Shown: piece after piece, positions 1-64,000 of the stretch | How positions within the stretch are numbered: the stretch's first letter is position 1 | Layout of the letters: the number at the start of each line of letters is the position of its first letter | From: a virus | Direction: 5' to 3' (one strand) | Virus record (IMG/VR): IMGVR_UViG_3300024933_000029 | Location: 1-64,000 of that record | Length of the DNA stretch: 64,000 nucleotides | Program-made: the position numbers and the translations under genes | The notes under the pieces: model-generated | What the model was told of the DNA's origin: nothing | The model's input: only the letters and a program-made list of their open reading frames with translations | The model's database searches: none

Positions 1-207
1 TCACCGGCGCCCCTCAGCCCAGGCCTTGACGTCGGCCATACGCCAGTAGCGGATGCGGCGGCTGGCGTTGATGAAGGGCTTGGGAAAGTCCGGGCGCTTG
101 GTCAGGCGCGCGGTGACGTGCTCGCGGCTCAGGCCCAGGTAGTTGGCGATGCCCTGGGTGTCCAGGCGCGGGGCGCTGTGAAAGAGTTCCATGTTCTGTT
201 GCGTCAT
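1..207 (-). CDS. AlpA-like / excisionase-type HTH regulator
   Basis: A 68-residue protein, complete in the window (its stop is the first three bases). The central segment, reading GIANYLGLSREHVTARL, is a helix-turn-helix, followed by a basic stretch (NASRRIRYWR) and a WRMADVKAW ending typical of AlpA/excisionase DNA-binding proteins. These act as small recombination directionality factors or activators, usually beside an integrase; an integrase could lie just left of the window. It is last in the leftward run of replication and regulatory genes of region A. The family is recognised by pattern only; whether it controls excision or transcription cannot be told. Confidence 0.7.
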   Translation of the reverse strand: MTQQNMELFHSAPRLDTQGIANYLGLSREHVTARLTKRPDFPKPFINASRRIRYWRMADVKAWAEGRR

Positions 208-249
208 TGCGGTGTTCTCCGATGTCGTGTCCGGTGCTGGGGTGCTTGA

Positions 250-498
250 TCAGGCCTGGCGCGGCGTGATGGACTTGCCTGCCTTCTTGCGCTCCACACG
301 TTCAACTCGCTCGACTCGCAGCACGGGCCGGCCGCTGGCCAGCAGGGCGCAGGCCTGGGCGTGGCTGGCGCTGGCAGCCTTCAGTCGCAGCACGGGCAGC
401 AGGCGGGCGTCGGCCAGTTGATCCAGCTGCGCGGCGTCCACGCCGTGGGGTATGAGGGTGGCGCGATAGCTGCGCAGGGCGGTGATGTTGTGGTGCAT
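250..498 (-). CDS. hypothetical phage protein
   Basis: An 82-residue Ala/Leu-rich protein with no family I recognise. Near the C-terminus it has a short charged repeat (V-E-R four times) encoded by a small degenerate DNA repeat around positions 285-320. It lies between the replication endonuclease gene and the AlpA-like gene on the same strand, so it is probably part of the same operon. A GGAGGACC ribosome site lies just before the ATG, which supports translation. Confidence 0.5.
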   Translation of the reverse strand: MHHNITALRSYRATLIPHGVDAAQLDQLADARLLPVLRLKAASASHAQACALLASGRPVLRVERVERVERKKAGKSITPRQA

Positions 499-519
499 GG
501 TGGGTCCTCCTGGGGTGGA

Positions 520-2496
520 TCAGCTGGTCAAGAAAGGGTGGTTGGATGGCGTGGCGCCGGATGCGGGGCGGTGCAGCACGGAATGGGGCACTGGATCGGC
601 ACCCGAATCGGGCCCGGCCGGGTTGGCCCGGTCCTCGCGCTGGTGCCCGCCGCGGCCGATGAGGGCGCGCAGCGTGTGGCCCGTGAGCCGGGCCGTACAG
701 TTATTGAAACCAGTCCAAGCGCGCGCCAGCGGCGCGCGGGCGGGCAGGGCGGGCGGGGCCACGTCGGCGACCTCGGCGCTTTCCGCACCTTGGGTTTCCT
801 GGAAATCCAGCGTGGCGCGCGCCACGCTGCGCCAGGCGATGCGCCGCGAGACCAGCCACTGGCCGCGCCGGGTTTCCAGGCCCACCACGCGGCCGCAGCC
901 GGGCGCGATGGCCTCGCCGTATTGGTTGACGGCGCCGGCGGGCACGGGGCGGCGTGCCATGCGCAGGTGCCAGCGGTCGCGGGCCAGGCAGTGGCCGCCC
1001 ATGGCTTCCATGTAGCGGCGCCAGTCGGCGGGGATGTCGGGCCCGTGGCGGTGGCTGGCGCCCCAGGCCTTCCAGCTGGCCTTGTCGCCGTCGATGCGGA
1101 TCTGTTCGACCTGGTCCTTGCTGACACGGCGCAGCTCGCGCCAGACGCAGACGCTGGGCATGCCCACGGCCTGGAACTGGCGAATGCCCCAGCAGGCGGC
1201 CCAGGCGTCCACGCGGCGGTGGCCGGGCATGCCGCCCTGCTCCACATCCCACAGGCGGCCCTGCACCACGTCCAGGTGGTCGGCCAGGGCCGCATGGCCC
1301 ACGCTCTTGGCGATGTACTTGGCCACGTAGCCGGCAGCGCCGCCGCCGGTCATGCGCTTGACGTTGACGCGGTTGCGCTGGGCGCCGCGCTCGTCGCCAT
1401 CTTCGCTGAGCCACCATTTGCGGATGGCGGCCTCGATGTGCCGGGCGTGCTCCTCGCACTCCGCCCAGACCAGGGCGTGCCAGTGCGGCGTGGCGTCATG
1501 GTGCGGCTCGGCCACGCGGATGCCGTACATGGCGATGCGCTGGCGGCCCAGGTGCGATCGCACGCGCGCCCACATGGTGCGCAGCCACAGCTGGGCATCG
1601 CGCGGCGTGCTGTGGCCGTCGTAATGCGGATTGGGGCGCGGCCGGCCGCCGCTGCCCAGCGTGACGGCGTGAAAGCGGCTGGGCGCCGTCAGCGTGAGAA
1701 AGAGGCCGACGTGGCTGCGCGCGTCGGCATATTCCTCTGCGCCGCGGATGCGCGTCATCAGCTCGCCGCCACGGATCACGGGGTTGGCCGGCGACAGCGC
1801 GGCCAGCTCGGCCAGGGTGAAGACCTGGCCGGCCTCGTTTCGGTAGAGGCTGCGCTCCAGCGCGCGGGCGTTGCGTTCGATCTGCGCGGTGCGCCGGCGC
1901 ACGGTGGTATTGCTGGCATAGCCGCCGGTGCGGCGGTTGACGATGCCCAGCTTGACGGCGCCAGCCTCCACGGTGCGCGTGACGTGGCGGCGCAGCATGC
2001 GGCGCCACCAGGCCGCGTCCAGCGCGCGGCGGATGGCGGGCTCGCCGGCCAGCGGCGTGCTTTCCTGCAGGCCCAGCATGCGCAGCATCAGCCGCACCAG
2101 GTCCACGCGTGCGGCCAGGTCCATGTTCTGGGCCTGGGCGCCGGCGTCGAGCTCACCGACTTCGTCGCTCAGGCGCCTGGCCATCTGGCAGATCTCGTAG
2201 TCGTCCAGATTCCATTCGGCCGCACGGCCGTGGCGGCTGGCAAAGTCGTCAATGGCGGCCAGCGCGTCGTGGCAGGCGGCCCATTCGGGCTGGCCGTTGG
2301 CGTGTTGCGCGCCCTTTTGCCAGTCGCCCAGGCCCAGCAGCTTCATGGGCTGCAGCCACTGCGGCGGCAAGGCTTTTTCCAGCGCCTGCATGGCGCGCTG
2401 GACCATGTGGGGGCGGGGCTTGTGCTGGTCCCATTGCTGCAGGCTGGCGGTGCGCAGCCTGCGGCCGGTGGATTTGGCGGCGAGCAGGATGGACAT
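520..2496 (-). CDS. A: Replication endonuclease, P2 gpA-type (HUH rolling-circle initiator)
   Basis: A 658-residue homologue of the P2 replication gene A protein, which nicks the phage origin and stays covalently bound to the 5' end to start rolling-circle replication. The HUH metal-binding motif is visible as H338-W-H340 within TPHWHALVW. The paired catalytic tyrosines are Y390 and Y394 (YVAKYIAK), the two-Tyr arrangement of superfamily I HUH initiators. Length fits the family (P2 A is about 760 residues). It starts 4 bp after the upstream 150-residue gene. An intact gpA suggests that the element can, or recently could, replicate; pure tailocin loci normally lack it. Confidence 0.93.
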   Translation of the reverse strand: MSILLAAKSTGRRLRTASLQQWDQHKPRPHMVQRAMQALEKALPPQWLQPMKLLGLGDWQKGAQHANGQPEWAACHDALAAIDDFASRHGRAAEWNLDDYEICQMARRLSDEVGELDAGAQAQNMDLAARVDLVRLMLRMLGLQESTPLAGEPAIRRALDAAWWRRMLRRHVTRTVEAGAVKLGIVNRRTGGYASNTTVRRRTAQIERNARALERSLYRNEAGQVFTLAELAALSPANPVIRGGELMTRIRGAEEYADARSHVGLFLTLTAPSRFHAVTLGSGGRPRPNPHYDGHSTPRDAQLWLRTMWARVRSHLGRQRIAMYGIRVAEPHHDATPHWHALVWAECEEHARHIEAAIRKWWLSEDGDERGAQRNRVNVKRMTGGGAAGYVAKYIAKSVGHAALADHLDVVQGRLWDVEQGGMPGHRRVDAWAACWGIRQFQAVGMPSVCVWRELRRVSKDQVEQIRIDGDKASWKAWGASHRHGPDIPADWRRYMEAMGGHCLARDRWHLRMARRPVPAGAVNQYGEAIAPGCGRVVGLETRRGQWLVSRRIAWRSVARATLDFQETQGAESAEVADVAPPALPARAPLARAWTGFNNCTARLTGHTLRALIGRGGHQREDRANPAGPDSGADPVPHSVLHRPASGATPSNHPFLTS

Positions 2497-2500
2497 GGGC

Positions 2501-2953
2501 TCAGGTCCTCAGGGCCAGCGCGCGCAGCGGCAGCAGGCAGCTGCGCAGCGCGCGGATCTGGCGGCGGATGGCGTCGCGCTCGGGCGGCGGCATTTCGCGC
2601 CAGTCGCGCAGGGCCAGCTCCTCGATCTCGCCGTCTATGCCCGCCAGCAGCACCAGGGCCATGCGGTAGTGGCTGGCCAGGCCCGCCCATTCGCGGCTTT
2701 CGGCGCTGCCCGAGCGGCCATTGGCGCAGCGCTGCGCGGCCTCGCGCTGCAGTTCGCGCAGGCGGATGCGGCAGTCCTGGACGCTCAGGCGCTGGTAGGC
2801 CTCGGGCAGCGCGGGCGGGTCCTCGGGCCGGTATTCGGGCGCGGGCGCATCGTCTGCCCGCAGCAGTCGCATCAGATCGGAAAGGCGCAGGTCGCCGAGC
2901 TTCATGGTCTGTCCAGGTCGTTTCAGGGTAAGCGCATCCCGCAGGGCCTTCAT
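2501..2953 (-). CDS. hypothetical phage protein upstream of gpA
   Basis: A 150-residue, Arg- and Leu-rich, probably helical protein of unknown function. The ATG at 2953 has a GGAG ribosome site five bases upstream; a second in-frame ATG (MKLGDLRLSD) lies 16 codons downstream and is a possible alternative start. It is tightly spaced with the gpA gene (4 bp gap), so they are probably co-translated. P2 relatives carry small accessory replication genes such as B in this region, but I see no specific similarity to B. Confidence 0.6.
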   Translation of the reverse strand: MKALRDALTLKRPGQTMKLGDLRLSDLMRLLRADDAPAPEYRPEDPPALPEAYQRLSVQDCRIRLRELQREAAQRCANGRSGSAESREWAGLASHYRMALVLLAGIDGEIEELALRDWREMPPPERDAIRRQIRALRSCLLPLRALALRT

Positions 2954-3061
2954 GCAGGCTCCGCAGGTTGCGGGAAAGCGGGTGGGGTGGCGGCGGTGCA
3001 GGCGGGCTGCCCGCGCGCCGGGTGGGGCGCCGTCAGGAGCGGCGAAGGCGCCCCGGCCGCG

Positions 3062-3385
3062 CTAGCTGCGCGCGCCTTCGGTGGATTGGGCGGATTCGGC
3101 CGCCTGGGCTGCGCGGTGCGCTGCGCCTTCGTATTGCGAGGACGGCATGGCGTCCAGCTGGGTCTGCAGCAGCTTGCGCTTGATGTGCGTGCTCATCGGC
3201 AGGATCACCATGGGGTTGGGAATGGCGCTGGGGCTGATGGTGCGGTTGATCTCGGTCACCGCCGAGAACACATGGCCGCACTCGAAGTTGCGGCACTGGA
3301 AGATGGTCTCGCGGCTGGTGCTGGTCAGCTGCAGGCTGGTGCGGGTGTAGGCGTGTTCGTTGCAGTGGGGGCACATCATGCGCAT
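3062..3385 (-). CDS. ogr: Ogr/Delta-type late transcription activator (zinc finger)
   Basis: A 107-residue protein with the Ogr/Delta signature: C-P-H-C near the N-terminus, then C-R-N-F-E-C-G-H about 25 residues on, a Cys4 zinc site followed by FSAVTEINRTISPSA. In P2 and its satellites these proteins activate sigma-70 late promoters by touching the RNA polymerase alpha subunit. It is longer than P2 Ogr (72 residues) because of an Ala/Ser-rich C-terminal tail. The start has a GGAG site six bases upstream. In P2, ogr lies right after D; here a repressor gene and a small gene intervene. Confidence 0.9.
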   Translation of the reverse strand: MRMMCPHCNEHAYTRTSLQLTSTSRETIFQCRNFECGHVFSAVTEINRTISPSAIPNPMVILPMSTHIKRKLLQTQLDAMPSSQYEGAAHRAAQAAESAQSTEGARS

Positions 3386-3446
3386 GGCAGGCTCCTGGGG
3401 GCAGTTGGGATCGAAGACAAGGCGGTGAACAGGTCGGCGCGGGTGG

Positions 3447-3677
3447 CTATCGCGTCTGATCGGCCTGGGGCAGCGGCGGCATCTGCTGCTCGTACTGCTG
3501 CATGCCCATGCGGTACAGCTTCAGCGCGAAGTTGGAGGCGCTGCGGCTTTCACGGCTGGCATAGCGGGCGTGGCGTTCGCGTTCGGATGCCGTCATGCGA
3601 AGTGGCACGGGCCTGTCATGAAGCACCGGATCCGCAGGGATACCGGGCACGGCTCTGGGGGAGTGCATGGCTGTCAT
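3447..3677 (-). CDS. small regulator-like protein (possible Cox/RHH-type)
   Basis: A 76-residue protein divergent from the repressor gene, in the position Cox or Apl occupies in P2-like switches. The segment PLRMTASERERHARYASRES resembles the N-terminal part of ribbon-helix-helix proteins, and the rest is helical (SASNFALKLYRMGMQQYEQQ). No strong ribosome site precedes any of the three possible starts (3677, 3668 or the internal Met near 3594), so the N-terminus is uncertain. Its job as anti-repressor or excisionase is inferred from position only. Confidence 0.5.
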   Translation of the reverse strand: MTAMHSPRAVPGIPADPVLHDRPVPLRMTASERERHARYASRESRSASNFALKLYRMGMQQYEQQMPPLPQADQTR

Positions 3678-3727
3678 GTAGTATTTGGGATGGTTTGGAT
3701 GGTTTGGTTACACGCTGACTGCATCAT

Positions 3728-3745
3728 TGCTCGAAATTTCGAGCA
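3728..3745. promoter_or_regulatory. Perfect 18-bp palindromic operator of the region A repressor
   Basis: The sequence tgctcgaaatttcgagca is a perfect inverted repeat between the divergent repressor gene (start 3755) and the small gene at 3677. A second partial copy of its core (gaaatttcga) lies at 3765-3774, inside the first codons of the repressor gene. Two sites flanking or overlapping the repressor start fit autoregulation plus control of the divergent early promoter. Confidence 0.75.
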
Positions 3746-3754
3746 TGTCAATTG

Positions 3755-4087
3755 ATGAATAGAAGAAATTTCGATCACATCGGTGAAAGGCTGAGGCAAG
3801 AGCGTCTGCGTCTGGACGTGGCGCAGCTCGCCATGGCCGACGCCTGCGACGTCTCGCGCGGCACCCTGGCCACCTGGGAGAAGGGCGAGCAATCGCCCAA
3901 TGCGGCCGCCCTGGCCGTGATGGCGGGCCTGGGCGTGGATGTCCTGTATGTGGTCACGGGCCAGCATGCGAACGCATCGGTCCAGACCCTGGCGCCCGAC
4001 GAGCGCGAGCTGCTCGATTGCTATGGCCGGGCCGACGATTCGGGCCGCGCCGCCATCATGGCCGTGGCGACCCTGGCCGCGCGCTGA
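3755..4087 (+). CDS. Phage repressor, XRE-family helix-turn-helix
   Basis: A 110-residue protein. The N-terminal HTH spans roughly residues 9-63 (GERLRQERLRL, then CDVSRGTLATWEKGEQSPN, then LGVDVLYVVTG). This is the standard lambda-repressor-like fold with a short tail, as in P2 C-type repressors, and it lacks a self-cleaving S24 peptidase domain. It is the only plus-strand gene in region A, as expected for a lysogeny repressor facing the lytic operon. An in-frame TTG lies one codon upstream (3752). Because there is no RecA-cleavable domain, SOS induction would need another route; see the LexA box at 22.45 kb. Confidence 0.9.
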   Translation: MNRRNFDHIGERLRQERLRLDVAQLAMADACDVSRGTLATWEKGEQSPNAAALAVMAGLGVDVLYVVTGQHANASVQTLAPDERELLDCYGRADDSGRAAIMAVATLAAR

Positions 4088-4107
4088 ACGGCCTGCGCCG
4101 GCCGTTC
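4086..4107. terminator. hairpin between convergent repressor and gpD genes
   Basis: A perfect 8-bp stem (gaacggcc / ggccgttc) with a 6-base loop overlaps the repressor stop codon and precedes the end of gpD on the other strand. There is no T-tract on either side, so it may be only a weak bidirectional terminator. Confidence 0.4.
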
Positions 4108-4135
4108 CAGGACGCGTTCTACCCGCCCCTCTCGC

Positions 4136-5137
4136 TCACTTGGCGCGTGTTTCCAGCGTCAGCTTGGAGGTGAAGCCGCCGTCGCCCAGCTCATGCTGGA
4201 TCTTGACGACCAGCCACGGCGTGTCATCGATCTCCGCCTTGAACCCCTGCAGCTTCAGCGGCGTCTGCGGCATCAGGTCGGGCCGCGCCAGCGCCAGCTT
4301 CAGGCCCATGGTGGCCTTGGCGCGGTTGATGCGGCCCATCTCGGCCTTGGCGGCGGCCTGCGCCTCGGCCTCGCTGCCGTAGGTGTCCTTCAGGCGCTTT
4401 TCGTTGTCCTCGGCGCCCTGCGTGGCGCTGCGTTTCTCGGCACGATCCGCGTCGTTCCAGTACGCGCGCACGCCGCTGTAGTCGTTGCGTGCGGCCGTGT
4501 GGTAGTTGTGGCTGTCGCCCACGGCGCGCGTGAGCGTGGCGGCCTCCACGGTCTGGCCGCCGGCGGTGATCTTGCTGTCGATGGCGATGAAGGCCAGCTT
4601 GCCCTTCTTGACCGTGCACACGGCGTCGTACTGGCGCGCCAGGCGGCTGCAGAAGTTCAGGTCGCTCTCGTGGGTCTGGTCGATGTGGTCCACGCGCAGG
4701 TTCTCGAACTGCGCGTCCACGCGCACCTGCAGGCCGTTGCGCTGCGCAATGCTGCGCACGATCTGGCCCAGCGTGCTGTTGTGGTAGCTGTGCTCGGAGC
4801 GCGTGCGCAGCTGGCGCTTGAGCTCGGCCGAGCGCGCATGCACCACGATCCTGTCGGGCGCACCCTGGTGCTCCACCTCGTCCACCTCGTAGGTGCCCTT
4901 GTCGACCAGGCCGTGGCCGGCCCAGCCCAGCTTCAGCGCGATCTTGGAGCCCTTGCCCGGCATGGGCAGGCGCCCATCGCTGTCGTCCAGCGTGATGTCC
5001 AGCTTGTCGGCCTCTTCGCCGCGCGATTCGGACAGCGTCAGGTTCATCAGCCGCGTGTTCACGCTGCTGGTGATGTCGCGCCCGTCCAGGACGATTTCGT
5101 ACTGGGGCTTGGCGTGCAAGTATTCCTGCGTGGCCAT
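4136..5137 (-). CDS. D: Baseplate hub protein gpD (late control D)
   Basis: A 333-residue homologue of P2 gpD, the tail hub protein related to T4 gp27 and VgrG that holds the spike below the tube. Family features visible include an early YEIVLDGRDIT strand, TLSESRGEEADKLDITLDD, and the central block SDLNFCSRLARQYDAV. I place the start at the ATG at 5137 because it overlaps the gpU stop as TGATG; an ATG four codons upstream lies inside gpU. It is the last gene of the tail operon, as in P2. Confidence 0.95.
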   Translation of the reverse strand: MATQEYLHAKPQYEIVLDGRDITSSVNTRLMNLTLSESRGEEADKLDITLDDSDGRLPMPGKGSKIALKLGWAGHGLVDKGTYEVDEVEHQGAPDRIVVHARSAELKRQLRTRSEHSYHNSTLGQIVRSIAQRNGLQVRVDAQFENLRVDHIDQTHESDLNFCSRLARQYDAVCTVKKGKLAFIAIDSKITAGGQTVEAATLTRAVGDSHNYHTAARNDYSGVRAYWNDADRAEKRSATQGAEDNEKRLKDTYGSEAEAQAAAKAEMGRINRAKATMGLKLALARPDLMPQTPLKLQGFKAEIDDTPWLVVKIQHELGDGGFTSKLTLETRAK

Positions 5138-5577
5138 CAGATCCACCATTCCCAGAAGTCTTCATCGGGCCAGGGATCGACGCCGCCGCTGCCTTCGGCC
5201 AGGTGGTCGTCCACGCGGGCCAGCTTGAGGTCGAACTCGATGCGGCGAGGCTTGCCGCCCGGTGTGTAGTGTGTGCCGGTCTGGCGCAGGTTTTCGATGA
5301 CCCAGGCCCCCAGCGGAGCATCGCCGCGCACCAGCGCCCAGGCCTTGCCGGAGTCGGCCATTTCGGTCAGGAAATCCAGCGACGCGGCCGTGCCCCGGAA
5401 CTCGGGCGCGAGCACGCCGCTGAGCGACATGCTGTCTTCGCCCGGGCCCAGCGACTGGCGGGCGGGGCGTGCGCCTACGCGGCTGTTGCTCGGATGGCGC
5501 CAGGCGCTGTCGCGCGCCATCTTGTCGAATGCCAGTGTGTCGATGCCAAAGGCAAACAGGCCCAGTGTGATCAGCAT
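5137..5577 (-). CDS. U: Tail protein gpU
   Basis: A 146-residue gpU homologue, close to P2 gpU in length (159). In P2 it is required for tail assembly. Recognisable parts are the MLITLGLFAFGIDTLAFDK start, and the WALVRGDAPLGAWVIEN and RRIEFDLKLARVDD blocks. The reading frame stays open far upstream, but that part is Arg-rich antisense of the tape measure gene. The start is the ATG at 5577, with GAGG nine bases upstream; the ATG two codons earlier is too close to it. The stop overlaps the gpD start. Confidence 0.92.
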   Translation of the reverse strand: MLITLGLFAFGIDTLAFDKMARDSAWRHPSNSRVGARPARQSLGPGEDSMSLSGVLAPEFRGTAASLDFLTEMADSGKAWALVRGDAPLGAWVIENLRQTGTHYTPGGKPRRIEFDLKLARVDDHLAEGSGGVDPWPDEDFWEWWI

Positions 5578-5588
5578 GCTCATGCTCC

Positions 5589-8321
5589 TCAATCGATATC
5601 GGACAGCTGCGACAGCACGCTGGAGCGCTTGGCCATGTCGCGGCGGTCCAGCTCGGCGGCCACGGCGCGGGCAATGGCCTGCGCATCCTGGCCGGGCGCA
5701 GCGTTGACGGTGATATGGATGGTGGCGCCGGCCACCGGGGCCGGTGCCGGCGCCGGTGCAGCGGCGCTGGCCAGCGGCGGGCGGCTGTCGATGCGCACGG
5801 CGCCCGTGTCGGCCATGGCCGGCATGGCGCCCGTGGCCAGCGTGGCCGCCGTGGCTGCGGCCGCGACACCCTGGCGCAGTGCGCCGGCGCGGCCCTGGTC
5901 GGGTGCTGACGCATCGCCGGATTTGAACCACGAGCCCACCGACGAGGCCAGGCCGCTGATGCCCTTGCCCGCCAGGTCAGAGACCACGCCGAACAACCCG
6001 CCCGTAGCGCCATCCAGACCGGCCTTGCCGGCGTCCAGCAGCGTGCCGCCGACGCCCTTCCAGTCGCCGGCCTTGAAGGCGGTGGAAAGGCCGTCCCAGT
6101 TCTGCATGATCGAGCCACCCGCGCCCATCAGGCCGCCTGCGAGCCGGCCCATGGGTGTCATGCGCACCAGGCCCATCAGCGATGCGGCTGCACCACCCAG
6201 ACTGCCGCCCAGGCCACCGCCGACGGCTCCTGCGGCCCCCAGGCCGGCGCCCAGCAGGCCCATGACGGCGCCCGCACGGCCCTTGCCTGCACCTGTAGCT
6301 GCGCCTGCACCGCCGCCGAAGATGCGGCCTGCAGCGCGGCCCGCGCCGGCCAGTGCGGTGCCTATGCTGCCCATGGCAGCGCCGCGGCCCATCATGGCCA
6401 GCGACAGGACCACAGCGCCCAGCCCGCGCCTGAGCACGCCCGCAGCGTTGCTGGCCATGCGCAAGCCGCCGGCCAACAGGCCCATGGCACTGCCGCCGCC
6501 GCCCATCATGCCCAGCGACAGGACCACGGCCGCCAGGCCGCGCCTGAGCACACCCAAGGCACCGCTGCCTGCGCCCATGGCCGCACCCAGCAGGCCGAAC
6601 ACGGTGCGCGTGAGCAGCAGCGGCGCCAGCAGGCCGAACAGCACGCTGCTCACCACGCCGACGCCTGCGACCAGCAGGCCCAGCACGGCCACGATGCGCA
6701 GCGTCCACTGCACGATCTGGGGATGCTCCTTGACCCAGGCACGCATGCCTTCGGTCATCTCGCGCAGCGTGCCCAGCACGGCCTTGAGGTCGGACTCGAT
6801 GGTCGAGCCCATGTCGCTCAACAGGCCGTTGTAGCTGTCCTTGACGGACTCGTATTGGGCCGAGACCGAGTCCTTCAGGATGGCCACGCGCCCATCCATA
6901 TCCGCCTGTGACTTGAGCTGGGAGGCGATCTGCTGGTAGCCGCCCGGGCCCTGCTGGAGCAGCGCCTCCAGGGCCTTGCGCGTCTGCGCATCGCCGCCGG
7001 CCAGCTTGTCCAGCGCAGCGGCGCGCAGCTTGTCGCTGCCCAGGCTCTGCAGCTTTTGCAGCTGGGCCATCATCTGCTCGGTGCCGCCGAACTGGCCGCT
7101 GGCGTCCTTGAAGTCCAGCGACACGCCCTGGCTCGCCAGCATCTTGTTGACCTGGCCCAGCCTGGCCGGGTCCATGGAGTTCTTGACCAGGTTGCCGACG
7201 GCCTTGCCCGCGGCCTCGCCGCTGATGCTGGCGTCGTTGAGCATGAGCAGCAGCGGCGCGAACATCTGTCCCGACCTTGCGCCCTGCTGCCCCAGCTGCG
7301 GCAGGGCCTTGCCGATGGCATCCAGGCCCTTGACCATGCCTGTCGGGTCCAGTCCCAGGTGGGAGGTGCGCTGCACCGTGTCGGCCAGTGCGGCCATGTC
7401 GCCCGCGCTTGCGCGGGTGGCCTGCTGCAGCTGCGCCGCGAACTCGCCGGCCTCCTTGGCGGGCATGTTCAGCACCGCGCCCAGGTTGGCCGCCTGCCGG
7501 GCCACGCCGCCCAGCACATCCTGCGAGGACACGCCCTGGCGCTGCAGCTGGTTCATCATCGCGATGTAGTCGGCCGTGCTGCCGGGCATGTCGGTGCCCA
7601 GGCTCTTGGCCAAGTCCAGCACCTGCTGGTAATCGGCGCCCGGCTTGCCGTTGCTGCCCGCCATGGTGGCGCGCAGCTGCGCGGCGGCCTGGTCGTCGGT
7701 CATGAAGGCCTGGCTCACGGCGCGCACGGGCGTCAGCATCTTGCCGCCCGTCTCGCGCAGCGCCTGGCCGCGATCGGCCAGGGTCTTGCTCTGCTCGCGC
7801 AGGGCGTCGATTCTCTCCAGCCGCTGGGCGGCCGGTGCCACCACCTTGCGCTGCTTTTCCATCTGGGCCGTGGTGGCGCGGATGTCGTTGTGCAGCTTGC
7901 GCTCGTGCGCCGACAGGTTGCCCGTGTCCACGCCCGCGCCGCGCAGGCCTTCGCGCATGTCCATCAGGCGCGATCGCTGCGTGGCGCGCAGCAGCGCCAG
8001 GCGCTCTTCCTCGACCTGGGCCGAACGCAGCGCGCGCAGCATGGCGCGCGAGGGCTGCTCGCCCGCGCCCGATTCCAGCCGCAGCTGGGCCATCTGCTGG
8101 CGCGCGCCGCGCAGCCGTGCCGTGGTGTCTGCCAGGCCGCTGCGCAGCGCGCGGTAGTCGCCCAGCTGGGTTTGCTGCTGCTGCAGCTTCTTCAACTGGT
8201 CGACCGTTTCCTTGAGTTCCCGGGCCGTGTTGCTGCTGGTTCTGCCCAGCAGCGCCAGGGGCTGGTGCACGCGCTCGGCCTGCTTGAGCACCTCGTCCAG
8301 GCGCAGGGTGTCAACGGCCAT
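5589..8321 (-). CDS. T: Tail tape measure protein gpT
   Basis: A 910-residue tape measure protein. It opens with coiled-coil segments (residues about 1-180, Gln/Arg/Leu-rich), followed by the conserved TP901/P2-T region with ATMAGSNGKPGADYQQVLDL and TADYIAMMNQLQRQGVSSQ. A hydrophobic stretch follows around residue 550 (VLGLLVAGVGVVSSVLFGLL), then long Gly/Ala-rich hydrophobic repeats. Its length sets the tail length; P2 T is 815 residues, so the tail may be slightly longer. It lies directly after the E/E' chaperone genes, as in all P2-like tail operons. Confidence 0.95.
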   Translation of the reverse strand: MAVDTLRLDEVLKQAERVHQPLALLGRTSSNTARELKETVDQLKKLQQQQTQLGDYRALRSGLADTTARLRGARQQMAQLRLESGAGEQPSRAMLRALRSAQVEEERLALLRATQRSRLMDMREGLRGAGVDTGNLSAHERKLHNDIRATTAQMEKQRKVVAPAAQRLERIDALREQSKTLADRGQALRETGGKMLTPVRAVSQAFMTDDQAAAQLRATMAGSNGKPGADYQQVLDLAKSLGTDMPGSTADYIAMMNQLQRQGVSSQDVLGGVARQAANLGAVLNMPAKEAGEFAAQLQQATRASAGDMAALADTVQRTSHLGLDPTGMVKGLDAIGKALPQLGQQGARSGQMFAPLLLMLNDASISGEAAGKAVGNLVKNSMDPARLGQVNKMLASQGVSLDFKDASGQFGGTEQMMAQLQKLQSLGSDKLRAAALDKLAGGDAQTRKALEALLQQGPGGYQQIASQLKSQADMDGRVAILKDSVSAQYESVKDSYNGLLSDMGSTIESDLKAVLGTLREMTEGMRAWVKEHPQIVQWTLRIVAVLGLLVAGVGVVSSVLFGLLAPLLLTRTVFGLLGAAMGAGSGALGVLRRGLAAVVLSLGMMGGGGSAMGLLAGGLRMASNAAGVLRRGLGAVVLSLAMMGRGAAMGSIGTALAGAGRAAGRIFGGGAGAATGAGKGRAGAVMGLLGAGLGAAGAVGGGLGGSLGGAAASLMGLVRMTPMGRLAGGLMGAGGSIMQNWDGLSTAFKAGDWKGVGGTLLDAGKAGLDGATGGLFGVVSDLAGKGISGLASSVGSWFKSGDASAPDQGRAGALRQGVAAAATAATLATGAMPAMADTGAVRIDSRPPLASAAAPAPAPAPVAGATIHITVNAAPGQDAQAIARAVAAELDRRDMAKRSSVLSQLSDID

Positions 8322-8434
8322 GGAGGGCTCCCTGGCCGGTGCGGTGTTGGCGTTGGGTGGAGGTCATGGGCAAGGGGCGTGCAAGAGAGGGGCGAGAGGC
8401 GGGCGATGGAGTGGAAGTGGTGCTCAGTCCTGGC

Positions 8435-8551
8435 TCAGTCCTGGCTTTCGTAGCGCTCGCGCGCCCGTTCATGCCATTGGCCGAGTTCGGCCAGCGACAT
8501 GTCCTCCATGTCCGCCGGCCGCCAGTGGAAGACCATGGCCAGGTCGGCCAT
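8435..8551 (-). CDS. E': GpE-family tail protein, 38 residues (P2 E' segment)
   Basis: A very short reading frame starting MADLAMVFHWRP and ending ERYESQD. It matches the P2 GpE small-protein pattern (hydrophobic-FHW, then MSLAELGQWHERARER). It overlaps nothing but sits in the -1 frame relative to the upstream chaperone gene, and that -1 frame is open from the slippery site at 8599-8605 through this ORF. It is therefore probably made mainly as the C-terminal part of an E+E' frameshift fusion of about 161 residues, as in P2, rather than from its own ATG. Confidence 0.85.
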   Translation of the reverse strand: MADLAMVFHWRPADMEDMSLAELGQWHERARERYESQD

Positions 8552-8559
8552 GGCGTCCT

Positions 8560-8919
8560 CTACGCGCTCGGGAATTGCTCCCTCTGCGCCTTCGGCACCA
8601 AAAAAGAGGCCACCTCCGTACCCAGGGTCACCAGGTCGGCGGGGTCCAGCTGCAGCACCTCGGCCTTGTGCAGCATGGGCTCGGTCACGCGCGGCAGCAG
8701 GGTCTGCAGCGCGGTCACGTTCATGTGCAGCAGCTCGACCAGCGACAGGCCGCGCAGCGCGCCGGCATTGGGGCGGCGCACCAGCACCCGGGCCAGGTCG
8801 CCGCCGGGGCGCTTGAGCGGCACGTCGAGCGTGATCTCGCGCGCATCGCCCGATGCGAGGGCGGCCGCGTTGGCGGCAGCCTGGTTCTGGAGGTCTTCCT
8901 GGGGCTTGGTGGTGTCCAT
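8560..8919 (-). CDS. E: Tail assembly chaperone gpE
   Basis: A 119-residue protein of the P2 gpE family, which chaperones the tape measure during tail assembly. It is recognised by REITLDVPLKRPGGDLARV and the DPADLVTLGTEVASFL ending. A TTTTTTG heptamer falls near codon 106, in phase for -1 slippage. Translation in frame gives E; slippage gives E+E'. It lies between tube protein FII and tape measure T, the invariant position for tail chaperones. Confidence 0.92.
   Translation of the reverse strand: MDTTKPQEDLQNQAAANAAALASGDAREITLDVPLKRPGGDLARVLVRRPNAGALRGLSLVELLHMNVTALQTLLPRVTEPMLHKAEVLQLDPADLVTLGTEVASFLVPKAQREQFPSA
8599..8605 (-). other. -1 programmed frameshift site (T TTT TTG)
   Basis: On the minus strand the heptamer TTTTTTG is in phase (TCT TTT TTG) with the gpE frame. 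After a one-base slip the frame reads GAEGAEGAIPERVEDA without a stop directly into the GpE-family ORF. This is the same heptamer as used by P2 E+E'. Confidence 0.88.
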
Positions 8920-8987
8920 GGTGTGTCAGCGTTCGGGTGAAGAAAAGAGGAGGACCGGGCCGGCCGGCCCGGTCAGTTGAGCCAGGC

Positions 8988-9497
8988 TCAGATGCCCAGC
9001 GCGGCGCGGACCTGGGCGAGGCGGTCGATGCCGTTGACGACTTCGACGAAGTTGACCGGATCGATCTCGATCAGCACCTGGCCGTTGATGGACAGGCGGT
9101 AGTAGCTGACGGCCAGCTTGTACTTGATCTCGGTCTTGTCGCCGGCCTTGGCCTTGCCGGGGTCGAACTCCGAGAAGCGGCCACGCATGACCACTTCCAG
9201 CGAGTCCACGCCTTCGCTGTCATCGCCCTGCAGGGCGCCGGCGAAGCGCAGCAGCACGCCGTCGTGGCGCAGCGTGCCCCAGGTGGAGATCAACTCCTTC
9301 ATGTAGCCGGCAGCGGTCAGGTCGGCCTCGATGGCCTCCATGCCGAAGTCCAGGCTGACCTCGCCGTTCATGCCGCCGGCGCGGTACTTCTCCATCTTGC
9401 GGGTGAGCTTGGGCAAGCCCACTTCGGGCATGTCGCCGATGTACGAGTTGCCATCCACGAAGGTGGCGAAATTCTTGAGAGAGCGGGGCAGTCCCAT
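8988..9497 (-). CDS. FII: Major tail tube protein gpFII
   Basis: A 169-residue tail tube subunit, essentially the same length as P2 FII (172). Family blocks seen include MGLPRSLKNFATFVDGNSY at the start, then VGLPKLTRKMEKYRAGGMN and YYRLSINGQVLIEIDPVN near the end. It polymerises into the inner tube of the contractile tail. It sits directly downstream of the sheath gene. Confidence 0.96.
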   Translation of the reverse strand: MGLPRSLKNFATFVDGNSYIGDMPEVGLPKLTRKMEKYRAGGMNGEVSLDFGMEAIEADLTAAGYMKELISTWGTLRHDGVLLRFAGALQGDDSEGVDSLEVVMRGRFSEFDPGKAKAGDKTEIKYKLAVSYYRLSINGQVLIEIDPVNFVEVVNGIDRLAQVRAALGI

Positions 9498-9560
9498 GGT
9501 GCTTTTCTCCTGTGTATCCGGTGTGTTCGGTGTATTGGGTGTGTCGGGTGCGGCCGCCGC

Positions 9561-10754
9561 TTACTGGCCGGTGCCCACGCGCAGGGCGAAGTCGGCGAAG
9601 TAGCGATCGGTGATGCGCTGGCGAAAGCCCAGGTCCTCCAGCGGGGGCACGGGCGTGTAGTCGTAGTCCAGCACCAGCTTGCCGGCCTTGAGCGTGGCGG
9701 TCTCGTTGACCGTTTCGTCGTACCAGGCCTTGCCGTCCAGGATGTAGCCCAGGGCCTTCAACTCGCGGAACTTGGTGTTGATGCCTTCCAGGATGTCCTT
9801 GACCAGGCTGGGGTGCATGGGCTTGTCCACGGCCCAGAAATGCGCCTCGGCCATGGTGTCGGCCAGCACCTGCGCGGTGCGCACGCTGGACTCGAAGCGG
9901 AACAGCTCGCTGTCCGTGCAGGTGCGCGAGCCCCAGAAGCGGTGGCCCTGGCTCTGGATCAGCGTGGTGATGCCGGCCTGGTTGAGGATGCCGGCCTCGG
10001 TATCGGGGCTTTGCAGGTCCCAGTGCACATCGCGCGAGATGCCCAGCACGCCGGACAGCGGCACGTTGGACAGCGTCTTGTGCCAGCCCTGCTCCTGGTC
10101 GATGCGTGCGCGCAGGCCCAGGGCGTAGGCCACGGGCGAGGCGTCCTGCACGGCGGCGGTGGACAGGTCCAGTGCCTTGAAGCCGGGCCACAGCAGCATC
10201 AGCTCGCGCTGGCCGAAGTGCTCGCGGTAGGCCTGGGCCTCGGCCACATCGTTGCCGATGGCCGCTGCATACGCAAAGCCGCGCAGCTTGATGGCCACGG
10301 ACGCCAGAGCGTCGGTCACGGCCTGGCTGTCCAGGCCCGGCGCGCCCAGAATGCGCGGCTTGACGCCGAGCTGGGCCTGGGCCGCCAGCAGCGCCTGCAG
10401 GCCCGTGTACTGGTTGCCGGCGGTGGTGCCGATGACCTTGGCGTCCTGGTCGGTGCGGCGCTCGGCCTCGGTGGCGCCTTCGCCATCGGCCACGCGCACC
10501 ACGACCAGCACCGGGCGGCACTGCTCCTTGATGGCGTTCAGCGCCTGGGCCAGCGTGCCCTTGGTGCCGGCCTTGCCGATGGCCGCATCGACCTTGGTGA
10601 CCAGCACCGGACGGTTCAGCGGGAAAGTGGCCGCATCGGCGTCGCTGGCCGTGGCCACGAGGCCGATCACGGCCGTGGACACGATGCGGATGGAATTGAT
10701 GCCTTCGCTCACTTCCGTGACGCGAATGCCATGATGGAACGGGGCTGTCGCCAT
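9561..10754 (-). CDS. FI: Tail sheath protein gpFI
   Basis: A 397-residue contractile sheath subunit (P2 FI is 396). It starts with FHHGIRVTEVSEGINSIR and contains STAVIGLVATASDADA, YAAAIGNDVAEAQAYREHFG and the tail-sheath C-terminal block FRFESSVRTAQVLADTMAE. It proves that the element encodes a contractile, myovirus-type tail. The gene is intact with no internal stop. Confidence 0.96.
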   Translation of the reverse strand: MATAPFHHGIRVTEVSEGINSIRIVSTAVIGLVATASDADAATFPLNRPVLVTKVDAAIGKAGTKGTLAQALNAIKEQCRPVLVVVRVADGEGATEAERRTDQDAKVIGTTAGNQYTGLQALLAAQAQLGVKPRILGAPGLDSQAVTDALASVAIKLRGFAYAAAIGNDVAEAQAYREHFGQRELMLLWPGFKALDLSTAAVQDASPVAYALGLRARIDQEQGWHKTLSNVPLSGVLGISRDVHWDLQSPDTEAGILNQAGITTLIQSQGHRFWGSRTCTDSELFRFESSVRTAQVLADTMAEAHFWAVDKPMHPSLVKDILEGINTKFRELKALGYILDGKAWYDETVNETATLKAGKLVLDYDYTPVPPLEDLGFRQRITDRYFADFALRVGTGQ

Positions 10755-10811
10755 GGTGTTCTCCGGGTTGGGGGGTGGTTGGGCCGTGGGGCTGTCGTCA
10801 AAAAGGGGTGG

Positions 10812-11297
10812 TCACGGCTGTTCGTGGGCTTGTACGGGGCCGTCCAGGATTTCCTGGGCACGCCCCGCGGCGATGAGTCCGAAGGCCTCGAACTGGCGCA
10901 GGCTGTCGGCCAGTTCGGGGTCGTCAAGATCGAGTTGCCGCGCCTGCTCGATGTCCTTGAGCAGCGAGCGCAGCGTGGCCGCGTTGAGCCGGTCGGCCTC
11001 GCCCGCCTCGGCACGGTCCACCACGGCCCACTCCAGCGCCGTGCGCTCGACCACGGTGAAGCGGCGGCGTAGGGCGTGGGGGGTGATGTGGCGGGGGGCG
11101 GGTTCGTTGGACGCTGCCTGGTCTTCAGGCAAGGCTTGCGCCACGTCTTCCCAGTGCGTGCCCGTCCAGCGGCGGCCGAGCACCGAGGTGTCGTAGCGGG
11201 GCAGGGGCAGCAGGTCGGGAGCGTTGAGTTCGGCGTGCGTTTCCGTGATGGCGAAGGCCACGCCGGTGGGGGTGAGCTGGGCGTAGTGGTGGGGCAT
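10812..11297 (-). CDS. putative tail-fibre-associated / fibre assembly protein
   Basis: A 161-residue protein. The N-terminus (MPHHYAQLTPTGVAFAITET, then LLPLPRYDTSVLGRRWTG) looks like the short N-terminal domain seen in phage tail-fibre chaperone-like proteins. The C-terminal half is charged and helical. It lies between the fibre-type genes and the sheath gene, where P2 carries the fibre chaperone G. Its ATG overlaps the upstream stop as TAATG, implying translational coupling. The chaperone role is inferred from position. Confidence 0.5.
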   Translation of the reverse strand: MPHHYAQLTPTGVAFAITETHAELNAPDLLPLPRYDTSVLGRRWTGTHWEDVAQALPEDQAASNEPAPRHITPHALRRRFTVVERTALEWAVVDRAEAGEADRLNAATLRSLLKDIEQARQLDLDDPELADSLRQFEAFGLIAAGRAQEILDGPVQAHEQP

Positions 11298-11692
11298 TAC
11301 TTGAACTCCACAACTTCCCAGGACAACTCGACGTTGGATGTATACGAGCCAGTAGTGCTTCTCAGAATTTCGATTCTGTTGCTGTCTAGCAATCTCATTC
11401 GAGTCAGGTTCGCAAAGCCGCTATCGCTCGCAGCGTAGTATCCAGTGCTGCCCAGAAATGAGACTAGGCACTTGCTTGGATTCACGGTGGCTATGCTGAT
11501 GACCGTTGGATTCGTTGCGTTGTACAAGATCGAAACGATCCCCCTTTGCACACTCTTGATCACGCTGCTGTTATTGACCTGAGTGGTCAGCCCGGCAATC
11601 TCGATGCGTGCACTTGACACGGCACTGCTCAGCGCAGCAATCTCCGCCCGCGTCTTTACCAGATCGGCACTGATGACGGCATCCAGGCTCAT
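11297..11692 (-). CDS. small tail-fibre-like protein
   Basis: A 131-residue protein. An N-terminal helix with heptad character (residues about 1-45, ending SSARIEIAGLTTQVNNSS) precedes a beta-rich, Ser/Thr/Asn-rich C-terminal half with a receptor-binding look (ending ELSWEVVEFK). I start it at the ATG at 11692; the frame is open upstream but that part lacks coding character. The lower GC and different codon use from the neighbouring tail genes suggest a recently acquired fibre-tip module. Confidence 0.6.
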   Translation of the reverse strand: MSLDAVISADLVKTRAEIAALSSAVSSARIEIAGLTTQVNNSSVIKSVQRGIVSILYNATNPTVISIATVNPSKCLVSFLGSTGYYAASDSGFANLTRMRLLDSNRIEILRSTTGSYTSNVELSWEVVEFK

Positions 11693-12022
11693 GCAGGCAC
11701 CTTTGCGCAAGCTGCGGTGTTGGCGGGATCGACAGTGATGGTTTGTGTCATGCTGAAGTTCATGCAGCCAAGGCGGCCTGGTTGTCCTGGCAGGGCCTGC
11801 AGCCTGCAAGGCCGCTGGCGCTGTGCCCGGGTTGCATTGATGTTCTCGCGGCAGGGGCATGGGCGCCAGCGACCTTGGCTGTGCCGGAGGGCTGCACAGA
11901 GGCTTGGTTTTGCACCGGTGCGGGATGCAGATCAGAAACGGAAAAGCCCCAGCTACGTGTGCGCTGAGGCTTGAAGGGAAGAGCACTATGTGGATGTAAA
12001 GCCCGCGTTTGGCTTCTTGGAA
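11693..12022. other. non-coding interval inside the fibre module
   Basis: About 330 bases with no convincing gene on either strand. It holds a probable rho-independent terminator (11941-11972) behind the Gly-rich fibre gene. The downstream fibre-tip gene therefore probably has its own promoter here, which I could not pinpoint. Confidence 0.5.
11941..11972 (-). terminator. rho-independent terminator after the Gly-rich fibre gene
   Basis: On the minus strand an 8-bp stem (agcctcag / ctggggct, one G-T pair) closes an 11-base loop and is followed by TTTTC. It lies about 50 bases past the stop of the gene ending at 12023. Confidence 0.6.
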
Positions 12023-12703
12023 TCAGTACTCTTCGATGCGGATGAACCCGCCTGTTGCCGCAACCGGAGGCAAGAAGGTTTTTGATGTGTAGTTGTAGAC
12101 TCCTCCAGCCCCTCCTGCTCCGTAGCCAGTGGCTGCTTGCACCACTCCTGACACGATGCGCGCGCCGGTTCCCATAGTTGAGTTGCCTCCGGTTGCATTC
12201 GTACCCGCCAGCCCGGGGATGACGCCGGTCGCATAGAGCACACCACTCTGCCCATTGGCACCGTTTCCGTCGCCAGCCGGGGACCCCGAATATCCTCCGA
12301 GGGCGATATATCCACCAAGGACAGTCCGTCCGCTGGCGGGTACTCCCACCTCGTATGGGACTGAGGATGGAAGTCTGACGCGGTGTTGCAGTTCGGAGCC
12401 ACCGCCACCACTACCACCACTGTAGTAGCCATAGCTTATTTGGGCACCTGGAGCACCCGATCCGCCCGGACCCATCAGTGTGATGATTTGGTAAGAGCTT
12501 TCAGGCAGAACAGCGTGCGTCCCCGCCCCCGACGTATACTCCGTCACCCTCAGCGGCTTGCGCGCAGCGGCCGTCCCCAAACCGGCCAACGTACTCTCGA
12601 TCTGCGCCAGCTTCGTCGTCAGCGCAGTCGTCTGCGACTGCACCGTGTTGACCTGACCCTGCAGCGCCTTGACGCCTGCATTCGTGATGGGATCGAAACT
12701 CAT
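12023..12703 (-). CDS. Gly-rich tail fibre protein
   Basis: A 226-residue protein. The N-terminal ~45 residues are a predicted trimeric coiled coil (KALQGQVNTVQSQTTALTTK). The rest is very rich in Gly, Ser and Tyr (MGPGGSGAPGAQISYGYYSG and similar), like the polyglycine-rich receptor-binding tips of some phage fibres, and it ends FIRIEEY. Its ATG overlaps the stop of the upstream gene by four bases. AT content is higher than the baseplate genes, again suggesting exchange of the host-range module. Confidence 0.75.
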   Translation of the reverse strand: MSFDPITNAGVKALQGQVNTVQSQTTALTTKLAQIESTLAGLGTAAARKPLRVTEYTSGAGTHAVLPESSYQIITLMGPGGSGAPGAQISYGYYSGGSGGGGSELQHRVRLPSSVPYEVGVPASGRTVLGGYIALGGYSGSPAGDGNGANGQSGVLYATGVIPGLAGTNATGGNSTMGTGARIVSGVVQAATGYGAGGAGGVYNYTSKTFLPPVAATGGFIRIEEY

Positions 12704-13239
12704 CCCTGTACCTCCGTCGCATTGACCCCCGACACCCGCCCCGTGGCGGCGTCGTAGGCATAGGTTTCCGTGCGCACGCGCCCGCGGTAGCTGGTCTGCT
12801 GCTGGGAGACGCGGCCGGCGCCGTCGTAGCTGACGGCGGTGGTGGCGCTGAAGCCGTTGACGCTGCGCGTGATGCTGCTGATGCGGCCCTGGGCGTCGTA
12901 GCCGAAGCTTTCGCTGGTGGCGCCGTTGGCCGGGCCCAGCGCGATGTGCTCGGGATTGAGCTTGAGGTTGACGCCGGCCACGCCATTGACGCTGGCCACC
13001 TTGCCTGTGCTCAGGGCCTGGGTCGCGGTCTCCAGCTGCTCTATGCGGCGGGCCACGATGTCCATGGCGTCCTGCACGCCCTGGGAGCTGGCCTTGGTGT
13101 CGATGAGCTGGCGCGCTGCGGTCAGCGCCTGGTCCACGTCCTGCACGGCCTGGCGCAGGCGCAGCACGTCGTCTTCCAGGCGGTTGTCGGGGTGGGGCAG
13201 GGGCCAGCCCTGCGCTGTCTTGTCGTCGTGCAATGTCAT
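12700..13239 (-). CDS. Tail protein with YD (RHS-like) repeats
   Basis: A 179-residue protein. Residues about 20-75 are helical/coiled coil (VLRLRQAVQDVDQALTAARQ). A short VNGVAGVNLKL linker follows, then two to three YD-repeat-like units: GYDAQGRISSITRSVNG, YDGAGRVSQQQTSYRG and YAYDAATGRVSGV. YD repeats are known from RHS and teneurin shells and occur in some phage fibre adaptors. Its ATG overlaps, as ATGA, the TGA that ends the alternative frame of the upstream DUF4815 gene, so that frame is probably the ancestral end of the upstream gene. Confidence 0.72.
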   Translation of the reverse strand: MTLHDDKTAQGWPLPHPDNRLEDDVLRLRQAVQDVDQALTAARQLIDTKASSQGVQDAMDIVARRIEQLETATQALSTGKVASVNGVAGVNLKLNPEHIALGPANGATSESFGYDAQGRISSITRSVNGFSATTAVSYDGAGRVSQQQTSYRGRVRTETYAYDAATGRVSGVNATEVQG

Positions 13240-13345
13240 ATCACGATGGCTCGCAGGTTGGTGACCTGGGGACGGGCGCCGTGGCTGCCCGTGAGGACCA
13301 AGCGGACACGCAGGCGCTCAGCGCTGATGCCGGTGAGGCGGTAGC

Positions 13346-16300
13346 TCAGCTCCAGCACGCCTGCGGTCTGGGGCTGGTGCTCAGGTAGGGCACGTTGGTC
13401 CAGGCGCTGCTGCCTTCGGCCTGCATCTGCACGGCCAGGGCGCTGCCGGCGGGCAGCACGGCCTCGGCCACGACGTTGAGCGTGACGTTGGTGCCGGCGT
13501 TGATGGCGGGGCTGATGTAGTCGCCCGTGGCCTGCAGGCTGCCGGCCACCAGCTGCATGCCCGGCAGCAGGTGGGCCGCGTGGTTGGTATTGCCGGAGAG
13601 CTTGGCGCGCACGGCCACGTTGCCGCTGTAGCGGCTGGCCAATTGCACGGGCTGCCCTGCAGCGGCCTCGAGCGTGGTGCCGTCCTCCAACTGCATGGCG
13701 AAGACCAGTTGCGCGTCGGCCGCGGGCAGCATGGCGCCGGCCTGGACCATGAGGTCGGTGGCGTCCTGCACGGCGATGCTGCCCAGCTCGATGGTGCGCG
13801 TGTTGGCCGTGTGTTCGGTCGCCAGCAGCTCGAATGCCAGGTCGCGTGTCTGGTGCGGTGTCCAGGTGCTGGCGTTGCTGCTGGACAGCAGCACGCCCAC
13901 GCTGTAGGGCTGGCTGGTGACCCACTGGGCACGTGCGGCGTCCCAGCCGCCCAGCTCGGCCACAGCCAGGGCCGTGGTGTTGTCGTTGGTCAGCACGACG
14001 ATGGCGTATTCGACACCGGACTCCAGCAACGCAGGTGCCCATTGCGCCTGGGTGGGCTTGGCGCCAGCGATGTCGGCCTGGATCTGTGCGGGCTTGAGCA
14101 CGCATTCCGCCAGGATGCTGCGCGATGGCACACCGCCGGTGACTTCGCGCAGCTGTACCTGCACATCCTTGTCACCCACGGTAGAGAACCACAGGCGCGT
14201 GCCGCAGATCTCCCGGGTGGAGCTCAGCGTGAACGTCTGGGCCAGCGGGTCGTAGATCTGGACAGTGATCTTGGACACGCTGCGTTCGAGCAGTTGGCCC
14301 TGGCCGGTGAAGACGGCTTCGGCGTGGCTGCCGGCGCGGCCTGTGAAGCGCACGCTCTTGGTGCCCGAGGGCACGCCCGCCGGGATCTTGAACTTGCCCT
14401 TCAGGCCCTGGGCCGTGGCCACGAGCGTGCCGCCTGCCAGCGGCTGGGGCGTTACGGCAATACCACCAAAAATCAGCTCGGTGAGGGTTTCGCCCAGCGG
14501 GAAATCCAGCCAGAACTGCACCTCGATCTGCCGCAGATGCTCCAGTGCCGAAGTGGACTCGGACAGCAGCTTCTGGGTCTCCGTGGGACGCGCCTGGCTG
14601 GGTGTGAGCCAGACCAGGATGGGGTTGGCCCACTGGGTCTGCACGTCGGTCCAGTAGTCCACGGCGGGTGTCAGGGTGGCGGCGCTTGGCAGAACGTCGA
14701 AGGCGCCGTATGGGTTGACCAGCATCGTGCCGGTGCGCCCCAGCTGGCCCAGCACGGACACGGGCTGGTAGGGCGTGGTCTGGGGCGAGGTGATGTCGGT
14801 GCCGATCTGGTGCAGCGCGGCGTTCATGGGCAGTTGCAACTGGCCGCCCAGAATGTGGGCGGACTGGCTGCGCCCTGCATCGCGCAGGCCGTTGTCGATC
14901 ATGGGATCCGCAAACAACCCCTTCTTGACCCCGCTGTGCCGCCCCGACACGTCCACCGACAGCCGCAGCTCGGCCAGGTCGGCGTAGATGGTCTGGATGT
15001 GGTCCTGGTAGGCCTTGAGGGTCTGCATGGGCACGACGCGCACGGCGTCCTGGTCCACGCGGCGGTTGCTGTCCCAGCTTTGGTAGACCGAGGCCAGGGC
15101 CAGGGTGCCGCTGGGGGCGGCCGGAACCTTGGGCGACCAGGCGGCGGGCACGCCGGGCACCCACTGCAGCTGGCCTTCGCTGTTGAGCACCAGGCGGTCG
15201 TAGCGGCGCAGCGCGTAGTGGTAGCTGACCAGCACCAGGGTGTCCTTGAGCGCGCCTTCCACGGTGAAGCCCGTGGAGTCCACGGCCGTGGGCGTGGCGT
15301 TGAGCATGTACTGGTAGGTGACCTGGTAGGTGCTGCCGGGCACGGGCTCGGCGCCCGAGGGGCTCCAGTCGATCTGGCCGCCCACCAGCTTCCAGTCCGT
15401 GCCCTGCACGTAGGTGGTGCCAGCCTGGACCACGCTGTCCACGGCCAGTACGGCGTTGTCGGGCAGCGGGTCGGCCGCGCCCGTGAAGCCGCCGTGCGTG
15501 AGCGTGACGGTCTTGCGGGCCTGCACGCGCACCTGGGGTGTGCCAACAGCGGGCTGGCGGTCGAAGCGGATGCGCTGGGCGGCCGTGCCGGCCGAGGTGT
15601 GGGGCTCGCTGTCCACGAAGAACAGGTCGGGCTTGGCCTCGTAGACCAGGCGGCGGCTGGCACCCAGTTCCAGCGGATGGCCGTTGACGCGGGCGGCGCC
15701 CTCGCGCACGGTGTAGACCTGCTGGCCGGTGGCCAGGTCCTCGCCCATGATTACGTCCAGGCCGCGCACCACGTAGGTGCCGCCCGCGCTGTCGCGGTCA
15801 TAGCGGGCCAGGGCCTGGGTGACGGCATCGATGTTGGGCGGCGGCTCCTTGGGCATGACGGAGCCGTCGATGATGGTCCACACGGGATAGAAGGTGCCGG
15901 CCGTGCCGTCGCCCTGCGCACCCCAGACCAGGGTCACGCGCTCGCGCAGCGCACCGGGCTCGCCATAGCCGCGCGTGCCGGCGGCGGGGTTGAGCAGTTC
16001 GGGGTCCTGCAGCTCGGTGACGGTGTCGGTCTGCAGGTAGGCGCCCACGTAGACCGTGCCCACGGTGGCCACGGTGAGCGTGCCCGGCGTGATGCCGCGC
16101 ACGGCGCCGGCCACGTAGAGTGCGCCGGCCTCGATGGTGGTGGCGCCCGTGTCCGCGGAGGTGATGCACTGGCAGCCGCGGACGATGTCGCCCTCCTTGA
16201 ACAGCACATCTGTGATGCCGCGCAGGCGGTGCTGCTGCATGCTCTGCAGCTCGTTGAGTTCGGCCGATTGCAGCACGCGGTCGGCCGCGAACTGCAGCCT

Positions 16301-16351
16301 GTCGTAGCGCTTGCCGGCGTCGAAGCGGTCGTAGATCTTGGTCTGGCTCAT
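13346..16351 (-). CDS. DUF4815 tail fibre/baseplate protein, C-terminus frameshifted
   Basis: A 1001-residue protein recognised by its start (KIYDRFDAGKRYDRLQFAAD, then RVLQSAELNELQSMQQHRLR), typical of DUF4815 proteins that replace fibre gene H in many P2-like phages of beta- and gammaproteobacteria. The body is beta-rich. The frame ends abruptly in RPQACWS at 13346. If one C is added in the CCCC run at 13370-13373, the frame continues about 45 residues as TAGVLELSYRLTGISAERL and on to a TGA at 13236 that overlaps the next ATG. The present stop therefore looks like a recent frameshift, a programmed shift or a base-calling error. Confidence 0.88.
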   Translation of the reverse strand: MSQTKIYDRFDAGKRYDRLQFAADRVLQSAELNELQSMQQHRLRGITDVLFKEGDIVRGCQCITSADTGATTIEAGALYVAGAVRGITPGTLTVATVGTVYVGAYLQTDTVTELQDPELLNPAAGTRGYGEPGALRERVTLVWGAQGDGTAGTFYPVWTIIDGSVMPKEPPPNIDAVTQALARYDRDSAGGTYVVRGLDVIMGEDLATGQQVYTVREGAARVNGHPLELGASRRLVYEAKPDLFFVDSEPHTSAGTAAQRIRFDRQPAVGTPQVRVQARKTVTLTHGGFTGAADPLPDNAVLAVDSVVQAGTTYVQGTDWKLVGGQIDWSPSGAEPVPGSTYQVTYQYMLNATPTAVDSTGFTVEGALKDTLVLVSYHYALRRYDRLVLNSEGQLQWVPGVPAAWSPKVPAAPSGTLALASVYQSWDSNRRVDQDAVRVVPMQTLKAYQDHIQTIYADLAELRLSVDVSGRHSGVKKGLFADPMIDNGLRDAGRSQSAHILGGQLQLPMNAALHQIGTDITSPQTTPYQPVSVLGQLGRTGTMLVNPYGAFDVLPSAATLTPAVDYWTDVQTQWANPILVWLTPSQARPTETQKLLSESTSALEHLRQIEVQFWLDFPLGETLTELIFGGIAVTPQPLAGGTLVATAQGLKGKFKIPAGVPSGTKSVRFTGRAGSHAEAVFTGQGQLLERSVSKITVQIYDPLAQTFTLSSTREICGTRLWFSTVGDKDVQVQLREVTGGVPSRSILAECVLKPAQIQADIAGAKPTQAQWAPALLESGVEYAIVVLTNDNTTALAVAELGGWDAARAQWVTSQPYSVGVLLSSSNASTWTPHQTRDLAFELLATEHTANTRTIELGSIAVQDATDLMVQAGAMLPAADAQLVFAMQLEDGTTLEAAAGQPVQLASRYSGNVAVRAKLSGNTNHAAHLLPGMQLVAGSLQATGDYISPAINAGTNVTLNVVAEAVLPAGSALAVQMQAEGSSAWTNVPYLSTSPRPQACWS

Positions 16352-16361
16352 GGGGTGCCGT

Positions 16362-16847
16362 TCAGAAGGGGAGGATGATTTCTTCGACCTGGCGCACGCT
16401 GCCGCTGCGCAGAATTCGGGGGCGGCGCTCCAGCGTGTACAGCTCGCCCTTGCCGGTCAGCTGGCTGGCCAGCACCCAGCGCTGGCCGGGCGGCACGTCC
16501 GTGGCGACCTGGGTGCCGAAGAACACGCCCATCTCGCGCACGTCCTCGCCCTTGGCATCGTCGAAGCCGAAGGCCGCACGCAGGTAGACGAAGGTGGTGG
16601 GTGTGTCGCTGACGCTGTAGCGCGCGCCGCTGGGCAGCTCGATCTCGCCGTTGTCGTCCGGCCGCGCAAAGCGCACCTCGGTGACAAGGCGGCGGCCGAT
16701 TTCGTCGACCAGGGCGTTGGCGGTGATGGGTTCGGGCTCGGGCGCGGCATCCCAGGCGGGCAGGCCGCGGCCCCAGGCGATGTGGATGGTCTGGGCGGCG
16801 ACGGCCTTGGCGAGGGCGATGCGGCCCGCTTGCTGCAGAACTGCCAT
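16362..16847 (-). CDS. phage tail/baseplate protein of unknown function
   Basis: A 161-residue protein lying between gpI and the DUF4815 gene, a place where many Burkholderiales P2-like phages carry a conserved unnamed protein. Visible pattern: helical start (QQAGRIALAKAVAAQTIHIA), then a beta-rich domain with VYLRAAFGFDDAKGEDVREM and GVFFGTQVATDVPPGQRW. It resembles the N-terminal fold of phage tail-collar/fibre attachment proteins, but I cannot assign it firmly. Likely role: adaptor joining gpI to the fibre. Confidence 0.7.
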   Translation of the reverse strand: MAVLQQAGRIALAKAVAAQTIHIAWGRGLPAWDAAPEPEPITANALVDEIGRRLVTEVRFARPDDNGEIELPSGARYSVSDTPTTFVYLRAAFGFDDAKGEDVREMGVFFGTQVATDVPPGQRWVLASQLTGKGELYTLERRPRILRSGSVRQVEEIILPF

Positions 16848-16849
16848 GT

Positions 16850-17830
16850 TCAGGGTTCCTCGGGTTCTTCGGTGGTGGTGGTGCGGGTTTCGAAGGATCG
16901 GCGCCAGGGCGTGCTGTCCCAGCGTCCGGTCCAGGTACGGGTGTTGTCGTGCGGGCGCTCGGTGCTGGCCCAGGGGTGCAGACTGGCCAGGGCCAGCGGT
17001 GCGGGCGCCGTCCAGGCGCTGTGGGTGGCCATGGCCTGGGCGGGAATGGGGCGCAGCGGCGCGTAGTAGGCGGGCTCGCCCGTGGTGGTGGCGTTGACTT
17101 CGGTGATGCCCAGGCTGGCGTCGATCAGGATCTCGCTGTCCAGCGTCCAGGCATCGAGCAGCATGCGGTCGGCATAGGTGGCGATGGTGGTGACGCGGAA
17201 CAGCTGGGCCGTGAGCACGCCGTCCGAAGGCGGTGCCTCGGTGCCGGTGCGGCGGGGCAGGCCCTGGCTGAGCTTGACGGGTTCGCCATACGGCGACACA
17301 TCGATCCAGGTGCCGCTGTCGTTGTCCAGCATGCCGGCGTCCAGGCCCGGGCCGTGGTCCAGCCGCAGCGGGCGCAGATCGTGGCCGTGGAAGACGCGGT
17401 AAAAGCGCACGTGCGCCGGCAGGCTGGCGCGCACCACATGGGCCACGCTGGCCAGCTCTGCGTCGCCGATGATGCGGCCCAGGTCCAGGTGCAGCCAGGC
17501 ACCATCCTCGTCGAGCTGCGCGCCGTCATATCCCAGCCAGCCCAGCGCACGCTGCAGGGACGCGGCCGTGCCGCGCTCGCGCAGCCAGGGCAGGCCGTTG
17601 GCGATGAGTGCGGGTACGTCTTCGAAGTAGCGGTCGAACTGGGCAATGCCCCATTCGGCCGCCAGCCAGGGCAGAAAGGCCGCAGGCTCGCCCTGGGCCG
17701 GCGCGGGAAAGGCGCCGGCCAGGCCGTCCCAATTCGGGACGACCTGGTCCACGGCCTTCTCCAGCGCCGTGGCGTTGGGCGGCAGCACGTGGCGGCGGGG
17801 CGCCGTCGGGACGATGGCGGCGGTGCTCAT
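16850..17830 (-). CDS. I: Baseplate protein gpI, long form
   Basis: A 326-residue gpI homologue. The first ~175 residues match the family (LPPNATALEKAVDQV, FLPWLAAEWGIAQFDRYFED, WLRERGTAASLQRALGWLGY). P2 gpI is 176 residues, so this one has a C-terminal extension of about 150 residues ending in Thr/Glu-rich sequence, probably a fibre-docking addition matched to the DUF4815 fibre. The start ATG overlaps the gpJ stop (ATGA). Confidence 0.9.
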   Translation of the reverse strand: MSTAAIVPTAPRRHVLPPNATALEKAVDQVVPNWDGLAGAFPAPAQGEPAAFLPWLAAEWGIAQFDRYFEDVPALIANGLPWLRERGTAASLQRALGWLGYDGAQLDEDGAWLHLDLGRIIGDAELASVAHVVRASLPAHVRFYRVFHGHDLRPLRLDHGPGLDAGMLDNDSGTWIDVSPYGEPVKLSQGLPRRTGTEAPPSDGVLTAQLFRVTTIATYADRMLLDAWTLDSEILIDASLGITEVNATTTGEPAYYAPLRPIPAQAMATHSAWTAPAPLALASLHPWASTERPHDNTRTWTGRWDSTPWRRSFETRTTTTEEPEEP

Positions 17831-18684
17831 GCCTGCAGGCCCTCGTCCACCAGCTGGACGCGGCCCAGCACCGGGTATTCGTCGGCGGCCAGCGGCGTGA
17901 GTTCGGCCGGGGCCTGGGCGTCGGGGTAGGTGACGCGGGCAATGCCGTCCACATGCAGGCGCGTGGTGATCCACGAGCGCGGCACATCGCGGCCCAGCAG
18001 CGCGTAGGCTGCAATCTGGGCGGCCAGGCCGGCCTGCAGGCGCGCCACGATATCCACGGGCGCACCGGGCTCGCGCAGCAGGTGCGCCGTGATGTCGATG
18101 GGGTGCGGGCGCGCCAGCGATACCGACACGGGTACGCCCAGCGGCCGCGCGCCTGGCGCATTGAGGGCCGACAGCACGATGGCCAGGGTCTCTTCGGCCT
18201 GTGCGGGCTCGACCAGCCACAGCTGCACGCTCACGCGGCCGGGCTGGGGTTGCGTGGCAATGGCGCTGTGCACATTGGCGCTGGCCGTCATGGCCAGGTG
18301 CTCGTAGTGCTCTGCCGTTCCGCTGCCGGCCAGCGCGCGCACGCGCAGCAGGATGCGCTGGCGGTAGCGTTCGTCGCTTTCCCCGGGCATTCGGGCCACG
18401 TCATAGAAGGCGCCCTTGTGGTCCAGGTCCGAGCCCTGGGCGAACGCAATCAGGTGCGCACGCGCGGCATCATTGACGCGCGCCCGGTACAGCAGCTCGC
18501 GGTAGGCGTGCGCCTCCAGCAGCTTGTTGAGCGGCTCGCTCTCCAGCGCCAGGACTTCGGCGGCCTCCGGGTGGCGCGCCAGCAGATCGGCGCGGTGGGC
18601 GTCGAGGATGCGCTCGAAATCCAGCGTCTCGACGACGCCGGGCGGCGGCAGGGCGTCCAGTGCAGGGGTCATGTCTTGCTTCAT
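17827..18684 (-). CDS. J: Baseplate protein gpJ (wedge)
   Basis: A 285-residue gpJ-like baseplate wedge protein; P2 J is 302. Family blocks include VVETLDFERILDAHRADLLA, then ANDAARAH-like LYRARVNDAARAHLIAFAQG and the GSDLDHKGAFYDVARMPGE region. It starts at the ATG at 18684, overlapping the gpW stop. It forms with I and W the wedge that contacts the fibres. Confidence 0.94.
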   Translation of the reverse strand: MKQDMTPALDALPPPGVVETLDFERILDAHRADLLARHPEAAEVLALESEPLNKLLEAHAYRELLYRARVNDAARAHLIAFAQGSDLDHKGAFYDVARMPGESDERYRQRILLRVRALAGSGTAEHYEHLAMTASANVHSAIATQPQPGRVSVQLWLVEPAQAEETLAIVLSALNAPGARPLGVPVSVSLARPHPIDITAHLLREPGAPVDIVARLQAGLAAQIAAYALLGRDVPRSWITTRLHVDGIARVTYPDAQAPAELTPLAADEYPVLGRVQLVDEGLQA

Positions 18685-19031
18685 GAAAGGGTGCGGGCGA
18701 TGGGCATCTGCAGGCTCAGCGGTGCCGGGCGGCGCGTGTTGTTGAAGGTGCCGATCAGCGTCAGGTCGGCGCGCCCGGGTGCGGCCGGATCGCGCTCGAT
18801 CACGATGCGCGTCAGCCGGATGCGCGGCTCCCATCGCATCAGCGCGCTGGCCACGGCGGCGCGCAGGCGCGCCTGGGTGGCGTTGTTGTCGGGCTGGTCC
18901 AGCAGCGCCGGGACCAGCGATCCATAGTCGCGGCGCATCACGCGCGAGCCGATGGGCGTGGACAGGATGTCGGCCACGCTCTGGCGCAGATGCTCCATGC
19001 CCTCAATGCGGCGGCCTGTATGGCGGTTCAT
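18681..19031 (-). CDS. W: Baseplate protein gpW (gp25-like lysozyme fold)
   Basis: A 116-residue protein, P2 W being 115. It has the gp25-like pattern SVADILSTPIGSRVMRRDYG with DNNATQARLRAAVASALMRW and EPRIRLTRIVIERDP. These proteins form the core of the baseplate wedge and trigger sheath contraction. The start at 19031 overlaps the gpV stop. Confidence 0.95.
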   Translation of the reverse strand: MNRHTGRRIEGMEHLRQSVADILSTPIGSRVMRRDYGSLVPALLDQPDNNATQARLRAAVASALMRWEPRIRLTRIVIERDPAAPGRADLTLIGTFNNTRRPAPLSLQMPIARTLS

Positions 19032-19633
19032 AGCGGCCCCTGCGTGATGGCGTCGCCCGCCCTGACGCCACCATGGCGATGGCGCAGCAGGCTGATGGGG
19101 CCGGTGGTCACGTCGGGCGCGCCGGCCAGGCCTTGCGCATTGACGGTGGCCGATCCGCCACCGGCCTGCAGGCTGATGCCTTGCTCGTCGATGCTGATCA
19201 CCGAGTTGCCCACGCGCAGCGTGATGCCGTGGGCCACGTTGATGTTGAGACGGCCCGTGGTGCTGTCGTGCTCCATGAAATCGGTGGGGCTCCACTGCGT
19301 GTGGCACACCCCTTCGCGGTCGCTGGGCTGGGCTGCGGCGCTGCTGTAGATGCCGGTCAGCGCCACGGCGCCCAGCAGGTCGCCGCCGGGCGACAGCAGC
19401 ACGCACTGCTCGCCCACGGCAGGCGGCCACCAGACGCTGGCGTTCTCGCCCGCGGCGCGCAGGGCCAGCCAGGGAATCCAGTTGGTGGTCAGGTTGCCGG
19501 TCTTGACGCGGCAGCGCGCAGGGCGCGCATGGCGGACTGCGGCGATGGTGCCCGTGCGGATCAGCCCTTCCAGGCGGCGGATGATCTCGTACGGGCTCTC
19601 GGTTTGTGCGACGGGCGAATCCATGGCGTTCAT
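19028..19633 (-). CDS. V: Baseplate spike protein gpV
   Basis: A 201-residue central spike (P2 V is 211). An OB-fold N-terminal domain (about residues 15-100) is followed by a beta-helix (NINVAHGITLRVGNSVISID) and a C-terminal HRHGGVRAGD. The H-x-H resembles the iron-binding spike tip of P2 gpV. The trimer punctures the outer membrane. I start at the ATG at 19633; the 48 upstream open codons are Arg/His-rich and not family-like. Confidence 0.93.
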   Translation of the reverse strand: MNAMDSPVAQTESPYEIIRRLEGLIRTGTIAAVRHARPARCRVKTGNLTTNWIPWLALRAAGENASVWWPPAVGEQCVLLSPGGDLLGAVALTGIYSSAAAQPSDREGVCHTQWSPTDFMEHDSTTGRLNINVAHGITLRVGNSVISIDEQGISLQAGGGSATVNAQGLAGAPDVTTGPISLLRHRHGGVRAGDAITQGPL

Positions 19634-19719
19634 GGTGCCGGCCGGGCCCTTGCGTGTCGCCGTGTGCCGGGCGTGGCGCACGCCGCCACATGCAGCCCGG
19701 CATGGAGCAGGGCCACGCC

Positions 19720-20229
19720 TCAGCGCGGGTCGTAGTTCCACTCGGCCACCTTCTCGCCGAACAGGAACAGCTCCCACAACTGGCGCTGCGCAATGTCGAG
19801 CTGGCCTGGCGGCTCGGGCTTGTAGATCAGGTCGAAGGCGCCGGGGCTGCCCTCGCGCGGGCGCGCCAACACGGCCTCCACCAGGTCGATCTCGATGGCG
19901 AGCTGCTGCGGCTGCGAGGCGGCTGCAGGGTCCGTGGAAGGAGGCGCAATGTCGAAGCGGATCGCCTGCTCGCGCTTTTCGGCATGGTCGAACAGGTCGG
20001 GCTGGTGGCGCCGCGCCCAGACCAGCAACGGCACGGTCACGGCATCGATGCTGTCGGTGAAGTCCGCAATCACCAGGCTCAGCGTGTAGCGGTATTCCCA
20101 GGAAAGGGACGGCGTGCCCGTGTTGACCACACGGCCCCTCTGGATGGTGAAACGGATGTTCCCCGGCGACTGTTGCAGCTGGGGCAGGGCAGCGACGAGC
20201 GCGTCGCGCAGGCTAGCGGGCTTGAGCAT
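19720..20229 (-). CDS. R: Tail completion protein gpR
   Basis: A 169-residue homologue of P2 gpR (155): it starts MLKPASLRDALVAALPQLQ and contains the conserved SLSWEYRYTLSLVIADFT and VTVPLLVWARRHQPDLF segments, ending WELFLFGEKVAEWNYDP. gpR, with gpS, completes the tail end that joins the head. In P2, S follows R immediately; here R is followed after 86 bp by V, so S is absent. Confidence 0.9.
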   Translation of the reverse strand: MLKPASLRDALVAALPQLQQSPGNIRFTIQRGRVVNTGTPSLSWEYRYTLSLVIADFTDSIDAVTVPLLVWARRHQPDLFDHAEKREQAIRFDIAPPSTDPAAASQPQQLAIEIDLVEAVLARPREGSPGAFDLIYKPEPPGQLDIAQRQLWELFLFGEKVAEWNYDPR

Positions 20230-20779
20230 GGCGTGGGTCCTGGGTCATGGTGCTGGTCAGGGCACTCGTCAGCGCGAGCCCGGCGTCGTAGGCGCGCTCG
20301 CAGGCGCTGCCTCGGTGGCGGGCGTCGTCAGCAATGCGCGCCAGCGCTCCCGCTCGCTCGTCAGCGCGGCGCTGCAGCTCGGCGAGCAGATCGAGGGCTG
20401 CGGTGTCTGGCGTGCACTGTCCGGCAGCGGCGCGAGCCTGGGCGGCGGCACGGTGGGCGGTGATGTAGTCGGCGAGGTCGCCGCGCAGCCGGCCAGCAGC
20501 AGCGCGGGCAGCATCGGCATCCGCCGCAGCGCGCGCCAGGGCCAGGTCCGTGTCGCGTGCAAGAAAGTCGAGGCGTTCACGGTAGGCTCCTTCCCGTTGT
20601 CGATAGCGTTCGGATGCGTGCAGGGCGGCGGTGGCAGCGGCCTGGCGGTCTGTCGCCAGATCCGTGCGCGCCTGCGCCGCATCGCGCTCGGCACCCAGCC
20701 GCGCCAGCGATTGCCATACCAGCAGCGCCGCCAGCAGCAGGGCCAGCAGCTGCCAGGCATGGGTTTGCAGGCGGTCCAT
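20213..20779 (-). CDS. Rz: i-spanin (Rz-like)
   Basis: A 188-residue type II membrane protein: a transmembrane segment at about residues 8-25 (WQLLALLLAALLVWQSL) followed by an Ala/Arg-rich periplasmic coiled coil, the layout of Rz spanins (DUF2514-like). It joins the outer-membrane lipoprotein Rz1 to disrupt the outer membrane at lysis. The Rz1 gene is nested inside it in another frame. The start ATG at 20779 overlaps the lysozyme stop; the end overlaps the start of R by 17 bases. Confidence 0.85.
   Translation of the reverse strand: MDRLQTHAWQLLALLLAALLVWQSLARLGAERDAAQARTDLATDRQAAATAALHASERYRQREGAYRERLDFLARDTDLALARAAADADAARAAAGRLRGDLADYITAHRAAAQARAAAGQCTPDTAALDLLAELQRRADERAGALARIADDARHRGSACERAYDAGLALTSALTSTMTQDPRHAQAR
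20269..20520 (-). CDS. Rz1: o-spanin lipoprotein (Rz1-like), nested in Rz
   Basis: An 83-residue frame wholly inside the Rz gene in a different phase. It begins MPMLPALLLAGCAAT, a signal sequence with a lipobox (LLAG-C), followed by a Pro-rich stretch (SPPTVPPPRLAPLP), the hallmark of Rz1. Start at 20520, or 20514 two codons on. The nested arrangement matches lambda Rz/Rz1 and strongly supports both genes. Confidence 0.85.
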   Translation of the reverse strand: MPMLPALLLAGCAATSPTTSPPTVPPPRLAPLPDSARQTPQPSICSPSCSAALTSERERWRALLTTPATEAAPASAPTTPGSR

Positions 20780-21360
20780 CAAGGCTGGGCCTCCATGCAG
20801 GCCGCGTGGCGCGCCTGCTGGCGTGTCCACACGCCGCGGCACACCTTGTTGCCGGGAGCCGAGCAGTCGAAGCGCCAGCGCGTGGGCCGGCCTGCGCCAT
20901 CCCATCGATAGGCGCTGAAGCCCTGCAAAGGCTGGCTGCTGGTCATGAATCGCCAGGACAGATAGGACTGGCAGGCGCCGGCGTAGTCGCCAGCCCGTGT
21001 CCTGGCCAGCATCGAGGAGCCGCGCCAGGCCCCGCAGCTGTATTGGCCTGCGAAGTCCACCGCCTGGGCGAACTCGGCCGGGTGCACCCGCGTGTCGCCC
21101 AGCGAATCACGCACGCAGGCGCCGTACTGCTGCTCCAGCAGGTTGATGGCCAGCTCGCGCGCCCGTTCGCGGGTGATGGGTGGGTCGGCCAGGGTCACGC
21201 GTGTGCCGTCCTCGTAGCGCGTGGCGCCGTGGCCGATGGTGGGCACATCGCCGCGAACCGGGATGATCGGATCTGCGCTGAAACCTTCTGCGGCAATCCA
21301 GGCCGCGAGAATGGCCGCGCCAATGCCCAGGCCTGCCGCTGGCATGCGGGCCGTGCTCAT
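20779..21360 (-). CDS. Endolysin, lysozyme (GH24) with N-terminal SAR/signal-anchor
   Basis: A 193-residue lysozyme. The hydrophobic N-terminus (AAGLGIGAAILAAWIAAEGF) is weakly hydrophobic and Ala/Gly-rich, like signal-arrest-release domains. The catalytic pattern is E25-G-F, D38 and T41 within GDVPTIGHGAT, typical of phage RrrD-type muramidases. Seven or so cysteines in the mature part suggest disulfide control. It lies between holin and spanin genes in a compact lysis cassette with ATGA overlaps. Confidence 0.92.
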   Translation of the reverse strand: MSTARMPAAGLGIGAAILAAWIAAEGFSADPIIPVRGDVPTIGHGATRYEDGTRVTLADPPITRERARELAINLLEQQYGACVRDSLGDTRVHPAEFAQAVDFAGQYSCGAWRGSSMLARTRAGDYAGACQSYLSWRFMTSSQPLQGFSAYRWDGAGRPTRWRFDCSAPGNKVCRGVWTRQQARHAACMEAQP

Positions 21361-21623
21361 GGGGCCGCTCCGGTGTCTGTGGCGGTCGAAGACGCCTTCC
21401 TGCGCGCAGCGTCCTCGGCCTGGCGCGCGCGCCGGTCCTCGCGCTCATTGCGCCAGCGCCACAGCAGATACACGGCCTGCAGCAGCACGTAGACGATGGT
21501 CAGCGCGGTCGCGGTATGGGTCATGGTCCAGCCATTGGCCACGTTAGCGGCCACGACGGTGACGGGAGGCGCGGCCTTGGCGCCTTCCAGGGCGGCGGTC
21601 TTGACGATAGTTTCTCGGTCCAT
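21357..21623 (-). CDS. Holin
   Basis: An 88-residue protein with a hydrophobic segment at about 37-57 (ATALTIVYVLLQAVYLLWRW), a possible weak first helix (PPVTVVAANVANGW), and a highly charged C-terminal tail (RNEREDRRARQAEDAARRK). This fits small phage holins and resembles the HP1/Phage_holin_2 group. It is placed between tail protein X and the lysozyme gene, exactly where P2 has holin Y. Confidence 0.8.
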   Translation of the reverse strand: MDRETIVKTAALEGAKAAPPVTVVAANVANGWTMTHTATALTIVYVLLQAVYLLWRWRNEREDRRARQAEDAARRKASSTATDTGAAP

Positions 21624-21624
21624 G

Positions 21625-21828
21625 TCAATCCCAGAAACTGATCAGGGGCAGGCTGGGGGCCTGGGTGGGTTCGGTCAGCTCGACGGCCAGGCCAGCGGGC
21701 AGATGGGGACCGTGGGCCGACAGGCCCGGGTTGCGCTCCAGCGTGGCTTCCACCACGCCGCGCGTGGCGCCCAGCTGGCGCATGCACAGCTCGTCCAGCG
21801 TTTCGTATTCACGGGCAATGGCCAGCAT
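21625..21828 (-). CDS. X: Tail protein gpX (LysM-like)
   Basis: A 67-residue protein, the same length as P2 X. It aligns by eye: REYETLDELCMRQLGATRGV, VVEATLERNPGLSAHGPHLP, and a GLAVELTEP and LISFWD ending. LysM-type fold; it binds the tail/hub. Start at 21828 with GGGAG nine bases upstream. It is the first tail gene of the operon; in P2 head genes Q-P-O-N-M-L precede it, but here none do. Confidence 0.93.
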   Translation of the reverse strand: MLAIAREYETLDELCMRQLGATRGVVEATLERNPGLSAHGPHLPAGLAVELTEPTQAPSLPLISFWD

Positions 21829-22163
21829 CAGGCGCGCTCCCTGTGTGCATGGTCGGCGGGAGCGGCGGCACGGGCCGGTGGCGGTATCGCCTGATCCGGC
21901 GCGGGAAAGGGAATGGCAAGACTCACTGAAGCTCCTCGTGGGCCGGCCCGCGCGGACCTGTTCCTGGTGCACCCGCCATGCGTGTGGCTGCGGATGCCGG
22001 GAACGCCTCAGGCCACCGGATCGCGGTGGCACCGGGCAGGCGGTAGGCCGGGTCCGGCGCGCGGGCCGGGTATGAATGCCATGTTTGCCGACGGGAGCAG
22101 GCCCGGCAATCGCTGCAGCCTGTGCGCGCTGCGGGCACGCCAGCGGCCATGCCGAACGCAGAA
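21829..22163. other. non-coding interval upstream of the tail/lysis operon
   Basis: About 335 bases with open frames on both strands but no recognisable protein (I compared mentally with gpL and the other head genes). It should contain the promoter of the X-to-D operon, since a strong hairpin separates it from the upstream small gene. I could not identify a clear Ogr site or -35/-10. Confidence 0.4.
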
Positions 22164-22196
22164 ATGACAAGACCCCGCAGAGCGGGGTCTTGTCAT
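22164..22196 (-). terminator. strong 15-bp hairpin terminator
   Basis: A perfect inverted repeat, atgacaagaccccgc / gcggggtcttgtcat, with a 3-base loop. On the minus strand it is followed by TTTCTG and lies 18 bases past the end of the SOS-associated small gene. It could also act on the plus strand. Confidence 0.75.
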
Positions 22197-22213
22197 GGTG
22201 GGGGTGAGCGGGT

Positions 22214-22432
22214 CTAGCAGCGCTTGCTGCCAACTACCTGGCTGCGATGAAGATGGTCGGACAGGTCACCCGCCGCCGCGCTGAGCTTGCGTGACACGGG
22301 CAGCAGCAATGCGGTAATGGCCGAGGCGTGCACGGCCGTGCCCCGGGCTGCAGCCAGCAGCTCGCAGATGGCTGCCACTTGCTCGCTGGCGCTTTCCACA
22401 TCGTCCCTGACCGTCTCAATCTGGTGCTGCAT
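22214..22432 (-). CDS. small protein behind a LexA box (unknown function)
   Basis: A 72-residue, mainly helical protein starting MQHQIETVRDDVESASEQVA, with an amphipathic middle (HASAITALLLPVSRKLSAAA) and a Cys at the C-terminus. No family firmly recognised; it looks a little like the DUF1484-type small proteins of Burkholderiales. A 20-bp LexA box ends 16 bases upstream of the ATG, so it should be expressed on DNA damage. By analogy with phage 186 Tum it could be an anti-repressor or an activator of the tail/lysis operon, but that is inference. Confidence 0.65.
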   Translation of the reverse strand: MQHQIETVRDDVESASEQVAAICELLAAARGTAVHASAITALLLPVSRKLSAAAGDLSDHLHRSQVVGSKRC

Positions 22433-22447
22433 CGCGTCTTCTTTCTA

Positions 22448-22467
22448 CTGTATGCACATACAGTATA
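22448..22467 (-). promoter_or_regulatory. LexA (SOS) box
   Basis: tactgtatgcacatacagta: 9-bp perfect inverted arms around a 2-base centre, containing the CTGT-N8-ACAG consensus. It sits 16 bases upstream of the ATG at 22432, overlapping where its promoter should be. Confidence 0.88.
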
Positions 22468-23003
22468 GGTCGAATGACCAGATGTTTCAATTTGATGTGA
22501 CCCTTTTTCATCTGCTGATTGGCGATGACGGGCAGGGCCTTTGGTCGGGCTGCGCGCATGTTGGGTTGGCGTGTGCCGAGCGGCCTCGAAAGCCTTTTGT
22601 TGGCCCGCACGGATCCCGCGCAGTGAAGGCAAGTGATTGTTTTTGAATGGTTGACGACCCGCCCCCCGCGCACCACGCACCAACGCCGCTCAACTGCGGC
22701 GAACACTGCTCAAGCCCGCTTCCTGTAGAGGAGGCGCATTGGCCAGGCGGATTGCGGGATTCCCCTGCAAGAGCGCGCGTCTGGAAGGCAAAACCGCCTC
22801 GTTTATAATGTCCGGCTTCGCTTACATCACGGGTTGAGCGAACCATGTGCGGTCCCCAGCGGCCAGGTGCATGTGATGTAAGCCCTTGAAATCTGAGGTG
22901 CCGCGCGGCCAACTGGCTTGGCTCGCGTCGCACCGTGACTTTTGCGCAATACGGTGCGGGCTGTACAGCAGCCGGCACGGTCCAATCCCTCATAGGAACA
23001 AAC
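22468..23003. other. boundary interval between phage element and tig
   Basis: About 535 bases without a convincing gene. The right attachment site of region A must lie here or just left of it, but I cannot recognise a core without the left end. The tig promoter is near its middle, giving a roughly 190-base leader with several GC-rich inverted segments. Confidence 0.5.
22781..22809 (+). promoter_or_regulatory. probable sigma-70 promoter of tig
   Basis: A perfect TATAAT at 22804-22809 with a weak CTGGAA at 22781-22786 (17-base spacer). It is the only strong -10 hexamer upstream of tig and lies in an AT-richer spot (tcgtttataatgtcc). Confidence 0.5.
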
Positions 23004-24314
23004 ATGGCCGTTACTGTTGAAACCCTTGAAAAGCTCGAGCGCAAGATCACGCTGAGCCTGCCCCTGAACTCCATCCAGAGCGAAGTCGAGAACCGCCTCA
23101 AGCAAGTGGCGCGCACCGTGAAGATGGACGGCTTCCGTCCCGGCAAGGTGCCGATGAGCGTGGTGGCCCAGCGTTATGGCTACTCGGTGCAGTACGAAGT
23201 GCTCAACGACAAGGTTGGCGAGGCTTTTGCACAGGCCGTCAACGAAGCCAAGCTGCGCGTGGCTGGCCAGCCCCGCATCTCCGAAAAGGAAGGCGCTCCC
23301 GAGGGCGAGGCCCAGTTCGAAGCCATCTTCGAAGTGATGCCTGAAGTCAAGATCGGTGACCTGACCTCGGCCGAAGTCGAGAAGCTGACCGCCGAAGTGG
23401 ACGACGCCGCCATCGACAAGACCGTGGACATCCTGCGCAAGCAGCGCCGCACCTTCGCGCAGCGCGCCCAGGCCGATGTGGCCGTGGACGGCGACCGCGT
23501 GACCGTGGACTTCGAAGGCAAGATCGACGGCGAGACCTTCTCCGGCGGCAAGGCTGAAGACTTCCAGTTCCTGGTCGGCGAAGGCCAGATGCTCAAGGAA
23601 TTCGAAGACGCAGTGCGCGGCATGAAGGCTGGCGAGTCCAAGACTTTCCCGCTGGCATTCCCCGCCGACTACCACGGCAAGGACGTGGCCGGCAAGACCG
23701 CCGATTTCCTGGTGACGGTCAAGAAGATCGAAGCCGCCAACCTGCCCGAAGTGGACGAGGCTTTTGCCAAGGCACTGGGCGTGGCTGAAGGCACGGTCGA
23801 AGGCCTGCGCGCCGACATCAAGAAGAACCTGGAGCGTGAAGTCAAGTTCCGCGTCCAGGGCCGCAACAAGCAGGCCGTGATGGACGCCCTGGTGTCCAAG
23901 GCCGAGTTGGAACTGCCCAAGGCTTCGGTGCAGGCTGAAGTCGCACGTCTGCTGGAAGGCGCCCGCGCCGAGCTGCAGCAGCGCGGCATCAAGGACGCCG
24001 AGAAGGCCGAGATCCCTGAAGACGTGTTCCTGCCCCAAGCCGAGCGCCGCGTGCGCCTGGGCCTGGTGGTGGCAGAGCTGGTGCGCGCCAACGAGCTGCA
24101 CGCCACGCCCGACCAGATCAAGGCCCACGTGGAAGAGCTGGCCGCCAGCTACGAAAAGCCCGAAGACGTGGCACGCTGGTACTTCGGCGACCGCCAACGC
24201 CTGGCTGAAGTCGAAGCCGTTGTCATCGAAAACAACGTGACCGAGTTCGTGCTGGGCAAGGCCAAGGTCTCCGACAAGGCCGTGTCCTTCGACGAACTGA
24301 TGGGCCAGGCCTGA
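23004..24314 (+). CDS. tig: Trigger factor (ribosome-associated chaperone, PPIase)
   Basis: A 436-residue trigger factor (E. coli 432). The ribosome-binding N-domain has the signature [17 protein letters not shown] around residue 43 (canonical GFRxGKxP). The FKBP-like PPIase domain spans about 150-245 ([19 protein letters not shown]), and the C-terminal chaperone arms follow. The start is the ATG at 23004 with AGGA seven bases upstream; the frame extends 23 codons further 5' without family similarity. It assists nascent chains at the ribosome exit. It is followed by clpP, clpX and lon, the common proteobacterial order. Confidence 0.98.
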
Positions 24315-24372
24315 GGGTTTGAGCACCGCCTGCCTGCCGCTTCGTGAGATCGGCGGGCGGGTTGGCATCTGC

Positions 24373-24410
24373 GGGGCTTGTGCTTTGGCGCACAAGCCCC
24401 ATTTTCTTTC
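24373..24410 (+). terminator. terminator/attenuator between tig and clpP
   Basis: An 11-bp perfect stem (ggggcttgtgc / gcacaagcccc) with a 6-base loop, followed by attttctttcc. The 3' arm plus tail (CCCCATTT) also matches a sigma-32 -10 element, with CTTGTGC 13 bases upstream, so part of this segment may double as a heat-shock promoter for clpP. Confidence 0.75.
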
Positions 24411-24449
24411 CGGATACGGCTAAAGTAGCCCCCTAGTACTGGAGAAAAC

Positions 24450-25058
24450 ATGAGCGCATTGGAAACTCAGGGTTTGGGCATGATCCCAATGGTCATCGAA
24501 CAGTCCGGCCGCGGAGAGCGGTCGTACGACATCTACTCGCGCCTGCTCAAGGACCGGGTGATCTTCCTGGTGGGCCCTGTCAATGACCAGACGGCCAACC
24601 TCGTCGTGGCCCAGCTGCTGTTCCTTGAAAGCGAAAACCCCGACAAGGACATTTCGTTCTACATCAACAGCCCTGGCGGTTCCGTGAGCGCCGGCCTGGC
24701 CATCTTCGACACGATGAACTTCATCAAGCCCGATGTGTCCACGCTGTGCACCGGCATCGCAGCCAGCATGGGCGCCTTCCTGCTGGCCGCTGGCACCAAG
24801 GGCAAGCGCTTTGCGCTGCCCAACTCCCAGGTCATGATCCACCAGCCGCTGGGCGGCATGCAGGGCCAGGCCACCGAGATCGAGATCCACGCACGCGAGA
24901 TCCTCAAGACCCGCGAGCGCCTGAACAAGATCCTGGCCGAGCGCACGGGCCAGCCGCTGGAAAAGATCCAGCACGACACCGAGCGCGACTACTTCCTGTC
25001 CGCCGAGGAAGCCAAGGACTACGGCCTGGTCGATCAGGTGATCAACAAGCGCTCCTGA
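24450..25058 (+). CDS. clpP: ATP-dependent Clp protease proteolytic subunit
   Basis: A 202-residue serine peptidase. The catalytic triad is intact: S106 (GIAASMGAF), H131 (VMIHQPLGG) and D180 (ERDYFLS), with spacing identical to E. coli Clp[12 protein letters not shown] forms the oxyanion region. Fourteen subunits form the barrel fed by ClpX, encoded next. The short N-terminus is probably processed. CTGGAG lies ahead of the ATG. Confidence 0.98.
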
Positions 25059-25082
25059 AGTCCGGAGGCTGCATGAGAATGG

Positions 25083-25117
25083 GCGGCGTTTTCCCCCTAC
25101 GGAAAACGCCGCTTTCC
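25083..25117 (+). terminator. hairpin between clpP and clpX
   Basis: A perfect 12-bp stem (gcggcgttttcc / ggaaaacgccgc) with a 6-base loop and a short T/C tail (tttcc). It looks like an intrinsic terminator or partial attenuator that would set the clpP:clpX transcript ratio. Confidence 0.7.
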
Positions 25118-25165
25118 ATTTGGTTATCATCCTTTTCCATATTTCTGTAACAAGGCACCGACCCC

Positions 25166-26428
25166 ATGGCCGAGAAAAAAGGCTCCTCCAGCGAAAAAAA
25201 CCTTTATTGCACCTTCTGCGGCAAGAGCCAGCATGAGGTCAAGAAGCTGATCGCGGGTCCGTCAGTCTTTATCTGCGACGAGTGCATCGATCTCTGCAAC
25301 GAGATCATCCGCGACGAGCAGCCCAGCACCGAGGCCAAGGACGGCCGAGGCGACCTGCCCACGCCCGCCGAAATCAAGGCCAACCTCGACAACTACGTGA
25401 TTGGCCAGGACCTGCCCAAGCGCACGCTGGCCGTTGCCGTCTACAACCACTACAAGCGCCTGCGTCACAAGGACAAGGCCGGCAAGGACGAGATTGAGCT
25501 GGCCAAGAGCAACATCCTGCTCATCGGTCCCACGGGCTCCGGCAAGACGCTGCTGGCGCAGACGCTGGCGCGCATGCTCAACGTTCCCTTCGTCATGGCC
25601 GATGCCACCACGCTGACCGAAGCCGGTTACGTGGGCGAGGACGTCGAGAACATCATCCAGAAGCTGCTGCAAAGCTGCGAGTACGACGTCGAGCGTGCAC
25701 AGCGCGGCATCGTCTACATCGACGAGATCGACAAGATCTCGCGCAAGTCCGACAACCCCAGCATCACGCGCGACGTGTCTGGCGAGGGCGTGCAGCAGGC
25801 CCTGCTCAAGCTCATCGAAGGCACCATGGCCAGCGTCCCTCCGCAAGGCGGCCGCAAGCATCCGAACCAGGACTTCCTGCAGATCGACACGACCAACATC
25901 CTGTTCATCTGCGGCGGCGCGTTCGCGGGCCTGGAGAAGGTCATCGAGAACCGCACCGAGGCGTCTGGCATCGGCTTTGGCGCCACGGTCAAGAGCAAGA
26001 AGCAGCGTTCCATCTCGGAAGTGTTCCAGGAGATCGAGCCTGAAGACCTGATCAAGTTCGGCATCATCCCCGAGCTGGTCGGCCGCATGCCCGTGGTCAC
26101 GGCCCTGGCCGAACTGGGCGAAGACGCCCTGGTGCAGATCCTGACCGAGCCCAAGAACGCCCTGGTCAAGCAGTACAGCAAGCTGCTGGCCATGGAAGGC
26201 GTGGAGCTGGAGATCCGGCCTGCCGCGCTCAAGGCCATCGCCCGCAAGGCGCTGGCGCGCAAGACGGGTGCCCGTGGCCTGCGCTCCATCCTGGAGCAAT
26301 CGCTGATCGGCACCATGTACGAGCTGCCCAATGCCGACAATGTCGAAAAGGTAGTGGTGGACGAGTCCACCATCGAAGACGGAAAGGCGCCGCTGCTGGT
26401 TTACCGCGAAGCGGCCAAGAAGGCCTGA
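25166..26428 (+). CDS. clpX: Clp protease ATP-binding unfoldase ClpX
   Basis: A 420-residue AAA+ unfoldase. An N-terminal Cys4 zinc domain (CTFCGKS, then CDECIDLC) binds substrates and adaptors. Walker A is G121-PTGSGKT with K127; Walker B is YIDEIDKI; the [20 protein letters not shown] pore/sensor region follows; and the C-terminal part contains ARGLRSILE (sensor 2). The IGF loop contacting ClpP is present as GIGFGA. It delivers ssrA-tagged and other proteins to ClpP. Confidence 0.98.
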
Positions 26429-26463
26429 TGCGCCGCCGCCTGCAAAGGTCCGGCAGCGCAAGT

Positions 26464-26496
26464 CCCTGCGGCCCGAAATCCTTTCGGGCCGCAGGG
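26464..26496 (+). terminator. 15-bp hairpin after clpX
   Basis: A perfect 15-bp stem (ccctgcggcccgaaa / tttcgggccgcaggg) with a 3-base loop, directly before the lon promoter. It lacks a T-tract, but its strength suggests it terminates or stabilises the clpX transcript. Confidence 0.65.
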
Positions 26497-26525
26497 TTGA
26501 AATACACCGGTGTGCGGACCATCTT
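26496..26525 (+). promoter_or_regulatory. sigma-32 (RpoH) type promoter of lon
   Basis: GTTGAAA (26496-26502) matches the -35 consensus CTTGAAA in 6 of 7 bases. After 14 bases comes gaCCATCT (26517-26524), matching CCCCATNT in its last six positions. It lies 24 bases before the lon ATG. Heat-shock control of lon is well known in proteobacteria. Confidence 0.65.
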
Positions 26526-26548
26526 CCGCTGACAAACCGAGGATTCCC

Positions 26549-28963
<2,415 letters not shown>

Positions 28964-29066
28964 AGATGAAAAAATGTAGCGTTTTTCCTGAACCCTCCAA
29001 GAACTACGCTACAATTCATCCCATCGCAGCAAACGACGTTGTAGAATGTCAGGCTTCGGTAGAAAT

Positions 29067-29142
29067 GCGGGAATAGCTCAGTTGGTAGAGCGCAACCTTG
29101 CCAAGGTTGAGGTCGACGGTTCGAACCCGTTTTCCCGCTCCA
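29067..29142 (+). tRNA. tRNA-Gly(GCC), copy 1
   Basis: A 76-base cloverleaf: acceptor GCGGGAA pairs with TTCCCGC, D-loop AGCTCAGTTGGTAGAGC, anticodon loop TTGCCAA (GCC), T-arm GGTTCGAACCC, encoded CCA at 29140-29142. The first of three identical copies. A possible -10 TAGAAT lies about 20 bases upstream. Confidence 0.98.
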
Positions 29143-29209
29143 GATTTTGAACATGCTTTCGGGTGTGTTCAGTTCTGGTGGCGGTTGGCTGCCAGAATGG
29201 ATGATTCAA

Positions 29210-29285
29210 GCGGGAATAGCTCAGTTGGTAGAGCGCAACCTTGCCAAGGTTGAGGTCGACGGTTCGAACCCGTTTTCCCGCTCCA
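29210..29285 (+). tRNA. tRNA-Gly(GCC), copy 2
   Basis: Identical in all 76 bases to the copy at 29067, including the encoded CCA. The spacer after it partly resembles the first spacer (ggtgacggttggttgc against ggtggcggttggctgc), so the repeat unit that duplicated included flanking DNA. Confidence 0.98.
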
Positions 29286-29346
29286 GTTTTGGATGTGTGC
29301 CTAGTGCACATCCGATTCAGGTGACGGTTGGTTGCTTGAATTTTTT

Positions 29347-29422
29347 GCGGGAATAGCTCAGTTGGTAGAGCGCAACCTTGCCAAGGTTGAGGTCGACGGT
29401 TCGAACCCGTTTTCCCGCTCCA
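29347..29422 (+). tRNA. tRNA-Gly(GCC), copy 3
   Basis: Third identical copy with CCA. It is followed after 43 bases by tRNA-Cys; all four are probably processed from one transcript ending at the terminator at 29568. Confidence 0.98.
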
Positions 29423-29465
29423 GTTTTAAAAACTGCAGCAATGCTGCATGTTTGATAGTGATCTT

Positions 29466-29539
29466 GGCGCGATAGCAAAGCGGTTATGCCCCGGATTGCA
29501 AATCCGGTTAGACCAGTTCGACTCTGGTTCGCGCCTCCA
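29466..29539 (+). tRNA. tRNA-Cys(GCA), probable prophage attachment target
   Basis: A 74-base tRNA: acceptor GGCGCGA / TCGCGCC, anticodon stem CCGGA/TCCGG around TTGCAAA (anticodon GCA), T-arm CTGGTTCGACTCCAG-like, encoded CCA at 29537-29539. The phage integrase begins 183 bases downstream on the same strand, the usual geometry for integration at a tRNA 3' end. Confidence 0.97.
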
Positions 29540-29567
29540 AAAATTCTAATTAGAATCAAGTACTTAT

Positions 29568-29589
29568 AAGGCCCTTCGGGGCCTTTTTT
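29568..29589 (+). terminator. rho-independent terminator of the tRNA operon
   Basis: Stem aaggccc / gggcctt with a stable TTCG tetraloop and six Ts. It lies 29 bases past tRNA-Cys. If attL is within tRNA-Cys, this terminator is phage-borne and insulates the integrase from tRNA transcription. Confidence 0.92.
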
Positions 29590-29721
29590 CATTTCCGGCA
29601 CGATTCAATATAGGCTCAATCGATCTCAAACCGCGCAGAAACTGCGGTCGAACCACGCCTAATTTGCATAGTTTGTCGATGAGGTGAGTACACTCCGGCC
29701 GAACTTCACAGGGAGGTGAGT

Positions 29722-30930
29722 TTGTCGAGTGTGCGCAAAACGCCCCGAGGGCGATATGAGCTGACGATTCGCAGCAAGCTGCTGCCGAAGCCGGTCTATA
29801 TGACGTTCGACGACCAGGCCGAGGCCGAGCAGTACGGCCAGCAGGTCGACCAGCTGCTCGCTGCCGGCGTGGTGCCGGCGGGCCTGGTGCAGCAGACGGC
29901 TTCAGCCCCGAAGCCCACTGAGCGGCTGCGATTCGTGCTGGTGGCTTGGATCAACACAGGCCAGCCGGCGGCTACCGACATCCCGGTCCTCGAGCTGCTG
30001 GTCGATGAGGTGGGCAAGGTGCTGATCGCCGACCTCACGTACAAATGGGCCGAGGCCTGGGTGCGCAGCCTCAAGCTGGAGCGCAATTTCTCGCCGGGCA
30101 CCATCCGCAAGCGCGTGGGCTCGCTGTCACGCTGCCTGGACTGGTGGCTGCGGCAGCATCCCGATGCCATGGTGGGCAACCCGCTGCGCCTGTTGCCCAA
30201 GGGTGCGGCCACATACACCCCGAAGGACCGGGCCGACATCGAGGCGCTCAACGCTGCGGCCGGCGACCAGGCCAAGCCCAAGGTTGCCAAGGAAGATGTC
30301 CAGCGCGAGCGCCGGCTGCTGCCGGGCGAGCTGGACCGCATCGAGCGGGTGCTGGCCGGCGAGCGGCGGCCGGACCGCGAGCGCACCATCAAGCTGGACG
30401 ACGCGCCAGCCCTGCGCGCCATGTTCCTACTGATCCTCTACACGGGGCTGCGGCTGCGCGAGGCCTACACGCTCCGGCGTGGGCAGTTCAGCCTGGCGAC
30501 GCGGGTGATCCGGGCCAAGGCCAGCAAGCAGTGGCACGGCAAGGTCAAGTACCGCGAGGTGCCCATGCGGCCTGAGCTTTTCGGCGTGCTGGAGGCCTAC
30601 CTGCAGGCCCTGCCGGATGAGGGCGAGCAGCAGCTGGTGTTTCCGTGGTGGACGGGGGAAGAGGATGCGCAGGAGCTGGCCAGGGTCTCGTCGCGGCTTT
30701 CCAATCGGTTCGCCAGCCTGTTTGGCTATGCACAGTGCGACGGGCTGACGGAGCACGACCTGCGGCATGAGGCGACGTGCCTGTGGTTCGAGATGCGTAC
30801 CAAGACAGGGGACTGGATGTTCCGCGAGGCAGAGATCCATCGAATCATGGGCTGGGCGCCTGGCAGCAAGATGGCCCAGCGGTACGCCAGCTTCCGTGCG
30901 GAAGATCTGGCGGCCCGGATGTGGTCTTAG
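29722..30930 (+). CDS. int: Tyrosine-type site-specific integrase
   Basis: A 402-residue tyrosine recombinase. Catalytic residues seen are R244 (YTGLRLREA), H345 and R348 (HDLRHEA) and Y388 (MAQRYASF). The N-terminal part has an SAM-like core-binding domain (about 100-180). The most likely start is the TTG at 29722, with GGGAGG five bases upstream; an in-frame GTG lies two codons earlier inside that ribosome site. It catalyses integration, probably at tRNA-Cys. Its end overlaps the convergent HTH gene by four bases. Confidence 0.95.
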   Translation: MSSVRKTPRGRYELTIRSKLLPKPVYMTFDDQAEAEQYGQQVDQLLAAGVVPAGLVQQTASAPKPTERLRFVLVAWINTGQPAATDIPVLELLVDEVGKVLIADLTYKWAEAWVRSLKLERNFSPGTIRKRVGSLSRCLDWWLRQHPDAMVGNPLRLLPKGAATYTPKDRADIEALNAAAGDQAKPKVAKEDVQRERRLLPGELDRIERVLAGERRPDRERTIKLDDAPALRAMFLLILYTGLRLREAYTLRRGQFSLATRVIRAKASKQWHGKVKYREVPMRPELFGVLEAYLQALPDEGEQQLVFPWWTGEEDAQELARVSSRLSNRFASLFGYAQCDGLTEHDLRHEATCLWFEMRTKTGDWMFREAEIHRIMGWAPGSKMAQRYASFRAEDLAARMWS

Positions 30931-31304
30931 CAGCCGGCCGCAGCCAGCGGCGGCAGGGCTGGCGGTACTCGCCGCTGGCGGCCCCTTGCCTTTGGGGTGC
31001 TGCTCGGCAGGAGTGCGGCCGGCGGTGCAGCCGTGGGGGCCGCTGAAGCGGCCTGAGCGGCCTTGCCGCGCAGCTGGGCTGCATCGCGCGTTGCGCCCAG
31101 CTGCGCGCGCCTGGCTGCGGCCTCTTCGCGCGCCATCTCGTTGAGGCGCTCGAAGAGGGCCTGGCGCGGGATGATCCAGCCACGGCCCACCTTCACGCCA
31201 GGCAGATCGCCGCACTTAACGCGCGCTGCTGCTGTTTCTTTGTCGCAGGCAAACAGCTCGGCCAGGTCTTCGACGGTCAGGATTTCGGTGTCAGCGCTGG
31301 TCAT
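30927..31304 (-). CDS. excisionase-like HTH protein
   Basis: A 125-residue protein with an N-terminal MerR-like winged HTH (LTVEDLAELFACDKETAAAR, then GWIIPRQALFERLNE), typical of excisionase/HTH_17 proteins. A disordered Ala/Pro-rich C-terminal tail follows. Convergent with and touching the integrase gene, it is the last gene of the leftward early operon, as expected for a directionality factor that is made on induction. Confidence 0.8.
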   Translation of the reverse strand: MTSADTEILTVEDLAELFACDKETAAARVKCGDLPGVKVGRGWIIPRQALFERLNEMAREEAAARRAQLGATRDAAQLRGKAAQAASAAPTAAPPAALLPSSTPKARGRQRRVPPALPPLAAAGC

Positions 31305-31704
31305 CGCTGCTTGCCTCCAGTGCGTGTTTTGGGACATTGAAAAACTGCAGGCGACCCTTCCATGGCACGAAGGGAATGGGCCGGCTGTCGCGTAGCACGA
31401 AGCCGAAGCTGCCCTCCTGTTTCCACTTCGACGTACTGTGCTCCACGCAGTCCACGATGCGGGTCCAGCCGACCAAGCCGCCCCGCTGCAGCTGCTCGTA
31501 GGCGGGGAGCCCGCTGGCGGGGAGCATGCCGGCGTTGCCCAGCTCTTCGGTGATCTGGTCGTAGTAGGCGCGGGTCATCGTGAGGCCGGCGTGCACCAGC
31601 ACGTTGCCGCGAAACGTGGTGTTCCAGTCGCGGTTCTCGATATCCTTGTGACCGTGGACGATGAGCCAGGCCCAGGGTTGGCGGATGCTCAGTGCGGGGA
31701 TCAT
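31291..31704 (-). CDS. ASCH-domain protein
   Basis: A 137-residue protein beginning MIPALSIRQPWAWLIVHGHK, then DIENRDWNTTFRGNVLVHAG, the ASCH fold (PUA-like) motif. ASCH proteins bind or hydrolyse modified nucleosides, or bind RNA; E. coli YqfB is an N4-acetylcytidine amidohydrolase. Its ATG overlaps the stop of the cytosine methyltransferase gene, so the two are translationally coupled. A link to base modification is plausible but inferred. Confidence 0.82.
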   Translation of the reverse strand: MIPALSIRQPWAWLIVHGHKDIENRDWNTTFRGNVLVHAGLTMTRAYYDQITEELGNAGMLPASGLPAYEQLQRGGLVGWTRIVDCVEHSTSKWKQEGSFGFVLRDSRPIPFVPWKGRLQFFNVPKHALEASSDDQR

Positions 31705-33506
31705 GCTGCTTTCCTCAGTGCTGCTCGGCTGTTCCAGTTCGCCGCGATGACGGCCCTGCCCAGCGATGGCGGCACGGCGTTGCCGCACATGCGCACCTGG
31801 GTGGTTTTGGAGAAGACGCGGCCGTCGTGCCCCCGGTCGATGACATAAGTGCGGGGGAAGTCGTTGGCGTTGTAGAGTTCGCGCGGCGTGAGCATGCGCA
31901 GCTGGATGTCCACGACGACGTAGGGCGTGCCGCGCAGCCAGACCGTGACCAGTGCCAGCCGGTCTTTGGTGGTGCTGGTGGCCATGGGCTCGCGCAGCTC
32001 GCCGAGCTGGCCGCCCTGGCCGTAGTAGCGGATCAGGAATGCAGCCACGCGCAGCGCGCCGGCCTCTGCCTCGGGCGATAGGTGGTACTCGACCAGCGCG
32101 TGGTGCTCGGCGCCGGCAGTCACGGCTGGCACTGGCTCTCGCATTTCCTTGCCGATGCAGTTCTTGCGCAGTGTGGTCAGGTGGGCGGTGACGACGCGCT
32201 GCTGTGATCCGCTGGCCGTGCTGGTGGTCATCGGCGAGCGTGCATCGTGGGCCGGCGTGGCATTGAATCCACCGTTCGCCTGTTCGACAAATGCGGCCAC
32301 AGCCGCGAACTTGCCAGCGCCCACCACGGTGCCCATGGGCTGCTCCAGGTCCAGCGCGCGCGGAGCCTGGCCCTCGCGCTCGCCGTAGCCCATCTGCACC
32401 ATGGTGCCCACGGCCAGCGCTTGGCCGCCGCCGCTGGCTGTCACGGTGCCCACAGGCTGATGCACATCCTTGGCTCCGTAGCTCCAGCGTGGCGCGTCTG
32501 GGGTGCCCTGGCCGTGGCCGGCCTGCACCATCACAGGGGCAGCAACCGCATGCGATCCTCCACGCGGCCAAGCCGTGACGGTGGACAGCGGGTCTTTCGC
32601 GCTGGACAGCCCATGCCTTGACCAATTCGCAATCTGCACGATGAAGGGGTCTAAACTGTCCAGCACGTAACGCTTCATGCCGTGGGCAATCCGTCGCATC
32701 GTGGCATCGGCCAGCGGCTTCTCGCGCTCGAAGATGCTGCGGCCCTGGATGTTCCAGTCGATGCACTCGGCGGCCGACCGCCAGCGCTTCTGCCCCTTCT
32801 TCGGTTCCTTGAAGTGCGTGGGCTCGGGCCATTGGATGGGCGCGCCGTCGCAGCGGGCCACCATGAACAGGCGGCTACGCGTCGTCGGGGCGCCGTAGTC
32901 AGCAGCGCAGAGCACGCGCCACTCCACGACATAGCCCAGGCGCTCCAGCGCTCGCACGAACGCGCGCCAGGTGCGGCCGACATGCTTGGGGTCGGGCACC
33001 AGGTGCTGGTCGTGCACGGGCACGCGCTCGCCGGGCGCGGCCACGGTGCCGTCCAGTTTCACGACTCTGCGCGTCTTGGGGCAGCGCTTCGCAATAAGCG
33101 GCCCCCACAGCAGGATCTGCTTGACGTTCTCCAGCGTGATGATGCGCGGACGCTTCATGCCTGCCCAGCGCACGCCGATCCAGGCCAGGCCGCGCAGCTT
33201 CTTGGAACGCGGCTGGCCGCCGCGCGCCTGGCTGTGATGGGTGCAGTCTGGCGACATGTGCAGAAGGCCCACCGGCCGGCCGCGCGTGGCCTTGCGCGGG
33301 CAGACTTCGAACACGTCCTTGCGGTAGTGCTCAGTCTGGGGATGGTTCGCTTCGTGCATGCTGCACGCATCGCTGTCGTGGTTGACGGCGATGTCCACAT
33401 GTCGCCCGATGGCCTGCTCGATGCCCTCGGACATGCCGCCGCCGCAGGCGAATTCGTCTACGACCAACTCGTCTTCGAGGCCCAGGATGAATTGGGGATT
33501 TTGCAT
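31701..33506 (-). CDS. C5 cytosine DNA methyltransferase with internal repeats
   Basis: A 601-residue DNA (cytosine-5) methyltransferase. Motif I is FACGGGMSEGIEQA (SAM binding). The catalytic motif IV is SPDCTHHS with C88. ENV (motif VI) follows in IITLENVKQ, motif VIII is PTTRSRLF, and motif X is RMCGNAVPPSLG. Between VIII and X lie six imperfect repeats of the type P-hydrophobic-x-T-V-T-A (about residues 300-490), probably the target-recognition domain. No restriction endonuclease gene is adjacent, so it is an orphan, likely anti-restriction. Start ATG at 33506 with GAGG eight bases upstream. Confidence 0.93.
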   Translation of the reverse strand: MQNPQFILGLEDELVVDEFACGGGMSEGIEQAIGRHVDIAVNHDSDACSMHEANHPQTEHYRKDVFEVCPRKATRGRPVGLLHMSPDCTHHSQARGGQPRSKKLRGLAWIGVRWAGMKRPRIITLENVKQILLWGPLIAKRCPKTRRVVKLDGTVAAPGERVPVHDQHLVPDPKHVGRTWRAFVRALERLGYVVEWRVLCAADYGAPTTRSRLFMVARCDGAPIQWPEPTHFKEPKKGQKRWRSAAECIDWNIQGRSIFEREKPLADATMRRIAHGMKRYVLDSLDPFIVQIANWSRHGLSSAKDPLSTVTAWPRGGSHAVAAPVMVQAGHGQGTPDAPRWSYGAKDVHQPVGTVTASGGGQALAVGTMVQMGYGEREGQAPRALDLEQPMGTVVGAGKFAAVAAFVEQANGGFNATPAHDARSPMTTSTASGSQQRVVTAHLTTLRKNCIGKEMREPVPAVTAGAEHHALVEYHLSPEAEAGALRVAAFLIRYYGQGGQLGELREPMATSTTKDRLALVTVWLRGTPYVVVDIQLRMLTPRELYNANDFPRTYVIDRGHDGRVFSKTTQVRMCGNAVPPSLGRAVIAANWNSRAALRKAA

Positions 33507-33508
33507 GG

Positions 33509-34309
33509 TCAAGGCCTCACTTCGCCTGCTGCCAAGGCTGCGTCACGGTCCAGGCGCTCCAGCTCGGCGATGATCAGCGCGCCAGATTTCACCAGCTCGC
33601 GGCGGCGATCACCCGGCTTGAACGAGGTGGGAAGCCAGCTAATGGGCCACAGGCTCATGTCGTTGGCATCGAGCGCAAACCGAGTGAATGGAGGGGTTGC
33701 GTACCAAGCTGCTGCGAGTGCGAGTTCGGAACCCTGATACACGTCGTCGTGCTTGGTGGAGCAGCCTTCAGCGCTCACTTGGCGGCGGCGCTCGTCGATC
33801 ACATCACGCTCGGCTTTGCTCCTCAGCATCCGGCGTGTAACCACTGACGGCTCAGCGGGCGCAGCAGGCGTCTCAGGGCTCGCAACCTGGGCCTTGGCCG
33901 ATAGCTTGATCAGTTCCTCGGCCAGCTTTTTTATCTGGTCGAGCATGGCCGTCGCGTCCACGCTGAAGCCCGGTGCGGAGTGGCGGCTGGGCTCGGTCTG
34001 TGCGTCGACGCACGCCGGGGGGCAATCTGTGGGCGCGGGCTTAGCAGGTGCTGTCTCGATGGCGAGACGCAGTTCGGCCACGCGGTCATCCATCCATCCG
34101 TCCCGTGACAAAACGGCGAACAAGCCCTTCTGCCGAGACCATTCGGCGATGACGGCCTCGCAGGCCACCAATAAGCCATGGGTCTCAGCACATGCAGAAG
34201 GCGCCGTGGCCAGAGCTTCCTTCCACACGATGTTGGCGTTATTGCGGTGCATATGGCAGTTGAAGCCGGCCAGGAAGAAGTGGCTGTCACGATCAGAAGT
34301 TGTGGTCAT
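33509..34309 (-). CDS. conserved phage protein of unknown function
   Basis: A 266-residue protein. The C-terminal ~110 residues have a pattern common in phages: ERDVIDERRRQVSAEG, KHDDVYQGSELALAAAWYA, then FKPGDRRRELVKSGALIIAE and LERLDR. The N-terminal half is variable with a short coiled coil (LDQIKKLAEELIKLSAKAQ). The function of the conserved domain is unknown to me. It overlaps the ParB-like gene at its start and the methyltransferase gene at its end. Confidence 0.7.
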   Translation of the reverse strand: MTTTSDRDSHFFLAGFNCHMHRNNANIVWKEALATAPSACAETHGLLVACEAVIAEWSRQKGLFAVLSRDGWMDDRVAELRLAIETAPAKPAPTDCPPACVDAQTEPSRHSAPGFSVDATAMLDQIKKLAEELIKLSAKAQVASPETPAAPAEPSVVTRRMLRSKAERDVIDERRRQVSAEGCSTKHDDVYQGSELALAAAWYATPPFTRFALDANDMSLWPISWLPTSFKPGDRRRELVKSGALIIAELERLDRDAALAAGEVRP

Positions 34310-36459
34310 TGGCGTGCCTCCTGTTGCTCGGTATTGATGATTTCCAGCTCGGTGTAGTCGGCGCTCAGGTTCCAGCGCTTGGCCGCGTCCAGGGCGTCCT
34401 CGTCGAGTAGGTCGACCTCGGGGTCAATGGGCAGCTCGATCAGCCACGCGCGGTCGCCGAGGCGCTCAGTGACCATGGCCAGGCGTCCCCTGGTGGGCAG
34501 GAGCTTCTTGCCGGGTCCGCGCAGGTCGACGCGGATGCGGACCTGCTGCATCGGTTCGATGGAGTTGGGAGTGGTGACCTCGGCGGCGGCCATCGCGTCC
34601 GCGATCGCGCGGCTGGCCTCTGCGGCCGTGGCCTTGCCCTTCTTGAGCTTGGGCGTGGCCTTGTCTGTGGGTGCTGCCTTGCCTGCGCGTGCGGCGGCCT
34701 CGGCTTTCATCTCGTCTTGCACTTGGCTTTGGATCGACTCGAGATCCACGTTGGCCAGGTCCACCAAGTCCTCGAGGAGTGGCTCGCCCTGGTCCAGGCC
34801 GAGGGTGCAACCCATCATGAGCATGTACTGGATCTGCGCGGGCAGATCCTGCTCGGCGAGATCCTCCAGGGCATTCTCCAAGTCCATTTCTGCCCGACCA
34901 GCCTTGCTGTCAACCTGGAACATGCGGTGCAGGAGGCGAGGGGGGGTCTGGACGGCCAGCAGTTTCAGGATCTGCAGGGCAATGCGGCTGGGTATGTGGT
35001 CCAGCCCTTCGGGCACGCACTGCAGGAGCCCGTCGATCGTTGCCTCGGCCGCGCGCTCGCGCCAGCGCATTTCGTACTCGCGCTTCAGCGCTTCCCGCGT
35101 GGGCTCGGCCGGCGGCTCGGCTTGGGCCTTGGCAGCCGCTTGCCGCTCGCCCTTGACCTTCACCGCCGCGCTGGCGGTGTGCGTGGCCACGGCCTCCACC
35201 AGGTTGCCGCTGGGCGCTTCGATCAGCACCACGTTTGCTGCCGGCACGTCCTGGCCCAGCACCTGGCGCACGGGCGCGCTGCTGCCCTGGCTGGGCTTGT
35301 CCAGCAGTAGGTAGCCACGGGGCGTGCCGTTTTCGCTGGGCATGATGTCGCGCGCTTGGCGGCCGGTGATGATCTGCTGTCCGCGCTGTTGGGCTTGGGC
35401 CTTGACACGCTCGAAGTGAGCGTCTTTCTTGTCGGCAAAGCAGGCGGTGTCAGTACAGACGTCCGCATCGTTCTTGTCCCATAGCTCCGGCGACGCGCCC
35501 GTGTGCTTGGGGCAGACCGAGCAGGCGCCAGCAGATGGGCACAGCGTGGCATCGTCCAGTGCGAACGGGGCCTGGTCCAGCTTGAGCATGTAGCTGCGCC
35601 GGGCCATGTCCAGGGCGCTGCGGTAGCTCATGGGGCCGCCGTCCGGGCCGCCGGTGAGCACGCGCTGCGTGTACTCGGCCTGGATGGCCTGGGTAGGCCG
35701 CTGGGCCACCAGCAGGGCCACGCTGCGCGTGAGCGTGCCGGCCTTGAGGCCGGTGATGGCTTCGGGGCACAGCGTTAGCAGGCGCAAGGACTCGAACACA
35801 TGGGTGCGGCTCTTGCGCAGGGCCTCGCCCGCTGTGTCGGCATTCATGCCATGGTCTTCGACCAGGCGCTGTACGCCCAGGGCTTCGTCCAGCGGGTTGA
35901 GGTCGATGCGGTGCAGGTTTTCGATCAGCTGCATCAACTGCGCCTGCATGTTGTCCGCGTCCCGCTCAAGGTAGGGGACGGCGCGCAGGCCGGCGATCTG
36001 GGCGGCGCGGTAGCGGCGCTCACCGGCGATGATTTCGTGCGTGGCGTGGCGGGTGGCCTCGTCCTCGAAGGTGTCCTGCAGGCGCTCGGCCGGCAGGCGG
36101 CGCAGCAGCAAGGGCTGCAGCACGCCGTACAACTTCATGGTGGCGGCCATGTCGTGCAACGCATCGTCCTCGACCACGCGGCGATTGGTGCGGCTGGGCA
36201 CGATCTGGATGATGGGCAGCGTGGGGTGCTGGGCTGCTGCGTCAGTGGGGCCGCGATCATTCACCACCTCGAAGGCATCCATGGGCAGGTTGACCAGGCT
36301 GTCGCCTACGGCGATCTGGTACTGGCGCCCGCCGGGCGTCTTTCCGATCACCTTGCCGCGCTGGCCGGCCTGGGGGTGGGGCTTGCCGCCCTTGCCCGTG
36401 GCCTCGGCGCTGATGACGACATCGCGGTCGATCAGGGGGTCTTTATTTTTGGGAGCCAC
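34306..36459 (-). CDS. ParB/RepB-like nuclease/CTPase-domain protein, Cys-rich
   Basis: A 717-residue protein. The ParB N-domain is clear: IVPSRTNRRVVEDDALHDMA, then GERRYRAAQIAG (the C2/CTP box) and ENLHRIDLNPLDEA. An HTH follows (GEALRKSRTHVFESLRLLTL). A Cys cluster (CPSAGACSVCPKHTG, then DVCTDTACFADKK) probably binds zinc. The C-terminus is helical with two small OB-like ends. Similar proteins occur on ICEs and PRTRC-type plasmids. The GTG start at 36459 has AGGAGG six bases upstream. No ParA is nearby, so a partition role is doubtful; a regulatory or DNA-loading role is as likely. Confidence 0.88.
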   Translation of the reverse strand: MAPKNKDPLIDRDVVISAEATGKGGKPHPQAGQRGKVIGKTPGGRQYQIAVGDSLVNLPMDAFEVVNDRGPTDAAAQHPTLPIIQIVPSRTNRRVVEDDALHDMAATMKLYGVLQPLLLRRLPAERLQDTFEDEATRHATHEIIAGERRYRAAQIAGLRAVPYLERDADNMQAQLMQLIENLHRIDLNPLDEALGVQRLVEDHGMNADTAGEALRKSRTHVFESLRLLTLCPEAITGLKAGTLTRSVALLVAQRPTQAIQAEYTQRVLTGGPDGGPMSYRSALDMARRSYMLKLDQAPFALDDATLCPSAGACSVCPKHTGASPELWDKNDADVCTDTACFADKKDAHFERVKAQAQQRGQQIITGRQARDIMPSENGTPRGYLLLDKPSQGSSAPVRQVLGQDVPAANVVLIEAPSGNLVEAVATHTASAAVKVKGERQAAAKAQAEPPAEPTREALKREYEMRWRERAAEATIDGLLQCVPEGLDHIPSRIALQILKLLAVQTPPRLLHRMFQVDSKAGRAEMDLENALEDLAEQDLPAQIQYMLMMGCTLGLDQGEPLLEDLVDLANVDLESIQSQVQDEMKAEAAARAGKAAPTDKATPKLKKGKATAAEASRAIADAMAAAEVTTPNSIEPMQQVRIRVDLRGPGKKLLPTRGRLAMVTERLGDRAWLIELPIDPEVDLLDEDALDAAKRWNLSADYTELEIINTEQQEARQ

Positions 36460-36688
36460 GGCTGGCCTCCTTTTCGTTGAGTTGCTGCACGCGCTCGGCG
36501 GCGACCTTGCGGCGCGCCTCGAGCAGCTCGGTGGGCATGGGGTCGAATTGATCGCACTGCGTTGTGGCCGCGAACGTGTGGCCTGGTGCGTACTGCTTGC
36601 CGCAGTGCGCGAAGCCCAGGCGCACCATGCGGGGGTCGCTGGAGTCGGGCTGCCAGTGCGAGCAGGCCCTGCAGGCGGGCCTGCTCAT
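36443..36688 (-). CDS. small Cys-containing phage protein
   Basis: An 81-residue protein: CRACSHW at the N-terminus, then FAHCGKQY and TQCDQFDP, giving four cysteines that could form one zinc site, then a helical tail (LLEARRKVAAERVQQLNEK). Position: between the ParB-like gene (16-base overlap) and the upstream small gene (ATGA overlap). Similar treble-clef-like proteins are frequent in phage early operons; function unknown. Confidence 0.65.
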   Translation of the reverse strand: MSRPACRACSHWQPDSSDPRMVRLGFAHCGKQYAPGHTFAATTQCDQFDPMPTELLEARRKVAAERVQQLNEKEASRGSQK

Positions 36689-36972
36689 GAGTGCCCCCGG
36701 AGATACACGCGTTTGCCGCTAATCAGGCTGGGCAGCTTGAAGGCGTCCATTGCACCCGGGCGCACGGAAGGCTGCAGCTCCGTTGCCACCAGGTTGCCCT
36801 TTGTGGTGCTGGCCCGGATGGGTTGTTCCCGCTCTGGCGTGGTCACGCGTTCGCGCATGCGGCGTTGGCGCAGCGCTTTGGCGGATGGCACAGGTTCTTG
36901 CGCAGAGTCGATGGCGCTGCGATTTGTGCCAAAGCCGGCGCCGTGGTTGATGGGGGTCAGGGCGGGTTTCAT
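36685..36972 (-). CDS. hypothetical phage early protein
   Basis: A 95-residue basic protein (many Arg/Lys/Thr) with no recognised family. It is supported by its overlap pattern: the stop overlaps the next gene as ATGA, and the start overlaps the upstream stop. Probably disordered. Confidence 0.55.
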   Translation of the reverse strand: MKPALTPINHGAGFGTNRSAIDSAQEPVPSAKALRQRRMRERVTTPEREQPIRASTTKGNLVATELQPSVRPGAMDAFKLPSLISGKRVYLRGHS

Positions 36973-37268
36973 GCGAGATCCTTGCGGGGGCTGGCCGTTG
37001 ACACGGCGCGGATGAGTTGGGCCAGGCAGTCCATGCGCTGCCAGGTGAAGCGGGGGGTGGTGGTGTACAGCTCGGCCTGCTGGCCCTTGAGCTGGCGCGC
37101 CAGCGTCATGGCGGCATGGCTGCTGCTGGCGGTGCTGTCTGGGTAGATGTGCCGGGCATGCACGGCCTGGCCGTCCTGCGTCTTGAGTTCGACCTCGAGC
37201 ACGGGCCGACCATCCGTGGTGGTGCGGCAGACACAGGCGGTGACCTGGCCCTGAATGCGCAGCTCCAT
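36969..37268 (-). CDS. hypothetical phage protein, beta-rich N-terminus
   Basis: A 99-residue protein whose first half alternates hydrophobic residues (MELRIQGQVTACVCRTTTDG, then PVLEVELKTQDGQAV), suggesting a small beta-barrel that might be OB-like, followed by a helical half. A nucleic-acid-binding role is possible but only a guess. Part of the tightly overlapped leftward early operon. Confidence 0.55.
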   Translation of the reverse strand: MELRIQGQVTACVCRTTTDGRPVLEVELKTQDGQAVHARHIYPDSTASSSHAAMTLARQLKGQQAELYTTTPRFTWQRMDCLAQLIRAVSTASPRKDLA

Positions 37269-37270
37269 GG

Positions 37271-37426
37271 TCAGCCTCCTGTGAACAGGTGGATTGCCGA
37301 TGCGATGAAGGGGCCGGCGATCAGGGCCGCGGCAATGGCAGTCAGGGCCACCAGTTGGCGGCGCACGATGCGTTGATGCCGGCGGTTGGGGTGCGGCCCA
37401 TCCAGTTCAATGCGCGGCCTGCTCAT
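37271..37426 (-). CDS. small single-span membrane protein
   Basis: A 51-residue protein with a basic N-terminus (RRHQRIVRRQ) followed by one hydrophobic helix (LVALTAIAAALIAGPFIASA). Its ATG overlaps the stop of the 43-residue gene upstream. Unknown function; small membrane proteins of phage early operons often act in superinfection exclusion. Confidence 0.55.
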   Translation of the reverse strand: MSRPRIELDGPHPNRRHQRIVRRQLVALTAIAAALIAGPFIASAIHLFTGG

Positions 37427-37554
37427 GGCTGCACCCTGATGGCCGAGGCGCTGTGCACGCGGTGGAAGCACTGCGCCAGGATGACGGCCAGGCCGCCGCT
37501 CAGGTAGGCGCCGGTGAAGGTGCGGCCGGCGACGCGTACGCGGTAGGTATTCAT
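37423..37554 (-). CDS. 43-residue hypothetical protein
   Basis: A very short frame starting MNTYRVRVAGRTFTGAYLSG. Its start overlaps (ATGA) the stop of the helicase-like gene and its stop overlaps (ATGA) the next start, so it fills the gap exactly, which is the main evidence that it is translated. A moderately hydrophobic middle (GGLAVILAQ). Confidence 0.55.
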   Translation of the reverse strand: MNTYRVRVAGRTFTGAYLSGGLAVILAQCFHRVHSASAIRVQP

Positions 37555-38189
37555 GCCGGCCTCCCCGCGAATGCGTGCTCGGTCAGGAAATCCATCGTCA
37601 GCGGGTACTGCCGCAGGTACTCGCCGAAGTCGATTGCGCCGCCCCGGCCGCGCCAGTGGATCAGCTCGCGAAACAGCTGCGGCGTGGTGGTGGTCGTTGG
37701 TGCTGTCTCGATGACGAAGTAGCGTCGATCGAACTCGGCCTGCAGCAAAGCTGTGTTGCTTGTGACGAAAACGAGATTCAGGCGATTGAGCTCGACGCGT
37801 GAGGGATGGCCCTTTGCGTGGATCTGCAGTGAGGGGTTGCTGATCAGGGGCTTTAGTTGCTCGTACTGTTTTTCGAGCGTCGGCGCTTCGTCGAACGTCA
37901 CCAGGCGCTTGCCGGACAGAAAGCTATTGAAACGCTGATCCAGAACACTGGCACTACTCAGCGGCAGCGAGTCCGTGCCGTGAATGTGCTCCATGACGTC
38001 CACCAGCATGCCGGTGCCGTTGCCGCGCGGGCCGCGCAGTATCAGGGCCTTGCTGAGCTTGCCGTGCGGATGCTGCAGGGGGTGCGCCAGCCAGGACAGC
38101 AGCAGACTGGCAGTGATCGGGTTGGGCTGGCCGCCGGGCGCGCTGGTGAGGTGCTCCACGAGGTCGAGCATGGGCTGGACGGTGTTCAT
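37551..38189 (-). CDS. truncated DUF5906/D5-like helicase paralogue with defective Walker A
   Basis: A 212-residue protein that aligns by eye with about residues 199-400 of the phage's replicative helicase at 42033-43691: shared blocks are WLAHPLQHP (WLAYPLQHP), GKRLVTFDEAP (CKLFVVGDEVS), LKPLISNPSLQI (LKALITSPTVQI) and DRRYFVIETAP (DRRYLVVYTP). In place of the P-loop G-x-x-G-x-G-K it has G53-PRGNGTG, so the Walker A lysine is T59. It lacks the N- and C-terminal parts of the helicase. Intact reading frame, ATGA overlaps at both ends. Probably an ATPase-dead regulator or inhibitor; the role is inference. Confidence 0.82.
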   Translation of the reverse strand: MNTVQPMLDLVEHLTSAPGGQPNPITASLLLSWLAHPLQHPHGKLSKALILRGPRGNGTGMLVDVMEHIHGTDSLPLSSASVLDQRFNSFLSGKRLVTFDEAPTLEKQYEQLKPLISNPSLQIHAKGHPSRVELNRLNLVFVTSNTALLQAEFDRRYFVIETAPTTTTTPQLFRELIHWRGRGGAIDFGEYLRQYPLTMDFLTEHAFAGRPA

Positions 38190-38584
38190 ACCGCTTCCCC
38201 CATCTGCTGCTTCAGGGTTTCGCGGACCTGCAGCAGGCGCATGGTCAGCATGCCCAGCGCGGTTTGCCGGCCCCAATCTCCTGGCCGGCCTGCGTACTTG
38301 ATCAGGGGGTCGAGCAGCTGCGCCCAGCGCGCGTATTCGTCCGGCGACAGGTCGCAGGAGGCGAGCTTCTGCTCTGGTGCCGGAAGCGTTGCATTCGCGG
38401 CCTCGGCGGCGGCTTGGGCGCGCTGCGTGTCGATGGTGACGCGCACGACGTCGACCTGGCCACGCAGCTTTTTCAGCAGCAGGCCGACATCGGTTTCTTG
38501 GTGGGGATCGTTCTCGAAGCCGGCGACGAACCGCTCGGCCTCTTGAAGCGTTTCATGGAGCGCGAGAAGGGGGACAAGGGACAT
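38186..38584 (-). CDS. hypothetical protein, first gene of leftward operon
   Basis: A 132-residue, helical protein (LHETLQEAERFVAGFENDP, then LLLKKLRGQVDVVRVTIDTQ) with no family recognised. It begins 39 bases downstream of two repressor operators, so it should be the first gene transcribed leftward on induction. The ribosome site GGAGG is seven bases before the ATG. Confidence 0.65.
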   Translation of the reverse strand: MSLVPLLALHETLQEAERFVAGFENDPHQETDVGLLLKKLRGQVDVVRVTIDTQRAQAAAEAANATLPAPEQKLASCDLSPDEYARWAQLLDPLIKYAGRPGDWGRQTALGMLTMRLLQVRETLKQQMGEAV

Positions 38585-38622
38585 GGAACCTCCAGCACCC
38601 GGGATGGGTGTCGGAGGTGATT

Positions 38623-38659
38623 ATCCAAAATGGATTACTTGTGTCAATCCATTTTGGAT
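38623..38659 (-). promoter_or_regulatory. two operators (ATCCA-N3-TGGAT) of the leftward early promoter
   Basis: atccaaaatggat at 38623-38635 and atccattttggat at 38647-38659, start-to-start 24 bases apart. The same 13-bp palindrome occurs twice more at 39679-39706 between repressor and Cro, so this is a second operator region for the same protein, in front of the gene at 38584. Confidence 0.82.
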
Positions 38660-38674
38660 TTCTTGGCTGGCCGC

Positions 38675-39148
38675 TTACGTCTTGTGGCCCTCGGCATGGG
38701 CTGCCATCCGAACGGTTGCGTCGCTAAGGTCGGCCAGCATCAGGCTCATTTCCTTGCCCACACGCGCGAGCACGAACACCAGTACTGCGCCTGCAACGCC
38801 ACCGATCGCGGCGGCAATGCCGGCCCGCATTGCCAGAGATAGTCCCCCTAGCAAGATAAGAACGGCCAAAACGACGCCGCACCAATACAGGAGATTTGCC
38901 ACCGCCCGGAACGTGGGGTAGATACTTTCCTCGCGTAGTTGCGAGGCAAACGCATGATGGTCCACGTCTGTTGTTGGGGCGCGGCCTGTCAAGGGTTTTG
39001 GGGTGGGTTGGGGTCTCGACGGCAGTCCCTCGCGGAGGGCTTGCTCAACCTTGGAGTACACGGCGCCGCAGGAAGGGCACGCGAGAGGCGGCTCTGCGTC
39101 GTATTGGACGTTGTGTCCGCACTTCAGGCATTGCTTATGGCTGGTCAC
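38675..39148 (-). CDS. zinc-ribbon membrane protein
   Basis: A 157-residue protein from a GTG start at 39148, with AGGAGGGAGG just upstream. The N-terminal zinc ribbon is CLKCGHNVQYD plus ACPSCGAVYS. Two hydrophobic segments follow (about 95-145: YWCGVVLAVLILLGGLSLAM and AAIGGVAGAVLVFVLA), then a helical tail. It sits next to the repressor on the same strand, so it is likely to be expressed in the lysogen. Lysogeny-expressed membrane proteins are often exclusion factors. No named family. Confidence 0.7.
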   Translation of the reverse strand: MTSHKQCLKCGHNVQYDAEPPLACPSCGAVYSKVEQALREGLPSRPQPTPKPLTGRAPTTDVDHHAFASQLREESIYPTFRAVANLLYWCGVVLAVLILLGGLSLAMRAGIAAAIGGVAGAVLVFVLARVGKEMSLMLADLSDATVRMAAHAEGHKT

Positions 39149-39216
39149 TAGGCCTCCCTCCTGAGGATCGTTTAACAAATTGATAGATCTTCGCTCCAGT
39201 CGAGTTTGGCGGCGCT

Positions 39217-39615
39217 CTAGTTTGTTGTGCCGTTTTTCGCCGGGGCAGGACTTTTGATTTGTGCTGTTTCTTCTGGCAGCGGAGCAACAGCGTTCACCAT
39301 GGAGCCAATTGCATCCCAGAGGCTTTCTGGTAGTCGGCCAGTGCGCTCCAGCAGTATCAGCTTGCGCACAACCGCCTTGGCTGGGCCAGTAAGGCCATCC
39401 GTAGTGTCGTTGGGGTCGGTGCCATATGTGAGCCAGGTACGTGTGACCCCCAGGTGATCCGCGATCTGGTTGATCTCCTCGAAGGCGGGCTGCCGAGCTC
39501 CAGCCAACCACTTCTGCATGCCTGCAGGGGTCATGCTGAACTGCTCGGCCAAACGCTCCTGCGAGATGCCAAGTTCGCGCATGCGGGACTTCGCCCGATC
39601 TCTCCATGTATCCAT
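39217..39615 (-). CDS. Prophage repressor (XRE HTH), region C
   Basis: A 132-residue protein with an N-terminal HTH (RAKSRMRELGISQERLAEQF, SMTPAGMQKWLAGARQPAF, then EEINQIADHLGVTRTWLTYG), a CI-like DNA-binding domain. The C-terminal part is short and lacks an S24 LexA-like peptidase motif. Start chosen at the ATG at 39615; in-frame ATGs exist up to 39699. Divergent from the Cro-like gene across a pair of 13-bp operators. Confidence 0.88.
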   Translation of the reverse strand: MDTWRDRAKSRMRELGISQERLAEQFSMTPAGMQKWLAGARQPAFEEINQIADHLGVTRTWLTYGTDPNDTTDGLTGPAKAVVRKLILLERTGRLPESLWDAIGSMVNAVAPLPEETAQIKSPAPAKNGTTN

Positions 39616-39678
39616 GGAGCAAGTTTCCCAAGCCGTCGTCGCTTGTGGAATGCACAAAATGGAGTTCATGGCTTTGTG

Positions 39679-39706
39679 ATCCATTGTGGATTGATCCATA
39701 ATGGAT
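39679..39706. promoter_or_regulatory. paired operators between repressor and Cro
   Basis: atccattgtggat (39679-39691) and atccataatggat (39694-39706), 15 bases start to start, the second ending two bases before the Cro-like ATG. They match the pair at 38623-38659 in arms ATCCA/TGGAT. Confidence 0.85.
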
Positions 39707-39708
39707 CA

Positions 39709-39933
39709 ATGCAGCTCAAAACCTACCTTCAGAAGCATGGGATCACCATGGCCTCCTTCGGGCAGCGCCTTGATCCGCCGGTTAGCGCCGGAAAGGTCAA
39801 CCACTGGTTGCGTGGGACGCGACGGGTGAGCCTCGAAGAGGCACTCCAGATCGAGGTCCTCACACAGGGCGAAGTCGGATTGCGTGAGTTGGCTAACCGT
39901 AGGGCGCCGGAGCAGGGGGCGGCTCATGCATAG
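39709..39933 (+). CDS. Cro-like repressor
   Basis: A 74-residue protein with a Cro/YdaS-type HTH: QLKTYLQKHGITMASFGQRL, VSAGKVNHWLRGTRRVSLEE, then ALQIEVLTQGEV. It starts at the ATG at 39709, two bases after an operator, implying tight repression, possibly a leaderless or very short-leader message. First gene of the rightward operon. Confidence 0.85.
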   Translation: MQLKTYLQKHGITMASFGQRLDPPVSAGKVNHWLRGTRRVSLEEALQIEVLTQGEVGLRELANRRAPEQGAAHA

Positions 39934-40159
39934 CCTTGAAGGTGCGGCTATCACTCGCCGCAGCCTGCTGCTGGCCTTCCTTGCCGCCCCCCCGGTAACG
40001 GGCGTCAAGGAAAGCCCCGCCCGCACGCCGTTCTGCCGGGATCTCGCCAGCGACGTCGCTGCGTGGGATGCCGCCCGGCTCTCAGATCGCTGGGTGGACT
40101 GGTGCGCTACGCGGCCGACCCACTCACTGCCGCCCCGTGCAGCCCGGTCAGCAGAGTAG
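39926..40159 (+). CDS. hypothetical protein overlapping Cro
   Basis: A 77-residue frame whose ATG overlaps the end of Cro by eight bases. A hydrophobic stretch near the N-terminus (RRSLLLAFLAAPPVTG) resembles a signal sequence with a possible cleavage site; the rest is rich in Arg, Trp and Ala. In this position many Burkholderiales prophages carry small CII-like or unknown genes. Weak evidence apart from position and overlap. Confidence 0.45.
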   Translation: MHSLEGAAITRRSLLLAFLAAPPVTGVKESPARTPFCRDLASDVAAWDAARLSDRWVDWCATRPTHSLPPRAARSAE

Positions 40160-40343
40160 CCGTGGCCACATCCCCTTCTTTTTCCGCTGCCGCCCCGAAC
40201 GTGGCCAGCGCTTCCGCGAAGCGCCGCTGCTCGGCCGCCGGCATGTGCTGCACGGCCAGCATGGTCAGCGCGCCCAACGCCGCCTCGATGGCGTCGATGC
40301 GCTGCAGGGCCTCCTCGATTCGCGGTGATGTGTTGGCCGGCAT
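40107..40343 (-). CDS. hypothetical helical protein on opposite strand
   Basis: A 78-residue protein starting MPANTSPRIEEALQRIDAIE, forming two amphipathic helices (IEAALGALTMLAVQHMPAAE and AEALATFGAAAEKEGDVATA). AGGA lies eight bases upstream of the ATG at 40343. It converges with and overlaps the previous gene by 53 bases. Coding character (charge pattern) is better than that of the antisense frame. Function unknown. Confidence 0.55.
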   Translation of the reverse strand: MPANTSPRIEEALQRIDAIEAALGALTMLAVQHMPAAEQRRFAEALATFGAAAEKEGDVATATLLTGLHGAAVSGSAA

Positions 40344-40502
40344 GGATGTGTCCTTTCTTGGTTTCGTGGTTGCCAGGGGTGTGTTCCGCCCCGGGCGCAT
40401 TTTCCGCCCGGTGCCCGTCATGGGCCTGGGCGGCTTTTTCTTGCGAGGTTTCGGTGCATGGGTTCATGCACCGAAGTCTCTTTTTTTTGCCTCGTCGAGG
40501 CA

Positions 40503-40539
40503 TTCCGAACGGTTCCGAAAGATTCGGAATGGTTCGGAA
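40503..40539. repeat. 17-bp inverted repeat upstream of CII-like gene
   Basis: ttccgaacggttccgaa and ttcggaatggttcggaa around a 3-base centre: arms pair in 15 of 17 positions and each arm itself contains two TTCSGAA half-sites. It lies 42 bases before the CII-like ATG; a hairpin or a four-half-site operator. Confidence 0.7.
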
Positions 40540-40580
40540 CGGGGCCGCAAACCGGCCGGATCACAGTAGAGAGGTGACCC

Positions 40581-40970
40581 ATGGATGACGATGAAATCCT
40601 GATGTATGACGATGAGTTAGACGCGGCCAAGGCGGCCGTCCAGCGCCTGGGCGGCGCGAAGAAGGTGGGCGAGATGCTCTACCCCGAGAAGACGCCCGAG
40701 GCAGCCGCGCGCTACCTGCTGGATGCGCTCAACCCCTCGCGCTCCGAGCGGCTGAACCCCGGCCAGGTGCTGCTGCTGATGCGCAAGGCGCGCGAGATCG
40801 GCTTCCACGGCCTGACCGCCTATTTCATGCGCGAGGCTGGCTATGCCCCGCCCGTGCCCTTGGACCCGGTCACCGAGACTGCCCGCCTGGCGCACACGCT
40901 GGAGCGGGTGATGGGCACGGCGCTGCAGGTCGCTGCCCAACTCGAGCGCTTGAAGGGGGGCAAGGCCTGA
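40581..40970 (+). CDS. CII-like phage regulatory protein
   Basis: A 129-residue protein of the phage CII/CP76 regulatory type: AAKAAVQRLGGAKKVGEMLY, then PEKTPEAAARYLLDALNPSR, LNPGQVLLLMRKAREIGFHG. This is an HTH-like tetrameric regulator with a helical C-terminus. GAGGTG lies seven bases upstream. The preceding inverted repeat may be its target. Its stop overlaps the primase start (TGATGG), so it is co-translated with the replication genes. Role in the lysis-lysogeny choice is inferred. Confidence 0.8.
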   Translation: MDDDEILMYDDELDAAKAAVQRLGGAKKVGEMLYPEKTPEAAARYLLDALNPSRSERLNPGQVLLLMRKAREIGFHGLTAYFMREAGYAPPVPLDPVTETARLAHTLERVMGTALQVAAQLERLKGGKA

Positions 40971-42040
40971 TGGACAACTATCAGGATGTCCTGCGCCAAA
41001 TGGAGTACTTCGGGATTGAGCTGCGCGACCGGGATCTCCGCCTCATGGATGACCGCATACGCAAGGGCTGCAAGACCACGTGCGGCAAAGGCGGGAAGGA
41101 CTGGTACAAGCTGCACCTGTGGCAGCCAGACGCTGGCGGCACGTATGTGGTCGGCTCGTTCGGCACCTATCGTCATGGCGGCGATTGGCAGCGGGTGGAG
41201 ATTGACCTGGCGCCGCTGTCCGAGGCCGAGCGCGCCCGCCAGGCCGCCCACCGTAAGGCCCTGGCCGAGGCAGCAGCACTTGAGCGCGCACAGGAGATCG
41301 CCAACGCTGCGGCCGAGGCCATCGATATCTGGCGCAAGGGCGTGCGCGCGGCCACTACGCCGTATCTGGACCGCAAGCAGGTGCAGGGCGAGGCCTTCCG
41401 TGCGCTCGATCGCCCGATTTCGCTGCGCTGGCCTTCCCGCAAGCGTGGCGAGGATGACGTGGTGGTGCGCCTGCCGGTTGGCACCACGCTACTGCCCCTG
41501 GTGCGGCCGGATCTGCCCCGAGACCAGGCACTGCGCGGCCTGCAGTTCATCAAGCCGGACGGGATGAAGATCTACCTGCGGGCCTTCGACAAGCCGGGCT
41601 GCTGCATCCGCCTCGGTGAGATCGACGCCGGCAGCACGGCGCTGTTGATGGTGGTCGAGGGCTATGCCACAGGCCTGACCGCCCGCATGGCGGTGGACCA
41701 CCAGCACCCGGTGTTCGTGGCCCTCGACGCCGGCAACCTGGCCGAGGTCGTGCGCGTGCTGCGGGCGCTGTTCCCGGCCACGCGCATCCTGATCCTGGCC
41801 GACGACGACTACATGACCAGGGACAAGCGCACGGGGGCGCTGCTCAACCCGGGCCGCACGGCCGCGCGCCGTGCGGCCAAAGCCACGGACGGCTGCGACT
41901 TGGTCTGGCCGATCTTCAAGCCCTTGACACGGGGGCCGAAGGATACCGACTTCAACGATCTGCACGTCCTCGAGGGCCTGGACGTGGTGCGCCGGCAGCT
42001 GGTGGGCGTGGTCGAGGCGATGGCGAGGCGCTATGGCTGA
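40970..42040 (+). CDS. Toprim-domain DNA primase
   Basis: A 356-residue primase of the phage/plasmid type with a Toprim_3 domain: LLMVVEGYATGLTARMA carries the catalytic Glu, FVALDAGNLAEVVRVLRALF follows, and ILILADDDY with the DTDFNDLH ending carries the acidic metal-binding pair. The N-terminal part (DWYKLHLWQPDAGGTYVVGS) is the DUF-type domain found with such primases. It lacks a classical N-terminal zinc finger. It overlaps the helicase start by eight bases; together they would make the replisome core of the phage. Confidence 0.88.
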   Translation: MDNYQDVLRQMEYFGIELRDRDLRLMDDRIRKGCKTTCGKGGKDWYKLHLWQPDAGGTYVVGSFGTYRHGGDWQRVEIDLAPLSEAERARQAAHRKALAEAAALERAQEIANAAAEAIDIWRKGVRAATTPYLDRKQVQGEAFRALDRPISLRWPSRKRGEDDVVVRLPVGTTLLPLVRPDLPRDQALRGLQFIKPDGMKIYLRAFDKPGCCIRLGEIDAGSTALLMVVEGYATGLTARMAVDHQHPVFVALDAGNLAEVVRVLRALFPATRILILADDDYMTRDKRTGALLNPGRTAARRAAKATDGCDLVWPIFKPLTRGPKDTDFNDLHVLEGLDVVRRQLVGVVEAMARRYG

Positions 42041-43691
42041 GCACACCGACGATATCGACGCTGGCGGGGCCTCGTTCCCGCCCCCGCCGCCACCGCATGC
42101 GACCGAAGAGTCGCATGCTTCGTCGGCTCTCGGCGCGCCAGCGCCGCTGGATAACTCTGTCGTGCACGTCGACTTTCAGTCAGGTGTGCGCGTGCCGCCA
42201 GGCGAGGCGCAGGCCGAGCCATCTCGTTCGTCGCCCCCCCGCCCCCCCAAAGTGAGCGCAGCTGCGCGCGACTCTGGGGATGGGGGTGGCAAGGCCCCTG
42301 CCGACAAGGCCGATCCGCCAGTGCAGGGCAAGAAAAAGGAGAAGACGGTCGATTGGGGGAAGTTCAACCACCTGGCCGAGAACTTCGTGCTGATCTACGG
42401 CACGGACACCGTATGGGACGGTGCCGAGCGGATGATCATGAAGATCGCCAACATGGGCCACGCCCACGGCGCCGAAATGGTCCGCATGTGGAAGGCCAAT
42501 GAGAAGCGCAAGACGGTGCGGCTGGAGGACGTGGTCTTCGATCCGACGATGAAGGCCGACCCGGTCACCACGGTGAATCTGTTCGACGGCATGGCCATGG
42601 TTCCCGAGGCCGGCGACGTGACCCCCGTGCTGGAGCTGATCTCCTACCTGACCAGCCGGGCCACGCCAGATGAGGCCGACACCGGCGACATCATGCATTG
42701 GCTGCTGCGCTGGTTGGCCTACCCGCTGCAGCACCCGGGTGCCAAGCTGCGCACGGCCGTGGTGATGCACGGCGACGAAGGCGCGGGCAAGAACTTTCTG
42801 TTCGACATCATGGTCGCCATCTACGGCAAGTACGGGGCGCTGGTGGGGCAGGATGAGCTGGAGGACAAGTTCAACGATTGGCGCAGCTGCAAGCTGTTCG
42901 TGGTGGGCGACGAAGTGTCCAGCAGGGCCGAGCTGGTTCACAACAAGAACCGGCTGAAGGCGCTGATCACCTCGCCGACCGTGCAGATCAATCCCAAGAA
43001 TCTGACGCGGCGCGAGGAGAAGAACCACATGAACATCGCGTTCCTGTCGAACGAGCTGCAGCCGCTCGCCCTGGACAACTCGGACCGGCGCTACCTGGTG
43101 GTGTACACGCCCCGGGCCAAGGACATCGAGTACTACAAGAAGCTGGGCGAGTGGCGCGACAACGGGGGCGTGGCCGCGTTCTACGACTACCTGCTCAAGT
43201 ACCCGCTGGGGGACTTCCACCCCTACGCCCCGGCCCCCATGACGGAAGCCAAGACGGCGCTGATCGAGATCAACCGCAAGAGCCCCGAGATCTTCTGGAG
43301 CGAGTGGCAGGCCGGCGAGCTGGACCTGCCCTACAACGCCTGCGCCGTCAGCCAGGCCTATGCCGCCTACCTCAAGTGGTGCCAGCGATCCGGCGATCGC
43401 TACCCCGAGAAGCAAACGCGCTTCACCCCAATGGTCCTGCGTTTCTCTGAGGGGCAGGGGTACCCGGCACGGGTCAAGCCAATGAATGTCACGCGGCCTG
43501 GTGCCGCGAAGAAGACCGAGCGAATGTTCTTGGTGACCGATCCGATTCTGGGCGAGGGCGACCAGCGCATGACAGAGAGCGAGTGGGCCACCACTGCGGT
43601 GCGTGACTTCGGCGATGCACTGCGCAAGTACATGGGATACGGCAGCGGCGCCCCTTCCCCCGAAGGGCATGAGCCAGAGGGAGGTCAGTGA
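42033..43691 (+). CDS. Replicative helicase (DUF5906, D5/P4-alpha-like SF3)
   Basis: A 552-residue protein. The first ~100 residues are Pro/Ser-rich and disordered. The SF3-like ATPase domain has Walker A G247-DEGAGKN (K253), Walker B FVVGDEVS, a sensor motif MNIAFLSNE and DRRYLVV. It would unwind the origin and load the replisome. A truncated paralogue without the P-loop lysine is encoded at 37551-38189 on the other strand. Candidate iterons follow immediately. Confidence 0.9.
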   Translation: MAEHTDDIDAGGASFPPPPPPHATEESHASSALGAPAPLDNSVVHVDFQSGVRVPPGEAQAEPSRSSPPRPPKVSAAARDSGDGGGKAPADKADPPVQGKKKEKTVDWGKFNHLAENFVLIYGTDTVWDGAERMIMKIANMGHAHGAEMVRMWKANEKRKTVRLEDVVFDPTMKADPVTTVNLFDGMAMVPEAGDVTPVLELISYLTSRATPDEADTGDIMHWLLRWLAYPLQHPGAKLRTAVVMHGDEGAGKNFLFDIMVAIYGKYGALVGQDELEDKFNDWRSCKLFVVGDEVSSRAELVHNKNRLKALITSPTVQINPKNLTRREEKNHMNIAFLSNELQPLALDNSDRRYLVVYTPRAKDIEYYKKLGEWRDNGGVAAFYDYLLKYPLGDFHPYAPAPMTEAKTALIEINRKSPEIFWSEWQAGELDLPYNACAVSQAYAAYLKWCQRSGDRYPEKQTRFTPMVLRFSEGQGYPARVKPMNVTRPGAAKKTERMFLVTDPILGEGDQRMTESEWATTAVRDFGDALRKYMGYGSGAPSPEGHEPEGGQ

Positions 43692-43699
43692 TGCGGGCT

Positions 43700-43935
43700 G
43701 GTTACGCCATTACGCGGGCGCGTAACGCTGGAATCCAGCAACGGCGCGGGTTGTTACGCGGTTATGCCGTTACGCGCTTCACACACATGCATGTGTGTGG
43801 GTGTGCGGGTGCGGGCGTGTGTGCATGGGCGCGGGTATGCGTGTGCGACGTGTGCGTAACCACGTAATCGTGTAACTCGCTAGGCGTGGCGCGGGTTTCG
43901 TGTTTACGCGCGCTCGTAACCGCGTAATCACTTCT
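43700..43935. other. candidate replication origin with iteron-like TTACGC repeats
   Basis: A non-coding stretch of about 270 bases after the helicase gene. It contains roughly a dozen copies of TTACGC or near variants in both orientations (gttacgc, attacgc, gcgtaac, gcgtaat and the like), in two clusters (43701-43776 and 43854-43929). Between them lie a 20-bp perfect palindrome (43780-43799) and an alternating GT-rich tract. An AT-rich run follows (cttctttgttttttgag). Placement beside primase and helicase supports an origin. Confidence 0.65.
43780..43799. repeat. 20-bp perfect palindrome, alternating purine-pyrimidine
   Basis: cacacacatgcatgtgtgtg, self-complementary and followed by about 60 bases of GT/GC-alternating sequence with potential to form Z-DNA or a cruciform. 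It is central to the iteron-like region. Confidence 0.75.
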
Positions 43936-43963
43936 TTGTTTTTTGAGAAGAGAGGAAGAAGAA

Positions 43964-44152
43964 ATGGATAGGCAGGATCTGGCGACGGCAGGCGGCGCGG
44001 CGGCCCCCACCTCTGGCATGGGGTATACCCCACCCCCCGGCATAGGTACTCCCGGCCCAGGATTTTCCGGGGGTAATTCGGCCCCCGCGCGAGCGCTAGT
44101 GGCTGGTCTGGGGAAAAGTGAACGAAGTGGTGAACGCTGGGGGTGGAAGTGA
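43964..44152 (+). CDS. small Gly/Pro-rich protein before terminase
   Basis: A 62-residue frame from the ATG at 43964 behind a good GAGAGGAAG site. The sequence is low-complexity (APTSGMGYTPPPGIGTPGPG) with no recognised domain. It overlaps the start of the small terminase gene by a few bases. It may be a leader peptide coupling terminase translation rather than a folded protein. Confidence 0.45.
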   Translation: MDRQDLATAGGAAAPTSGMGYTPPPGIGTPGPGFSGGNSAPARALVAGLGKSERSGERWGWK

Positions 44153-44724
44153 ACGGGCGCGTCGAGCTGGTCACGCAGGCCGAGTACGCGAGGCGCCGGG
44201 GCGTGGCGAAGTCCGCCGTGGCCAAGGCCGTGAAGGAACAGCGCATCACCTTGATCGACGGGAAGATCGATCCGGCCGTGGCCGACATCCAGTGGCAGCA
44301 GAACACGCGCGCCAGGGCCGACAGCGGGCGCGCTGGCGCGTCGCTGCCGATAGAGCAAGGGGGAGGGCGGTCCACCGCTGAAAACGCGGCACAGGGCCAG
44401 GATTCCCCAGCCGCTGCGCCAAACGATGACTACCAAAGCCTGCGCGTGCGCCGGGAGCGTGCGTCGGTTGAGCGCGAAGAACGCGAGAACGCCCGCGAGG
44501 CCAAGCTGCTGGTGGCCCGCGAGGCGGCCTGGCGCGGCGTTTTCGATGCCTTCCGCGCGCTGCGCGACGAGGCCATGGGCGTGCCCCAGCGCGCAGCGCC
44601 GCAGCTGGTGGGCCTTGCCGACTCGCGCGCAATCGAGAGGATCATCCACGACGAGATGCTCAAGGCCTTCGGTGCTGCCGAACGCAGGCTGCAGGGCGTC
44701 TTGCCCGGGGAGGCCTCGCAATGA
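44149..44724 (+). CDS. Terminase small subunit (Nu1-like)
   Basis: A 191-residue protein starting at a GTG (44149; another GTG two codons upstream). The N-terminal winged HTH (VTQAEYARRRGVAKSAVAKA) resembles lambda Nu1, which recognises cos. A flexible linker and a helical oligomerisation region (REEEN-like RERASVEREERENAREAKLL) follow. It overlaps the large terminase start by four bases (ATGA). Confidence 0.85.
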   Translation: MNGRVELVTQAEYARRRGVAKSAVAKAVKEQRITLIDGKIDPAVADIQWQQNTRARADSGRAGASLPIEQGGGRSTAENAAQGQDSPAAAPNDDYQSLRVRRERASVEREERENAREAKLLVAREAAWRGVFDAFRALRDEAMGVPQRAAPQLVGLADSRAIERIIHDEMLKAFGAAERRLQGVLPGEASQ

Positions 44725-46877
44725 ACCTCGCAGATGGGTATGGACTGATGGTCCAGGCAGCTGTCGAGGGCATGCGCCCGGACCCCGAGCTGCGCTGCGA
44801 CGAGTGGGCCGAAGAGTTCATGAAGCTGCCCAAGAGCGGTCCCAAACCGGGCGAGTTCCGCTTCGATCACAGCTACCCCGCCCGGCGCGTGCACCAGGTG
44901 CTTTCGCCGGGGCACCCCTGCAAGCGCGTGGTCGCCAAGGTCGCGTCGCAGATGTTCAAGACGCAGACGGCGCTCAACTGGATCGCCTCCCTGATCCATC
45001 GCAGGCCGCGCAACATCCTTGCCCTCGAGCCCACGGATACCCTGGTCAAGCGTTTCTCGGCGCGGGTCTCCACGATGATCCGTAACGTGCCTGAGCTGGC
45101 CGAGCGTGTGGCCGCTGCCAAGAGCCGGGATTCCCGCAACACGGTACAGGCCAAGGATTTCCTGGGCGATGCGACCCTGTACATGAATACGGCCGGCTCG
45201 GCTGCCAACCTGGCCGAAGTCTCCGCCCCCTACATCTACGTCGATGAGATCGACCGCCTCGAATTGAACGTGGACGGCGAAGGCGATCCCGTCGAACTGG
45301 CCGAGGCCCGGGCCACACAGTACGCGAACGACAGCAAATTCTTCTATACCTCGAGCCCCGCCATCGAGGGCTTCTCGAAGATCGACACGCTGTTCGAGAT
45401 GGGCACCAAGGAGTACTACCACGTCCCTTGTCCACATTGCGGTGAACTGCAGCCGCTGCTGCTGGAGAACTTCAGGTTCCGGCGAGACGAAGAAACGGGC
45501 TTCATGGATCGCGCCTGGTTCGTCTGCCCGCACTGCTGGTGTGAGATCGACGAGCGGCACAAGACCATGATGCTGCGCGACGAGGCCGCAGGCGGACGGG
45601 CGCGGTGGGTCGCCACGGCGCAGGGTGATGGGGAGACGGTCAGCTTCACGCTGTCGGCCTTTTACATGCCTGTCGGTGCGGTGACATGGCTCACGCTGGC
45701 GCGACAGTACGCCCGGGCCAAGGACCGCCTGGCGCGTGGCGACCATGAGGGCATGCAGGTGTTCTACAACACGCGCTTGGGCCTGTCGTACAAGAATTCT
45801 GAGACCGTGACCACGGCCAAACAGCTGCGCGATCGCGCGGAGAAGTACCCGTTGCGCGTGCTCCCCGATGCGGCCCTGGTGGCCATCCTGACGGCTGACA
45901 CCCAGCCCAACCGCTTGGAGGTGCAGATCGAGGCCTGGGGGCCTGGCCTAGAGCATTGGGTGATCGACTACATCGTCCTCAACGGCGCGCCAACTGACCC
46001 GCCCGATACCCCGGGCAGCGTGTGGCAGCGCTTGGACGAGATCCGGCGCACGCCGCTGCTGCACGCATCGGGCCGGCCCATCATGATCAGCGCCTATGGC
46101 ATCGATGCCGGCGGCGCGAACACGCAGGACGTCTACAACTACGGGTCAGCGCGCCGCACCTTGAACTGCACGGTGCTGCATGGTTCCTCGCGCCCAAACA
46201 AGCCCATCATGGGCAGCGCTCCCAGCCGCGTGGACATCGATTGGGGCGGCACCAAGACGCCCGGCGGCGTGGAGCTGTGGACGGTCGGTACCGACGTCGC
46301 CAAGGACTGGCTTTCCAACCGCATGCAGCTGGCCGAAGGCCCGGGCGCCATGCACTTCAACGATGCGCTGCCACCCGAATGGTTCGACCAGATGGTGGTT
46401 GAGCAGGCGCGTACGCGCTGGCAGAAGGGTCGCGCCATCCGCGAATGGGTCAAGCCCAATGGCGCGCGCAATGAGGCCTGGGACGTCAGCGTCTACAACC
46501 TTGCCATCGCCCATCAGCTGGGCCTGCACAAGTGGACCCCGTTGGATTGGCAGCGGCTGCGCGACAAGCTGATCCCGCCCATCGGTGATCTGTTTGCACC
46601 TGTACCGGCGCCAGTGCCGGCCCCCGTGCTGGCGGCGCCGCCAGCGCCCGAGCCGGCCGCGCCTGTGGCGCCCGTCCCGATGCCGGCACGCTGGCATGTA
46701 CAGACGTCTGTACATGCCGAAGTGCCGAGCCCGGCGACCGTGGTCCTGCCGCCGCCCGCAATGCCTCCACCGGCACCTGTCCCGCCCCCGCCGCCTGTCG
46801 CGGCCCCTTCACCCCTGCCACCCCTTGCCCGCCCGGCGCCAGTTGGCCGCCGCATTTATTCGAGAGGAATCCAATGA
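44721..46877 (+). CDS. Terminase large subunit (lambda gpA/GpA family) with Pro-rich tail
   Basis: A 718-residue packaging ATPase/nuclease of the GpA family. The ATPase region has ASQMFKTQTALNW (Walker A variant) and YIYVDEIDRLEL (Walker B), then a zinc-like CPHCGE/CPHCWCEI pair. The nuclease domain carries ILTADTQPNRLEVQIEAWG. The last ~110 residues are almost wholly Pro/Ala/Val (e.g. PVPAPVPAPVLAAPPAPEP), unusual for the family, and contain a 26-bp DNA palindrome. It cuts and packages concatemers at cos. Confidence 0.93.
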   Translation: MNLADGYGLMVQAAVEGMRPDPELRCDEWAEEFMKLPKSGPKPGEFRFDHSYPARRVHQVLSPGHPCKRVVAKVASQMFKTQTALNWIASLIHRRPRNILALEPTDTLVKRFSARVSTMIRNVPELAERVAAAKSRDSRNTVQAKDFLGDATLYMNTAGSAANLAEVSAPYIYVDEIDRLELNVDGEGDPVELAEARATQYANDSKFFYTSSPAIEGFSKIDTLFEMGTKEYYHVPCPHCGELQPLLLENFRFRRDEETGFMDRAWFVCPHCWCEIDERHKTMMLRDEAAGGRARWVATAQGDGETVSFTLSAFYMPVGAVTWLTLARQYARAKDRLARGDHEGMQVFYNTRLGLSYKNSETVTTAKQLRDRAEKYPLRVLPDAALVAILTADTQPNRLEVQIEAWGPGLEHWVIDYIVLNGAPTDPPDTPGSVWQRLDEIRRTPLLHASGRPIMISAYGIDAGGANTQDVYNYGSARRTLNCTVLHGSSRPNKPIMGSAPSRVDIDWGGTKTPGGVELWTVGTDVAKDWLSNRMQLAEGPGAMHFNDALPPEWFDQMVVEQARTRWQKGRAIREWVKPNGARNEAWDVSVYNLAIAHQLGLHKWTPLDWQRLRDKLIPPIGDLFAPVPAPVPAPVLAAPPAPEPAAPVAPVPMPARWHVQTSVHAEVPSPATVVLPPPAMPPPAPVPPPPPVAAPSPLPPLARPAPVGRRIYSRGIQ
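46693..46718. repeat. 26-bp perfect palindrome (core GTACAGACGTCTGTAC)
   Basis: Arms ggcatgtacagac / gtctgtacatgcc inside the Pro-rich tail of the terminase gene. A sister copy with the same ten-base core CAGACGTCTG and different arms lies at about 55303-55328. Two such elements suggest a protein-binding or mobile hairpin element rather than chance. Confidence 0.8.
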
Positions 46878-47368
46878 CCCGCCACGACGATCTACACGAC
46901 CCCGAAGCCCTGCGCCTGGCAGCCGCCGCGCCTGGCCAGGATGACGATGCCGAGCCAGATGCCGGTGATGAGCAGCGAGATCTCGACCAGCTGTGCGAGC
47001 GCTGGGTGGCCTGGAAAGCCACGCGGCGCTTCTACGGTCCGTCGCCGAGCATGGGCTCCATCCTTGGCCAGCTCAGCGGCTCACGCACCAGGCCGCTGCG
47101 TACTGATGGTCCGAATGCGGCCTGTAGCGCCGAACTGGCGGCCTTCCACCTCGCATACCAGTGCCAGCCGGATGCGTTGGACAAGCGCGTGTTCGACCTC
47201 TACTACGTGCATCGGGTCACGCCCGTGAAGGTCGCCGCCTCTGCGCTGGAAATCAGCCGACAGCACTACTACCTGGTGCTGGCCTCGTTCCGAAAGCGGC
47301 TTTACTCTGCGTCACAGGCCATTCTTGAGGAATGGAATCCAGGCAATAGCGCAGAAGTCAAGGAATAA
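46874..47368 (+). CDS. phage protein with sigma-region-4-like HTH (antiterminator-like?)
   Basis: A 164-residue protein. The N-terminal 40 residues are acidic. Then comes a pattern common in Burkholderiales prophages (LCERWVAWKATRRFYGPSPS, then MGSILGQLSGSRTRPLRTDG). The C-terminal HTH (VKVAASALEISRQHYYLVLA, then FRKRLYSASQ) resembles sigma region 4. Such proteins could act as late regulators or Q-like antiterminators; the terminator just downstream (47517) and the one at 54481 would be logical targets. Not proven. Confidence 0.65.
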   Translation: MTRHDDLHDPEALRLAAAAPGQDDDAEPDAGDEQRDLDQLCERWVAWKATRRFYGPSPSMGSILGQLSGSRTRPLRTDGPNAACSAELAAFHLAYQCQPDALDKRVFDLYYVHRVTPVKVAASALEISRQHYYLVLASFRKRLYSASQAILEEWNPGNSAEVKE

Positions 47369-47516
47369 AGTGTCAGCTCTGGATATGACAATTTAGGGCT
47401 CGCTTTGATATGACACTTTGGCCCAAAATTGGCATCAATTCAGGTAGGTCTAAAAAATCCGCCTGACGCAGAAAACATCCTCCCGACACCCAACCGCAGC
47501 AGCGAAAGTCGGTATC

Positions 47517-47554
47517 AGCCCCCGGTCTCCGAAAGGAGTCGGGGGCTTTGTTTT
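47517..47554 (+). terminator. rho-independent terminator within the late operon
   Basis: An 8-bp outer stem agcccccg / cgggggct, a 4-bp inner stem with a GAAA tetraloop, then ttgtttt. It lies between the HTH protein gene and the first head-tail gene (start 47568). Confidence 0.85.
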
Positions 47555-47567
47555 GGAGACTCCATCC

Positions 47568-48320
47568 ATGCTTTCCATCCAACGCACGGGCGCCTCGATC
47601 GCCGACGTGATCGCGTCCGTGCGCGGTGTGCCGTCGCGCATGATCCCCTATGCGGCGGCCACGGCGCTGACTCGCTGCGCCAAGCAGGCACAGGCCGAGG
47701 ATCTGCCGGCCGAGATGCGCAAGGTGTTCTCCAACCCCGTTCCCTACACGCTCAACGCGCTGCGCATCGAGCCCGCCACCAAGGACAACCTGATGGCGCG
47801 CGTCATGGTCAAGACCGGCGCGCATGCCCCGGGCGTCGCCCCGGAAAACTTCCTGTTCCCGGAGGTCGAGGGCGGCGTGCGCAAGCACAAGGGTCTGGAG
47901 ATGGCCCTGCGCTACCAGGGCGTGCTGTCGCCCACGCAGTACGCCATGCCGGGCGCAGCGGCCAAGCTGGACGCCTACGGCAACGTCAGCGGCGCCCAGG
48001 TTCGCACCATCCTCAACGCCCTCAAGGGCATCCGCGCCGCCAGCTCCACGCGCGACCGTGCCACGGGTGCCAAGCTGCGCAAGGGCCGGCGCCTGGCCAA
48101 CGACATGTTCGTAGGCCAGCCGCAGGGCGGTGGTCGGCCTGACGGCATCTGGCGGCGCGAGGGCAAGCGCCTGCGCGCCCTGTTCGTCTTCACCAGCGAC
48201 GCGCCGGACTACTCGGTTCGGCTCGACTTCAGCGGCACCGTGCAGCGTGTGGCGCTGGCGCGCTTCCGCCCCGAGTTCGAGCGTGCGATCGCCGACCTGC
48301 AATCCAAAGGATCTTGGTAA
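47568..48320 (+). CDS. putative minor tail/head-completion protein (lambda Z-like)
   Basis: A 250-residue protein: IPYAAATALTRCAKQAQAED, then MRKVFSNPVPYTLNALRIEP and YAMPGAAAKLDAYGNVSGAQ, features seen in proteins annotated as phage minor tail protein Z or morphogenesis proteins. In lambda, Z lies after FII; here the gene lies between terminase and W. I start at the ATG at 47568 with GGAG ten bases upstream, immediately after the terminator. The stop overlaps the W-like start as TAATG. Confidence 0.65.
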   Translation: MLSIQRTGASIADVIASVRGVPSRMIPYAAATALTRCAKQAQAEDLPAEMRKVFSNPVPYTLNALRIEPATKDNLMARVMVKTGAHAPGVAPENFLFPEVEGGVRKHKGLEMALRYQGVLSPTQYAMPGAAAKLDAYGNVSGAQVRTILNALKGIRAASSTRDRATGAKLRKGRRLANDMFVGQPQGGGRPDGIWRREGKRLRALFVFTSDAPDYSVRLDFSGTVQRVALARFRPEFERAIADLQSKGSW

Positions 48321-48562
48321 TGACTGATGCCGCCACTGAGCTGACGCAGGAGCGCGAGCGCCTGCAGTCCTATCTCGACGCCGAGCAACGCATCCTGAAC
48401 TCGCAGGAATACATGATCGGCAACGGACAGACCGCCAGGCGCAACCGCCGTGCCGATCTCGAGCAGGTTCGCGCAGGGATCGAGCAGTGCCGCGCCAATA
48501 TCGAACGCCTGCAGGGCCGGACCGGCCGCGTGCGCCGCGTCGCTTACCTGTCCCCCCGGTAA
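48320..48562 (+). CDS. head-tail joining protein (lambda gpW-like)
   Basis: An 80-residue helical protein (ELTQERERLQSYLDAEQRIL, then ARRNRRADLEQVRAGIEQCR). Size, all-helical character and position just before the portal gene match lambda W and the related small joining proteins. It begins at the ATG overlapping the previous stop. Confidence 0.75.
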   Translation: MTDAATELTQERERLQSYLDAEQRILNSQEYMIGNGQTARRNRRADLEQVRAGIEQCRANIERLQGRTGRVRRVAYLSPR

Positions 48563-48568
48563 ACGGCC

Positions 48569-50170
48569 ATGGAACTCAATCTGCTTGACCGCGCGATTGC
48601 AGCGGTGGCTCCGGGCTGGGCGGCCGATAGGGCGCTGTCCCGCGCCAAGGTCCAGACGCTGGGGGCAATGCAGGCCATGGGCGGCGAGATGCCATCCGCC
48701 GGCTCTGCCTCTCCACGCCGCTTCTGGAATCCGCGTCCCCGGGACGCCCGGTCGGACACGATGCGCCAACTGCCTTTCCAGCGCGGCGCATCCCGCGAAC
48801 TGGCGCGCACCAGCCCCATCGCGGTGGGTGCCATCAACACCAATATCGACCGGGTAGTCGGCACCGGCCTGGCGCTCAGCGCGCAGCCGAGCCTCGCGGT
48901 GCTGGGCTGGTCAAAGGACCGCGCCCTGGCTTGGAAAGCCAAAGTGCAGCAGGAGTTCAGCCTGTGGGCCGACAGCACTGAGTGCGATATCGAGGGCAAG
49001 CAGAATTTCTACCAGCTGCAGGCGCTGGTCCTGCGGTCCGCGCTGGAAAGTGGTGACTGCTTCTCTCTGCTGCCAGATGGCAAGCGCACGGCCACCCAGC
49101 CCTACCAGCTGCGCATCCAGGTGCTGGAAGCCGATCGCGTCGGCAACCCCGGCGGAAAGGCCGACAGCGACACCGTCTCCGGCGGCGTGCGCCTGAACGC
49201 TCACGGTGCCCCGGAGGCCTACCACCTGTACGACAAGCACCCGGGCAGCGGCTTGCCGACAGCGGGAGGCGCTTACAAGGGCGAATGGATCGAGCGCCTG
49301 GGCCGCAGCGGCCGGCGTCGCATGCTGCACCACTTCCGCTGCCTGCGTCCGGGAATGCCCCGGGGCGTGCCTTACCTGGCACCAATCATCGACTGCATCA
49401 AGCAGATCTCGCGCTATACCGAGGCCGAGATCATGGCGGCGGTGCTGACCGCCTACCTCACGGTGTTCATCGAGGCGCCAGGCGGCAACGCGGCGCCGGT
49501 GTTTGACGGCGGCAGCGCGACGCACAGCGAGGCACCTGCCGACATTGCCCTGGGCATGGGGGCCGTGGTTGGGCTGGCACCTGGCGAGAAGGCAACCTTC
49601 GTCAACCCGTCCCGGCCGAATCCCAATTTCGAGCCCTTCATTCAGGCAGTCATCAAGCAGATGGGTATCGCCCTGGGCCTTCCCTTCGAGCTGCTGGTCA
49701 AGCAATTCAACTCCAGCTATTCCGCCAGCAAGGCTGCGCTGCTGGATGCCTGGGTGTACTTCCGCAGCGTGCGCTACTGGCTGTCGCTGAGCTTCTGCCA
49801 ACCCGTGTTCGAGACCTGGCTGGCCGAGGCCGTGGCCATTGGCCGCGTGCCCGCGCCGGGCTTCTTTGCCGACCCGCTGCTGCGCTGGGCCTACACGCGG
49901 GCCGCCTGGCCGGGCGACAGCATGGGCAGCATCGATCCCAAGGCCGAAGTGCAGGCCTATGTGGAGGCCATCGACGCGCGGCTGATGACGCGCGAGCGCG
50001 CCGAGTGGGAACTGTTCGGCAGCGGCTGGGACGAGACCTACGACCAGAAGCTAGCCGAGTACGAGCGCCTGGTCAAAGACGGAATGCTGCCCACGCCCAA
50101 GGCCGGCGCCGCTGCGCCCCAGCAGCCGAAGAGCAACCCCAAGAACCCCGCAACGCAGGAGCCTGCATGA
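48569..50170 (+). CDS. Portal protein (lambda gpB family)
   Basis: A 533-residue portal of the lambda family: SPIAVGAINTNIDRVVGTGL, SGDCFSLLPDGKR, VPYLAPIIDCIKQISRYTEA and ALGLPFELLVKQFNSSYSAS. The twelve-subunit ring forms the DNA gate and binds terminase. Length matches lambda B (533 residues). The stop overlaps the next start. Confidence 0.95.
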   Translation: MELNLLDRAIAAVAPGWAADRALSRAKVQTLGAMQAMGGEMPSAGSASPRRFWNPRPRDARSDTMRQLPFQRGASRELARTSPIAVGAINTNIDRVVGTGLALSAQPSLAVLGWSKDRALAWKAKVQQEFSLWADSTECDIEGKQNFYQLQALVLRSALESGDCFSLLPDGKRTATQPYQLRIQVLEADRVGNPGGKADSDTVSGGVRLNAHGAPEAYHLYDKHPGSGLPTAGGAYKGEWIERLGRSGRRRMLHHFRCLRPGMPRGVPYLAPIIDCIKQISRYTEAEIMAAVLTAYLTVFIEAPGGNAAPVFDGGSATHSEAPADIALGMGAVVGLAPGEKATFVNPSRPNPNFEPFIQAVIKQMGIALGLPFELLVKQFNSSYSASKAALLDAWVYFRSVRYWLSLSFCQPVFETWLAEAVAIGRVPAPGFFADPLLRWAYTRAAWPGDSMGSIDPKAEVQAYVEAIDARLMTRERAEWELFGSGWDETYDQKLAEYERLVKDGMLPTPKAGAAAPQQPKSNPKNPATQEPA

Positions 50171-50487
50171 GCACAGATTTCACGCCGCTGGTCGAGCCGC
50201 ACCACGCGCGCCGCCGTCTGGCATTCGATCCCACGGTGAACCTCGGCCACATCCTCACGTTCGTGGGCGCCTTGGTAGCTGGCGTCTCGGCATACAGCAC
50301 GCTGGACAAGCGCATCAGCGTCATCGAGTCCCAGGCTGCCGTTGTTACCGACCGGACGCGCGAACAGGACTCGCGCATGAAAGAAACGCTGTCCGACATC
50401 AAGAGCGATGTCAAAGACCTGCAGCGTTCGCTGAATGACGTCAACCGCAATCTGGGTGGGACGCCTACAAGGGGAGCCGCACCATGA
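50167..50487 (+). CDS. small membrane-anchored coiled-coil protein
   Basis: A 106-residue protein with a transmembrane segment (about 27-44: ILTFVGALVAGVSAYSTL) followed by a heptad-containing helix (MKETLSDIKSDVKDLQRSLN). It is translationally coupled to both portal (ATGA) and protease (four-base overlap). A membrane protein between portal and protease is not part of the lambda plan; it resembles holin- or spanin-accessory proteins in topology. Function unknown. Confidence 0.7.
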   Translation: MSTDFTPLVEPHHARRRLAFDPTVNLGHILTFVGALVAGVSAYSTLDKRISVIESQAAVVTDRTREQDSRMKETLSDIKSDVKDLQRSLNDVNRNLGGTPTRGAAP

Positions 50488-51836
50488 CGCTGCACGACAT
50501 GATCCTGGGCGCCTGGGCCATCGAGCCGGGCATGCTGCGCGAGATCCAGGGCATCTACGCCATGCACCTGCGCGGCGAGAAGCTGGATCTTGACGCCATC
50601 GAGGCCCGGCTGGGCCGGCCGCTGGCGCACGAACAGCAGGAGTACGAGGTCTTGCCCGGCGGCGTGGCGCTGTTGAAGCTGTCCGGCGTGATGGCACCCA
50701 AGGCCAACCTGTTCATGCGCGTGTCGGGCGGCATCAGCACCCGGCAGGCCACGCTGCAGATCGAAAGCGCCCTGGCAGACGCGCGGGTGCGCAGCATCGT
50801 GGTGGCGATGGACACGCCTGGCGGCAACGTGATCGGCGTGCCGGAGTTTGCCCAGGCCATTCACGATGCCGGTGCCATCAAGCCGCTGGTCGTGCACGCC
50901 AGCGAGATGCTGCTGAGCGCAGGCATGTGGTCCGGCAGCGGCGCCAACGCCATCTTTGTCAGCGGCTCTGTCGTCAGCGTGGGCAGCATCGGCGTGGTGG
51001 TGGACCGCGAGTTCGACCCCTCGTCCCGCGTGCAGCAGGAAAGCATCACAGCGGGCAAATACAAGCGCTTGTCCAAGCCGAACGAGCCCCTGTCCGATGA
51101 GGCCCGGGCCGTTGTCCAGGCGGACGTGGACTACGTCTACACGCTGTTCGTGGACGACGTTGCGCGTTACCGGGGCGTCAGCGCCGAGCAAGTTCTGGAG
51201 CACATGGCCGATGGCCGCGTGTTCCGTGGCCAGCAGGCCATCGATGCGGGGTTGGTGGACGGTGTCTCCACCCTCGACGCATTGCTGGACCGCATGGCCG
51301 CAGATCCCACCGAGTTCGCGTCGCGCCGCAAGGCCGTGATCAAGCCGGTGGCCCCGTCAGCAAGCGCCGGTGCTGCGCCCAAAGACAAATCCTCAACCCG
51401 TGATCCAAAGGAAACAGCAATGTCCGATTCCATCACGCGTGCGTCTTTCGAGCAGGACCACGCCTCTCTCTTCGCGGCCATCCAGGCCGAGTTCACCGTC
51501 CTGGGTGCCACCCAGGAGCGCGACCGCATCAAGGCGGTCCTCGCCGTGGGCGAGGGACTGCCAGGCCACGAGGAACTGCTGCAGGGCCTGGCCTTCGACG
51601 GCAAGACCTCGGCCGCCGACGCCAGCCTGGCGGTGCTGGGCGCTGAGAAGGCGCTGCGCGCTGCTGCCATCGAGGCCCACAAGCAGGATGCGCCGCCCGC
51701 CGCCAAGGGCAGCGCCGCCCCGGCCGACAACGGCGAAAAGACCAAGGCGCAGCAGGTCGAAGAGGCCAAGGCCGTGGCGAAGGAGCGGGGCATCAGCCTC
51801 GTCGCCGCGCTCAAGGAACTGGGCTACGCCAGCTGA
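50484..51836 (+). CDS. Prohead protease, S49 (lambda gpC-like), fused scaffold
   Basis: A 450-residue S49/SppA-type peptidase. Residues about 55-250 form the ClpP-like fold: VRSIVVAMDTPGGNVIG, then the nucleophile S145 in EMLLSAGMW and GSVVSVGSIGVVVDREF with the following Lys-containing loop. The last ~138 residues (from M313) are a helical, Ala/Lys-rich scaffold domain with its own internal start, like Nu3 in lambda C. It cleaves scaffold and portal during head maturation. Confidence 0.93.
   Translation: MTLHDMILGAWAIEPGMLREIQGIYAMHLRGEKLDLDAIEARLGRPLAHEQQEYEVLPGGVALLKLSGVMAPKANLFMRVSGGISTRQATLQIESALADARVRSIVVAMDTPGGNVIGVPEFAQAIHDAGAIKPLVVHASEMLLSAGMWSGSGANAIFVSGSVVSVGSIGVVVDREFDPSSRVQQESITAGKYKRLSKPNEPLSDEARAVVQADVDYVYTLFVDDVARYRGVSAEQVLEHMADGRVFRGQQAIDAGLVDGVSTLDALLDRMAADPTEFASRRKAVIKPVAPSASAGAAPKDKSSTRDPKETAMSDSITRASFEQDHASLFAAIQAEFTVLGATQERDRIKAVLAVGEGLPGHEELLQGLAFDGKTSAADASLAVLGAEKALRAAAIEAHKQDAPPAAKGSAAPADNGEKTKAQQVEEAKAVAKERGISLVAALKELGYAS
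51420..51836 (+). CDS. nested scaffold protein (lambda Nu3-like)
   Basis: An in-frame ATG inside the protease gene (51420) preceded by AAGGAAA seven bases upstream. It would give a 138-residue protein starting MSDSITRASFEQDHASLFAA, equal to the C-terminal scaffold domain. This reproduces the lambda C/Nu3 overlap; independent initiation is inferred from the ribosome site and analogy. Confidence 0.72.
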   Translation: MSDSITRASFEQDHASLFAAIQAEFTVLGATQERDRIKAVLAVGEGLPGHEELLQGLAFDGKTSAADASLAVLGAEKALRAAAIEAHKQDAPPAAKGSAAPADNGEKTKAQQVEEAKAVAKERGISLVAALKELGYAS

Positions 51837-51873
51837 GCGCCCGGATCGTCAACCCCCTCACTAGGAGCACAAC

Positions 51874-52245
51874 ATGCCCTCCGGGAACATTTCCACTCTG
51901 ACCCTCACCGTGGTGGCCAGCGCCGCCGTCTCGGCCGAACGCTTCGTCACGCAGTCCGGCGGCTATCCCACCGCCGGCGGCGTTGCCTTCGGTGTCACGC
52001 GCACCAGCGCAGCCCAGGCCGGTGATCTGCTGCCCGTCGATGTGCAGGGCACCTCCATCGTCGAGGCGGGCGCTGCCATCACCCTGGACGCGGCCCTGAT
52101 GGTCGACGCGCAGGGCCGCGTCGTGCCATTGACCGTGGGCAGCAAGAGCCCCGTGGCCCGAGCGCTCGGCGCAGCTGCCGCAGCGGGCGATCGCATCGAG
52201 GTGTTGCTGGTTCCGTCCGCCGGCCTGGTCAGCACTGCCGCCTGA
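51874..52245 (+). CDS. Head decoration protein (lambda gpD-like)
   Basis: A 123-residue, Ala/Val/Ser-rich beta protein (GYPTAGGVAFGVTRTSAAQA, DVQGTSIVEAGAAITLDAAL) located between protease and capsid genes, the place of lambda D. It also resembles DUF2190-type capsid cement. It would stabilise the expanded capsid. AGGAG precedes the ATG. Confidence 0.8.
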   Translation: MPSGNISTLTLTVVASAAVSAERFVTQSGGYPTAGGVAFGVTRTSAAQAGDLLPVDVQGTSIVEAGAAITLDAALMVDAQGRVVPLTVGSKSPVARALGAAAAAGDRIEVLLVPSAGLVSTAA

Positions 52246-52281
52246 TCCATTCCATCCCTGAATCACTCTCTGGAGAAACTC

Positions 52282-53220
52282 ATGCCGCAACCCAACCTTT
52301 CCGATCTCCGCGTCGTCGATCCCATCCTCACCGAGGTGGCGCGGGGCTACGGCTCGCCAAATGCCAAGATCGCCAGCATCCTGTTCCCCATCGTGCAGGT
52401 CGGCCAGCGAGCCGGCACCATCCTGGTTTTCGGCCCTGAGAGCTTTCGCCTGGTGAACACGGCTCGTGCGCCCGGTGCGAACACCAAGCGCATCCAGCTG
52501 GGCTATGCCAAGGGCAAGTACTCGCTGGTGGATCACCGCCTGGAAGGCCAGGTCCCCATCGAGAATGAAGAGGAAGCACAGGCCGTTCCCGGCATCGACA
52601 TGGGCGCCATGGCGGTCAACACGGTGCAGGACGTGATGGCCAATGAGCGCGAGAAGCTCGCCTCCGATCTGGCTCGCAACCCTGCCAACTACCCCACGGA
52701 AAACAAGACGGCCTTGTCCGGCTCCAGCAAGTGGACCGACCCCAACAGCAACCCGGCCGAGGATGTCAACGAGGCCAAGGAAGTGATCCGCAAGAAGATC
52801 GGCAAGAAGCCGAATGTCATGACCGTTGGCCCCCGGGTGTTGTCGGCGCTGCGCAACCACCCCAAGATCCTGGACCGCATCAGCGTGACGGTGGACCGCG
52901 TGCCGGCGACCATCGAGCAGTTGCAGCGCCTGCTGGAGATCGACCGCATCGTCGAAGGCGAAGCTACCTACTACGAGGGCAGCGAATTCAAGGACATGTG
53001 GGGCCTGGACGCCATCCTGGCCTACACCACGCCGGCCTCGATGCAGCAGCGGGGTTCGCCGAACTACGGCTACACGTACCAGCTCAAGGACCGCCCCCAA
53101 GTCGAAGAGCCGTACTTCGACAAGAACACGCAGACGTGGTACTACCCCGTCTCCGACGCCTACAGCCCCGAGCTGGTCGGCGCCACAGCGGGCTTCCTGT
53201 TCCAGGGCGCGGCAGCGTAA
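52282..53220 (+). CDS. Major capsid protein (lambda gpE / HK97-fold type)
   Basis: A 312-residue capsid protein: RVVDPILTEVARGYGSPNAK, ESFRLVNTARAPGANTKRI, YSLVDHRLEGQVPIENEEE, a central KKPNVMTVGPRVLSALRNHP and the C-terminal WYYPVSDAYSPELVGATAG. This is the pattern of the capsid family found with lambda-type portals in many Burkholderiales phages. CTGGAG lies ahead of the ATG. Confidence 0.93.
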   Translation: MPQPNLSDLRVVDPILTEVARGYGSPNAKIASILFPIVQVGQRAGTILVFGPESFRLVNTARAPGANTKRIQLGYAKGKYSLVDHRLEGQVPIENEEEAQAVPGIDMGAMAVNTVQDVMANEREKLASDLARNPANYPTENKTALSGSSKWTDPNSNPAEDVNEAKEVIRKKIGKKPNVMTVGPRVLSALRNHPKILDRISVTVDRVPATIEQLQRLLEIDRIVEGEATYYEGSEFKDMWGLDAILAYTTPASMQQRGSPNYGYTYQLKDRPQVEEPYFDKNTQTWYYPVSDAYSPELVGATAGFLFQGAAA

Positions 53221-53225
53221 CGGCC

Positions 53226-53660
53226 ATGCCGAAGTACACCGTACTGTCGCCCGTCAAGCATGACGGGAAGCGCCACAACGTGGACAGCACCATCACGCTC
53301 AAGGCCGACGAGGGTGCGGCACTGGTCGCGTTGGGCGTGCTTGAAGACCCGGCCATCGACGCGGCCCGTGCCGCAGCCGAGAAGGCCGAAGCCGAACGCC
53401 TGGCGGCCGAGAAGGCTGCTGCGGACAAGGCCGAAGCCGAGCGCCTGGCTGCCGAGAAGGCTGCTGCGGAGAAGGCCGAAGCCGAGCGCGTGGCCGCCGA
53501 GAAGGCTGCTACGGAGAAGGCTGAAGCCGAGCGTCTGGCTGCCGAGAAGGCTGCCACGGAGAAGGCCGAAGCCGAACGCTTGGCTGCCGAGAAGGCTGCT
53601 ACGGAGAAGGCCGAAGCCGAACGCCTCGCTGACGACAAGGCCAAGGGCGGGAAGGCCTGA
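53226..53660 (+). CDS. head accessory protein with six 15-residue repeats
   Basis: A 144-residue protein. Residues 1-50 form a small folded domain (KYTVLSPVKHDGKRHNVDST, then KADEGAALVALGVLED) seen at the N-terminus of Mu-like and lambdoid head proteins. Residues 52-141 are six nearly perfect copies of EKAEAERLAAEKAAT-type units, which should form a long single charged helix or coiled coil. It lies between capsid and head-tail joining genes like lambda FI, which also has repeated charged segments. The exact role is unknown. Confidence 0.75.
   Translation: MPKYTVLSPVKHDGKRHNVDSTITLKADEGAALVALGVLEDPAIDAARAAAEKAEAERLAAEKAAADKAEAERLAAEKAAAEKAEAERVAAEKAATEKAEAERLAAEKAATEKAEAERLAAEKAATEKAEAERLADDKAKGGKA
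53379..53648 (+). repeat. tandem repeat, 6 x 45 bp, in frame
   Basis: Six 45-bp units encode the 15-residue repeats of the preceding gene. The last unit is divergent (LADDKAKG), and copies 3-6 are nearly identical in DNA, implying recent expansion. Copy number is expected to vary between isolates. Confidence 0.9.
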
Positions 53661-53662
53661 CC

Positions 53663-53998
53663 ATGCTGGACCTCGACCGCGACCTGCGCGAAGTGTTCTA
53701 CGGCGACGACTTCGCCCTGGCGTTCTCCATCGAGCGACAGGGCGCGGTCGTGGGCTCGGCCGCAGGGATTCTCGGCGTCATAGACGACGAGGCCCTGGAT
53801 GGCCGGGTCTTCGCTGCAGAGCGCACGCTGCGGCTGCCCTCGATGCACGAACTGCGCGAGCGCGATGTGCTGATCATGCTGGCCGATGAGCTCACCATCG
53901 GCGTGCGGATCGGTGACCGTTTCCGCGTACTGGCCGAGCCGAAGCGCGTCAACGATGGATCTGAGATGGAGGCGCTGCTGGGCAGCGTGCAGCCATGA
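53663..53998 (+). CDS. head-tail attachment protein (lambda FII-like)
   Basis: A 111-residue protein: LREVFYGDDFALAFSIERQG, then LPSMHELRERDVLIMLADEL and GVRIGDRFRVLAEPKRVNDG, matching the phage attachment/FII-type head-tail joining proteins (lambda FII 117 residues). It starts two bases after the previous stop and overlaps the next gene by four. Confidence 0.85.
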   Translation: MLDLDRDLREVFYGDDFALAFSIERQGAVVGSAAGILGVIDDEALDGRVFAAERTLRLPSMHELRERDVLIMLADELTIGVRIGDRFRVLAEPKRVNDGSEMEALLGSVQP

Positions 53999-54456
53999 GC
54001 CAGCCCCATCCTGACGTGCTGCGCTATGGCGCGCCTTTCGTGATCGGTCGCACCGTCTACCAGGCGCTGCAGGCTGCACCAGGTCTGCAGGGTGCTGTGC
54101 TGCGCGATAACCCCTTGGCCGCTGCCGACCTGAAGACAGGCGGGCGGGTGCTGTTCGTGGAGGACCAGGCGGACAAGCCCAGGGGCGACCAGCCCGGCCA
54201 GCGTCCCCGACGTTCCTACGGATTCTCCCTCGGTGTCATCAGCCGGGTGGAAGCCGCACGCGAGCAGGCCCATGCCGACTACCGCGTCGCCAAGCGTGCC
54301 GTGCTCGAGTGCATGCCGCTGCTCACGCAGATGGGCATCGAGATCGAGGGCGGCGGCATGGCCGAGGGCGAGGTGCGCTACCAGCTCGAAAACATCGACG
54401 TGGGCGGCGCCCTGGTGCTGGGCCTGTTCACGCTCGCCTACCGCGATCCGACATAG
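53995..54456 (+). CDS. tail terminator-like protein (lambda gpU position)
   Basis: A 153-residue protein: VLRYGAPFVIGRTVYQALQA, RRSYGFSLGVISRVEAAREQ, YQLENIDVGGALVLGLFTLA. Size and location between the joining protein and the tail tube gene fit the tail terminator that caps the tube. Sequence similarity to U itself is not obvious to me; this is a positional call. Confidence 0.7.
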   Translation: MSQPHPDVLRYGAPFVIGRTVYQALQAAPGLQGAVLRDNPLAAADLKTGGRVLFVEDQADKPRGDQPGQRPRRSYGFSLGVISRVEAAREQAHADYRVAKRAVLECMPLLTQMGIEIEGGGMAEGEVRYQLENIDVGGALVLGLFTLAYRDPT

Positions 54457-54480
54457 GCGTCGGATCGATTCAGCAGATTG

Positions 54481-54507
54481 CCCGCCTTGCGCGGGTTTTG
54501 TTTTTTT
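54481..54507 (+). terminator. intrinsic terminator before the tail tube gene
   Basis: Stem cccgc / gcggg followed by ttttgttttttt. It sits 25 bases past the stop of the tail terminator gene and 15 bases before the tube gene ATG; AAGGA of the ribosome site follows directly. Confidence 0.75.
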
Positions 54508-54521
54508 GGAAGGAAATCACC

Positions 54522-55298
54522 ATGTCCACTACAGCACGTGCCATCCTGGCCGGCGGCCTTGTCTCGCTGAACCCCTGGAACACGGCCACTCTGGCCTATG
54601 ACGGTTTCGGGCCTCCACTGGATGCCGACAAGTTCGAGATCAAGCCCAATTTCGAGGAGAAGGTCTCGGGATCCCGGTCGCACCTCGACTATGGCCAGGC
54701 CCGGGCCTCGGTGGTGCTGCCCAAGCCCACCGAGATCACCATCGAGCTGTCGGCCGCCAGCACCACCGCAATGGCGATGCAGTTCCAGGGCCTGGTCGCG
54801 AAGCTCACCCAGGGCGCCGGCACGATCACCGCGCAGGAAATGACGATCAACGCCGTGGGCGTCTGGTTGCCGGTGGGCAAGCGCAACCTGGTGGAGCAGG
54901 GCTTCTCTCTCTCCCCCGATGGTGCAGGCGATCCCTTTGTCCTTGGTACCCACTACGAGGTCAACTGGCTGCGCGGGGAGATCCGTGTTCTTGCGGTCGA
55001 CGGCGCGCCGGCCAAGAACGATGTGGTGAAGCTGTCCGCGACGTACCAGGCTGTCGACGGCAAGAAGATCCTGGGCGGGCGTGTCACCCAGGTGCGTTGC
55101 CAGGCGCGCTTCGATGGAAAGAACATGGTCGACGGGTCGCCTATCGAAGTGGATGTCCACGAATGCGTGCTGGGCGCCAACAAAGGTTTCGACTTCCTGG
55201 GCTCGGACTACTCGGCCATCACGCTGACCGGAAAGATCGTCACGCCGCCCGGAAAGACCGAGGGCTACGAGGTCCGTCTCCCGACCGCAGGCGACTGA
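54522..55298 (+). CDS. Major tail tube protein
   Basis: A 258-residue beta-rich protein starting STTARAILAGGLVSLNPWNT; it contains KPTEITIELSAASTTAMAMQ, and QGFSLSPDGAGDPFVLGTHY followed by EVNWLRGEIRVLAVDGAP. Its size and place between the terminator-like protein and tape measure match the siphovirus tube protein (lambda V 246). The strong GGAAGGAAA site and an upstream terminator suggest separately tuned, high expression. The frame is open upstream but that part is antisense-like. Confidence 0.85.
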   Translation: MSTTARAILAGGLVSLNPWNTATLAYDGFGPPLDADKFEIKPNFEEKVSGSRSHLDYGQARASVVLPKPTEITIELSAASTTAMAMQFQGLVAKLTQGAGTITAQEMTINAVGVWLPVGKRNLVEQGFSLSPDGAGDPFVLGTHYEVNWLRGEIRVLAVDGAPAKNDVVKLSATYQAVDGKKILGGRVTQVRCQARFDGKNMVDGSPIEVDVHECVLGANKGFDFLGSDYSAITLTGKIVTPPGKTEGYEVRLPTAGD

Positions 55299-55481
55299 TC
55301 AGCGGCGCGGTGCAGACGTCTGTACCGCGCCCATCAGCAGCAGCACCGGCCATCCCACCACCACGGTGGCGATGGCCCCGGCACCGATCGCCATCAGGCG
55401 CTCGGAATCCAGCCACAGGCCCAGCAGGGCCAGCGGCAATCCCGCGCACACCAGTGCGATGCACCAGATCAATCCCTTCAT
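55299..55481 (-). CDS. two-helix small membrane protein on the opposite strand
   Basis: A 60-residue protein starting MKGLIWCIALVCAGLPLALL, with two hydrophobic segments separated by DSER and a second helix (LMAIGAGAIATVVVGWPVLL). AGAGG lies eight bases before the ATG at 55481. It fills exactly the 206-bp gap between tail tube and tape measure, in the reverse direction to the operon; its stop is adjacent to the tube gene stop. A moron-type gene (expressed from the lysogen, for example an exclusion factor) is a fair guess. Confidence 0.65.
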   Translation of the reverse strand: MKGLIWCIALVCAGLPLALLGLWLDSERLMAIGAGAIATVVVGWPVLLLMGAVQTSAPRR

Positions 55482-55504
55482 CCGCTGACCTCTGAGCGCC
55501 CAAC

Positions 55505-58500
55505 ATGGCAGACCCAAAGATCAAATACGACATCGAAGCCGCCGTCAAGGGCGAGGCCGATGCCGAGCAACTGGCGAAGACGCTGCGGGATGTCGGGGAT
55601 GTGCTCGAGGGCGATCTGCAGAAAAGCGCCCAGGACGCAGCCCAGGCCCTCGAGGCGCTGGGCGCCAAGCAGCGGGCGCTGAACGAATTCGGGGCACTGA
55701 AGCTGCAGACGCAGTCTCTGTCGCAGGAGTTTGAAAAAGCCGTCTCCACCGTCGATCGCCTGGGCAACGAGCTGCAAGATGCGGGCGGCAAAACGCAGAC
55801 ACTCGCCACCGCCGAGAAGACCGCGACGACTGCCACCCAGCAGGCCCAGGCCGAACTGCAGCGCAAGAAAGACGCGCTCAAGGCTGTGCGCGATGAGACC
55901 ACGGGCACGGCCAGGCGCACGGACGACTACCGCAATACTGTCGCGGGCCTGAAGGACGGCATCAAGGCTGCGACCGCCGAGCTGAAGTCTCAGCAGGCCG
56001 GCCAGCGCGAAGCGGCCCAGGCTGCGACTACCGCGCAGAATGCCGAGGCTGCGCTGCGCAAGGAATACGACCTTGCCATCGGCAGCGCAGCGAAGCTGTC
56101 GAGCGAACTGCGCGTCAAGAACGGCACACTGGCCGCCGTTCGGGACCAGATGCAGGCCGTGGGCCTGAGCACCACGAACCTGACTGCTCAGGAGCGCAAC
56201 CTGCAGGGCGCCGTGCAGCAAGTCCGAGAGGCCGTGGCGGCCATGGCGCCGGCATACCAGCAGGCCGCTGCAGCATCCTCGCAGTCCACCCAGGTGCAGG
56301 CAGCGAACCAGCGCACGCTGCGTGAGGGCATGTCATCGATCAGCGCGCAGCTGCAGCGCATCCAGCAGATCGCCACGCTGGCGATTGGCGGTGGCTACTT
56401 CGGTGGTTTGATCAAGGACGTAGGCGCGACAGCCGACGAATTCAAGAACCTCGAGGCCCGTGTCAAGCTCGCCACGGGTGAAGGCCCACTGTTCGAGAAG
56501 TCCTTCGGCGGCGTGCAGCGCGTCGCCCTGGCGACCAACAGCTCGCTGGAGGAAACCGGCAACCTGTTCGCGCGCCTGACCAAAGCCTCGCAGGAGGGCG
56601 GCATGGCTGCAGCCGCCGCGCAGGAGCGGGCGCTGCGGCTGACCACCACCATCAACCAGGCCACGCAACTGTCGGGCGGCGCGGCCGAGTCCGCCAGGGC
56701 CGCGCTGACGCAGCTGATCCAGGGCCTGCAGTCCGGCGTGCTGCGCGGTGAAGAATTCAACAGCGTGATGGAGCAGGCTCCGCGCCTGGCGGAGGCGCTG
56801 GCCAAGGGTCTGAACGTCACCACGGGCGAGCTGCGGGAGATGGCCGGGCAGGGCGCCCTGACGGCGGAAACCGTCATGAAGGCCCTGGAGGGCCAGGCAG
56901 ATGTCGTGGCGCGCGAGTACGGCAAGCTGCCGCCCACCGTGGGCCGTGCCCTGCAGAATCTTTCCACGCAGTGGACCCTGTATGTGGGCGCAGCCGACAA
57001 GGGGCTGATCAGCAGCACGAACGCTGCCAAGGTCATCGACGCCCTGGCCGGCAACCTCGACATTCTGGTCAACACGCTGACGATGGCGGGCAAGGTCTGG
57101 GGCGCGATGCAGATCGCCAAGATTGCCGAATGGTTTGCCGGCTGGGCCGCCAAGACGATCGCGGCCACCCAGGCGGTCGAGGCCAACAGCGTGGCCACGA
57201 CCGCCAACACGGCCGCGCACCGTGCCAATGCCATCGCTGTCAACGCCAGCGCGGCGGCCCAGGCGGCCAACGCTGCTGCCTCTGCCACCAGCACCGCCGC
57301 CCAGACTGCGAATGCCAAGTCCTGGGGCGAGCTGGGTAACGCCCTCAAGGGCGTGAATGCCACCCAGGGGGAATTGCAGCGGCAGACCGCGCAGAGCACG
57401 GCTGCCCTCGACGCCTCGGTGGCGGCCAAAGGTCGTTTTGCTGCCGCTGCTGCCTCGGCCAACACAAGTGTGGGTATCTTGGGCCGAGGTGTAGGCGCAC
57501 TCACGGGCCTGCTCGGAGGCCCGCTAGGCTTGGGCGTCGCGCTGACGTTCCTGGCACCGGAGATTCAGCGACTGGGCGTTTGGCTGGGTGAGACCGCCGC
57601 CAAGGCCATGGGCTACGGCAAGTCCCTGGAAGAGGCCGAGCGCCAGTCGCGCCTGTCTGAGGAAGCCGCCAAGCAGCATGCCGAGGCGCTGCGCCGCCAG
57701 GCTGTGGCCCTCGAGGAAGTCCGCAACCGAAGTTTTGACCTCAACAAGGAGTCGACAGGACTGATCGGCCAGTTTGACAAGCTGCGCAAGGAGGGCGATA
57801 CGGCGGCAGAGGCTATCGCAAAGATCGGTAAGGATTTTGATCTGGGATCGGCGCCGGGCATCCGCAACGCCTCGGCCGTGCTGGACAAGCTGGTCGCTGA
57901 CGGAAAGATCAGCGCGAGCGAATTCCAGGGCGCCTGGGCCAAGGCGCTGGACGGGCAGGATCTGATGAAGTTCGAGATCCTTGCGCGGCAGGCCTTTGCC
58001 ACGGCGGGCAGCGAGGCCAAGAAGCTGGGCAAGCAGATCGAAGACGCCATCAAGTCGGGCGCCTCTGAGGAAGTCGTCAACGGTCTGCGCCAACGCCTGC
58101 AGGGTGCCCTCGCGGCGGCCACGCGAGAGGGTGAGCGCGTGGCCGAGATGATGGACAACGTCCTGCGGGCAGCCGTGCAGCGCACGGGGCTGGAGTTCAC
58201 GGCCCTGGAGGGCGGCATTGGCAAGGCGTCGCGCAGCGCGCTGAATGATCTTGATGTCGTGATCCGGGGTCTCGATCGCCTCAAGCAGCAGGGTATTGAC
58301 ACCGGCCGCGTGCTCGAGGCCAGCCTGGTCAAGGCCATCAACACCGCCGACAGCCAGAAGGCCCTCGACGAGGTGCGCGTGCGCGTCGAGCAGCTGCGCA
58401 AGGTCCTGGGCGACAAGGTGGCGGACGGACTCCTCGACCAGGCGAAGACCAAGGCGCTGGAATTGTCCGATGCCCTGGACAAGGCCAAGCCCGGCATCAA

Positions 58501-59428
58501 CAGCCTGCGCGAGGCCATGAAGGCGCTGGGCGTCACGTCCGATGAGGCGCTCAAGCAAGTGGCGACCAGCTCACGCTCTGCCTTTGATTTCATGGTGTCC
58601 TCCGGCAAGGCGAGCGCGCGGGAGCTGAGTGAAGGCTTCAAAAAAGCGGCCGAAGATGCGATCGCGGCAAACAAGGGTATTGCGCCCGAATGGGTCAAGT
58701 CGGCAGCTTCAGTACGCGGCTTCAAGATTGAGGTCGACGATGCGGGTCGCGCGACCCTCAAGTCAGTCGGGGACATTGGCCGTTCGGCCAAGTCGGCCGG
58801 CGATCAGTTCAAGGATCTGGGGCGCACCGCTGCAGACGTTCTGCGCAGCATGGGCATCGAGGCAGACAAGGTCTCCGACAAGGTCCAGCAACTGGTCAAG
58901 CAGGGGCAGATGCTAAGCGCAGCCTTCCAGCAGAGGCAGGACAACCGCAACCGCGAGCTCGACGACTCCAAGTACATGAACAGGGGCACAACCGCTGCCC
59001 AGGATCTTGTGCCCACGTTCAACAGCCGGGAGGAGGCCGAGGCCTGGAAACAGGCCTGGCTGGAGCAGTACGAGCGCGACAACCCGTTCCGTACAACGGC
59101 CGGTCAGTTGGGCAACTACATGCGCGATCTCACCATGTTCGAGTTTGACCGGGAGCTTGACGCGCTGAAGATCCGCGAAGCCATGGAGACCGCCAAGAAG
59201 AAGGCCGAAGGCGGGGCTGGTGGCAGCGGTACTGGCGGCGGTGGGGAAGGCGGCGGCGGTAGTGGTGGTGGTAGTGGCGGGCGCATCGACCGCATCGTGA
59301 ACATCTACATCGGCAACAGCATGGCCTACCCCGTTCCCACAAACCTGACGGGCCAGCAGTCCATCGAGGCGCTGGCCCGTGAGGTGCTGCGCGTGATCGA
59401 GCAGCAAAAGATCCAGTTGGGAGCCTGA
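55505..59428 (+). CDS. Tail tape measure protein
   Basis: A 1307-residue tape measure protein (lambda H type). Residues 1-270 are coiled coil (DAEQLAKTLRDVGDVLEGDL and many Gln/Ala/Glu heptads). The TMP domain is at about 300-520 (RVALATNSSLEETGNLFARL, LRGEEFNSVMEQAPRLAEAL). A hydrophobic segment follows near 530-600, then more coiled coil. A Gly/Ser linker near 1235-1258 connects to a small C-terminal domain (RIDRIVNIYIGNSMAYPVPT). Expected tail length is roughly 190-200 nm at 0.15 nm per residue (inference). Confidence 0.94.
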   Translation: MADPKIKYDIEAAVKGEADAEQLAKTLRDVGDVLEGDLQKSAQDAAQALEALGAKQRALNEFGALKLQTQSLSQEFEKAVSTVDRLGNELQDAGGKTQTLATAEKTATTATQQAQAELQRKKDALKAVRDETTGTARRTDDYRNTVAGLKDGIKAATAELKSQQAGQREAAQAATTAQNAEAALRKEYDLAIGSAAKLSSELRVKNGTLAAVRDQMQAVGLSTTNLTAQERNLQGAVQQVREAVAAMAPAYQQAAAASSQSTQVQAANQRTLREGMSSISAQLQRIQQIATLAIGGGYFGGLIKDVGATADEFKNLEARVKLATGEGPLFEKSFGGVQRVALATNSSLEETGNLFARLTKASQEGGMAAAAAQERALRLTTTINQATQLSGGAAESARAALTQLIQGLQSGVLRGEEFNSVMEQAPRLAEALAKGLNVTTGELREMAGQGALTAETVMKALEGQADVVAREYGKLPPTVGRALQNLSTQWTLYVGAADKGLISSTNAAKVIDALAGNLDILVNTLTMAGKVWGAMQIAKIAEWFAGWAAKTIAATQAVEANSVATTANTAAHRANAIAVNASAAAQAANAAASATSTAAQTANAKSWGELGNALKGVNATQGELQRQTAQSTAALDASVAAKGRFAAAAASANTSVGILGRGVGALTGLLGGPLGLGVALTFLAPEIQRLGVWLGETAAKAMGYGKSLEEAERQSRLSEEAAKQHAEALRRQAVALEEVRNRSFDLNKESTGLIGQFDKLRKEGDTAAEAIAKIGKDFDLGSAPGIRNASAVLDKLVADGKISASEFQGAWAKALDGQDLMKFEILARQAFATAGSEAKKLGKQIEDAIKSGASEEVVNGLRQRLQGALAAATREGERVAEMMDNVLRAAVQRTGLEFTALEGGIGKASRSALNDLDVVIRGLDRLKQQGIDTGRVLEASLVKAINTADSQKALDEVRVRVEQLRKVLGDKVADGLLDQAKTKALELSDALDKAKPGINSLREAMKALGVTSDEALKQVATSSRSAFDFMVSSGKASARELSEGFKKAAEDAIAANKGIAPEWVKSAASVRGFKIEVDDAGRATLKSVGDIGRSAKSAGDQFKDLGRTAADVLRSMGIEADKVSDKVQQLVKQGQMLSAAFQQRQDNRNRELDDSKYMNRGTTAAQDLVPTFNSREEAEAWKQAWLEQYERDNPFRTTAGQLGNYMRDLTMFEFDRELDALKIREAMETAKKKAEGGAGGSGTGGGGEGGGGSGGGSGGRIDRIVNIYIGNSMAYPVPTNLTGQQSIEALAREVLRVIEQQKIQLGA

Positions 59429-59432
59429 CCTC

Positions 59433-59852
59433 ATGAGCATTTATTTGTCCAACGGCGCCCAGGTGCTGGAGCTGCCGCGTGACCTGATCTGGGTGGATGA
59501 GCTGACCTGGTCGAAGGTCTCCCAGAAGACCGAGCGCGGCATCTTCGGCACGCTGGTCATCGATGCCATGGCCCGCAACGGGGGCCAGCCGATCACGCTG
59601 CAGGGCGACGGCGATAGCGCGTGGATCTCGCGAGCGACGCTGCGCACGCTCAAGGCCTGGTCCGGCATTCCCGGGCTGCGCATGACGCTGCGCATCCTGG
59701 CCGAGGAATTCGAGGTCGTCTTCGACCATGGCGACGCCGAGGAGACGCGGGCCATCGCGATGCAGTCGGTCATCGAGTACAGCGACCCCGAAGACAGCGA
59801 CTACTACTGCAGCCTGGTGCTGCGCTTTATTGAGGCGAGCGAAACCCTATGA
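59433..59852 (+). CDS. tail protein downstream of tape measure
   Basis: A 139-residue beta-rich protein (LELPRDLIWVDELTWSKVSQ, GTLVIDAMARNGGQPITLQG, then a C-terminal YYCSLVLRFIEASE). Its position directly after the tape measure matches lambda M or the distal tail protein of other siphoviruses; length fits M-like proteins (109) loosely. Translationally coupled to the next gene (ATGA). Confidence 0.7.
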   Translation: MSIYLSNGAQVLELPRDLIWVDELTWSKVSQKTERGIFGTLVIDAMARNGGQPITLQGDGDSAWISRATLRTLKAWSGIPGLRMTLRILAEEFEVVFDHGDAEETRAIAMQSVIEYSDPEDSDYYCSLVLRFIEASETL

Positions 59853-61711
59853 CCATCAAAGACGGCGACATCCGCCTACTCGAATCCAAGGTGATGACCG
59901 ATGACGCCAACGGCGGCGGCGGCCCCACGGGCAACGTCATCCCCTGGGGCAAGAGCAATGGCGTCTTCGAGGACATCACAGAAGTGGACCGGGCCGGCGG
60001 CGACGTGTCCATCCGACAGGTGCACGCGGCCGTGCAAACGCCCACCACCGAGCCGCTGATGGACACCAACATCATTGTCTCGGCCGTGCCCAACGATCCG
60101 AATGTGTCCATCACCATCGCGCCCTGCGGCGTATTCGCGCGCCGTACAGAGATTGCTGCCGCTATTGCGGCCTACCTGATACCGGGCACGGAGTGGGGCG
60201 GCTACCTGCTCGAGAATCACGTCCAGGGGCAGGGCTCGATCATGATCTTCCACCGGCCCGGCACGCCAGCGCCGACCATCGGCCGCACACTGATCCTCGT
60301 CTACAACGAAGGGCAGGCCAGCCAGGTGCTGCAGTATGTGCGTGTGCTGCGCGCCGAAACCGAGACCCTGCAGTTTTCCTATTCCAGCGGCGGCGGCTAC
60401 ACGGACTACACCGCCAGCGTCACCACGTGCGAGATCACCCCCCGGCTGCGCAGCGCCTTCCCGGGGTCGCCACCCAACCGTAGCTATGCGGCGGACCCAT
60501 CCAAGACCCGCATCCGGGACACCACCGTCGCAGATGCGGCCAGCTTCTACGGCGCTCAGCCTCTGACGGCAGCGGCGCAGTTGGGCGAGAGCATGCTGCG
60601 GGTGGCCAGCATCTACACCCAGCTGGTGCCCAACTCCCGCACCGAGACTGCGGCGCTGGACCAACGCCCGGCCGGCGTGCGGCAACTGGTGCTCGCCACC
60701 TCGCCTCGCGAGATCCGCGTGCCCAATGCGCCGCACACGCGCCGTATCAAAGTAGGCCAGGAAAACCGCAGTTTCAGCTGGGTGGCTATCCTCAAGCCGT
60801 TCCCGGCGCCAAACACGCTGGTGGTCTCGTTCCAGGTGATGGGCGTCTGGTACACCGCATCCGACAACGGCCAGGGGGAGCTGACGGGATCGGCCGTGGG
60901 CACCGTCAACTATGCGAACGGCTCGGTGTCCGTGACGCTGCCCGCACTGCCAGACGTGGGCAGCTCCATCATCTTCCAGTGGGGTGAGGCCTCGGCCTTC
61001 GTGAACCGCTCCAGTGCCACGGGCTGGCGGCTGCCCGAGCACGCCATGCGCCTGCCGCACCAGGGCATCAAGCCGGGCTCGCTGGTCATCAAATGGCCCT
61101 CTGGCGGCGTCGTGCGCACAGCCACAGGCAACGGCCAGGGTGCGCTACAGGGCGATGCAACAGGCGAAATCAACTACGCCTCGGCCGCGCTGCTGCTGCG
61201 CCCTCAGTTCATGATCGATGCGGGCGGGCAGTTCTTGATCGAGTACGACTACGCGGTGGTCATCAACAAAAACGTCCTAGTCAACCTCGACGCAGGCGGC
61301 TACGGCGCGATCACCCTGGACACCATCCCTGCGCCCGGCACCGTGTCCGTGGGATGGATCACCGTGCGCAATCTCTCGGCCAGCTCCGGCGCCTCATCCG
61401 GTGGCACCTCGGTCTCCAAAAACGGCGGCAGCGGCAAATTCAGCTACCTGCCCCAGGTTCCCCCGGCGCCTGCGCCCGTCATCACCTCGCGCGTGCCGCT
61501 TTCCGATGGCTCGACCACGGGCAAGTACATGGCTCAGGGCGGGGCGCGCGCCAGCGGCGGGGCCGTCTACATCGAGGTCGGCGCCACCAGCTCGCCCGAA
61601 GGCAATCACTACGTGCCGCCTGACGTCGATGGCGTGGTCTGGACCGATGCCGAGTACACGGCGGGCGTCAAGTCGATCGGCGGTGTGGAGTATCGGCGCT
61701 GGGGCGCCTGA
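59849..61711 (+). CDS. distal tail/baseplate protein with G-x-I-N-Y repeats
   Basis: A 620-residue beta-rich protein with no named domain I can assign. It contains at least two copies of a motif G-x-[VI]-N-Y-x-x-(G)-x-[VL] (GTVNYANGSVSV and GEINYASAALLL), each preceded by GQGxLxG. A related unit occurs in the next protein. The C-terminal segment is Gly/Ser-rich (SSGASSGGTSVSKNGGSGKF) followed by a small domain ending VEYRRWGA. Proteins of this type occur behind tape measures in Burkholderiales and Pseudomonas siphophages, probably forming the tail tip. Confidence 0.75.
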   Translation: MTIKDGDIRLLESKVMTDDANGGGGPTGNVIPWGKSNGVFEDITEVDRAGGDVSIRQVHAAVQTPTTEPLMDTNIIVSAVPNDPNVSITIAPCGVFARRTEIAAAIAAYLIPGTEWGGYLLENHVQGQGSIMIFHRPGTPAPTIGRTLILVYNEGQASQVLQYVRVLRAETETLQFSYSSGGGYTDYTASVTTCEITPRLRSAFPGSPPNRSYAADPSKTRIRDTTVADAASFYGAQPLTAAAQLGESMLRVASIYTQLVPNSRTETAALDQRPAGVRQLVLATSPREIRVPNAPHTRRIKVGQENRSFSWVAILKPFPAPNTLVVSFQVMGVWYTASDNGQGELTGSAVGTVNYANGSVSVTLPALPDVGSSIIFQWGEASAFVNRSSATGWRLPEHAMRLPHQGIKPGSLVIKWPSGGVVRTATGNGQGALQGDATGEINYASAALLLRPQFMIDAGGQFLIEYDYAVVINKNVLVNLDAGGYGAITLDTIPAPGTVSVGWITVRNLSASSGASSGGTSVSKNGGSGKFSYLPQVPPAPAPVITSRVPLSDGSTTGKYMAQGGARASGGAVYIEVGATSSPEGNHYVPPDVDGVVWTDAEYTAGVKSIGGVEYRRWGA

Positions 61712-61731
61712 ACAATCAAGGGGGCAGAAAC

Positions 61732-63636
61732 ATGGACGGAGTATCAGTGGGCCGCATATCGGGCGGCGTTGTCATGCAGACAACAAGGACATCGACAAGC
61801 TCGTCTTCGACGCACAGCCGGTCCAGCTATCAGACAAGCAAGACGCAGGACACCGTGCGCCACCTGTTGACCGATGACGGCCAGGGCACGTTCGGCCCGG
61901 ACGGCACCATCAACTACGCGGGCAAGTTCCTCAACATCAAGTTCGTCCAACTGGACAGCAAGACCGAGGGCTACAACAGCGACTACGAAAACGCCCAGAG
62001 TTTTGAAGAGACCACGATGGGCGGCGGCGGTAGTGACCCGAGCTTTTCGACGGTCTCCAAGGGCGGTGATCGCAGCGATACCTCGGTCAGCGAAGAACTG
62101 CTGGCGGCGAGCACCGTAACGGTGACCTATGCCGAGGACTTCGCCAGTGCCCAGCACCACACAATGAATTTCACGCCCGAGCCGGTGGTGCTGGACCTGT
62201 GTCCCTACACCACCGACTACATCGTGCCGGGCAGCGTGCGGTTTCGGTGGATGGGTCATGTCTACGAGGACTACGACGGCGTGCTTGTGCGCGACCGCAC
62301 GTCCACGGCGCTGGGCTTCGTGGCCGGCGCGCTGGACTACTCTAGCGGTGTGGCGCGGATCTTCGACTATGTGGTCGATGGCCCGGCCACCGACCTGGTG
62401 GTCGAGAGCCTGTGGACCGTGCGCCAGAACTGGACCACGGCCAGCATCTTCATGCGCACGGCCGCCGCGCCCATCAAGCCCAGCGGCTTCGTGATGAACC
62501 TCTCCGATGCCACTGGCGAGCAGATCACGGCTTCGGCTGGCATCGACGGCGTTATCTCGGGCACGCACCTGCGCGGCAAGATCGACTACCAGAGCGGCGT
62601 GGTCGAGCTGCAGTTTGGCGACTATGTGTTGGACACCTCGCTGACCCCTGCCCAGAAGACCGAATGGTGGTACTCGGCCGATGATATCGGTGCCGTGCAG
62701 CCGAACCGCATCTGGCGCCCCTGGCCCGTGGACCCGACCACGCTGCGCTACAACAGCGTCAGCTACTTCTATTTGCCGCTGGACGCGGACGTGATCGGCC
62801 TGGACCCCGTGCGGCTGCCGCCCGATGGTCGCGTGCCCATCTACCGCGTGGGCAGCTACATCGTGATCGGCCACACCGGGACGGTCGGCCCCGTCACCGT
62901 AACCAACGGCCAGGTCATCAATTGTGGCCGCGTGCGGCTGTCACGGGCCTATGTCATCGGCGCCGATGGCCAGCGCATCCAGCATGGCTGGAGCGTGGAT
63001 CTGGAGGCCGGCAAGATCACGGTCAGCGACATCTCGGGCTGGGCCCAGCCCGTGACCTTCCAGCACCGCATCGAGGAGATGGCGCGCGTCAGCGATGTGC
63101 AGATCAACGGCATGCTGGCGATCACCAAGCAGCTGAGCCACGAGTTTCCCGTGGGCAGCGTGGTCTCCAGTGCGCTGATGGCAGGAACGCTGCGCGCCCG
63201 CGTCAGCCTGATGTTTGACCAGGCCACTTGGCAGAGCAGGTGGCAGGACACGGTCGACGGCCCCGAGGCCTTGGCCAGCTACAACGACACCATCGCGCCC
63301 CTGGTCGTCACAAATGCCGGCGCGCTGCCCGAGCGCTGGATGTGCCGTTTCTTGAGCGCCACGACCTTTGAATTCATCGGCGAGCACGTGGGCAATCTGG
63401 GCACTGGTTCCACCAACGTCGATTTCGCGCCCATCAACCCGATCAGCGGCGTGCCCTACATCACCATCCGCGCCCTCGGCTGGGGCCAGGGGTGGAGCGC
63501 GGGCAACGTGCTGCGCATCAACACCGAGGGCGGCATCGCCCCCCATGCCCTGATCCGCACCGTGCAGCCCAGCGAGGCCGTGGCCGACGACTACCAGTTC
63601 GAGCACCTTGTGCGCGGCAGCGTCGACCGACCCTGA
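61732..63636 (+). CDS. tail tip / baseplate protein, related to its upstream neighbour
   Basis: A 634-residue protein. The Ser/Thr-rich N-terminus (TTRTSTSSSSTHSRSSYQTS) is disordered. It then carries GTINYAGKFLNIKF, GALDYSSGVARIF and GKIDYQSGVVELQF, the same repeat type as the preceding protein, so both descend from a common beta-sandwich module. Later blocks (RVPIYRVGSYIVIGHTGTVG, ISGWAQPVTFQHRIEEMARV) are conserved-looking. AGGGGG lies seven bases before the ATG. Likely tail-tip or receptor-proximal structural protein. Confidence 0.75.
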   Translation: MDGVSVGRISGGVVMQTTRTSTSSSSTHSRSSYQTSKTQDTVRHLLTDDGQGTFGPDGTINYAGKFLNIKFVQLDSKTEGYNSDYENAQSFEETTMGGGGSDPSFSTVSKGGDRSDTSVSEELLAASTVTVTYAEDFASAQHHTMNFTPEPVVLDLCPYTTDYIVPGSVRFRWMGHVYEDYDGVLVRDRTSTALGFVAGALDYSSGVARIFDYVVDGPATDLVVESLWTVRQNWTTASIFMRTAAAPIKPSGFVMNLSDATGEQITASAGIDGVISGTHLRGKIDYQSGVVELQFGDYVLDTSLTPAQKTEWWYSADDIGAVQPNRIWRPWPVDPTTLRYNSVSYFYLPLDADVIGLDPVRLPPDGRVPIYRVGSYIVIGHTGTVGPVTVTNGQVINCGRVRLSRAYVIGADGQRIQHGWSVDLEAGKITVSDISGWAQPVTFQHRIEEMARVSDVQINGMLAITKQLSHEFPVGSVVSSALMAGTLRARVSLMFDQATWQSRWQDTVDGPEALASYNDTIAPLVVTNAGALPERWMCRFLSATTFEFIGEHVGNLGTGSTNVDFAPINPISGVPYITIRALGWGQGWSAGNVLRINTEGGIAPHALIRTVQPSEAVADDYQFEHLVRGSVDRP

Positions 63637-63653
63637 TTTTTTGGAGATCACCC

Positions 63654-64000
63654 ATGGCATCCCTTGTCGATACCAGCGTCAAGCACTTTCTCTCAACCAT
63701 GTATGGGGCGCCCGTGCAGGCCGGCCAGGTCGGCAGCAAGCTCGCCGTGCTCGACGCCTGCCTGGTCACGGGCTTCGGCCTGCGCGCAGCCACGCGCATC
63801 ACCGTGGTGGCCGGCGTGGCCACAGTGGAATTCACAGCGGGCGCGTCTCTCCCGCCTCCACCCGACAGCGTGCTGCTGATTGATGGCGCCGCGCAGGCCC
63901 TGCTCAACGGCGAGCAGCGGGTGTCCGAGTCTGCCAGTGGCCTTTTCCGGTTTCGCACTGCTGCGCCTGACAGCGTGGACACCGGCGCGGGCATCACTTT
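63654..64000 (+). CDS. tail protein, truncated by window end
   Basis: At least 115 residues, open to the right edge. It begins MASLVDTSVKHFLSTMYGAP and contains a beta-rich domain (ITVVAGVATVEFTAGASLPP, SVLLIDGAAQALLNGEQRVS). GGAG lies eight bases upstream of the ATG. Continues the tail-tip gene series; no family can be named from the visible part. Confidence 0.75.
   Translation, partial: MASLVDTSVKHFLSTMYGAPVQAGQVGSKLAVLDACLVTGFGLRAATRITVVAGVATVEFTAGASLPPPPDSVLLIDGAAQALLNGEQRVSESASGLFRFRTAAPDSVDTGAGIT

Follow-up and report, generated by a model that had tools for sequence, protein, structure and literature searches.

In phage 186, the features of the genome record place a LexA site over a -10 element, followed by tum and then a terminator (p95-tum-t95a, between gene A and the right genome end), in line with the LexA control of Tum cited in the original prediction. 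Tum, which has 146 aa and a C-terminal DinI domain, inhibits DNA binding by the phage repressor. In the Gifsy phages, the small LexA-controlled antirepressors GfoA, GftA and GfhA inactivate non-cleaved repressors, according to the available text of their description (PMC3121763). BceTMilo, a P2/KL3-like tailocin of Burkholderia cenocepacia, is described in the available text as RecA-dependent, with a P2-like tail/lysis locus that has an integrase, a CI-like repressor and Ogr, is cut between X and L and has lost S, a loss that its authors tie to tail-head docking; that text mentions neither 'LexA' nor 'SOS' (PMC5411513). The element described here resembles the BceTMilo locus in its tail/lysis genes, integrase, repressor and Ogr, in the cut and in the loss of S, and it carries a cassette whose layout and position match those of p95-tum-t95a. 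The Gifsy phages are of a different type from this P2-derived element.

The window, that is, the whole stretch of 64,000 nucleotides analysed, belongs to a 72.4-kb IMG/VR sequence (IMGVR_UViG_3300024933_000029), and its host is presumably Delftia or a near relative. Host genes for trigger factor, ClpP, ClpX and Lon (23004-28963) are flanked by the P2-type element on the left (Table 1) and by a second prophage with lambda-type terminase and portal genes on the right. A tRNA-Cys gene was also called in the window (43006-43094, minus strand); it lies inside a DUF5906/VapE-like ORF and is probably spurious.

Table 1. Features of the P2-type element and its putative SOS cassette in the window
Feature	Position	Strand	Remark
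gpA rolling-circle replication protein	520..2496	-	
Ogr/Delta zinc-finger late activator	3062..3385	-	
Arc-like regulator, first gene of early operon	3447..3677	-	
Probable C operator, perfect palindrome TGCTCGAAATTTCGAGCA	3728..3745	.	in leftward promoter spacer
Leftward promoter TTGACA-17-AATGAT	3751-3723	leftward	read by eye
Repressor C, 111 aa, helix-turn-helix only	3752..4087	+	Pfam
Tail block: gpR, baseplate genes, fibre region, sheath FI, tube FII, tape measure, U, D	4136..20229	-	without head genes, without S
Holin, endolysin, spanin genes	20213..21623	-	
Tail protein X, first gene of tail/lysis operon	21625..21828	-	
Terminator-like hairpin after 72-aa gene, 15-bp stem	22164..22196	-	z = -5.5; without T-run
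72-aa gene (P0001), predicted helical hairpin, proposed antirepressor	22214..22432	-	
LexA-type box TACTGTATGCACATACAGTA	22446..22465	.	20-bp palindrome
-10 TATACT	22462..22467	-	last 4 bases within LexA box
-35 TTGAAA	22485..22490	-	promoter scan
att region, prophage/host switch	22690..22736	.	inner border approximate

The predicted 20-bp LexA palindrome before the small gene was confirmed, with perfect 9-bp arms and a 2-nt centre. It does lie close before the ATG; the gap is 13 nt from the 20-mer (15 nt from the 16-bp core), not the 16 first given. The bare core CTGT-N8-ACAG was unremarkable (one in the window versus 0.78 expected), whereas the extended palindrome TACTGTATN4ATACAGTA with up to 3 mismatches was found once in the window versus 0.01 expected, and nowhere else in the whole record. 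The motif published for beta- and gamma-proteobacterial LexA is, in the available text, CTGTatatatatACAG (PMC3108266). A consensus box is thus present at the promoter of the 72-aa gene, as in LexA-regulated genes. Between 21500 and 23100 the only match of the promoter scan was TTGAAA-17-TATACT of this gene (22490-22462, minus strand, 10 of 12 consensus matches), a promoter that the original prediction had not mentioned. In all four other copies holding this DNA the box is identical, as are the 78 bp from the promoter to the start codon, while the neighbouring 180 bp vary by up to 6%. The '15-bp terminator' claimed behind the gene is indeed a strong 15-bp stem; it lacks a T-run and was therefore missed by the consensus terminator scan.

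A direct homology search with P0001 returned near-identical copies only, with nothing in phages or plasmids. The family was reached via relatives of the integrase, whose LexA boxes led to a homologue in prophage G009, and then by direct searches. That the gene travels together with this integrase was rejected, as the integrase was present in only 3 of the 16 family-bearing records, some of which are trimmed or fragments. The homologues are 33-43% identical to P0001 and have the core A-[LI]-CELLAAA in common. Fourteen family loci were compared, two of them (L110 and L113) without upstream DNA; in all of the remaining 12 (10 from other phages, 2 near-identical copies of the window element), CTGT-N8-ACAG lies 31-33 nt before the start and TATACT overlaps the first bases of the box. 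The pN/pS ratio of 0.14 over 36 pairs from nine close members indicates purifying selection, and hence a real protein. Five more distant members (L276, L277, L280, L281 and L282; the sequence of L277 ends inside the gene) adjoin the portal gene Q; four of them have boxes, two of these four having a tandem pair.

The family matched no Pfam, PHROG or NCBIfam model, the Pfam and PHROG scans giving weak scattered matches only (best E 0.018). AlphaFold2 modelled P0001 as a two-helix hairpin (pLDDT 83, pTM 0.58), and fold searches with this model gave no match at E <= 0.001; CsoR-like helical chains, with E > 1 throughout, were disregarded. At 72 aa, P0001 is about half the length of Tum; the family shows neither sequence similarity to Tum nor a DinI domain, and by these comparisons is not part of the Tum family. 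There was likewise no profile similarity to one 73-aa Gifsy-2 ORF behind dinI, which we presume to be GftA. No paper describing the family was found, judging by titles and abstract openings. By sequence, P0001 is the founder of a previously unnamed family.

The repressor, located by the original prediction at 3755 and starting at 3752, had been said to have no RecA-cleavable domain, and Pfam agreed: the 111-aa C protein has a helix-turn-helix and no S24 (peptidase) domain. A C homologue with 44-59% identity was found in 5/5 family-bearing prophages whose records cover the entire neighbourhood (G009, G016, G019, G025 and G032); left out of this count were G028, G030, G031 and G033 (no Q flank), G029 (ends at Q) and G027 (a 7-kb fragment). 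G032 begins at the gene, and the box region is absent from its record. The five C proteins given to Pfam (that of the window and four homologues, excluding that of G032) all had a helix-turn-helix only, without S24. The proposed partner repressor of the family thus lacks a RecA-cleavable domain in these five cases, as in the class of LexA-controlled antirepressors. Among 50 records with a close or distant C homologue, part of 80 C-related loci, 5 carry the family and 45 do not, many of the latter being fragmentary or distant; some C-bearing phages without the family have other LexA-boxed genes instead. In a second set, selected by Q (50 of 80 Q-related loci), an S24 protein was present in 8 records and was taken as the repressor in four (in one clearly, in the other three from its length and partial similarity), and the family was absent from all four. 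This contrast points in the right direction, but it is one-way and statistically weak, and, with so few S24 repressors in the Q-selected set, no statistical claim is made from it. The nearest named P2-like relatives found by DNA, Acidovorax phages Alfacinha1, Alfacinha3 and Acica, differ from the window element in having head genes and S24 repressors (by Pfam for Alfacinha1 and Acica; the Alfacinha3 repressor is 99.6% identical to that of Alfacinha1), and had neither the extended box nor the small gene. Phage KL3 has, in the interval separating repressor gene 13 from gene 14, a LexA-like box that departs from the extended pattern at 2 positions (L392 7773-7792) and could be the SOS input of KL3.

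The element has lost its head genes. The P2 capsid protein (PF05125) and tail protein S (PF05069) were absent in 5/5 records of the element (the window element and copies, two of them short fragments), with five relatives as positive comparison; the portal protein (PF04860) was absent in 3/3 virus records of the element; and tblastn revealed nothing convincing for Q, P, O, N, M, L or S. The portal, terminase and capsid genes of a complete Peduoviridae (P2-like) phage are therefore missing, and the anatomy is that of a P2-type tailocin, with tail and lysis genes kept, heads lost at X/L and S lost. A tailocin of this kind would be expected to make bactericidal headless tails after damage. The tail-fibre region (11314-12693) varies among copies that are otherwise 96-98% identical, which suggests host-range switching.

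A circular form was also found. Contig 59 of G005 (L007 + L008; 27,167 bases) has identical 157-base ends, and the ring that they close contains the integrase, attP, the cassette, tail genes, C, Ogr and gpA, and no head genes. A joined attP is also present in two more metagenome contigs, and the attP-form contigs depart from the window sequence at 22736. The identical ends and the joined attP indicate a circular or tandemly arrayed form of the element or of a close relative. Contig 59 matches the window at about 96-98% identity along most of its length and comes from a MAG labelled Alphaproteobacteria, in which we take it to be mis-binned. In L004, a HipA/HipB toxin-antitoxin-like pair lies between the element's AlpA-like gene and the integrase (773-2487). 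It is conceivable, if doubtful, that this headless P2 derivative is mobile and reverses the strategy of satellites that build capsids but borrow their tails: the SOS antirepressor would trigger excision, gpA replication and tail production, and the circle would spread via the heads or packaging of another phage. The 27-kb circular relative, joined attP, integrase and gpA, together with the missing head genes, favour this idea; against it stands the loss of S, the tail-head docking protein according to the available text on BceTMilo (PMC5411513).

We propose that the 72-aa gene, with its box, its promoter and the hairpin behind it, makes up an SOS cassette complete in itself, whose product is a LexA-controlled antirepressor of C in a P2-derived headless prophage, and estimate the probability of this reading at roughly 0.6. 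LexA bound over the -10 element would keep the 72-aa gene off. Upon DNA damage, LexA would be cleaved and the small helical protein made, which in trans would bind the non-cleavable C and lift it from its operator. The leftward promoter around this operator faces the Arc-like gene, Ogr and gpA; once freed, it would allow Ogr and gpA to be made, Ogr would turn on the tail/lysis operon, and lysis would release the tails. An SOS protein taking C off its operator would explain induction by damage. The best reading is that P0001 works like 186 Tum, inhibiting DNA binding by the repressor, or like Gifsy GftA, without being, by the comparisons made, a member of those families. Against the antirepressor reading count the lack of sequence similarity to Tum and to the Gifsy-2 ORF, the 45 records that have a C homologue but no family member, the weakness of the S24 contrast, the degenerate box beside the family-like ORFs of locus L285, and the missing P2-type Ogr site near X. 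The original prediction had offered an SOS relay that was either an anti-repressor or a late activator; the former fits the conserved promoter and box anatomy, the C homologue in all five prophages, non-cleavable where tested, and the 186-like layout.

The gene might be LexA-controlled and not be the inducer, encoding an SOS-timed accessory protein (for host takeover, division block or RecA modulation) while C is lifted otherwise. LexA-boxed UmuD-like, SRAP-like and unrelated small genes are common in related prophages, where a box of the same type as that of P0001 precedes the UmuD-like and SRAP-like genes and is for that reason read as an SOS box; in Tum itself the C-terminal half is a DinI domain. 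Locus L285 has three consecutive family-like ORFs next to Q (4701-6334), with only a degenerate box, and some family members may do something else. We nevertheless consider an accessory role unlikely for P0001, since the single-gene cassette occupies the same place in several lineages and since family members with a visible repressor have the C homologue, non-cleavable where tested; the element has no other extended LexA box, and a non-cleavable C needs a link to damage if the element is SOS-inducible.

The other half of the original prediction, that the protein is a late activator, is disfavoured, as is the related idea that the SOS transcript runs into X and so drives the tail/lysis operon directly. 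In favour of these readings, the cassette has the same orientation as X and lies 385 bp upstream of it, the hairpin between them has no T-run, and no P2-type Ogr site (TGT-N12-ACA) was found near X, with 1 match in 22.7 kb versus 2.2 expected. In the five P2-like prophages with a whole neighbourhood, however, the cassette lies just outside Q and convergent with it (in G009 with the integrase at the opposite prophage end), and the gene must therefore act in trans there. The window element corresponds to such a prophage minus Q-P-O-N-M-L and S, and it is through this loss that X directly follows the cassette. Its place at the head of the tail/lysis element was correctly described, but it is, by this comparison, a secondary by-product of head-gene loss. 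With a strong 15-bp stem before X, an Ogr-type activator already in the element, and a predicted helical hairpin without a Pfam DNA-binding domain, direct activation of the tail genes by either route appears improbable.

P2-like phages seem able to exchange the SOS cassette beside Q, with Tum in 186, the P0001 family here, and elsewhere other LexA-boxed genes unrelated to it in sequence. Another small conserved gene (MKVKVTILRE.../MTVRIFILRE...) was seen directly behind LexA-type boxes of related prophages, in L019, L020, L029, L046, L049, L053, L221 and L238. In L219, L228, L242, L243 and L244, genes of 57-61 aa behind LexA-type boxes resemble, by eye, C-terminal repressor tails; these are possibly antirepressors acting through mixed oligomers.

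Palindromes preceding phage genes are often repressor sites, and the box could in principle be the operator of the phage's own repressor. By script, a palindrome directly in front of C was found in 10 of the 11 phages compared. Its sequence varies from phage to phage, the window version occurs only once, and it is unlike the box, which keeps to the LexA consensus in every lineage and is found before UmuD-like genes as well; an operator of C at the box was thus rejected, and we regard an own-repressor site as very improbable. A chance origin of the palindrome, in front of a spurious ORF of a decayed prophage, would fit the frequency of the bare core and the missing head genes; as far as sequence can do so, it is refuted by box and protein both being conserved in distant phages, together with the extended match, the promoter overlap and the pN/pS ratio.

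P2-type tailocins such as BceTMilo are RecA-dependent, yet the available text does not name a route by which damage acts on the repressor (PMC5411513). The cassette is a concrete candidate for such a route in P2-type tailocins, and its gene represents an antirepressor-like family, so far without a name, for which a partner and an operator are predicted. The trick of disabling a repressor by an SOS protein is known from other phages; here it is probably performed by an unrelated protein. An exchangeable SOS cassette beside Q would explain how non-cleavable repressors are inducible, and a circular, integrase-bearing, headless element raises the question of how tailocin loci spread.

Follow-up and report, generated by a model that had tools for sequence, protein, structure and literature searches.

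A Catalytically Dead, Body-Only Relative of NrS-1-Type Replicative Helicases in the Leftward Early Operon of a Temperate Phage

Introduction

In the rings formed by AAA+ proteins, pseudo-ATPase subunits have lost the cis site and kept the trans face, and the regulation of AAA+ rings by dead paralogues is in principle a known phenomenon. The sensor-1 residue works in cis and the arginine finger in trans, and a Ser at the sensor-1 position is tolerated in some AAA+ proteins (PMC5039278). The C-terminal region of the NrS-1 polymerase is composed of a Head, a Body and a Tail; deletion of the Tail yields a monomer without unwinding activity, the K453A substitution abolishes hydrolysis, and R555A and R556A reduce it (PMC7102993).

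The window analyzed here is a stretch of 64,000 nt (positions 1 to 64,000) of the virus record IMGVR_UViG_3300024933_000029, to which all coordinates refer unless a relative is named (Table 1). It encodes an intact NrS-1/D5-type helicase and, on the other strand, a small protein that an initial annotation had described as an ATPase-dead, truncated paralogue of this helicase. Relatives of the window, both viral contigs and prophages, are designated by L numbers.

Table 1. Features of the replication and early control region of the window.
Feature	Position	Strand	Basis
ParB-like protein (717 aa), same leftward operon	34306..36459	-	ParB_N + HTH_ParB, TIGR00180 1.2e-29
43-aa ORF, coupled downstream of the paralogue, syntenic in relatives	37423..37554	-	ATGA overlap, synteny
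Dead Body-only SF3/NrS-1-type helicase paralogue (212 aa)	37551..38189	-	Frame, homology, AlphaFold2 model, PDB match
Kept DRR, residues 154-156, counterpart of the R555/R556 arginine finger region in NrS-1	37722..37730	-	Alignment, PMC7102993
Walker A position, residues 53-60, GPRGNGTG (Lys to Thr)	38010..38033	-	Alignment
132-aa ORF without Pfam or PHROG match, opens the leftward operon and is coupled to the paralogue	38186..38584	-	Frame, synteny
Leftward early promoter TTGACA-16-GATAAT, 11/12	38620..38647	-	Promoter sequence
Two presumed repressor operators, ATCCAAAATGGAT and ATCCATTTTGGAT, overlapping the leftward promoter	38623..38659	.	Palindromes
CI/C1-type HTH repressor	39217..39699	-	HTH_3 9.3e-08, PHROG repressors
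Two more operators of the same kind, between the repressor and a Cro-like gene	39679..39706	.	Palindromes
Toprim-type primase (356 aa), overlaps the helicase gene	40970..42040	+	Toprim_3, phrog_2249 1e-66
Intact NrS-1/D5-type SF3 helicase (552 aa): Head, Body (about 196-390), Tail	42033..43691	+	BLASTP, Pfam, PHROG, model

Homology, Junctions and Fold of the Paralogue

The frame of the small protein contains no internal stop, and its product is 35% identical to the window helicase over 214 aa (BLASTP, E=5e-32), in an alignment that covers helicase residues 196-402 only; the intact frame and the homology to the central helicase domain are thus as initially described. Both proteins match Pfam DUF5906 (PF19263; E=1.7e-13 for the paralogue and 1.7e-19 for the helicase) as well as phage DNA primase/helicase families, and the paralogue, with 51.7 bits, lies above the DUF5906 gathering cut-off of 27.6. 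Translational coupling at both ends is likewise upheld, since both junctions consist of an ATGA overlap: the stop of the upstream 132-aa ORF, which has no Pfam or PHROG match, falls on the paralogue start codon, and the paralogue stop overlaps the start of the 43-aa ORF. The sequence GGGGGA precedes the paralogue ATG.

An AlphaFold2 model of the paralogue, built with 47 related sequences as input, has a mean pLDDT of 91.9. Its top PDB matches in a Foldseek search are 6k9c, 6lrb and 6k9e, all from the C-terminal region of the NrS-1 polymerase (TM 0.76 on the query, E 1e-11), followed by SaPI and poxvirus D5-type helicases. In the model of the window helicase, additional domains precede and follow the Body, and the match extends over the entire NrS-1 region. 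From this fold match and the domain layout of NrS-1, the paralogue corresponds to the Body alone, without the catalytic Lys, and all 15 homologues considered below are likewise a helicase Body without Head and Tail. Because NrS-1 without its Tail is a monomer (PMC7102993), a tail-less single Body subunit may, by analogy, be unable to form rings alone. The paralogues of L005 (4956-6101) and L011 (4697-5842) are the only ones that carry a C-terminal extension of their own, of ~180 aa, for which no Pfam family was found in L005.

Catalytic Residues Lost and Kept

Residue retention was scored in 15 small proteins against a reference set of 90 full-length helicases, in which the Walker A Lys, the Walker B Glu, the sensor-1 Asn and both arginines are effectively invariant. 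In the window paralogue, the alignment confirms what had been read from the P-loop: GPRGNGTG stands in place of the helicase GDEGAGKN, so that the Walker A Lys is replaced by Thr, and the DRRY stretch is kept (D154-R155-R156-Y157). The Walker B acidic pair, which is lost in most other homologues, is kept in the window protein (VTFDEA). The sensor-1 column holds Ser144, and an Asn lies one residue further; since the two adjoin, a shift of sensor 1 by one residue is possible in this protein. It is therefore the loss of the Lys that constitutes the firm lesion of the window paralogue.

Across the 15 small proteins, the sensor-1 Asn is kept in none, the Walker B Glu in four and the Walker A Lys in six, whereas the 42 helicase-invariant positions show a mean retention of 60%. 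Arginine finger R353 is kept in 14/15 and R352 in 12/15, both arginines being lost from the L005 paralogue. In permutations of the invariant positions, the retention of the cis trio (Lys, Glu and Asn) was low compared with random trios (p=0.017, a rough permutation) and that of the arginine pair was not significantly high (p=0.12); the 15 proteins are related and do not represent independent events, so these counts and p-values are descriptive. In L047, L071, L275 and L277-L279 the Lys is kept, and the damage lies at Walker B and/or sensor 1 instead. The search for the same truncated, P-loop-less form elsewhere, which the initial annotation had proposed as a check, thus finds dead, truncated copies, in some of which Walker B or sensor 1 is damaged and not the P-loop.

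Relatives, Distribution and Selection

Related phages were found by scanning viral contigs with the helicase and with an operon neighbor; a scan of genome contigs with the single paralogue protein and a DNA search of phage records with the region gave no match. The survey yielded 15 distinct intact homologues, none with an internal stop, from viral contigs and from Comamonadaceae and Massilia-family prophages, so that the same truncated form is indeed present in other phages and prophages. Bacterial genomes contributed the prophage copies of Acidovorax (L047), Comamonas (L051) and the Massilia family (L071, L275-L279). The identity to the window paralogue is 74% in L006, 69% in L008, 48% in L005 and L011, and about 32% in L014 and L015, and the phage homologues lie at the same place, on the strand opposite to the helicase. 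Two proteins were omitted: L280 (292 aa), which keeps GTGKN, DE, TN and RR and belongs to another lineage, and L022 (132 aa, with an intact P-loop), which is too distant.

Some relatives do without the gene: in L013, L021/L049, L046 and L048, which share the helicase type and the operon, other ORFs fill the paralogue slot. An ORF family of 242-313 aa, function unknown, occupies or shares this variable slot (L014:5060-6001, L051:4052-4780 and L013:5523-6386). Short ORFs in the same operon of two further relatives were also noted: one (L017:5329-5652; NIIFSSG..LDRRF) resembles only the sensor-1/arginine-finger stretch, with a weak score, and the likeness of the other (L023:3835-4359; NYFFTTG..GRRW) to that stretch is not significant. 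A second short helicase-like stretch, 32% identical over 93 aa to the window helicase, lies between the operons of L051 (6708-6977, plus strand).

Within allele groups, dN/dS of the paralogue is 0.43 for window/L006, 0.28 for window/L008, 0.37 for L006/L008, 0.28 for L005/L011 and 0.18 for L014/L015 (0.18-0.43), for comparison with 0.02-0.22 in the helicase. With all 15 frames intact and dN/dS below 1 in every pair compared, the earlier statement that the gene is not simply decaying is well founded. The paralogue evolves faster than the neighboring genes; a windowed pN/pS analysis placed the strongest constraint at its two ends and revealed no convincing excess indicative of positive selection. 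The paralogue is, in short, an accessory, exchangeable and fast-evolving early gene.

Origins of the Copies

The paralogue is no closer to the helicase of its own window than to the helicases of relatives, and its branch is long and falls outside the group of its own helicase. A recent duplication of the window's own helicase is thus unsupported, and the split between the two proteins is old; of the description as a paralogue of the phage's own helicase, the homology stands and a recent or own descent does not. In the main tree of 57 sequences, which includes the Massilia copies and is subject to the caveat of long branches, the Massilia-group copies form one group (100/96), next to which the helicase from one of these prophages branches (100/98); those of Comamonadaceae form a separate group with weaker support (75/98). 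A single clade for all copies is disfavored in this tree, with the same long-branch caveat (p-AU 0.033), and with it one origin of all copies once those of Massilia are included. When the Massilia copies were left out of a smaller tree, a common clade of those from Comamonadaceae was not rejected (p=0.39). The simplest reading, as these trees suggest, would be that this kind of protein arose twice independently.

The Leftward Operon and the Replication Genes

The window contains only four ATCCAnnnTGGAT palindromes, at 38623 and 38647 in the leftward promoter and at 39679 and 39694 in the gap between the repressor and the Cro-like gene, and this agrees with the claim that the leftward operon is operator-controlled. 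The same four sites are found in L004, L011 and L013, and L005, L006 and L008, which have other immunity regions, carry different repeats in both the leftward-promoter and the repressor places. As the operators overlap the listed 5′ end of the repressor gene, its true start is probably internal. Since the leftward promoter carries the repressor's presumed operators, the paralogue should be silent in the lysogen and expressed early upon induction. For the same reason, superinfection immunity in the lysogen, one of the functions first proposed for the protein, is not favored: the promoter would be the repressor's own target. The ParB-like protein of this operon also matches TIGR03734 (PRTRC system ParB; 6.9e-22), far below the cut-off.

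Several observations concern the rightward replication genes. The primase and the helicase are encoded by two overlapping genes in the window (40970-43691) and by one fused protein (about 900-936 aa) in L071 and L279. Just upstream of this operon lies an inverted repeat, TTCCGAACGGTTCCGAA-AGA-TTCGGAATGGTTCGGAA (40503-40539), and similar repeats occupy the same place once in L008 (8471-8507) and twice in L005 (8339-8375 and 8487-8523); it is a candidate origin or binding site of ParB or of a 129-aa protein. A strong terminator-like hairpin (40445-40480, plus strand; 16 pairs and a T run) also precedes the primase operon.

Discussion

The best explanation, which we hold with about even confidence, is that the paralogue is a selected, catalytically dead helicase Body subunit that binds and restrains NrS-1-type helicases. 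Once the repressed leftward operon is switched on, the paralogue would be made and would dock onto a subunit of an NrS-1-type helicase by its arginine-finger face, that is, the face which a helicase subunit presents to the nucleotide pocket of its neighbor and which the paralogue has kept, or it would cap an assembling ring. Being unable to hydrolyze nucleotide or to close the ring, the docked protein would restrain the helicase. Against such docking, the Tail, which is important for hexamer assembly in NrS-1, is missing from the paralogue, the arginine finger is retained no more than other structurally conserved positions, and the L005 protein has neither arginine. The target may be either the phage's own helicase, in which case replication would be limited, or that of a related phage sharing the cell, and the second option is in slightly better accord with the accessory, fast-changing pattern. 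It is tempting to speculate that, on at least two occasions, the NrS-1-type helicase core of temperate Burkholderiales phages was turned into a dead inhibitor that blocks competing phages with the same helicase type; such proteins would then form a recurrently evolved class of helicase-derived replication inhibitors, although this broader proposal is tentative and would more probably fail than hold.

A narrower alternative is strict self-regulation, in which the paralogue joins the rings of the phage's own helicase as a dominant-negative subunit and thereby determines copy number or the timing of replication. In its favor, a single repressor lies amid the early operons of both the helicase and the paralogue, the copies of the Massilia group have as their sister the helicase found in that type of prophage, and cis catalysis is lost and the trans finger kept; moreover, a small protein, Cnr, can control the copy number of a phage-like element in the P4 precedent (PMC8628076). 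Nevertheless, pure self-regulation, and with it the copy-number control that was first suggested, is weakened on three counts. The gene is missing from the close relatives with the same helicase named above (L013, L021/L049, L046 and L048). The paralogue diverges while its own helicase remains nearly unchanged, with a dN of 0.19 against 0.004 between L006 and L008 and with 48% identity between the small proteins of the window and L005 beside helicases that are 99% identical; such divergence argues against a strict fit to the own helicase. Finally, two Massilia-family prophages, L276 and L277, keep the paralogue with a VapE-type replicase, and no second DUF5906-type match was found in their genomes at 1e-8 (best candidates scored), so that the paralogue need not be accompanied by a DUF5906 helicase. 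Strict self-regulation therefore seems rather unlikely, and the accessory distribution, the fast divergence and the persistence beside VapE replicases tip the balance slightly toward competition or toward a function that does not involve the own helicase.

A function of the latter kind would arise if the Body had been recruited as a structural or adaptor domain, for example with the ParB-like protein, and no longer concerned the helicase. A ParB-like gene is found near 14/15 paralogue homologues, directly upstream in most of the Massilia group, the paralogue is retained where the replicase was exchanged, and its nucleotide site has degenerated in varied ways. However, relatives that lack the paralogue (L013, L046 and L048) possess ParB as well, no ParB was found in L071, which has the paralogue, and the retention of the arginine finger would be left unexplained; we consider this recruitment doubtful. 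Less probable still is a decoy against a host defense that senses or attacks phage SF3 helicases, which would make the paralogue an anti-defense gene: the slot is variable and filled by other ORFs in relatives, and the protein diverges fast with conserved ends, but no such host sensor was identified, the idea is purely inferential, and the paralogue has no PADLOC profile match, a result that also argues against a known anti-phage defense protein. That a helicase gene was duplicated and the present frame is its leftover, through decay or chance, might be suggested by its faster evolution relative to its neighbors and by the short ORFs of L017 and, with very weak support, L023, which may be remnants. 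This reading is rejected for practical purposes as highly improbable in view of the intact frames, the dN/dS values and the homologue survey, together with the coupled junctions, conserved ends, synteny and high-confidence fold.

If the preferred reading of a restraining Body subunit is right and the paralogue binds helicase rings, it would provide a small, naturally occurring inhibitor of NrS-1/D5-type helicases and a way to study how phages that share a cell govern or sabotage replication. A literature search, largely confined to open-access papers, returned no description of a phage pseudo-helicase or of a stand-alone, Body-only, dead copy of a phage replicative helicase that is kept by selection and apparently arose twice.

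Compared with the C-terminal region of the NrS-1 polymerase (PDB 6K9C, 6K9E and 6LRB), which belongs to an active hexameric enzyme, the paralogue shares the Body fold and has kept the RR finger, but lacks the Head, the Tail, the catalytic Walker A Lys and the sensor-1 Asn (PMC7102993). Among proteins with the DUF5906/NrS-1 polymerase-like helicase domain, the 90 full-length relatives keep K, [DE]E, N and DRR, whereas the paralogue is without the K and the aligned N. The Cnr protein of P4, a small phage-encoded protein that restrains the replication of a phage-like element, offers an analogy at the level of function only, and we know of no sequence relation between Cnr and a helicase. In contrast to the pseudo-ATPase subunits of AAA+ rings, the paralogue is a separate, Body-only protein encoded in a phage early operon.
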